IMG/VR virus record: IMGVR_UViG_3300030098_002982
Span: 1 to 29,318 of that record
Strand: one strand, 5' to 3'
DNA length: 29,318 nucleotides
From: a virus
The notes under the pieces were generated by a model. That model did no database searches. It was not told the origin of the DNA and was given only the letters and a program-made list of their open reading frames with translations. This document shows, in pieces, positions 1-29,318 of the stretch; the stretch's first letter is position 1, and each line of letters begins with the position of its first letter. The position numbers and the translations under genes are program-made.

Positions 1-1
1 T

Positions 2-70
2 CACTACAGAACTGAGAGAGGTTTTGAAGGTTTTGGTGCGAACAGATACATGTTGATCAAGAAATCTTAA
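2..70 (+). CDS. C-terminal fragment of upstream gene (possibly major capsid protein)
   Basis: An open frame runs in from the left edge and ends at TAA 68-70, leaving 22 codons (HYRTERGFEG... ending YMLIKKS). The next gene starts 27 bases later on the same strand. A small virion-type protein and head-tail proteins follow, so the missing gene is probably a head gene, and the major capsid protein is the natural guess. The fragment is too short for any family motif, so identity rests on position only. Confidence 0.55.
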   Translation, partial: HYRTERGFEGFGANRYMLIKKS

Positions 71-97
71 TTATTAACCTTATAAACTTTATATAAA

Positions 98-514
98 ATG
101 GAAAAGTATTTATATTTTAGAAAAGACAGTACATTGGCTAATGATGACGACTCAGTAAATGGGTCTAACTGTTGGCCTGCTAAAGACTTTAGAGGTTTGT
201 GTGTAGGTAGTCATGATGCCAAAGGTGCTATGACTGGTTCTTCATCTACTGTAACATTATTTTTTACTCCTCAGGCTTCAACTGGAGCTGGTGGTGATGC
301 TGATGATGCAGGTGGTGACAATGTTGATATGGTTTTATTAACAACTACAGACTTCGCAGCAAAGGATGTTGCGAAAAGCCTTGTTGACAAACTTAACGAG
401 CCAGTATCTAAAGATAATGGTTTTGTTGTTGTCTTTGACGCTGTAACAAGTGAGACTGTCAATTCTAGTATTACTGCTATTAGCACTGTAAGAAAGGTGG
501 CTAACGCTGACTAA
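98..514 (+). CDS. small virion-associated protein next to capsid gene (hypothetical)
   Basis: This 138-aa protein is acidic and rich in Ser, Thr, Ala, Gly and Asp. It has a Gly/Asp loop at about residues 62-77 and alternating beta-type segments such as TVTLFF and MVLLTTT. It has no signal peptide, no membrane segment and only two cysteines. The composition suits a small beta-rich capsid decoration or accessory protein, and it sits directly after what may be the capsid gene. The start is the first ATG, preceded by an A/T-rich stretch with no Shine-Dalgarno, as at most starts here. I recall similar short proteins beside capsid genes in marine phages but cannot name a family. The coding call is firm; the virion role is inference. 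Confidence 0.6.
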   Translation: MEKYLYFRKDSTLANDDDSVNGSNCWPAKDFRGLCVGSHDAKGAMTGSSSTVTLFFTPQASTGAGGDADDAGGDNVDMVLLTTTDFAAKDVAKSLVDKLNEPVSKDNGFVVVFDAVTSETVNSSITAISTVRKVANAD

Positions 515-573
515 TCAGTCTAATTGACAACTGTCTTGAAATGATATACAGGCAGTATAAAGAACATATCTAA

Positions 574-620
574 GGAAAGTGGGGTAGCCACGCATGTAAA
601 CGCCCTGTTACTCCCTTTCC
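574..620 (+). terminator. long imperfect hairpin in the 515-661 gap, possible terminator or leader element
   Basis: Bases 574-579 (GGAAAG) pair with 615-620 (CTTTCC). After a single bulged T, bases 581-588 pair with 607-614 with two G-U wobbles, leaving an 18-base loop. The bases after it are A/T-rich (TATTTAATTTTAATTTT) but contain no clean T run, so it is a weak terminator candidate. It may also be a processing or leader structure for the gene at 662. The rest of the gap is A/T-rich with no other signal that I can see. Confidence 0.45.
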
Positions 621-661
621 AAAGGTATTTAATTTTAATTTTAATTTAATATTTAATAAAA

Positions 662-1573
662 ATGGCAAAGAAAAAAACATTCCCAAAAAAGAAAACTGCA
701 GTTAGTACAGGAGTATTAGAAGCAGAAAGACCTACAGAAGTCTCTGTAGCAGAACCAAAACAAAAAATAGAAACACCTATACAACATTCTTTTGGAAAAA
801 AGAAAGATGGTCCAACTGTTTATGAATTATTATCATCTCATGTAGATCGAAAAACTAAGCAGAAAAAATATTCTCTTGTGTATATGATCAAAGCAGAGGA
901 CATTATATATGATCCAATTAAAGGTGTAAATAGAAAGATTAGATACATTCCTGGTGAACAATCTATATTTGAAGATGAACAAAAGAAAGATGCTAAAGTT
1001 AAAGCACCTATTACATTTAATGAAGGATTTTTGATTGTTGGTAAACAAAACCCAACTCTTAAAAAGTTTATGGATCACCATAATCAAAATGCTAATAATC
1101 CAAATAGAATGACTAATGTAGCTGCTATATTCCAAGAAAAAGATCCATCTAAACAAGCTAAGATAGATATTAAAAAGAGTGCTGCAGAAGTTGATGCTAT
1201 GTCTTTAGCTCTTAAAATGCCAATAGAAAAGCTAATTGGATATGCTAAAGTGTTAGGTGTAAATGTGGATAAGTCTACAGACGAGATTAGATATGACATG
1301 AAAATCAAAGCTCAGAAGAACCCTATGGCTTTTATTAAAGGATTGGATAATCCAATAACATCTATAAAAGAAACTTTAATTGCTGCTAAGGAATATAGGA
1401 TCATAGATCTACAAGCTAATAGAGTTTGTTGGGTTATGGGGACAGAGAGACCATTAATAACTCATGTTCCTATTGGTCAGACACCTATAGATTATTTTGC
1501 AGATTTCTGTAAAGTGGGAGAGGGAGAGAAAGTTTTAGAAGAAATTAAAAGACAAATCTCTAAACACAACTAA
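662..1573 (+). CDS. hypothetical 303-aa protein of the head module
   Basis: The protein starts with a Lys-rich tail (MAKKKTFPKKKT). A low-complexity linker follows to about residue 50, then a mixed globular part. Residues 186-260 form a conspicuous helical unit (PIEKLIGYAKVLGVNV, DEIRYDMKIKAQKNP) ending in CWVMG. The C-terminus reads VPIGQTPIDYFADFC. I recall the DEIRYD...KNP and VPIG..PIDYF motifs from hypothetical proteins next to structural genes in marine phages, but I know no assigned function. It lies between a hairpin at 574-620 and a strong terminator at 1604-1633, so it closes the capsid-proximal transcription unit. A scaffold or head-completion role is possible but unproven. Confidence 0.6.
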   Translation: MAKKKTFPKKKTAVSTGVLEAERPTEVSVAEPKQKIETPIQHSFGKKKDGPTVYELLSSHVDRKTKQKKYSLVYMIKAEDIIYDPIKGVNRKIRYIPGEQSIFEDEQKKDAKVKAPITFNEGFLIVGKQNPTLKKFMDHHNQNANNPNRMTNVAAIFQEKDPSKQAKIDIKKSAAEVDAMSLALKMPIEKLIGYAKVLGVNVDKSTDEIRYDMKIKAQKNPMAFIKGLDNPITSIKETLIAAKEYRIIDLQANRVCWVMGTERPLITHVPIGQTPIDYFADFCKVGEGEKVLEEIKRQISKHN

Positions 1574-1603
1574 TTACAGTTTTACTCATATCTGTTATTT
1601 TAA

Positions 1604-1633
1604 GGGGGTTACTTTGTAGCCCTCTTTTTTTTT
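1604..1633 (+). terminator. rho-independent terminator
   Basis: A 9-bp stem pairs GGGGGTTAC (1604-1612) with GTAGCCCTC (1616-1624) across a TTT loop, using G-U wobbles at two positions. Nine T residues follow immediately (1625-1633). It lies 31 bases after the stop of the 303-aa gene. This is the clearest intrinsic terminator in the window. Confidence 0.85.
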
Positions 1634-1643
1634 GCTATATTTG
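1613..1643 (+). promoter_or_regulatory. Bacteroidota-type promoter (TTTG, 19-base spacer, TATATTTG)
   Basis: TATATTTG at 1636-1643 matches the Bacteroidota -7 element TAnnTTTG. TTTG at 1613-1616 lies 19 bases upstream, within the 17-23 base spacing reported for the -33 element. The ATG of the next gene is at 1649, only five bases after the -7 motif. Transcription would therefore start at or just before the start codon, giving a leaderless or near-leaderless message. The -33 element lies in the loop of the preceding terminator. Confidence 0.65.
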
Positions 1644-1648
1644 TATCT

Positions 1649-2320
1649 ATGACAATAGATGAGGTATATAGATTTGTAAAATTCATGGCTAATAAAGAAA
1701 ACAGAGGCTGGATAAAACCAACTGAATTTAATTTATTAGCAGAAAGAGCACAACTTGATGTTCTTAAAGATAGAGTAGGAACAGTTTCTCCTGACGCTGT
1801 TAGCAATGGGTATAGAGAAAACTCCAAGCTCTATGATGAACTTAGAACTGTTATTACTTACGACACAAACTTAACACCTAATGCTGCTGGTGATTTTGCA
1901 TTTCCAGCAGACTATTTGTATTTTTTAAATGTTAGATTTAATGATAGAGAAGTTGAGATAGTGGATCATGGGGAGCTGACAAAAAGAAGAAACAGTTTTT
2001 TAAACCCACCATCAGAAGAATTTCCTATTGGTGTTATTACATCTGCAGGAATAAGAATATTTAATAATGCAAACACTGGCAATGTATCTGCTGGAGCATT
2101 AAGACTAACATATGTGTCTGAACCTGCTACACCTGTTTGGGCTTTTTCTACAGTTAACAATATAGAGATATACAATGTTACTGGATCAACACAATTAGAA
2201 TTACCTGAAAGCACACATAAAGAAATTGCACATAGAATATTAGCATATGTAGGGGTTGAGTTAAGAGAGGCTTCTGTGGTAGAATATGGAACCTCAACAG
2301 TATTAGAACAAAATAAATAA
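1649..2320 (+). CDS. putative head-tail connector/ring protein
   Basis: This 223-aa protein begins with a helical region (ERAQLDVLKDRVG). A beta-rich part follows, with FPADYLYFLNVRF at about residues 90-102 and EVEIVDHGELTKRRNSF after it. It ends in a helical segment beginning STHKEIAHRILAYVGVEL. The F/LPADY strand followed by a D-H-x-E helix resembles ring or adaptor proteins of podovirus-like phages of Bacteroidota, where such genes sit between capsid and large tail genes. It is the first gene after the terminator-promoter pair, and its TAA overlaps the next ATG (TAATG), which suggests translational coupling. The gene call is firm; the connector role is inferred from order and fold-like motifs. 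Confidence 0.6.
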   Translation: MTIDEVYRFVKFMANKENRGWIKPTEFNLLAERAQLDVLKDRVGTVSPDAVSNGYRENSKLYDELRTVITYDTNLTPNAAGDFAFPADYLYFLNVRFNDREVEIVDHGELTKRRNSFLNPPSEEFPIGVITSAGIRIFNNANTGNVSAGALRLTYVSEPATPVWAFSTVNNIEIYNVTGSTQLELPESTHKEIAHRILAYVGVELREASVVEYGTSTVLEQNK

Positions 2321-4104
2321 TGGCAACAAAAGGACAAATAACAGAACAGGTACTAAGAATAGTAAATGGAGGCAATATATCTGACGATTCTAAGGTTACT
2401 ATGCAGGAGGTTGGTGCACTATTAGAGCAAGAAAGAGATGCTCTTATCAAAAAAAGTATTCTTGAAAACTCTACAATAGGTGAGCATGAGATCCCAAATG
2501 AATTTATAAGTGTTCATAGATGTCAGATATACGTTGACCATTTATATGGTGGTGGTGGTAGACCTTATGTTTATTTACCACACGAACCTGTTAATCTACC
2601 AAATGATGGTGGCATATATAGAGTTTGCAAAATAACTGATGTTTATGAAGGCTCTAGTACAACATCTGGATTTGACGTTAGAAGGGATAAGCTTGATGTT
2701 TTAATTTCAAATGACGCAGCTCCACATGACTTAACTGCTAACAGTGAGGTGTCTGTTATGTTTCAAAATAAAAAAGCAGGGGGTCATGATAATATAGGAA
2801 ACAAATTTGTGTTTTCATTGTTGTTTGGACAAACTGAAGCCAACGCTAAACAATACGATTTTCAATTTACTTATAAAAACCAATCAGGAAGAGGATCTAG
2901 TGAGACAACTATACACAATCTAAATCTAAATGCTTTACTATCAAGCCTTAATAAAAATAAAGATTTTCAGCAGTTTTTAGATACAAACAGATTGAGAATG
3001 ACTTGGGCACAAGATGAAGTAGCAACAGAAAATTTCCCAACAATAACATTAACTTTCCACAGTACGTATACTGATTTTTATATGGGACCCAACAATAGCA
3101 CAGTTCCAAGTGAGTGGGCTATAAAATCTATTTTAACAAATACTGAAGTTGTTGACTTTTTAGATTCTGGTGCAGGTGATGGTAGCCAAGGAGTTGGTGT
3201 AAGAGTAGTGTCCACAATTACTGAAGAATCTAATACAGCAGGAATATACCCTGCAAGAGGTTTTGGTATTACAATAGAATATTCTAAAAATAGCAGGCTA
3301 AAAGAACTTGGAGATGATATTCATGGAGTTAAATCTAAAGGGTCTACTGTTTTACACACCTATATTGAACTTACTCACGAAGATATGGTTACAGTAGACT
3401 TTGGTGATGTTGGTTATGGTGTAGCCACAGTATCTAATTTGGCTAAAATGTGGGTAAATAAATATGCTGGTATATTAAAAATATATGGCATAAGGGCATA
3501 TATAAACCCAGCAAGAACTCAGGGTGATGAAATATCAATAGAAGAGGAAACTCCATTAGGTGGATTTGATGATGTTAGGTTTCAGCCACAAGGTACAATA
3601 TCTGGTGGAGTAAGTGCTGACACTTTTGGTGGTCAGCATATGCACAAATCATCAGAGAGATTAAACTATAGAGAGCTGTATTGTTACTCTAGGATGCCTA
3701 ATCCTGGCATGTATTCCAGAATGTATGATGATGCGATACTTCTTAGTGGTAGAAAGTTTTGGTACAGACAAGATAGTTTAACAGGTCCAGATAGATTTCA
3801 TCAGAGTGACAATCCTGGTCCATTTCCAGATGTAGGAGACCATGGGAGAGTAAAACTATACCTATATAATGAAAACCCTAGAGATGTTGTTGCAAATAAC
3901 ACAATGGAATATGGTGACCCAAACAGGTATCCAATGCACATAAATGTTTGGATGATTTCTAAATCAGGAACATATGAATGGGGAGAGGAGTTTCCTTTAC
4001 CTGCAGACCAAGTGGCAGAGGTAATTAAATCTCTTGTAGCAACATTCTCAATGATGAGACAGGCAAAAGAAGATAGTATAAATGATAATGTAGATATTGC
4101 ATAA
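2320..4104 (+). CDS. head-tail/tail ring structural protein (594 aa)
   Basis: The N-terminus is helical (GQITEQVLRIVNGGNISDD), then a long acidic-aromatic beta-rich body runs to the end. Recognisable stretches include LPADQVAEVIKSLVATFSMMRQ at the C-terminus (shortest helical part about residues 560-580) and RELYCYSRMPNPGMYSRMYDD at about residues 447-466 in partial form. There is no signal peptide, membrane segment or enzyme motif. The N-terminal pattern is one I associate with virion proteins of Bacteroidota phages. The gene starts on the stop of the preceding gene (TAATG) and ends in the same way on the next, so the three proteins are probably made in matched amounts, as expected for one connector or tail assembly. 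Confidence 0.6.
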   Translation: MATKGQITEQVLRIVNGGNISDDSKVTMQEVGALLEQERDALIKKSILENSTIGEHEIPNEFISVHRCQIYVDHLYGGGGRPYVYLPHEPVNLPNDGGIYRVCKITDVYEGSSTTSGFDVRRDKLDVLISNDAAPHDLTANSEVSVMFQNKKAGGHDNIGNKFVFSLLFGQTEANAKQYDFQFTYKNQSGRGSSETTIHNLNLNALLSSLNKNKDFQQFLDTNRLRMTWAQDEVATENFPTITLTFHSTYTDFYMGPNNSTVPSEWAIKSILTNTEVVDFLDSGAGDGSQGVGVRVVSTITEESNTAGIYPARGFGITIEYSKNSRLKELGDDIHGVKSKGSTVLHTYIELTHEDMVTVDFGDVGYGVATVSNLAKMWVNKYAGILKIYGIRAYINPARTQGDEISIEEETPLGGFDDVRFQPQGTISGGVSADTFGGQHMHKSSERLNYRELYCYSRMPNPGMYSRMYDDAILLSGRKFWYRQDSLTGPDRFHQSDNPGPFPDVGDHGRVKLYLYNENPRDVVANNTMEYGDPNRYPMHINVWMISKSGTYEWGEEFPLPADQVAEVIKSLVATFSMMRQAKEDSINDNVDIA

Positions 4105-4817
4105 TGTATATTAAATTAGAAGAAATAGTAAATGATTTACTTATCGAAGAGGGTAAGACAAGCGAAAACGATTTCCTTAGATACTTTAAACTGGGATTAA
4201 ATGGTTTGAAAGAGCTCCACTTTGATGTGGGGGGAAATATAAAAACAGTTGAGTTAACTGTAGATTCTAATACTTTAACAGTTAATTTGCCTAGTGACTA
4301 TGTTAGGTACACAAAAATAGGATTACTTGGGAATGATGGTGACGTTCACTCACTAGGTCTTAGAAGTGATAAATCTTTAGTTAATGTAACTCCTACATCT
4401 ACATCTGTAAGCGATGATGAATTACATCCAACATATTTTGAATACGTTCAAGAATTTGGCTTAGGTGGTGGAAATAACACAAATGGTTACTATAAGGTTG
4501 ATTTAGAAAACTCAACAATACAGTTTACATCAGATCTATCAGGTGAAAGTATAATATTAGAATACATATCTAATTCTGCTATACATACTAGTGAAGACGC
4601 AGTTGTTGTTCATGAGTTTGCTTCAGACGCTATGAGAGCATATATATATTGGAAGTCTATACAGAGAAAAAGAAATATTAATCCTGCTGATAAACAAGAT
4701 GCTAGATCAGAATATTACAACAACAAGAGACTTGCTAGAGCTAGGCTTTTGAGTTTTAATAAGCAAGAAGCTTTACAAACTATAAGAAAATCGTTCAAGC
4801 AGTCTCCTAAATTATAA
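4104..4817 (+). CDS. putative head-tail adaptor / tail tubular-like protein
   Basis: This 237-aa protein has an N-terminal helical part (LEEIVNDLLIEEG, then FLRYFKLGLNGLKEL). A beta strand and turn with NLPSDYVRYTKIGLL follow at about residues 57-71. The C-terminal half has IILEYISNS and a basic helical tail. The pattern of N-terminal helices, an LPxDYV strand and a basic C-terminal helix is like P22 gp4 or T7 gp11 type adaptor proteins. It begins within the stop of the upstream gene (TAATG) and is followed six bases later by the giant tail gene. Similarity is judged by eye, so the adaptor role is probable but not certain. Confidence 0.6.
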   Translation: MYIKLEEIVNDLLIEEGKTSENDFLRYFKLGLNGLKELHFDVGGNIKTVELTVDSNTLTVNLPSDYVRYTKIGLLGNDGDVHSLGLRSDKSLVNVTPTSTSVSDDELHPTYFEYVQEFGLGGGNNTNGYYKVDLENSTIQFTSDLSGESIILEYISNSAIHTSEDAVVVHEFASDAMRAYIYWKSIQRKRNINPADKQDARSEYYNNKRLARARLLSFNKQEALQTIRKSFKQSPKL

Positions 4818-4823
4818 AACTAA

Positions 4824-7800
4824 ATGCAAGATAAAAGGAATTTTCAAGGAGGTTTAAATAGAGATGATGACCCAAGGATCCTTCCTAATGGGGACTACTA
4901 CTATTCTCAAAATATAAGAATCCTTTCTTCAGAGGATAACAGCACTATGCTTGCTGAAAACATAAGAGGAACAGAAGAGGTTCCTTTTACAGAAACTGTA
5001 GAATTTAGATCAGGTACTTTAGGGGAGCCTAATGACTTTAAGGTTATAGGATCTTATGAAGACAAACCAAAGGATTGCATATATTACTTTGTGTGGAGTC
5101 AGAGATATTACCACATGATACTAGAATATAATGCTAATACAGATGCTATATCTACAGTTTTTAGAGATACTGGTCATTCTTTTAATAATGTTCTTCTATT
5201 TGAGAGGACAACACTTATTACAGGTATTAATAAAATAGGGGATCTATTATATTGGACATCAGATAATGAATTTCTATCTGACTCAGGCGAAACAGTTCAT
5301 AATGAGCCTAAATATATAAATGTAGAAAAAGCTAAAGCTGGGTGGACTGTTTATTATGATGGTGGTGCCTACACAACAAACCCAACATCTACAGGAGAGG
5401 GGTCATCATTTACTTACGATATAAATACCATGTATCCCTTTGAATTTTATACAAGCAGTAATGATGCTAATAATGACGATGTTGCAGCGTGGAGAAAAAG
5501 AAGATATATTGATGTTTGTAAAACAAGACCACATGCTCCTATATATTTTTATCAAACTCCTGTTAAAAACGTATCTGCCAGTCAGGTTAATTTAGCTTCA
5601 GTAGGTGCAACTTCACCACCTGATGTAAATGGAGAAACTACTGCTCTTTCTGGCACATTAGAATCAGGTGAAATAATGTATACAGACATAGGATTAGATT
5701 CTTTAAACTCTATTGACTCCTTAGACTTTGCTTACAAAAAAAATAATCTCTATGGGTTTGTGTGGCAATTTGCTTACAGATATGTATATAAAGATAATGA
5801 GGTGGGTTCTTATACTGAATGGAGTTATGTTATGCCAGCTCCACAATATGGAACAAATAAAGTTGATGAAGAGAAACAAAACCTATATAATGAAATAAGA
5901 GTTTGGTATCATAATGGACCAGCAGACGTAAAAAAAATAGAGATAGTAGCCAGAAAATGTTCTTATATAGAGACGTCTCCTGATGAGGGCAATAAAGGTG
6001 AGTATTATCTTATAGCAACTATTGATAATTATTATTATGACTCTAGTTATGATCCAGATGTAGCAAATGAAACAGCACTTGAGGTTCCACAATATGGATG
6101 GTCTGCTGTAAGCATTTTAAATCGTCCATATATAGAGGAGATGGCTAGTGATGGAACATCAGTTAATCGAAATAGAAGACCTTCTGGTTTTATAAACTTT
6201 AGAAATGATGGCGTCTATAGTCAGGTAGATCCTGTGGCTTTCGACAAGCTATATGACCAGGTTCCTAAAAGAGCTAAGTCTCAGGAGATAATTGGAGAGA
6301 ACAGATTAGCTTATGGAAATTATATAGATGGATTTGATCAGGTTAAACCACATTTTCATCTATCCCCACAATATGGTGCAGATTCAGATCCTGAATTGAC
6401 ACAGGCAATAGATCCTGGTGAGTGGTACAGAATGGGGGGTGGTGGATTTCCTTCAAACTTTATAGAGGAATACGATCTTAATGAATCTAATTTTGGCGAA
6501 GAGCCTGAGAAAATTGTAGGTGAAGCTTATTGGAACTCTGGGTATTCTGTGATTGATTATCCATATCAAAACTCTGCTGGATTTCCTATTAATTATACTA
6601 TGGGTGCGAGTAATGGTGCAGACCTAAATTCATATTGGGGTGTTCGTAAAGCCATGTGTGTGGATGCTGAACTTTATAGATTTGTGTATAAATTTACTTT
6701 TCCAACGCAAAGTCAAATTGGTCAAAAATTTAGAATTAGAATAGCTCAGCAATATAAGCACACAAATAGATGGGGAGATGATGGTTACGATGTTGAGTTT
6801 CCCAGAAAAGGATGGAGTAACTGGGATCCATATGATTACGATGCGTTTGGTGTTCAATTATATTTAGAAAAAACAAATTTTGGTGGTGGAGTAAGTGGGG
6901 TTATAGATTCTATGATTAGCGATATTAATAAGATGTGCACCTATGGTCAGACTCTAGAAGATACACAGGGAACGCCAGAGACCAACCCAAATTATGGTGG
7001 AGAAATAACTCACCATTATAGAACATCAACTGGAGAGACAACAAGTATATGGAATGATGGATTTTCTAGTGATGTAGATGAAAGTGATGCTATTCACTCT
7101 TTCCATGATGGAAATCCTATTCCCAATGATCAATCATATCCACAAGCTGCTGCTGAAATGAGATTAACATCTTGTTTTAAGGAGGGTGACAACAATAATG
7201 TTCTAGTTGTTATATTCACTCCACATGGGCAACTAACCAATGGTGGTAATGAGGATCCTAGTGGTAGACCTGATGGAGATTGCACAAGTCATTACCCAGT
7301 TCATAACTATAACTTAAAAGATGGAACAGAAACAACCAATGTCCATACTTGGAGAAAATCCAGTGGAGGTAGCCATCGTGACTCAACAGAGTGTGGAGGC
7401 TGTGGTAGTTATAATGATCCAGGTGATAATGAGTGTGGCTGTACAGATGATAATGTGCGATGTGGGTATCACTGGGGGGATCAAAAAAGTGCTGATGGAT
7501 CAGGTATGGGGTATTGGTGTGATGCTAGGCTTACATTTAATCCTGATTTAGAAGTTCCTGAAACCTCTTGGTCAGAAACAGCAGGGACAAACCAAACACC
7601 ATCGCTTAGTATAAAACAAGCTGCTGAGGCTGCTGCTTTTAAATCAGGTGCTTGGCACAGATTTGGCTTAGTTTATTTTGATTCAAAAGGGAGGAGCTCT
7701 ACAACAATGTTAAACACAGAAGATCATAGTGATGCTTTATATGATAGAAACTCATCTGTATATGTTGCGTTTCCTTCAGAAAAAAAGTATAAGCAACAAC

Positions 7801-10730
7801 TTGCTGATGCTACATTTACTTCAGCTATAGCAACCAACAACCCTGATGGTATAACAAATACACTATTAACTGACACCCAAAAGTTAGATCCTGCAACAAT
7901 AGCGTGGAAAATATTTCACAAACCACCAAGATGGGCTAGGTATTATCATTGGGTGTATGCAAGAAACTCTTCTGTTGGTAAGTTTATGCAATTTACCATT
8001 GACGCTGCATATGTTAACAAAGGAGCAAAAGTTGGTACAGGCTCTGGAGATGGTCAGGCAGATACAAAAATATACATATCTTTAAATTCTATGGATGGTA
8101 GGATTTGGAGCTATAGTGAAAAAAACAGAGCATTGATAGGAGACTGGAGTTTTGCTGAGGGAGACAGAATAAGACTTATTACAACAAATCAGTTTACCAC
8201 TCAACCAAAATATTATGATTTTAAAATAAGTGAAGTTGGTCATTACCCTGGTAGATTTGATTTCGATACAAGTCCTGATGGGGCTGATGGGGCTGATGTT
8301 GATGGAATATCATCTAGAACAAAACTATCGAGTGATTCTCCTGTTGGTGGAGAAGAGAATGAGCCAGCATCTGCTGTTCTTGGTAAGTTTATTATAATAG
8401 ATGATCCAAAGATTTCAGGATATAGCGTAGATGATGAACAAGAATCAAAAATTCCTGGATGGGCTGGAGTTAGAGTTGAGTTGTACAGACCTAAAAAGAA
8501 TACAAATGATGGAGAGAGTTTGTATTATGAGTTTTCTGAAAGACAAGATATTTATGACGCTGGAACTGACAACAGGCGTCACGCTGGTGGCGTTGAAGGT
8601 AGTGATCAAGGATCTCTGTATGATGCGAATGATAAGACATTACTTGAGCCTGCTACTGGTGTTTTTAAAAGGGGTGATATTTGGTATAAACCAAGAGAAA
8701 CATCTACTGTAGATGATGGTGGTAACTCAAATACTCTGGGAGTGTTTTTTGTTGAAAGTTATTTCCTTAATGATTTTATGCAGACAAATCATAATAATAT
8801 AGGTAGACCACATATTAGTAGCCCATATGCTCAAGAGCAAAGAAGAAAAGCTACAGTAACATATTCTGATGTATACCAACCTGATACTCAATATAATGGA
8901 TTTCACTCCTTTAACTTTAGTCAAAGACCATATATGGACTATGATCTAACTTTAGGGTCAATACAAAAACTTGTATCTAGGGAAACAAACCTTGTTATGA
9001 TGCAGGAAGAAAAGTGTTCCACATTAATGATTGGGAAAAATATTATAAACTCTGCTACAGGAGACGCAGGTATAACTCTTTCAACAGATGTTTTACCAGA
9101 GAACGCTGTGCCAATAGCAGGAGATTATGGTGTATGCTTTAATCCAGAGTCTGTAGCAGTACATGAGAGAACAATCTATTTTATAGATATTAGAAGAGGG
9201 GTTGCTTGTAGAATAGGTGGTGATGGAATAACAGTTATATCTAATTATAAGATGATCGACTTCTTTAGAGATAAAATGGATCTATACACTACTATATTAG
9301 AAACTCAATATGAAAGTATACTGGGTGGTGGTTTATATATATTAGGTGGATATGATAGAAGGCATGGGGAATATGTTGTAACATTTCCAAATGTTTACTC
9401 TTTGGTTGTGGGAACAGCAGACGAATCATTGGCATTTTTTGAAACTGCAAACTTGAATTTTGAAACTGACAGTAGGAGGGAGGATGGTTCCACAAATTGG
9501 TTAATGAACAACGAAATAGTAAGAGATAATACAAGAAATTCAGTTTATGATGAAGATGTTTCAATTCAAACAAGAGATGGTGGAAGAAGTGTTTCTATAG
9601 CTAATAAGGCTGAAACGATTGCATTTAATGAAAAAGCAAATAGATGGTCGAGTTTCTACACCTATTATCCAGATTATTTCGCAACTCTAAATAGAATGTT
9701 CTTATCTTTCAAACATGGTGTTTTATATATCCATGACAGGGACTCAGAAAATCACTGTATTTTTTATGACAACCCTTACCCTGATGAATGTATTTTACAG
9801 TTTCCTTTTAACCAAGATGTTTCCTCTGTAAAGACATGGAACGCAATATCTATTGAGGGGGCAGATAAGCAAGAAGTTATACCAATTATAAGCACTGCGA
9901 CAAATGGGGCTGACTCTTTTGTTGTTGCTACGTCAGGCAGTGCAAATATAGAGGGGACAAACGTAAACTTTCAATCAAACGATATAGCTGTTGGAGACTC
10001 TCTTTGGTATAATGACAATGGAACATTGAGAACTTTAGGTGTTGTTACTGCTATAACTGATGCAGACACTATTGTAACAAGCGTTGGTGAGGTTAACGCT
10101 TTTATTGCAGCTAGTAGCACATCAACTGGAGCTTCTTTATTTAATGTATTTGTAATAACTGCTGATACAACAATGTATAGAACAAAATTTGAAACGAATA
10201 TCAATGACACTCAAATAGTTCATAGAACATCATACAACAATAACGCAGCAGCAAATATATCTGGACCCTGGGTTACCAGAGAGGAGGTGGCTAGTGCACA
10301 CATACCATTTGGATCTCAGTCTACATCTGCTGGAGGTGAGTATTTTGGGTTAGGATCTTGTTCTACAAATAGTTCAAATACATTACTTTATGGAAATACT
10401 GTTTTTGGTGGAAGTGGAACATCAACCAATACAGAGTTTACAAGCCCTACTTTTGCTGCAGGAGATGTTGTGTATTATGATAATAATGGAACTGAAACAG
10501 TTATAGGAACCATAGATTCTATAACAAGTGATGTTATTTTAGTTTTAAGTGGAAATGCCTCAACATCTCTTAATAATACATTTATGTACGTTAGAAAAAA
10601 CTCTACAATAGAGGGGGACAGATTAAAGGGACATTATATGATGACAAAATTAACTAAAAGAACAAAAGATAAAGTTCACTTATATGCAGCAAATGCAAAC
10701 ACAAACACAAGCGAGCTTACTAATAAATAA
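4824..10730 (+). CDS. giant tail structural protein (1968 aa), muzzle/stabilisation-like
   Basis: The N-terminus carries the motif NFQGGLNRDDDPRILPNGDY, followed by QNIRI and AENIRG, which I know from very large tail proteins of crAss-like and other Bacteroidota phages. Blocks in order: aromatic beta-rich region with YYFVWSQRYYHMILEY near residue 90; VWYHNGPADVKKIEIVARKC near 357; a Cys-rich segment at about 819-899; PPRWARYYHWVYARNSS near 1034; a likely blade region with GGYDRRHGEYVVTFP near 1508 and RWSSFYTYYPDYFATLNRMF near 1608. Two related beta domains lie at about 1703-1775 and 1857-1930. There is no signal peptide or membrane segment. The length, single-chain architecture and position after the adaptor gene support a main tail or nozzle component exposed outside the cell before infection. 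The virion role is likely; the exact part is inference. Confidence 0.7.
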   Translation: MQDKRNFQGGLNRDDDPRILPNGDYYYSQNIRILSSEDNSTMLAENIRGTEEVPFTETVEFRSGTLGEPNDFKVIGSYEDKPKDCIYYFVWSQRYYHMILEYNANTDAISTVFRDTGHSFNNVLLFERTTLITGINKIGDLLYWTSDNEFLSDSGETVHNEPKYINVEKAKAGWTVYYDGGAYTTNPTSTGEGSSFTYDINTMYPFEFYTSSNDANNDDVAAWRKRRYIDVCKTRPHAPIYFYQTPVKNVSASQVNLASVGATSPPDVNGETTALSGTLESGEIMYTDIGLDSLNSIDSLDFAYKKNNLYGFVWQFAYRYVYKDNEVGSYTEWSYVMPAPQYGTNKVDEEKQNLYNEIRVWYHNGPADVKKIEIVARKCSYIETSPDEGNKGEYYLIATIDNYYYDSSYDPDVANETALEVPQYGWSAVSILNRPYIEEMASDGTSVNRNRRPSGFINFRNDGVYSQVDPVAFDKLYDQVPKRAKSQEIIGENRLAYGNYIDGFDQVKPHFHLSPQYGADSDPELTQAIDPGEWYRMGGGGFPSNFIEEYDLNESNFGEEPEKIVGEAYWNSGYSVIDYPYQNSAGFPINYTMGASNGADLNSYWGVRKAMCVDAELYRFVYKFTFPTQSQIGQKFRIRIAQQYKHTNRWGDDGYDVEFPRKGWSNWDPYDYDAFGVQLYLEKTNFGGGVSGVIDSMISDINKMCTYGQTLEDTQGTPETNPNYGGEITHHYRTSTGETTSIWNDGFSSDVDESDAIHSFHDGNPIPNDQSYPQAAAEMRLTSCFKEGDNNNVLVVIFTPHGQLTNGGNEDPSGRPDGDCTSHYPVHNYNLKDGTETTNVHTWRKSSGGSHRDSTECGGCGSYNDPGDNECGCTDDNVRCGYHWGDQKSADGSGMGYWCDARLTFNPDLEVPETSWSETAGTNQTPSLSIKQAAEAAAFKSGAWHRFGLVYFDSKGRSSTTMLNTEDHSDALYDRNSSVYVAFPSEKKYKQQLADATFTSAIATNNPDGITNTLLTDTQKLDPATIAWKIFHKPPRWARYYHWVYARNSSVGKFMQFTIDAAYVNKGAKVGTGSGDGQADTKIYISLNSMDGRIWSYSEKNRALIGDWSFAEGDRIRLITTNQFTTQPKYYDFKISEVGHYPGRFDFDTSPDGADGADVDGISSRTKLSSDSPVGGEENEPASAVLGKFIIIDDPKISGYSVDDEQESKIPGWAGVRVELYRPKKNTNDGESLYYEFSERQDIYDAGTDNRRHAGGVEGSDQGSLYDANDKTLLEPATGVFKRGDIWYKPRETSTVDDGGNSNTLGVFFVESYFLNDFMQTNHNNIGRPHISSPYAQEQRRKATVTYSDVYQPDTQYNGFHSFNFSQRPYMDYDLTLGSIQKLVSRETNLVMMQEEKCSTLMIGKNIINSATGDAGITLSTDVLPENAVPIAGDYGVCFNPESVAVHERTIYFIDIRRGVACRIGGDGITVISNYKMIDFFRDKMDLYTTILETQYESILGGGLYILGGYDRRHGEYVVTFPNVYSLVVGTADESLAFFETANLNFETDSRREDGSTNWLMNNEIVRDNTRNSVYDEDVSIQTRDGGRSVSIANKAETIAFNEKANRWSSFYTYYPDYFATLNRMFLSFKHGVLYIHDRDSENHCIFYDNPYPDECILQFPFNQDVSSVKTWNAISIEGADKQEVIPIISTATNGADSFVVATSGSANIEGTNVNFQSNDIAVGDSLWYNDNGTLRTLGVVTAITDADTIVTSVGEVNAFIAASSTSTGASLFNVFVITADTTMYRTKFETNINDTQIVHRTSYNNNAAANISGPWVTREEVASAHIPFGSQSTSAGGEYFGLGSCSTNSSNTLLYGNTVFGGSGTSTNTEFTSPTFAAGDVVYYDNNGTETVIGTIDSITSDVILVLSGNASTSLNNTFMYVRKNSTIEGDRLKGHYMMTKLTKRTKDKVHLYAANANTNTSELTNK
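8277..8294 (+). repeat. 9-bp tandem repeat within the 1968-aa gene
   Basis: GATGGGGCT occurs twice in a row (8277-8285 and 8286-8294) and is followed by the related GATGTTGAT. It encodes an Asp-Gly-Ala loop in the tail protein and keeps the frame. Confidence 0.6.
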
Positions 10731-10741
10731 ATAATAATTAC

Positions 10742-10749
10742 TATATTTG
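10742..10749 (+). promoter_or_regulatory. Bacteroidota -7 promoter element upstream of internal virion protein genes
   Basis: TATATTTG lies between the stop of the 1968-aa gene and the ATG at 10757, with seven bases between motif and start codon. This is the same layout as at 1636-1643 and again implies a leaderless or very short leader. I see no TTG at the expected -33 distance, so the promoter may be weaker. Confidence 0.5.
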
Positions 10750-10756
10750 TAAAACT

Positions 10757-11935
10757 ATGGCAAAATTTAAAAAACATATGATGTATAGCAAATCTGGTGA
10801 AAGCAAGATGGCTAAAACATATGGAGAACATTTAGCTTTAAAAAAGAAAGGTTGGGGGCACTCTAAACCTAAAAAGAAAAAAGGAAAAGGATTATTCCCA
10901 CCAAAGTATTTTATTGGTGCACTAATTAGTGGTGTAAAAGGAGCTAAGGATGCTAAAAAACAAGAAGCTCAAGCAGAGGCAGAAAGACAGGCTATGTTAG
11001 CCAAAGAAGAGCAAGTTAGAGCTAGTAGACAAAAACTAACCATGTCTCCTGAGATTGAGAAGATGAAGGAGGGTCTTGGTGGTACAGAAATAAACAGAAG
11101 ACAGGAAGCTGCAGAAAGATCCAGAGCAGGTGCTATGGCTGCTGCAACAAGAGGTGGAACAAGAGTGGATCCATTTGCTGCTGCTAAGGCAGGTGCAGCA
11201 CAAGAGTCTGCATTGGCGTCAGAACAATCTGCTGCTCAAAGAAAAGGTTTAGAGGCAGGTGTTGCTGAAAGAGGGAGACTTAGAGCAACCCAGGAATCTA
11301 GGGAGCAAGCAGATTTAGCAAGAGCAGCACAGATGTCAGATTATGCTAGAGAGGATGTTATGGCTGCCCAAGCAAATAAAGCTGCTTATCAACAACAGCA
11401 ATATGGTGCTATTGACGCAGGTATAGGTACAGTTTTTGGGGGTTTTGCAAGAGAAGGGTCTTTAGTTAAATCTAAAAAGAAAGGATCTTTAAAAGATAGA
11501 ATGAGGAGTAAAGCTGTTCCTGAAAAGAAAGATTTTATTGAAGGTGAAGAGCCAGAGGTAACACCAGGAAAGTTTTCCCACAAAGAAAACCCTATAGACC
11601 TTGTGCAGAAGAATGGAGAAGATGGAGCAGAAAAGATTGGTGAGATGACAGGTGGTGAAGCTATAGTGCCACCAAAGAATGTTAAACAAATTAGAAAAAT
11701 GATCAACTCTGATGATGGTGATGCACTTGTTGATCTTATGGATAGACTGTTAACCAAGTGGGATAGAGAGGCAGAGCAAAATCAAGAATCTAAAGAGGTT
11801 TTTGATAAAACAAAAAAAGCAAGAGAAGGATCTATGGTTAGATCTAGGGCTGCTAGACACCAGGGTGTTAGAAAGCCAAGACTTCCAATAGGTAAAGACA
11901 AGTTTAAAAAAAGAAGAACTTCATTATTTGACTAA
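10757..11935 (+). CDS. putative internal (ejection) virion protein, Ala/Lys-rich
   Basis: This 392-aa protein has a basic N-terminus (KPKKKKGKG at about 38-46) and a hydrophobic stretch YFIGALISGV at 51-60. A long Ala/Gln/Glu/Arg-rich helix or coiled coil follows (about 64-215), then a Gly-rich turn TVFGGF. The C-terminal domain has the motif HKENPIDLV...GEMTGGEAIVPP (275-306), an acidic helix and a very basic tail. The helix-hydrophobic-helix build resembles T7 gp14-like internal proteins that are ejected into the host envelope. It is first of a set with the 616-aa and 2810-aa proteins and has its own promoter motif. I know the GEMTGGEAIVPP motif only from hypothetical phage proteins. The ejection role is inferred from composition and order. 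Confidence 0.6.
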   Translation: MAKFKKHMMYSKSGESKMAKTYGEHLALKKKGWGHSKPKKKKGKGLFPPKYFIGALISGVKGAKDAKKQEAQAEAERQAMLAKEEQVRASRQKLTMSPEIEKMKEGLGGTEINRRQEAAERSRAGAMAAATRGGTRVDPFAAAKAGAAQESALASEQSAAQRKGLEAGVAERGRLRATQESREQADLARAAQMSDYAREDVMAAQANKAAYQQQQYGAIDAGIGTVFGGFAREGSLVKSKKKGSLKDRMRSKAVPEKKDFIEGEEPEVTPGKFSHKENPIDLVQKNGEDGAEKIGEMTGGEAIVPPKNVKQIRKMINSDDGDALVDLMDRLLTKWDREAEQNQESKEVFDKTKKAREGSMVRSRAARHQGVRKPRLPIGKDKFKKRRTSLFD

Positions 11936-11946
11936 AATATAATTAA

Positions 11947-13797
11947 ATGCCAGTACAAAATGTAGCAGATATAGTAGGTAGACGTAACCTAGTTGAGGAG
12001 GCTCAGGGTTGGGTTAATATTGGGATGAAAAAGAAGGAGCTTGAGATGCAAAGGCAGAAAGCTGAAAAAGAAAATAAGCCCAAACCTTATCAATTTGAAT
12101 TTGCTGATTGGGGTTCTCAAAATCAGTATATGCAAGAGTGGATGGGAGACCTACAGGATAAATCAGTTGCTTTAACTATGGCTGATTCTCAACTTCTTAG
12201 GATAGCTTATTATGATGAAAACTGTGGTGCTGAATGTCAAATGGCACATAAAAGACTTAGAAATAGACACCACGCTGCAAAAACCATGCAAAATCTACAA
12301 ACTCAGTTTAAAACTGATTATGAAAAATTAAAAGATTTAATAGAAAATCCTCAAACATCAGGGGATTATGACAACGCTGAAAACAGGGCGAAGCTCAGAA
12401 GAATGAGAGAAGAATGGGTTAATGGAATGAAGTTAGATATTGATTCTGATGGTAGGTTAATAGTTTTGCAAGGTGAAGATATTCAGATTGATAAGGTTGA
12501 TGATAATGGGAACCCTTTGTATATGACTGCTGACAACAAAGAGACAAGCGACCCTGAATCAGCAGCGACAGATGAAAATGGTGAAAAAATAAGAGCAAAG
12601 ACAGTAGATCCTGAAAATAAAAATTGGGTAGGTACAACAATAGATGATTACTACTCTACGCTTGACCTAGGAAGGGTAGACAGAAATGCTACTAAATGGG
12701 ACCCATCTATATTTGAAAACCTTGTTGAGTATGAAAATTATGATCCAGAAGGGGGTCCTGATGGTCTTGGGTTTTATGATGTTGATCCTAACAGTCAGGT
12801 TTGGCAAGAAATGGAGATATTCTTATTTGGTAGAGATGGATTAACTCAAAGTGGTTATTCTATAATGAATAGCGAAACAAAACCTATTATACAGGCAATA
12901 AGGGATTCAAAAAATGATCAATCATATCAACCAACAAGAGATGAAATTATACAGTTTGCATTTAACGCTGGTGGAAGGTATAAGCATGGTGCTCACAAAG
13001 AAGATGTGTTAAAATCCCTAGAGAAAAAACAAACAGAAGAACCAGCAACCTTAGACGATATGCTTTCAACTTACCAAGGAAATATTGAGGGTATTAACTA
13101 CTATGAGTTAAATGAAGATCCAAATGCTGATGAAGGGTCTGGCTCTTATATACTTTCTGATCAGGGTCAGAAGTTTAATTCAAAAGCTTCAGTGACAATA
13201 GAATCTAGTGGTGATGTAGAAGAAGCTGAAATATTGTTTGATACAGATGGGGGTATAACACTTCTCAATGGTAATAATCGAATACAGGGATTAGATGCAA
13301 ATCAGAAGACAATTATAGGTGTTGGTCAAACTGTTAAATTTGATTATAGTAAACTTGAGGTTTTACCAAGATATAAGGATGGTCAATTTATCACTGAAGA
13401 ACAATTAGAACAACTCATTAAGGAAAAAGATGACAAATGGTTAAAGGAAAATATAACTTGGGATATTGGTGTTAGAGGAAAAATAAGAAGTGATGATGAG
13501 AACACTAGAACAAGTTGGGCTAATAATGGTATAGGTAACACAGGTGGTGAAAGTGCTAGTGTTATAGTTCCACTTAGTTCTGTTAGAGAGGATGTGATGG
13601 ATGCAGGACCTGAGAAATCTAAGAACCCAATGTATGTAGAACACTTTGAGGAGCTTAAAAATAGACTAAATGAAGAGGGTTTTAAGGGTACAGCTTCACC
13701 AAGCTCTAAAAAGATATTATCATGGGTAGAGTGGAAAGCACAGAACCCTAATGGTACAACAGACGAATATGTAGACTACACAAATAAGAATAAATAA
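11947..13797 (+). CDS. putative virion/cargo protein (616 aa), function unknown
   Basis: The N-terminal 50 residues are a charged helix (GMKKKELEMQRQKAEKEN), followed by YQFEFADWGSQNQYMQEW and a C-x3-C pair (C93, C97) before a basic helix. The middle and C-terminal parts are acidic, with beta-rich segments and a lysine-rich helix (ITEEQLEQLIKEKDDKWL). There is no signal peptide, membrane segment or enzyme motif that I recognise. The stop codon overlaps the ATG of the 2810-aa gene (TAATG), so the two are translationally coupled. This suggests a partner of that giant protein inside the capsid or an ejected complex. No family is recognised. Confidence 0.55.
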   Translation: MPVQNVADIVGRRNLVEEAQGWVNIGMKKKELEMQRQKAEKENKPKPYQFEFADWGSQNQYMQEWMGDLQDKSVALTMADSQLLRIAYYDENCGAECQMAHKRLRNRHHAAKTMQNLQTQFKTDYEKLKDLIENPQTSGDYDNAENRAKLRRMREEWVNGMKLDIDSDGRLIVLQGEDIQIDKVDDNGNPLYMTADNKETSDPESAATDENGEKIRAKTVDPENKNWVGTTIDDYYSTLDLGRVDRNATKWDPSIFENLVEYENYDPEGGPDGLGFYDVDPNSQVWQEMEIFLFGRDGLTQSGYSIMNSETKPIIQAIRDSKNDQSYQPTRDEIIQFAFNAGGRYKHGAHKEDVLKSLEKKQTEEPATLDDMLSTYQGNIEGINYYELNEDPNADEGSGSYILSDQGQKFNSKASVTIESSGDVEEAEILFDTDGGITLLNGNNRIQGLDANQKTIIGVGQTVKFDYSKLEVLPRYKDGQFITEEQLEQLIKEKDDKWLKENITWDIGVRGKIRSDDENTRTSWANNGIGNTGGESASVIVPLSSVREDVMDAGPEKSKNPMYVEHFEELKNRLNEEGFKGTASPSSKKILSWVEWKAQNPNGTTDEYVDYTNKNK

Positions 13798-16700
13798 TGG
13801 ATTTAGAAAAACTATATAGCTTAATGCCTGGTGGAATGTTCCTTAGCATGGAAGAGTTTCAAGACTTTATAGATGCAGGTGGGATGAAAAATGCTCTTTC
13901 TTTAATCCCAGAAGGGTCAATTTCTGATGAGCAGCGAAAACAATTAATAAGTTCTTTAGGTTTATCAACAGAGGAGTCTGACTTAAAAAAAAAAGACCAA
14001 AGCGAAATTTCTGGGGATTTGGGAGATGGTACATCAGATGTGGAAGATGGTGGTTTGGACTCTTCAGAGATTCAAGATGATCAGTTAGAAACAGAGGGAG
14101 AAGAGGTTGAAGAAACAGAGGGAGAAGAGGTTGAAGAAGAAGAATACATTCCACAGTCAGAGCTAACTGAAGAACAAATTTTAGATCAAAAAACAGGAGA
14201 ATTACCTATCTATAGGGTTAATTCAAGAAACATATCACCAGATATTATGCTCCAGTTTTTAGATGATCCTGATTTCATAGATTCTGTAATAAGTGGTAAA
14301 AACAGAGTTTATATTAAAAACTCAGTGTCTATGTCAAAAATCCTAGATGAAAAAATAGATTCTAGGAAGTCTCAATTAGAAGAGGGAGATGATAGTAAGT
14401 TGTCTGCATTAAATAGTGAAGACAGTGATTTGGAAGATATTACAATATCTGCTAATAGAACTGAAACAGAAGAAAAAAGGAAAGAAAGAATATTGGGCTA
14501 TGGCGTTGATGAAAACGCTGTGGATCCACGTGAAATCTACGACTACCTAATTGACAACTATAAATTATCAAACTCACAAGCTAAAGGTATTATAGCAAAC
14601 ATAATGTCAGAATCAAGGTTTGATTCTTCTGCGTTAGGAGATTATATGATTCCTGATGCAACTGGTAAAATGAAAAACCACGAAAGAATGGTTGTTCAAA
14701 ATTCAGCAGGGGAATGGGTGTATAGTCGTTTTCATAAAACAAAAGCAGGAAAAAAGGTTGAAGGCAAATTAGTTAAAAAAATCAAACACACTTCAGGTGG
14801 TTTATTCCAGCATCATGATACCAGACTAGAATCATTGATTAATTCAGCAGGGAAAGATTGGGCAACAAATTGGAAGGCTCAAATTGATTTCGCCATGAAT
14901 GAAAGCGAAATGTTAGACTATTTAGCTTCTACTAATGTTGTTGATGAGAATAGTGCTGTTGAGTATTTTATGAGAATATTTGAAAAGCCAAGTGGTTTAT
15001 CAGCAGAAGATATAAAAGCCAGACAGCAGATTCTTTCTAAATTTAAAAAATTTGGCAGGCTTCCTAAGAAAGAAAAAAACAGAGAAAACGAATATAGCAA
15101 TATAGCAAATATTGTAATACCAGCAGATATTGACACAAACATAGAGGAAAACTTCCAAGATCATGTTAATAGTAAATTGTCACAGGCTGCCTCTAAAAAT
15201 GATGTTACTAAATTTCTAGATATAATATTTCAGGGAAGAACTCCAGATGCTGCTGAAATGGCTTATTGGCAAAAGTATATAAGGGATAACAACCTTGACT
15301 CTAGTTTAGATATACAACAAATATTACTTGATTACCAAAACAATAAGGAGCTACAACAATATAACTATATAAATGATCCAAATTACAATATCCCTGATTA
15401 CGTTAATGACAACCCTATTTTAAAAAAGGCTTATAATATGAGGAAGGATTATCCATTCCTCCCTCAAGATATAAATAATAAGTTAAATGATATAGATAAT
15501 GGGTATGAATCTACTAGATTTCTTTTAAGCACAGATCCAGATGGAGCATTTAAAGGAAAATGGGGTGAGATAATATTTAATGCTAAAAATAGCAATCATG
15601 GTATAAATGGTTATGAAATTGATTTAAAAGATTTGTATGAAAAAGGGTATAGCTCTTTATACACTGCTGATGAAATAAAGTTTATAGAAGAAATGTATTC
15701 TAACTGGAACCCATATAGAAATGGAATTGAGATACAAAACCAAAGACACCTACCTTGGGATGAAAAAAGCGAAGGCTTATTTGCTTCGACAGAAAGTATT
15801 CAGGATTATGAAAAAAGAAGAGGAAAAAAATGGAGCAAAATATCTGACGAAGACAAGATTAAGTTTTATGAGCTAATGAATAGACCAGAAAAAATGATCA
15901 ATGATAGGCTTGATAATGGATGGTCTCATATTGGAGAGGGAAATTATCTTCACCTAGAATCAGGTGTTGTTTTAGCATCTGATGACGAGGGTGGAAATCC
16001 ACTGCTGTCAGATAATGGAATGAAAGCAGACATAGTTGAAAAGCTGCATAAAAATCCTGAATTTTTTAAGGACGCATCTGATGAGGATTTGCTGAAATTT
16101 TATGAAGAGGTTTTTCCAGTAAATGCAGAATGGAGAAATCAAAAAATAGAAAAACTAAGAGAGAAGGCTGATAGGAAACCAGGTCTCCTGTCTTTTATGA
16201 ATGTTATGCCAGGAGTTAGAGGGTTCCCATCTAAAGAGGAGGTGAAAGCAAGTAGGAGACAAAGACTAGAGGTGGAAGAGGGAGAGCTAAGAGATCAGGT
16301 CGCCTCTTTAATCATGGGTTCCCTAGATGATGTTTATAATGATGTGGATGCTTGGTCAAACAAAATAGGATACTATAAGGATAGTGACGATGCCTATGAG
16401 AAATTTTTTGCTGCAGCAGACTGGTTGGAGGAACAAAAGAAGCTAATGGATAAGTATCCTAAAAAACCAAATGGAGATCCAGATCTTGAAAACATGAGCA
16501 ACAAACAAAGAAAAGAATATATAGATTTACATACTGCGTTTAACGCAGTTTACAATGGGTCTTATCAGGAGAGTAAGTCTCAGGCTGACAAGTTTTCTGA
16601 AAATCCAATTAATAAAATGTTCAAATCTATAAATGACACAAACAATAGGATTATTAAATACTACACTGATACAGACGATGAATATCAACTGAGAAACCTT

Positions 16701-19700
16701 TATTTAATTAATCAAAGAGCTAGACAAAAGAAGGTTGATCAACTACAGAATGAAGGGGGGTTGAAAAAACACCTATATAATTCTGGAAATGTAACAGAAA
16801 ATACTGTATTGAAATTCACTAAAGGTCTGATGGGCTTACCCAGAAGGGTGAAGGGTTGGTTTTCAGATGAAGAAAATTATGATTGGACAGATGAATTGGC
16901 AGAGTTTTATCACTATAGGGTAGATTATGATGAAATGAAAACCCCAACTGAACTATCAACAGCTTGGGATTATTACGAAGCAGAGGTTGACGACTATAGA
17001 GTTCTAGTAGATAGAAGGGGTAAAGTTCTTCAGGTTATCACCAAAGACTGGATGCAGGTAGATCCAGAAACATCAAAAGAGATTATAGATAAGTATAAAA
17101 AAAATAAAGAAGACTATAATGTTGTAAAAAAGCAAAACAATAAAGCTTTCTGGCATCAAGCCCTACAGTCAGGAATAGATCTTACAGCAGATATATATAT
17201 AACTAGAAGAATTGCACCACTTGGTACAACAGAAAGAGCTAGAAGATTTCTTGGAGTTGGTACCATGATGGGTACTTACAATTTAAAGCAGTATGAGGAT
17301 TTTAGACAAAAGGGCTTAGAACAGGGAATGGACCAAGCACAGGCTGATGACTACGCAAATACAGTTGCTACACTTTGTAGTATTACACAGGCTATAAACC
17401 CAAACTTAAATGCCTTTAAAATACCAGCAGGTATGACAACTAAAACTGCTTTTAGAGCTGCTGTTCAAGATATTAGCATGGGAGGGATTGGTAGTTCAGT
17501 TATTAAAAAGGGTATACCAAGAGCTATATATGAGGCTGGGCTAGAGGGTCTTCAAGAGGTTGCAGAACTAGAAACAGAAAGGCTTTTAAATTCAACAACA
17601 TACAGGGGCTATAATTTTGACCTAGAGAGAAATATGAGTGAGTATAAGCAGGCGTTTGTTACTGGTGCAATGCTTGGTGGTGGTGCAGATGTAACCACAA
17701 GTATTGGTCAATTTGGTGGAGCTGTGTTTACAAAAGCTGGAAGGAGTAGGTTGCAGTTAGAAGGTATGTTGCACGCTTATGAAAATCAACAAGAGTTTTA
17801 CGAAGACCTTAAAAGTAGGATTGGGAAACCAACGTCAATAAATGGGAAGACAGTTACTCTAACTGATTCTCAAGTTGACGAGAAGATTCAACATTTTCAA
17901 AATTTATTTCAACAACTTGATAATGTCAAGTCTGAAGCTAAGAAAAATGGAGTGGAGATAACTGGAAACCATGACAAGGTTCTTTTGGATTTAATTGATA
18001 GAAGAAATAGGTTAATGAGCCTTCAAGGTGTGCAGGATATAGATGTGAGAAATACCATTGAATCTCAACTAGCTAATGTAAATAATAAAATAAATAGAAT
18101 ACTAAAAGGTGAAAAGTTAGCTGATGTAATAAAAGATGAGCCAGAATTTGATCTAGGTGTTGATGAGAAAAACCTATCTACTGCTGCTAAAGTTGCACTT
18201 AGAAAAATAAAGAATGAACAAGAGTGGAACAATATAGAGCATGCAGATGTTATAACTGGACTAGAATCTGTAATAGAAAAATTAGAAGCAAAAAAGAATA
18301 GAACAAAAGAAGAGGAGACCCTTTTAAATATTCACAAAGAGATATTAAGTGATGTTAAATCAATTAAACCTACTATAAATGAAACAAGAAACAAAGAAGA
18401 CGATGCAATACTCGCAGCAGCAAAAAAACGAGATGGGAAGGCTTCCACTGTGGCTAAGGGCAAAGCTAAGACCACTAAAAAAGGAGACACAGTTAAAAGT
18501 GTTAAAGAGGCTGATGGAACAACCTCAACAGAAATAACCACAAAGGGTGGTAAAAAAATAAAGATAAAAGAAAATGGAACAGTGTCTGTTCAAGGTGGAT
18601 CAGATCAATCTATAGCAGGTGTTATTACAAATCCAGATGGATCAACTGCATCTGTTGTCCTTACAGATCCTAGTAAGTTAAATTCTGTTAAAAAGAAATT
18701 AGCAAAATTAAAGAAGGATTTGGAGGCTGGAAAAATAACTCCTGCAGAATTTGAAATGGAAGTGGAAGCAATGAGTGACGCATCTTTATTAACTGACCCT
18801 GATTTAGTAACAGGAGCAGAATTATCTGATGTTACTAGCAATCTAATTAAGAGTGGTAAGATAAGTAATATTACTGGGTCTGATGTAGATGCTATAATAG
18901 ATGAGGTCGTGGAAGAGGAACAGAAAACAAAATACGATGAGAAAGGTTGGCTAGAGTGGTTCAAGTCACTTTGGAGAACCAGAGGTTTGTTGCCTATGAA
19001 AATATTTTTAAGGCAAAGAAAAATGAAGAGTCGTATACAGATGTGGGAAAGTAAGTTGGGTGTGTTAAACTCAAGGCTATTAGAAGCTTTTGAATCTCAT
19101 TCTAAGAAGTTTGGAAAAAAGGGGTTTACTGTAGACCAAATAAACGAGGCGTTTTTAGACCAGATGTTTGAAATAGATGTATTAACTGATGAGATAAATT
19201 CCCTTAAAAATGATTTAAAATCTAAAAGCTTACCAGCTAAAGCTAGGAGAGCATTGAACGCTGAACTAAAAGCTAAGCAAAATAAGATCAAGGAGATAGC
19301 TGAAGCAAATAAGAATAAAGTTACTATGATGGATATTCTAGCTAAAGATGAAGCATTATTTGATGTCCTGCTAGACTCTAGAGTGTTCCTAGATAATATG
19401 AGCATGGAAATGCTAGAGGCTGGTGTGGTTCCAGAGGCAATGATACCAACAGTCCAACAAAACCTTGGTTTGTATTTAACAAAACAATATAGAGCACATC
19501 ACGATAGGGATTATCACAATCTAATTACAGAGTTAACTGACGCTGTGATGAGTGGTAAGCTAACAAAAGATCAGGAGGCTAAACACGTAAGAGAGCTTCA
19601 GATTTTAAATAAAGCTATTGCTTATATAAAAACAAATTTAGATAAGCAGTACGAAAAAGAAAGAGCTAGACATATAGAAACTCATCCACATTTAGTTGAT

Positions 19701-22229
19701 TCTAATGGTGAACCTATATCAGGTAAAGCTTTAAATGGAACCAATATTGTGGCACCAACTAAAATAACTCAGGGTGTTATTAAAGCTAAGATACAAGAAT
19801 ACTTTGGTAAAAAAGGTGATAGTATGTTTGTTGCTGGAATTAGGGAAAATGTTTCAAGAGACAATATCTTTATAAAAAGAAAAGATCTGCCACAATATCT
19901 AGAAGATTTATTGTCAGAAATTGATAATCCAGTTTTTAACATGGTCAATACTGCTAGTAATTTAATAAACTCTCTAGAGATAAATAGCTATAGAGCTGAT
20001 GTTGTTAATATGTTTGAAGGAGATCTACTACACACTAGACCTGTTGGCGATATGAATACTGAAATTATTGTAAATGGAAAAAAGTATTATACATATCCTG
20101 GTTTAGCAAAAGAAATAAATGGTCACCTAGGATCTATTGATGGTGGTCTACTTACCTTAATGAATACTCCATTTATTGGTCACGCACTAAAATCCTATCT
20201 TAAAACTCTAGTGTTTGTTAAGAAGGGTAAAACTGTTTGGTCTTTCCCAACTCACGTCAGAAACTTTACATCAAATATTGGTTTTGCTATAGCAAATGGT
20301 CATATAAACCCAAAAACATTCTGGAAGGGAACCAGTGTTGCTATACAGCAATTTGGAATGTCTTCTAACGCAGATAAACAAAAAGCTTGGCAAACTATGT
20401 TGGAGGCAGGTATATTAAGTAGTTCTGATCTCGCAGAAATAGATGCCATTATAGCATTAGCTGGAGATCCTGAATACTCATCTATGTTTCTAAACCCTGA
20501 GTCTTTAACAGACCAAGACTGGAAAAGGTTAAAGGAAAAACACCCAGTTATGGCTTGGCTTGGTCGTAAAGCTAGAGGGGTTGATAATGCCTACATGTTT
20601 GAGGATATTGTTTGGAAGGCTTCAGGGTTTTTACATGAGGTTTCTAGGTACCAAAATGCAGGCTACACGTATGACCAGGCTTTAGAAATAGCAGGTCAGA
20701 TTGTTCAAAATGCCTACCCCACATATGACATGTTACCACCAATAGCAAAGGCGTTTAGAGCTGCTCCAGTTGTGGGTACGTTTGTTTCCTTCCCTGCTGA
20801 GGTTATCAGAACAACTGCTATGACTTGGAGGCAAATAGTTAGGGAGATAAAATCTGACAATAAAAAGGTTAGGGAAATAGGGTATAAGAGACTTGCTGGT
20901 AGTTTAACTCACGCTGTTGGGTTTCCATACCTTTTAAAGTTAGCATTAAGTGGTGTTAATCTTGCAGCAAGCATGTTTGGGAGTGATGATGAAGACGAAG
21001 AGAAAGAGAGCCTGATTAATCCTGACTCTTTATGGGATACCTACAACAATAAGGAGCAGGAAAATTTAATAAGATCATTAGGTCCAAAGTGGCATAAATA
21101 TTCTCAAATAGTCACAATTAAAAACCCTGAACCTGGTGTTTATTATTACTGGAGTATGTTGGAAAACAATCCACATGGTTATATTGGTGAAATAATAAAC
21201 GCAAGCGTTGGTGAAATAAATAGGGGTAAATTAAAAAGACTAGAGGAGGACTTTAAAGAGGTGAAAAAAGACTACGATAATGGGAAAATTACACTTGAAG
21301 AGTACAATGAAAAATATTCTGAATTTAGAAAAAAGGAAAAAGAACTATTTGGAAAATATACAAATGTAGCAGACCCAACAATTAGTATGATATTTGCAGA
21401 GAGTCCTGTGCTACACGCTGTGTTTGAACCATTTATTGGGGAAGATATTTTATTCGCAGCAGTTAGGGATATAAACGAAAATAAAGACGATCTTGGAAAA
21501 CCAATATGGCAAGATGCTGACACCAGTGATGTTAGGTTTGCTAAAGCCCTTGGATATATGTTTAAAAAAGTAAGTCCAAGTGCTGTTCAGCAGATACTTA
21601 GACTATTGGCTTCTACCAACCCTAACCTTGCTGAAACCTTAGCAGAGATGGATCCAGGTGGATGGGGTGATGATGAGAAGTTTTTAGGAGTAAATCTAAA
21701 GAAAGATTATGACTTAGACTATGAAGCTTTAGCGTTCTTTGGTGGTGTTAGGATTTCTAGATTTGATATTAGAGATAGCTTTAAATATAATATGATGAGG
21801 GCTAATCAGGAACTTAAAGAAATTAACCCAAATCAGAGTTCACCATCTGATGTTTGGGATCGAACATATGAGATTTTAGAATATATAGAGCACAACTTTA
21901 ATGCTGCGTGGAAACTTGGGTTGGAGCAGACAGTGGTCGAAAGTTCTAGAACAGGATTAAAAACAGGTCCATTTACAGATGCTGATGGTGAGCCAGTAAA
22001 TAGCACTATTAATAGATTTGCTATATTAGAAGATATAAACTTTAGTGATTCAGCGATTAAAATATTGCAAAGAAACAGAACAGAGTTTCCTTATATAAAC
22101 GAGTTTTTAATGAGAAGGTATTCAAATCAATATAAATTAGGTGTTATAGAAGAAAAGGAAAGAAAGCTAGAGGAAAAGAAAAAAGAAGAAGACATAACAA
22201 AAAAAGTAAAAAGATCTTTAACTAAGTAA
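13797..22229 (+). CDS. giant internal virion protein with phage lysozyme domain (2810 aa)
   Basis: Residues 1-90 are a small N-terminal region, then comes an acidic Glu-rich linker (96-118) made by a DNA duplication. Residues about 244-410 resemble the Phage_lysozyme2 (tail lysozyme) fold, with IIANIMSESRFDSSALGDY, where Glu272 is the likely catalytic acid, and GGLFQHHDTRLESL near 333-346. FQGRTPDAAEMAYW near 477-490 recalls DUF4214-type motifs, but weakly. A region of small, Gly-rich helices (about 1153-1310) could be membrane-active. Residues about 1538-1662 are low complexity. The last third (THVRNFTSNIGFAIANG near 2150; PVVGTFVSFPAEV near 2324) resembles LPD38-like domains of phage polyvalent proteins. 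The chain ends in a charged coiled coil. This fits an ejected protein that opens peptidoglycan and helps DNA cross the envelope. Confidence 0.75.
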   Translation: MDLEKLYSLMPGGMFLSMEEFQDFIDAGGMKNALSLIPEGSISDEQRKQLISSLGLSTEESDLKKKDQSEISGDLGDGTSDVEDGGLDSSEIQDDQLETEGEEVEETEGEEVEEEEYIPQSELTEEQILDQKTGELPIYRVNSRNISPDIMLQFLDDPDFIDSVISGKNRVYIKNSVSMSKILDEKIDSRKSQLEEGDDSKLSALNSEDSDLEDITISANRTETEEKRKERILGYGVDENAVDPREIYDYLIDNYKLSNSQAKGIIANIMSESRFDSSALGDYMIPDATGKMKNHERMVVQNSAGEWVYSRFHKTKAGKKVEGKLVKKIKHTSGGLFQHHDTRLESLINSAGKDWATNWKAQIDFAMNESEMLDYLASTNVVDENSAVEYFMRIFEKPSGLSAEDIKARQQILSKFKKFGRLPKKEKNRENEYSNIANIVIPADIDTNIEENFQDHVNSKLSQAASKNDVTKFLDIIFQGRTPDAAEMAYWQKYIRDNNLDSSLDIQQILLDYQNNKELQQYNYINDPNYNIPDYVNDNPILKKAYNMRKDYPFLPQDINNKLNDIDNGYESTRFLLSTDPDGAFKGKWGEIIFNAKNSNHGINGYEIDLKDLYEKGYSSLYTADEIKFIEEMYSNWNPYRNGIEIQNQRHLPWDEKSEGLFASTESIQDYEKRRGKKWSKISDEDKIKFYELMNRPEKMINDRLDNGWSHIGEGNYLHLESGVVLASDDEGGNPLLSDNGMKADIVEKLHKNPEFFKDASDEDLLKFYEEVFPVNAEWRNQKIEKLREKADRKPGLLSFMNVMPGVRGFPSKEEVKASRRQRLEVEEGELRDQVASLIMGSLDDVYNDVDAWSNKIGYYKDSDDAYEKFFAAADWLEEQKKLMDKYPKKPNGDPDLENMSNKQRKEYIDLHTAFNAVYNGSYQESKSQADKFSENPINKMFKSINDTNNRIIKYYTDTDDEYQLRNLYLINQRARQKKVDQLQNEGGLKKHLYNSGNVTENTVLKFTKGLMGLPRRVKGWFSDEENYDWTDELAEFYHYRVDYDEMKTPTELSTAWDYYEAEVDDYRVLVDRRGKVLQVITKDWMQVDPETSKEIIDKYKKNKEDYNVVKKQNNKAFWHQALQSGIDLTADIYITRRIAPLGTTERARRFLGVGTMMGTYNLKQYEDFRQKGLEQGMDQAQADDYANTVATLCSITQAINPNLNAFKIPAGMTTKTAFRAAVQDISMGGIGSSVIKKGIPRAIYEAGLEGLQEVAELETERLLNSTTYRGYNFDLERNMSEYKQAFVTGAMLGGGADVTTSIGQFGGAVFTKAGRSRLQLEGMLHAYENQQEFYEDLKSRIGKPTSINGKTVTLTDSQVDEKIQHFQNLFQQLDNVKSEAKKNGVEITGNHDKVLLDLIDRRNRLMSLQGVQDIDVRNTIESQLANVNNKINRILKGEKLADVIKDEPEFDLGVDEKNLSTAAKVALRKIKNEQEWNNIEHADVITGLESVIEKLEAKKNRTKEEETLLNIHKEILSDVKSIKPTINETRNKEDDAILAAAKKRDGKASTVAKGKAKTTKKGDTVKSVKEADGTTSTEITTKGGKKIKIKENGTVSVQGGSDQSIAGVITNPDGSTASVVLTDPSKLNSVKKKLAKLKKDLEAGKITPAEFEMEVEAMSDASLLTDPDLVTGAELSDVTSNLIKSGKISNITGSDVDAIIDEVVEEEQKTKYDEKGWLEWFKSLWRTRGLLPMKIFLRQRKMKSRIQMWESKLGVLNSRLLEAFESHSKKFGKKGFTVDQINEAFLDQMFEIDVLTDEINSLKNDLKSKSLPAKARRALNAELKAKQNKIKEIAEANKNKVTMMDILAKDEALFDVLLDSRVFLDNMSMEMLEAGVVPEAMIPTVQQNLGLYLTKQYRAHHDRDYHNLITELTDAVMSGKLTKDQEAKHVRELQILNKAIAYIKTNLDKQYEKERARHIETHPHLVDSNGEPISGKALNGTNIVAPTKITQGVIKAKIQEYFGKKGDSMFVAGIRENVSRDNIFIKRKDLPQYLEDLLSEIDNPVFNMVNTASNLINSLEINSYRADVVNMFEGDLLHTRPVGDMNTEIIVNGKKYYTYPGLAKEINGHLGSIDGGLLTLMNTPFIGHALKSYLKTLVFVKKGKTVWSFPTHVRNFTSNIGFAIANGHINPKTFWKGTSVAIQQFGMSSNADKQKAWQTMLEAGILSSSDLAEIDAIIALAGDPEYSSMFLNPESLTDQDWKRLKEKHPVMAWLGRKARGVDNAYMFEDIVWKASGFLHEVSRYQNAGYTYDQALEIAGQIVQNAYPTYDMLPPIAKAFRAAPVVGTFVSFPAEVIRTTAMTWRQIVREIKSDNKKVREIGYKRLAGSLTHAVGFPYLLKLALSGVNLAASMFGSDDEDEEKESLINPDSLWDTYNNKEQENLIRSLGPKWHKYSQIVTIKNPEPGVYYYWSMLENNPHGYIGEIINASVGEINRGKLKRLEEDFKEVKKDYDNGKITLEEYNEKYSEFRKKEKELFGKYTNVADPTISMIFAESPVLHAVFEPFIGEDILFAAVRDINENKDDLGKPIWQDADTSDVRFAKALGYMFKKVSPSAVQQILRLLASTNPNLAETLAEMDPGGWGDDEKFLGVNLKKDYDLDYEALAFFGGVRISRFDIRDSFKYNMMRANQELKEINPNQSSPSDVWDRTYEILEYIEHNFNAAWKLGLEQTVVESSRTGLKTGPFTDADGEPVNSTINRFAILEDINFSDSAIKILQRNRTEFPYINEFLMRRYSNQYKLGVIEEKERKLEEKKKEEDITKKVKRSLTK
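14088..14135 (+). repeat. perfect 24-bp tandem duplication in the 2810-aa gene
   Basis: A 24-base unit beginning GAAACAGAGGGAG is present twice with no mismatch (14088-14111 and 14112-14135). It encodes ETEGEEVE twice and lies in an acidic linker before the lysozyme domain. Perfect identity suggests recent slippage and a length-tolerant linker. Confidence 0.9.
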
Positions 22230-22231
22230 TT

Positions 22232-22732
22232 ATGAAATTAGAAGTATTAAGAATATCAAGTGCAGAGGACTCAACGTCTGGTATATTATTTATAGTGGAT
22301 GATACAGCAGATAGCCCACACAGTGAGGGGTTTAGGTGTAAAAGGAGTTTTGTGTGTTATACATTAGAGGATGAAAAAAGAGAAAAAAAAGTTTATGGGG
22401 AAACTAGAATCCCTGCTGGAACGTATGAAATTAAACTCAGAACAGAGGGTGGATACCATCAAAAGTATTCTAAGAGATTCCCTGGTATTCATAGGGGCAT
22501 GCTTCATGTCACTGATGTTCCTGGTTTTGAGTATATTCTCATTCATTGTGGCAATACTGATGAACATACTGCAGGCTGTTTGCTCGTTGGCGACACCCAG
22601 GAAAACAACCAAATAAAGGGAGATGGGTTTATAGGTAGATCTACTCAAGCCTACAAAAGAATATACCCAAGAATAGCAGAAGAACTACTTAATAACAGAA
22701 AAGTGTTAATAACTTACAAAGATATTGCATAA
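22232..22732 (+). CDS. DUF5675 family protein, candidate peptidoglycan-active lysis protein
   Basis: The 166-aa protein has the signature of DUF5675: CYTLEDEKREKK near 42-53, GETRIPAGTYEIKLR at 56-70, a FPGIHRGMLHV segment, and IHCGNTDEHTAGCLLVG at 104-120. Its H105-x-G-N-x4-T-x-G-C116 arrangement looks like the His/Cys active site of L,D-transpeptidase-like enzymes, although the family is not functionally assigned as far as I know. No signal peptide or membrane segment is present, so it would need a holin to reach the wall. It starts two bases after the 2810-aa gene. The family assignment is strong; the lytic function is inference. Confidence 0.8.
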   Translation: MKLEVLRISSAEDSTSGILFIVDDTADSPHSEGFRCKRSFVCYTLEDEKREKKVYGETRIPAGTYEIKLRTEGGYHQKYSKRFPGIHRGMLHVTDVPGFEYILIHCGNTDEHTAGCLLVGDTQENNQIKGDGFIGRSTQAYKRIYPRIAEELLNNRKVLITYKDIA

Positions 22733-22749
22733 GTTATAATATTTTTTAT

Positions 22750-22757
22750 TATATTTG
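22750..22757 (+). promoter_or_regulatory. candidate Bacteroidota promoter upstream of the basic-protein gene
   Basis: TATATTTG lies in the gap after the DUF5675 gene, with TTG at 22725-22727 upstream (22-base spacer, within the range described for this promoter type). The start codon is 77 bases further on, so a transcript from here would carry the hairpin at 22783-22818 in its leader. Confidence 0.5.
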
Positions 22758-22782
22758 GTTGTGTGTTTTCATAATTTGATTT

Positions 22783-22826
22783 GGGGGGATGATTTGATTA
22801 TTTGTTAAATCGCCCCCCATTCTTTT
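22783..22826 (+). terminator. strong hairpin with short T run (terminator or leader attenuator)
   Basis: GGGGGG at 22783-22788 pairs with CCCCCC at 22813-22818. After a bulged A, one T-G wobble and GATTT (22791-22795) pairing with AAATC (22807-22811) extend the stem, and the loop has 11 bases. The sequence after it is ATTCTTTT. It could end the long structural transcript. It also lies downstream of the promoter motif at 22750-22757 and 15 bases before the next ATG, so it could be a leader structure. Confidence 0.75.
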
Positions 22827-22833
22827 AAATACT

Positions 22834-23853
22834 ATGAGGGATTATAAAAAAGAATATAGAAAGTTTGGATCTAAGCCAGAGGTTATGGCTAAGAAATATG
22901 AGAGAACTAAAGCTAGGCGAAAAGCAATTAAGTCAGGTTTGGTTTCCAGAAATGATGGTAGTGATTTAGATCATGTAAATGGAATATATAATAGTAAAGT
23001 AATGAAAACAACTCAAAAGAAAAACAGAGGAAAGTTGGGAGAGGGTGGTAGAAAAAAGGGAGTCCCTCATAATTATCCTAAAAATAGAAAGAGTAGGAAA
23101 TATGTAAATGGTGGGAAAGTTGATGGGGAAAGAGACTTCTTAAAAATAAATAAAAATTTCACAGACACATCTTCACGTGTGGATACAAATACTGGTCCAG
23201 ATATGGCTAGTAGAAAACAGTTGGGAGAAAAACGTAAAATCCTTAAACAGCAGGAGTTTGACAAAAAGATGGATCAACAGAAGAAAGCTCAAGGAACTAT
23301 TGATATACCTCGAAGAGAAAAGCAAATGAAAGCAATGGCTAGAACAAACCCTGTGGGTAGTTTATATGTGGGTGCTGGTGCTATTGGTGATAAAATGAGA
23401 GGTGAAAAAAAAGATAAAACAATGAGAAGTGGTGGGGTAGCTAGAAAAAGAGGTCTTTGGGATAATATACACGCAAAAAGAAGAAGGATAGCTTCTGGCT
23501 CTGGAGAGAAAATGAGAAGACCTGGAAGCAAGGGTGCTCCCACTAGAAAAGCTCTAATAGAGAGTAAAGCAGAGGATGGTGCAGTAGTATATAACAAACC
23601 TAAAAGAACTCCAGGTCACCCAACTAAATCACATATGGTTGTTGTAAGAAAACCAGGTGGTGGAAAAAAAACAATTAGGTTTGGTCAACAGGGTAAGAGG
23701 GTTGGTTCAGAACAGGGAACAGCAGGTAAACCTAAAAAAGGGGAGTCTAGAAGAATGAAAATGAAGAGAAAATCATTCAAAGCCAGGCATGGTAAAAATA
23801 TAGCAAAAGGAAAAATGTCTGCAGCATATTGGGCAGATAAAGTAAAGTGGTAA
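22834..23853 (+). CDS. very basic three-module phage protein (degenerate HNH-like N-terminus, DUF5872/DUF6321-like C-terminus)
   Basis: This 339-aa protein is packed with Lys and Arg and probably binds nucleic acid. Residues 1-68 (RDYKKEYRKFGSKPEV, then DGSDLDHVNG and KKNRGK) match the pattern of small phage HNH-like proteins with a D-x-D-H-x2-G core, but the usual N-x8-N finish is poorly kept. Residues about 201-237 contain RGLWDNIHAKRRR and GEKMRRPGSKGAPT, a module I associate with DUF5872. Residues 252-339 contain YNKPKRTPGHPTKSHMVVV, IRFGQQG and a final FKARHGKNIAKG...AAYWADKVKW, a module I associate with DUF6321 in marine phages. Both DUF names come from memory. The gene follows a strong hairpin and is seven bases from the HNH gene. 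The role may be genome packaging or head proteins; this is not established. Confidence 0.7.
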   Translation: MRDYKKEYRKFGSKPEVMAKKYERTKARRKAIKSGLVSRNDGSDLDHVNGIYNSKVMKTTQKKNRGKLGEGGRKKGVPHNYPKNRKSRKYVNGGKVDGERDFLKINKNFTDTSSRVDTNTGPDMASRKQLGEKRKILKQQEFDKKMDQQKKAQGTIDIPRREKQMKAMARTNPVGSLYVGAGAIGDKMRGEKKDKTMRSGGVARKRGLWDNIHAKRRRIASGSGEKMRRPGSKGAPTRKALIESKAEDGAVVYNKPKRTPGHPTKSHMVVVRKPGGGKKTIRFGQQGKRVGSEQGTAGKPKKGESRRMKMKRKSFKARHGKNIAKGKMSAAYWADKVKW

Positions 23854-23859
23854 AACACA

Positions 23860-24255
23860 ATGTCAATTAAAGAAAAAAAAACAAAACAGTTGGGGATGAA
23901 TCCTGGAACTGCATCTAATAGATTAAAGAAATCTATCCTATTTAGCTTTGCTCAAAAGCTTGGGTATTGTTGGTGCTACCAATGTGCAACAGAAATATCA
24001 GATATAAATGAATTTACAGTAGAGCACAAAGAGCCATGGCTTGACTCAGATGATCCTGTTGATAAATTTTTTGATCTAGACAATATTGCGTTCTCACATT
24101 CATCATGTAATTACGCTGCTGCTAGGGTTAAAGAAGCTATGCCATGTCCATCAGTCACTGCATATAGAAAAGGTTGTAGATGTGATGGCTGTAAAAAAGC
24201 CAGAAATGATTATAGAACAAAAAGAAAAAAATTAAAAGGAAGAAACGATGAGTGA
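23860..24255 (+). CDS. HNH endonuclease
   Basis: This 131-aa protein has a compact HNH core: CWCYQC (C39 and C42 of a zinc pair), EH at 55-56 in TVEHKEPW, N75 in DLDNIAFSH, H80 and C83-N84. This gives the E/H-N-H order expected of the ββα-metal fold with structural zinc. The C-terminal part has a second Cys set (C96, C106, C108, C111) in PSVTAYRKGCRCDGCKKA, a tail motif common in phage HNH proteins. It probably nicks or cuts DNA. HNH proteins often work with terminase in packaging, but they are usually nearer terminase, so here a homing or accessory role is also possible. Its end overlaps the next gene by eight bases. Confidence 0.8.
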   Translation: MSIKEKKTKQLGMNPGTASNRLKKSILFSFAQKLGYCWCYQCATEISDINEFTVEHKEPWLDSDDPVDKFFDLDNIAFSHSSCNYAAARVKEAMPCPSVTAYRKGCRCDGCKKARNDYRTKRKKLKGRNDE

Positions 24256-24478
24256 GCCAAATTTTTTAGATAAAGTAAAAAGTGTAATTAAAGATACTGC
24301 TAAGTATTTGGCAGATGGAGCTAAAAATGTTCCAGAAGAAGAGTATTTAAGAAGGGCGAAGATATGTGATTCATGTGTTCATTTTGTTAGAAAAAAGAAC
24401 GCTTGTGGTATATGTGGATGTTATATGCACGTTAAAGCAAAATGGAAAATATCAGAATGTCCAAAAGAAAAATGGTAA
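24248..24478 (+). CDS. small Cys-rich zinc-binding protein, DUF6171-like
   Basis: The 76-aa protein has an N-terminal amphipathic helix (FLDKVKSVIKDTAKYLADG). Its zinc-ribbon part carries C40-x2-C43, C53-x2-C56-x-C58 and C71 in ECPKEKW. The pattern R-x3-C-x2-C...C-x2-CGCYM-x-KA...CP-x2-KW is a familiar small phage protein, which I recall as DUF6171. Its function is not known to me; zinc binding is the likely structural feature. Its ATG lies in the last codons of the HNH gene (ATGAGTGA), implying translational coupling. Confidence 0.75.
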   Translation: MSEPNFLDKVKSVIKDTAKYLADGAKNVPEEEYLRRAKICDSCVHFVRKKNACGICGCYMHVKAKWKISECPKEKW

Positions 24479-24479
24479 T

Positions 24480-24632
24480 ATGGAAAAAATAAAAAGAATA
24501 GGCTTTGGTGCTCAATTTTCAAATGGTTTATTATTTGGCATAAGACACTACGAGCCAGATGATTCTCATAATTATTATGAGATACATTTTTTTATTGGAC
24601 TATGTGTTCTATTTATAACTATAGAATATTAG
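24480..24632 (+). CDS. small 50-aa protein with C-terminal hydrophobic helix
   Basis: The protein reads MEKIKRIGFGAQF, then LLFGIRHYEPDDSHNYYEIH, and ends in a hydrophobic stretch FFIGLCVLFITIEY. The start is set at 24480, one base after the stop of the DUF6171-like gene. A longer reading of the frame would overlap that gene almost completely and has no support. The C-terminal 14-18 residues could be a single membrane helix or a buried strand. I recall similar short GFGAQFSNGLLFGIRHY proteins in phages of Bacteroidota, without a known function. The gene contains a terminator-like hairpin and overlaps the convergent minus-strand gene by four bases. Confidence 0.65.
   Translation: MEKIKRIGFGAQFSNGLLFGIRHYEPDDSHNYYEIHFFIGLCVLFITIEY
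24564..24593 (+). terminator. terminator-like hairpin inside the last plus-strand gene
   Basis: TCTCATAA (24564-24571) pairs perfectly with TTATGAGA (24575-24582) around a TTA loop, and a run of seven T residues lies at 24587-24593 after TACA. The stem is AT-rich with only three G-C pairs, so it may be weak. It is within codons of the 50-aa protein, just before the convergent minus-strand gene. Confidence 0.5.
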
Positions 24633-24772
24633 ATTTTTGACTTAATAGAATTGATCTTCATTTTGATCTCTTGTTTTTGATCATCGTCAGCTCTTCTCCA
24701 TTTCTTGTGGAGTAAAGATAATTGTGTCAGCTTTAATCTTCTTGCTTTATTTCTAGCATTAGCTTTTCCCAT
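24629..24772 (-). CDS. small basic 47-aa protein, last gene of the minus-strand operon
   Basis: An open frame reads MGKANARNKARRLKLTQL, then SLLHKKWRRADDDQKQEIK, ending in INSIKSKI. It is rich in Lys and Arg, helical in character, and has one Trp. The ATG is preceded by GGAGGAAG, an unusually good Shine-Dalgarno match for this window. The gene overlaps the coiled-coil gene upstream by 14 bases, as is normal in this operon. A TATATTTG motif is 15 bases before the start. I know no family. The position, ribosome site and tight overlap support a real gene; a nucleic-acid-binding role would be a guess from charge. Confidence 0.55.
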   Translation of the reverse strand: MGKANARNKARRLKLTQLSLLHKKWRRADDDQKQEIKMKINSIKSKI

Positions 24773-25049
24773 CTTCCTCCATTGAAACAAATATACCATT
24801 GGTTATATCAACCTGACCTTTTCCATACTTCTTGTTTAGTTTTTCAACAATCTTTTCCTCACTTCTTAATTTACCTCTGTATTCATTTGTTTTATCATCC
24901 TGCAGCTTCATTAAAGAATCCAACCTTGACTCAGCATTTATAATGTCTATTTTTATTCTTCCAAAGTCAAAAGACAACCTTGTTATAGACTCTCTAAGTT
25001 CTCTGATTTCTTTTATTTCTTTATCTTCTAATTTAATTTCCTTTGTCAT
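24759..25049 (-). CDS. coiled-coil protein next to holin (hypothetical)
   Basis: The 96-aa protein is almost entirely charged helix with heptad-like spacing (about residues 8-72: EIKEIRELRESITRLSFDFG, ESRLDSLMKLQDD). It ends in a small unit KKYGKGQVDITNGIFV. There is no signal peptide or membrane segment, so it is not an obvious spanin. I have seen the YGKGxVDIxxG ending in small phage proteins beside holins, without a function. It overlaps the holin gene by 17 bases, so the two are likely made together. A lysis-accessory or virion assembly role is possible. Confidence 0.65.
   Translation of the reverse strand: MTKEIKLEDKEIKEIRELRESITRLSFDFGRIKIDIINAESRLDSLMKLQDDKTNEYRGKLRSEEKIVEKLNKKYGKGQVDITNGIFVSMEEDGKS
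24788..24795 (-). promoter_or_regulatory. candidate -7 element for the 47-aa gene
   Basis: On the minus strand this reads TATATTTG, 15 bases upstream of the ATG at 24772. It lies inside the end of the coiled-coil gene and has no TTG at the usual -33 distance (the nearest is 13 bases upstream), so it may be a chance match. Confidence 0.3.
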
Positions 25050-25437
25050 TTTTCTTTAATTTATTGTTAGTTCTTATTTTTTCTATTGATCTTCCTGCGA
25101 AGTACGCTGAGTATACGCAAAGCAGTAAAGTTTGATAAATTGGCACATATGCTGGTGATATAGAAAAGCCACCAATATTTCCATCAAACACAGATATAAT
25201 AACAAATACTGTTGTTAAGAATATCAATGTTATTGGTCTGATATTTGCAGGTAGCCAGCCTGCTTTAGCGTCAGCCTCCCATCTTCTTGTCACCTGCTCT
25301 TGAGCATTAGACTCTGCGTTCACCAAGATTTCTTTCATCTTGTTTTTTAAGGTCAGCTTCTCCTCTTTGGTGGTCACCACCTCATCAATTATTCCTGACG
25401 CATTTCCAATTAAACTTTTAAAAATTCCCCCTAGCAT
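25033..25437 (-). CDS. holin, GTA_holin_3TM-like family
   Basis: This 134-aa protein has an N-terminal amphipathic part (FKSLIGNASGIIDEVV), a charged helix, and the family motif RRWEADAKAGWLPANIRPIT at 51-70. Hydrophobic segments follow at about 66-84 (TLIFLTTVFVIISVF) and 98-116 (VPIYQTLLLCVYSAYFAG). The tail is Lys-rich and cytoplasmic in type. The W-x6-GW-x3-IRP-x-T pattern before the first membrane helix is typical of the holin family described from gene transfer agents. It would permeabilise the inner membrane late in infection. It is within the minus-strand operon with replication genes and far from the plus-strand lysis candidate. Its start overlaps the nuclease gene by 20 bases. Confidence 0.8.
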   Translation of the reverse strand: MLGGIFKSLIGNASGIIDEVVTTKEEKLTLKNKMKEILVNAESNAQEQVTRRWEADAKAGWLPANIRPITLIFLTTVFVIISVFDGNIGGFSISPAYVPIYQTLLLCVYSAYFAGRSIEKIRTNNKLKKNDKGN

Positions 25438-26014
25438 TATGTTTTGTTTTACGTGTATACTTTTTCTTATTCTTGTATGGTTTAGATCTTAGATCCATTC
25501 CATTTTTAACAGCATCCATTTCAGAGTCTCTCCTAACCATTTTGGATATTCTCTTTTTTTCTGCCTCAGATATTTCAATCTTTTCTTTTATCATACCTAT
25601 ACATTGAAGTATTTGCTTTTTACTTCCAGGCATGTAAAGTTCGTAATTTAAGTTGTTTTTTACAAGATATTGCTTAAAAAGTTTCCATTTTAAATTAAAT
25701 ACGTCAGACTTTAGTCCTTTAACTTCTATGATCCATCCCTCTTTGAGGTTAGAGAAGTCAGGTAAGTAGGTTGTGGATCGAATACCACTCAAGGCTTGAT
25801 CAAATACCAACTTACCCTTCTTCTTTCTTTTCTCTATACTAACCCCATCGTATCTAAACTTCTCCATAAGAACGAATTTCTCCTTCTCGTAATCAAACTC
25901 AAGTCCAGCCTTCTTTAGTTCAGTATAGGTAAAGGCTTCTAGTCTGGATCTAAACTCTATCCCATCAATCTTAATTGACTGGACATTTTTAATCCTTCCT
26001 TTTTTATTCTTCAT
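25418..26014 (-). CDS. DUF1064-type PD-(D/E)XK nuclease
   Basis: The 198-aa protein carries the nuclease core in order: FRSRLEAFTY with E26, YLPDF with D86, and IIEVKG with E97 and K99. A conserved LKWKLFKQYL helix follows at about 109-118. This is the E...D...ExK arrangement of the PD-(D/E)XK superfamily as seen in DUF1064 phage endonucleases. It is related in fold to T7 endonuclease I and VSR-like enzymes. The C-terminus is basic and probably disordered. It likely resolves branched DNA or degrades host DNA during replication. It overlaps the secreted-protein gene by 11 bases and the holin gene by 20. Confidence 0.8.
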   Translation of the reverse strand: MKNKKGRIKNVQSIKIDGIEFRSRLEAFTYTELKKAGLEFDYEKEKFVLMEKFRYDGVSIEKRKKKGKLVFDQALSGIRSTTYLPDFSNLKEGWIIEVKGLKSDVFNLKWKLFKQYLVKNNLNYELYMPGSKKQILQCIGMIKEKIEISEAEKKRISKMVRRDSEMDAVKNGMDLRSKPYKNKKKYTRKTKHNARGNF

Positions 26015-26420
26015 ATATCAATATAGGTTCTTTTCTTAAATATTTCAAATTATGGTACTCAGAGGATCTTTCATACCAACCTGAATTATTATTGAATTGG
26101 TAGAACAAAACCATAAAGTTGTCCTTAAATTCAAGTCTGTTTCCAAATGGAACTGCATATATTTGATACCCAAAATTATCCATCCCCATGTAAACAAGTG
26201 GATAACTCTCACCTGTATCACCCTCTTTCTTATATATCCTGAATCCATTTTCTGATACATGTATGTATGTGTCTCCATAATTATGATTTGGTGGACCCAC
26301 TTGCTCACCATCTAAAAAAACAAAATCATACACTTCATTTGTTATATAAACCCCACTCTCAACTTGTGAAAACCCCTGAAACGACAGGAATATGATCACC
26401 AAAAAAATTGCTCTCTTCAT
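26004..26420 (-). CDS. secreted protein with Sec signal peptide, unknown function
   Basis: Residues 1-19 form a classic signal peptide: MKR, then a hydrophobic core (AIFLVIIFLSF), then GFSQ, with likely cleavage near position 19. The FSQ ending is typical of flavobacterial exported proteins. The mature part of about 119 residues is beta-rich and aromatic (VYITNEVYDFVFLDGEQ, NGFRIYKKEG, NSGWYERSSEYHNL). It has no lipobox cysteine and no other membrane segment, so it would be released into the periplasm. No phage lysis family is recognised. Possible roles include blocking superinfection, acting on the envelope, or a gene taken from the host. It lies 31 bases after the tRNA gene and overlaps the nuclease gene by 11. 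Confidence 0.65.
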   Translation of the reverse strand: MKRAIFLVIIFLSFQGFSQVESGVYITNEVYDFVFLDGEQVGPPNHNYGDTYIHVSENGFRIYKKEGDTGESYPLVYMGMDNFGYQIYAVPFGNRLEFKDNFMVLFYQFNNNSGWYERSSEYHNLKYLRKEPILIYEE

Positions 26421-26451
26421 AATTAATTAAATTTAGTTAATACTCAATTAG

Positions 26452-26525
26452 TACACCCAGTAGGACTTGAACCTACAACCTACAGCTTAGAAGGCTGTTG
26501 CTCTATCCAGTTGAGCTATGGGTGT
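26452..26525 (-). tRNA. tRNA-Arg (anticodon UCU)
   Basis: A 74-base cloverleaf reads from 26525 to 26452. The acceptor stem is ACACCCA with TGGGTGT. The D arm is GCTC...GAGC, the anticodon stem ACAGC with GCTGT around CTTCTAA (anticodon TCT), and the T arm GTAGG-TTCAAGT-CCTAC. The discriminator base is A and CCA is not encoded, so CCA must be added by the host enzyme. It decodes AGA, the favoured arginine codon of the window. It lies two bases after the stop of the 87-aa gene, within the operon. Confidence 0.95.
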
Positions 26526-26527
26526 AT

Positions 26528-26791
26528 TTAATGTACATCATTGCTCATACCACATTCTTTTCTCCACTTCCAGCCAGTAATTTTAACATCTACATTCTGA
26601 CTAGATTTTATTTTCTTTTTTATACAAGAAATTAAATAATCGCTTTTATTTAACTCATCTACAGTATCGCCAACAGACGCAGTTGTAAATGTTCCCTTGT
26701 TCTTTATCTTAGTGTCTTTCCTAATACCTCTAACCATCCTCCACGTATTCCACTCATACTCTAACTCTATATGCCATATCTGTTTTCTCAT
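26528..26791 (-). CDS. hypothetical 87-aa protein
   Basis: The N-terminus has an alternating aromatic pattern (KQIWHIELEYEWNTWRMVRG). A central segment GTFTTASVGDTVDELNKSD comes next, then a Lys-rich helix and a final VKITGWKWRKECGMSND. It has one cysteine and no membrane segment. A beta-alpha-beta fold is likely. Similar short proteins ending in a W-x-R-x-C/L-G-x-S/T-N motif occur in phages, but I know no function. Its ATG overlaps the stop of the preceding small gene (ATGA), and the tRNA follows two bases after its end. Confidence 0.55.
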   Translation of the reverse strand: MRKQIWHIELEYEWNTWRMVRGIRKDTKIKNKGTFTTASVGDTVDELNKSDYLISCIKKKIKSSQNVDVKITGWKWRKECGMSNDVH

Positions 26792-26892
26792 ACTTTTTTA
26801 TACACAATTATTGTCTCCACACCACAATCATCATAGGTATGATCACCTCCCCAAATTAATTTTTTACCACAATCTGTACACTTCCAGATCAT
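26788..26892 (-). CDS. 34-aa short zinc-ribbon-like protein
   Basis: The frame reads MIWKCTDCGKKLIWGGDHTY, then DDCGVETIIVYKKV. C5-x2-C8 is a zinc knuckle, and H18 and C23 could complete the site. The WKC-x2-C...WGGDH motif is familiar from small phage zinc-ribbon proteins, usually longer and with a second C-x2-C pair that is absent here. Start and stop overlap both neighbours through ATGA, which strongly supports translation. The function is unknown; a regulator or structural cofactor role is possible. Confidence 0.6.
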   Translation of the reverse strand: MIWKCTDCGKKLIWGGDHTYDDCGVETIIVYKKV

Positions 26893-27038
26893 TTTTTCTT
26901 TATTAGTTTTAAATTACACATCATGTCTGTTGTTTCGCCCTCTATTAAATCTACAACCTCCCCCTCTTTATATGGTGATCCAAATTGTTTGACGTTGAAA
27001 CTTTTTAATACTATATATTTGGCAGTTTTTTTACTCAT
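26889..27038 (-). CDS. hypothetical 49-aa protein
   Basis: The protein starts MSKKTAKYIVLKSFNVKQFG, continues YKEGEVVDLIEGETTDMM and ends in LKLIKKK. It looks like a small SH3-like or beta-barrel piece with a GEVVDL strand. It overlaps the PD-(D/E)XK-like gene by eight bases and the 34-aa gene by four (ATGA). Similar short phage proteins with a Y-x-GEVVDL motif exist, but I can assign no function. The tight overlaps and typical codon use support the call. Confidence 0.55.
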   Translation of the reverse strand: MSKKTAKYIVLKSFNVKQFGSPYKEGEVVDLIEGETTDMMCNLKLIKKK

Positions 27039-27513
27039 GACATATATATTTTTTATTTCTTATTTTTCCTATATAGCACAAATCTATTGTTTTAACTTTT
27101 GTAAATAGATCTTTTGCCCCAGGTCTACTAGTTAACTCATAAAAATCCCAACCCCTTACCTTATCTATACACTTATCATGTACCATTTCTTGCAAATCCT
27201 CTTTCTTAACCTCGATCCAATAATCTATTGTTTCAAAAGCAAACATATCAGCGTCTCCATACAACCAACCCTTTCTCCCTAATACATTTTTAAACTCAAC
27301 AAAATGTATGTTTTCATTGTTCTTTTTTATAGCCTTAACATCCACCTTTATATCATTTATCATAACATCCCAGTGTTCATTAATATCCTCAGACTCTGTT
27401 GGTATAACAACCTCTATTCCTGGGCATTCATTATACATTTTAGCATAAAGTTTTTCAGCAACCTTACCCCTTATCATGTCTTCCCTCTTCTTTTCTTTAG
27501 TTTTATATTTCAT
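27031..27513 (-). CDS. PD-(D/E)XK nuclease-like protein
   Basis: The 160-aa protein shows EHWDVMINDIKVDVKAIKK at about 46-64. D49 followed nine residues later by D58-V-K60 resembles the D...(D/E)xK core of restriction-endonuclease-like folds. A VEFKNVLGRKGWLYGDADM segment follows at about 72-90. The E and K of a second shell are visible but the assignment is by eye. It lies directly after the helicase, with an 11-base overlap, so a role in DNA processing during replication or recombination is reasonable. It could be a non-catalytic relative. The start is at 27513, inside the end of the helicase gene. Confidence 0.6.
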   Translation of the reverse strand: MKYKTKEKKREDMIRGKVAEKLYAKMYNECPGIEVVIPTESEDINEHWDVMINDIKVDVKAIKKNNENIHFVEFKNVLGRKGWLYGDADMFAFETIDYWIEVKKEDLQEMVHDKCIDKVRGWDFYELTSRPGAKDLFTKVKTIDLCYIGKIRNKKYICHE

Positions 27514-28810
27514 TCTTTAATTCAATGAATTTAGTTAGCTCCCTTTGGAACCTCAACCCTAATACTCCTGTCCCAATATTTCTACCTTTAGCAAATATAA
27601 TTTCTGCTAAACCCTCTGTGCTCTCTCCTCTGTCTGTTTCCTTTATTCCATAATACTCTGGTCTATATACTAATACAACCACATCAGCAGCTTGCTCAAT
27701 TTCGCCTGACTCTCTTAGATCTGCTATTGTTGGTCTACTCTCTGCTCTTTGTCCAACCCCTCTATTAAGCTGGGACAACGCTATAATACTTATGTTAAGC
27801 TCTTTGGCTATGTTTTTTAATGCTCTTGCAACCTCAGAAACTTCCTGCTCCCTGCTCCTCCCTTTTTTATCGTTAGATACTAGTTGTAGATAATCAACCA
27901 TAAATAACTTCACCTTCTTGGTTATAACATATTGTCTTATCCTGTTAAGAAGGTATTTAAGAGAGGAGGAGGAGCACTCATCAACAAATAATGGGGTTTT
28001 TTCTATTCTTCCAACACTTTCATGTATTCTTCCAAGCTCAACTTGATCAAGTGTTCCTTTCATTATCCACTTGTTATCTATTCCTGTATCAGAAGATATT
28101 AATCTGCTTAACAACTGTTTAGAGCTCATTTCATAAGAAAACAAGCATGTTGGTACACCTCCAATGTATGCAGAATTGTATGCAAAGGCTAAGGCAAGAG
28201 AGGTTTTACCCATTGAACTAGCACCCCCAATGATGACTAGATCAGTCTCTTGCCAACCTCCTGTAAATTTATCTAAACCAGAAAACCCTGTTGTTATACC
28301 ATTGAGTCCCTCGTTATTCATCTTGTACTCTATTTCTTTAAGTAGTCCACCAAGCTGTTCATGAACCTCCACAATTCCATCTTTACTTACATTCCCTATC
28401 TTTCCAACTTCCTGCTCCACATACTCAATTATATCAAAAATATCATCGTTATCTTGAAGCATTTTAGCTATCTTGTTATTTAAGCTAAATAGTTGTTCTT
28501 TTTTTTGTCTTTCACTTAACATTAGTATGCAAGTCAATGCCTCAGTTTGCATATAGGCTTCTTCGTGCATCATTTTAGCAATATCGTATGTTAAGTTTTC
28601 CCCATTCTTTGATATTGTTTCTGACAAACTTATTATATCAATCTTTTTATCACTCTCCAACTCATTAGATATATAGTTGTATATTTTTTTATTTCTAGGA
28701 TCTTCAAACAGGTTGCTATCCAAAAGAGCATGGTTATTATAATACTCTTGAGGATTATTTATAATCTTACCTATTAAGGTTCTTTCTATTTGTATACTAT
28801 CTACTGACAT
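27503..28810 (-). CDS. dnaB: replicative DNA helicase, DnaB family
   Basis: The 435-aa protein has an N-terminal helical domain (ERTLIGKIINNPQEYY) and a RecA-type motor. GITTGFSGLDKFTGGWQETD precedes Walker A, GGASSMGKTS at 195-204. The conserved glutamate lies in FSYEMS (E227), Walker B in LFMVDYLQL at 302-310, a sensor region in ALSQLNRG near 344-351, and the DnaB motif DLRESGEIEQAADVV near 364-378. KGRNIGTG near 408-415 holds the likely arginine finger. It unwinds DNA at the phage fork as a hexamer. Length is close to bacterial DnaB. It overlaps the upstream replication gene by 14 bases. No primase domain is fused, so a primase must be host-encoded or outside the window. Confidence 0.95.
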   Translation of the reverse strand: MSVDSIQIERTLIGKIINNPQEYYNNHALLDSNLFEDPRNKKIYNYISNELESDKKIDIISLSETISKNGENLTYDIAKMMHEEAYMQTEALTCILMLSERQKKEQLFSLNNKIAKMLQDNDDIFDIIEYVEQEVGKIGNVSKDGIVEVHEQLGGLLKEIEYKMNNEGLNGITTGFSGLDKFTGGWQETDLVIIGGASSMGKTSLALAFAYNSAYIGGVPTCLFSYEMSSKQLLSRLISSDTGIDNKWIMKGTLDQVELGRIHESVGRIEKTPLFVDECSSSSLKYLLNRIRQYVITKKVKLFMVDYLQLVSNDKKGRSREQEVSEVARALKNIAKELNISIIALSQLNRGVGQRAESRPTIADLRESGEIEQAADVVVLVYRPEYYGIKETDRGESTEGLAEIIFAKGRNIGTGVLGLRFQRELTKFIELKNEI

Positions 28811-29294
28811 TTGTAAAGCTTGGTGCTGTATATGTTGTTTTATTTTCTTCCACTCTGCCTATTACTTCATTTCTCCAGCCCTTTTGATATATCCAGGTTG
28901 CTGGATTTTTTCTATATTTCTTATCTGGTGTTGATCTCACATAAGAGTCAACCATCTTTAAAGCTTCTTGCATATCTGCTATGGACAACTTTTTCCACTT
29001 CTTTATGCAGTCGTCTCTATTTATTTTCTTATCATATCTATTCCAGAAGTCGTTGAATAGGTCTATTTTTTCTGACAATATCTTTTCACTTGGCTTCACT
29101 GACTTACTCTCCATTGTAGCATCCCTAAAAGAGTTAGCTATCCTATCAAACACATTTTTAGCAAAAGCCTCTGATGGATAAACCTCCTCATGTTTTCGTG
29201 AAGCAATGTAAAATACTACCTTCTTTTCTTCTAGGTAATACTGGTCTATTTTAGTGCTCTCAATAAAAGAGTCTGTATTTACTTTTATTAACAT
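28797..29294 (-). CDS. DnaT-like phage replication/helicase-loading protein
   Basis: The 165-aa protein has a poorly defined N-terminal half. Its C-terminal half has FNDFWNRYDKKINRDD at 80-95 and YRKNPATWIYQKGWRNEV at 127-144. The F-x2-FW-x2-Y-x-K and KNPATWL/I-x-Q-x2-W-x-NE patterns are seen at the C-terminus of phage replication proteins and DnaT-like or DnaD-like loaders. The gene directly precedes dnaB with a 14-base overlap, which fits a helicase loader or origin protein. The start at 29294 is preceded by an A/T-rich stretch. Its role as loader is inference from the motif and the neighbour. Confidence 0.65.
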   Translation of the reverse strand: MLIKVNTDSFIESTKIDQYYLEEKKVVFYIASRKHEEVYPSEAFAKNVFDRIANSFRDATMESKSVKPSEKILSEKIDLFNDFWNRYDKKINRDDCIKKWKKLSIADMQEALKMVDSYVRSTPDKKYRKNPATWIYQKGWRNEVIGRVEENKTTYTAPSFTNVSR

Positions 29295-29318
29295 ACAATA
29301 AGTTTTAAAAGAGGGGTA

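Follow-up and report, generated by a model that had tools for sequence, protein, structure and literature searches.

The window analysed here is a 29.3-kb stretch of DNA from a virus record, with a late gene block on the + strand. It contains a giant gene at positions 13797 to 22229 (+) that encodes 2,810 amino acids. The product of this gene is probably a gp16-like internal virion protein that is ejected, carrying a lysozyme for entry and an LPD38-related module that would act as a conduit.

The giant open reading frame is a real gene, because the probability that 2,810 codons stay free of stops at the base composition of the window is about 10^-106, and because its ATG overlaps the stop codon of the preceding 616-aa gene by one base. 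The frame begins with ATG, has no internal stop, and shows a GC content of 0.46/0.33/0.26 at the three codon positions. The single 8.4-kb gene described in the initial annotation of this DNA is thus an intact frame. Its first 200 residues are 27% D+E and include an acidic, low-complexity linker at about residues 60-125 (13974-14171, +).

Residues 246-402 (14532-15002, +) match the Pfam family Phage_lysozyme2 (PF18013), both in the whole protein (E 7.5e-10, 39.6 bits) and as an isolated segment (E 2.8e-12, 47.4 bits); the curated cut-off of this family is 28.2 bits. A tail-lysozyme-like domain with Glu272 in SESRF had been proposed before, with a Phage_lysozyme2 match expected in residues 230-420, and the Pfam profile finds it there. 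In the alignment with the tail lysozymes of Synechococcus phages B23 and Sf-FP1, Glu272 (codon 14610-14612, +), the E of MSESRF (M270), stands opposite the conserved Glu in NINRESSF / NIMRESGF, after the first helix, and is the predicted catalytic acid. In the giant, about 40 inserted residues separate the catalytic helix from the GLFQ..R motif. When the lysozyme part is used in tblastn, the matches are tail lysozymes of cyanophages and, in other phages, tape-measure proteins. These data support a lysozyme domain around Glu272, predicted to be a peptidoglycan hydrolase; the call consists of one domain family and one Glu, from which the enzyme activity is predicted. The cyanophage tail lysozymes share Phage_lysozyme2 and the same Glu with the giant, but they are far shorter (856-900 aa) and belong to large-genome cyanophages, and the Sf-FP1 gene, unlike that of the giant, lies near baseplate-hub genes.

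More than 120 giant phage ORFs have a C-terminus homologous to the last 890 residues or so of the window protein. From homology, profiles and predicted structure, this C-module was modelled as residues 1870-2759 (19404-22073, +). Its most conserved part, residues 2142-2338 (20220-20810, +), has columns invariant in A1, A2 and A5 and contains the motifs KT...RN, Y...D...K and P.G.FVSFP.E..R. A tblastn search of 50,697 phage records with the whole giant gave matches only to the C-terminal part, in nine records. They include Pseudoalteromonas phage vB_Pun_Y3, Pelagibacter phage HTVC027P, phage 023Pt_psg01 and Cellulophaga phages phi18:3, phi13:2 and phi19:3. The match to phi18:3 gp123 has an E-value of 2e-12, with about 26% identity over residues 2022-2439, and that to its family, phrog_22602, an E-value of 3e-24. 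The vB_Pun_Y3 protein is an ART polyvalent protein. In this phage, residues 3098-3416 of the polyvalent protein (3,421 aa; L002:237-10502) recur with 100% identity as the first 319 residues of the next ORF (10528-13611), reflecting either a recent duplication or an assembly artefact.

A search of IMG/VR seeded by an alignment of the tblastn relatives confirmed the C-module in at least 557 stretches, the best 80 of which were used further, and the module was also found at 36 loci in bacterial genome assemblies. Close relatives of the whole giant protein were not found in IMG/VR. The HMM of the C-module detects 122 ORFs, and in 93 of the 96 complete ones the module ends 150 residues or less from the C-terminus. 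Among 39 giants scanned for other domains, the window protein included, ART-PolyVal is present in ten, LPD1 in eight and LPD5 in seven; InPase, LPD3, MuF_C, ddrB-ParB and methylase domains occur as well. A C-terminus of the polyvalent type, as first suggested, is supported; many C-module relatives carry polyvalent-protein domains. Phage_lysozyme2 is present in the window protein only among these 39, and a separate search of 44 other C-module contigs found it in none.

The initial annotation also described this end of the protein as LPD38-like, and here the results are divided. The Pfam LPD38 model (PF18857) does not match the giant at E<=1 or E<=10, so the LPD38 match that had been expected is absent; its HMM gives no match at the right place in the window, nor does it match the C-module relatives tested. 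As positive controls, true LPD38 proteins were readily detected in the Pseudomonas-family genomes searched, with 108-153 bits. Profile-profile comparison and predicted folds, on the other hand, point to kinship. With hhalign, 112 C-modules aligned to 85 LPD38-bearing C-termini over 386 collinear columns with a P-value of 4e-5 (1e-5 for another alignment version), compared with 0.33 for a reversed control and 0.0066 for the best of 12 block shuffles; global hhalign was inconsistent between alignment versions and was excluded. AlphaFold2 models of the window module (pLDDT 75, pTM 0.62) and of one LPD38 module (pLDDT 73, pTM 0.63) both show helices and beta-hairpins in similar order. A Foldseek search of viral models with the window module returned 31 significant neighbours, several of them named "large polyvalent protein associated domain-containing protein", and 15 of the 31 are also within the best 50 for the LPD38-module model. 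The Foldseek list for the latter names LPD38 explicitly and includes LT_GEWL proteins. Because the TM-scores of the window module to its neighbours range from low to moderate and peak at about 0.5, we consider the evidence from profiles and models that the C-module is a divergent relative of the LPD38 module to be good but not final.

Comparison with phi18:3 provides the main clue regarding the location of the protein. In this phage, gp120 (227 aa), gp121 (499 aa) and gp123 (1,935 aa) are annotated as structural from MS/MS. In phi18:3, phi19:3, phi38:1 and Gundel_1, the gene order is tail proteins, a large tail protein, a small protein (about 200 aa), a medium protein (about 500 aa) and the giant. 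The same trend is seen more widely: in the 68 relatives with at least 3 kb of upstream sequence, the ORF directly before the giant encodes 250-800 aa in 58 cases, and the ORF preceding that one encodes 120-450 aa in 52. In the window, the giant follows an Ala-rich, basic 392-aa gene (10757-11935, +) and a 616-aa gene (11947-13797, +), and this 392/616/2,810 set fits the small-medium-giant layout. A homologous giant that is present in virions and sits at the same gene position makes it likely that the window protein is an ejected internal virion protein, as had been proposed. The earlier suggestion that the 392- and 616-aa proteins complete a set resembling ejected internal proteins agrees with their sizes and gene position, which make them candidate first and second members of the cassette; no homology to ejection proteins was detected. 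Neither was found to be homologous to the cassette proteins of the relatives or to T7 gp14/gp15, no homologues of the 616-aa protein were found, and the 392-aa protein gave only a BLAST match to phi38:1 gp99 (E 0.065) that is not significant by profile.

Further upstream are a 223-aa virion structural protein (1649-2320, +; phrog_14543, with syntenic relatives), a 237-aa virion structural protein (4104-4817, +; phrog_13977, with relatives in L007, L005 and L001) and a 1,968-aa tail/virion structural protein (4824-10730, +; phrog_14478, E 6.6e-75). The last one has matches in 88 phage records, mostly flavophages, and all three resemble tail genes of phages of Cellulophaga, Flavobacterium and Tenacibaculum and of other flavophages. 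The virus is likely to be a Bacteroidota podovirus because the relatives of its tail genes belong to Pachyviridae and Pervagoviridae, isolates of which, Gundel and Calle, have podoviral morphology (PMC8776804).

In such a podovirus, the giant would occupy the position of T7 gp16 and be stored in the head, to be ejected before or together with the DNA. At entry, the N-terminal lysozyme domain would open a local hole in the peptidoglycan, and the helical LPD38-related C-module may form, or dock to, a trans-envelope conduit through which the remaining chain and the DNA could pass inwards. The products of the two genes directly upstream would be smaller internal proteins of the same apparatus.

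Between the two recognised modules lies a long central region, residues 403-1869 (15003-19403, +), with no recognised domain or detectable homologues. The only domain-like signal in it is a weak DUF4214-like stretch (E 0.059) just past the lysozyme domain, at about residues 465-496 ('IFQGRTPDAAEMAYWQKYI'; 15066-15500, +). The DUF4214, GvpG, SlyX and FrpC matches in the giant all fall short of the respective cut-offs and were attributed to chance or composition. Sequence and fold searches of the PDB with the giant returned nothing useful. Gly-rich stretches, which the initial annotation regarded as possibly membrane-active, do occur at about residues 1261-1350, 1561-1620 and 2071-2130, but a scan of the whole giant in 19-residue windows found no strong transmembrane helix (best mean hydropathy 1.44); a membrane role of these segments is possible. 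Residues 1246-1318 (17532-17750, +; 'EAGLEGLQE...AFVTGAMLGGGADV') consist of an E..E..QE helix and, after it, a Gly-rich run. The giant shares this motif with seven others, so that 8 of 103 proteins have it in total, compared with 0.22 expected in shuffles, although several of these seven are close relatives of one another. It also gives a weak profile match (P 7e-4, 72 columns) to the N-module shared by the flavophage giants; this is the only match found between the N-terminal and central region of the giant and the N-module of phi18:3, phi38:1 and Gundel_1. Podoviridae sp. ctfjg026 (L008:27328-38907) encodes a 3,859-aa giant at the same gene position, and its repeated N-terminal motif 'AHSLFEAQGYTKG.DAF' resembles, by eye, 'LYSLMPGGMF.SMEEF' in the N-terminal part of the window protein.

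The central region is also where a different view of the protein would place its main function. The giant could be a polyvalent effector first, in which the lysozyme only aids entry and the 1,400-residue centre consists of unrecognised enzymes or inhibitors that, once injected, act against host proteins or defences in the cytoplasm. The ART-PolyVal, InPase, ddrB-ParB, methylase and MuF_C domains of the C-module relatives are consistent with this, and polyvalent proteins have been proposed to be injected effectors (PMC5512222). However, Pfam, PHROGs and NCBIfam revealed no enzymatic domain in residues 403-1869. Polyvalent proteins combine several enzymatic domains in one chain, and the lysozyme is the only one recognised in the giant. 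We consider an effector function of this kind rather unlikely; it is compatible with the ejection of the protein, and neither reading excludes the other.

Two further possibilities place the lysozyme elsewhere. The protein could be located externally, as part of the tail or tail tip, and carry a tail lysozyme in the manner of the Phage_lysozyme2 proteins of cyanophages or tape-measure proteins, which are indeed the nearest relatives of its lysozyme domain. Yet it has no tape-measure or baseplate homology, in short-tailed phages a C-module and gene position such as its own belong to internal or polyvalent proteins, and the module is at the chain end in nearly all relatives, so that an external position is improbable. 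It is still harder to believe that the giant is unpackaged and acts late in the infected cell, for example in lysis. A peptidoglycan hydrolase domain would suit such a role, but the homologous phi18:3 giant sits in the virion, and a separate DUF5675 gene with relatives annotated as peptidoglycan hydrolase or L,D-carboxypeptidase is present just downstream.

As an ejected internal protein, the giant has parallels in several known systems. Among the closest is phi18:3 gp123 (Pachyviridae, phrog_22602). It has the homologous C-module, and its gene, in the same position, follows those of a small and a medium virion protein, but it is only 1,935 aa long, has no Pfam-detectable lysozyme and shows no detectable kinship in its N-terminal part. 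In T7, the order is gp14 (196 aa), gp15 (747 aa) and gp16 (1,318 aa, with SLT at the N-terminus). Like the giant, gp16 comes from the last gene, also the largest, of a set of three for internal proteins and has an N-terminal hydrolase, the partners in the window corresponding by position only; unlike the giant, its hydrolase is of the SLT family, and it has no detectable homology to the C-module. An hhalign comparison of the giant with gp16 detected no homology (P 0.18), T7 core proteins are absent from the 50 best matches listed in the PDB fold search, none of which reaches E<=0.001, and the solved ejection proteins gave no sequence or fold match. The best reading, by analogy, is that the giant would be gp16-like in function, and homology to gp16 is not claimed.

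The same general layout is present in the DarB-like proteins of the Bcep22 group. Burkholderia phage DC1 gp67 has SLT at residues 80-172 and LPD38 at 4332-4536. Its homologue JC1 gp69 (4,515 aa) is found in virions together with gp67 (196 aa) and gp68 (510 aa), and is represented there by 51 unique peptides (PMC9144972). Like the giant, DC1 gp67 and JC1 gp69 combine an N-terminal hydrolase with a C-terminal LPD38-type module and are encoded by the last virion gene; they differ in their size (4,515-4,650 aa), SLT domain, methylase and helicase cargo and canonical LPD38. More generally, LPD38-bearing polyvalent proteins share with the window protein a C-terminal helical module, kin by profile and predicted fold, but they match Pfam LPD38, whereas the window protein has neither this match nor a recognisable cargo enzyme.

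According to the initial annotation, such proteins have received little description beyond the T7-like and crAss-like phages. This view is not sustained: the C-module is present in hundreds of phage contigs, and the combination of a hydrolase with LPD38 is already known from Bcep22-like phages such as DC1, in its gp67 (PMC6630229, PMC5512222). Giant injected proteins with lysozyme or transglycosylase domains, lysozyme fusions included, were described by Iyer et al. in 2017 (PMC5512222) and reported for Bcep22 and Atu_ph08 (PMC6630229). Cargo proteins of crAss-like phages include PhicrAss001 gp45, gp46, gp47, gp49 and gp50 (PMC10172136); the nine phage records matched by the giant in tblastn include no crAss phages. 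The giant belongs, as a divergent member, to a protein type that is already known; what the window contributes is a C-module that has diverged, a hydrolase of a different family and a stretch of 1,400 residues to which no function can be assigned.

One may speculate, with less than even confidence, that the LPD38-type module, canonical and divergent, serves as a delivery chassis in short-tailed phages generally, as a gp16-like ejection body with exchangeable cargo. The present data are compatible with this idea, short of proof. If it is true, lysozyme, transglycosylase, ART, ParB and methylase-helicase would all be cargo carried through the envelope, and the podoviral "polyvalent proteins" would be one homologous family of ejection proteins in which the cargo is swapped. 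The giant joins the literatures on ejection proteins and on polyvalent effectors via one C-module, traceable by profile and predicted fold in hundreds of phages. It is a Bacteroidota-type example, with a lysozyme domain that is small and directly testable.

Several other genes of the window deserve mention. The DUF5675 protein (166 aa; 22232-22732, +) is encoded directly 3' of the giant gene; some of its relatives carry the annotation peptidoglycan hydrolase or L,D-carboxypeptidase, so that it could serve as the endolysin, apart from the virion lysozyme. Near the structural genes there is also an HNH endonuclease (131 aa; 23860-24255, +; phrog_23251). The - strand carries a DnaB-like helicase and small genes, between which lies a tRNA-Arg (TCT) at 26451-26525 (-). 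Finally, the last 87 residues or so of a basic 339-aa protein (22834-23853, +; phrog_7595) have counterparts, mostly at 60-85% identity, in ORFs of some 100 records of phages of cyanobacteria, Roseobacter and Pelagibacter. This C-terminal end is also found in ORFs downstream of C-module giants (L051, L056, L083 and L109), and its conservation across unrelated hosts, as judged from these alignments, appears striking.
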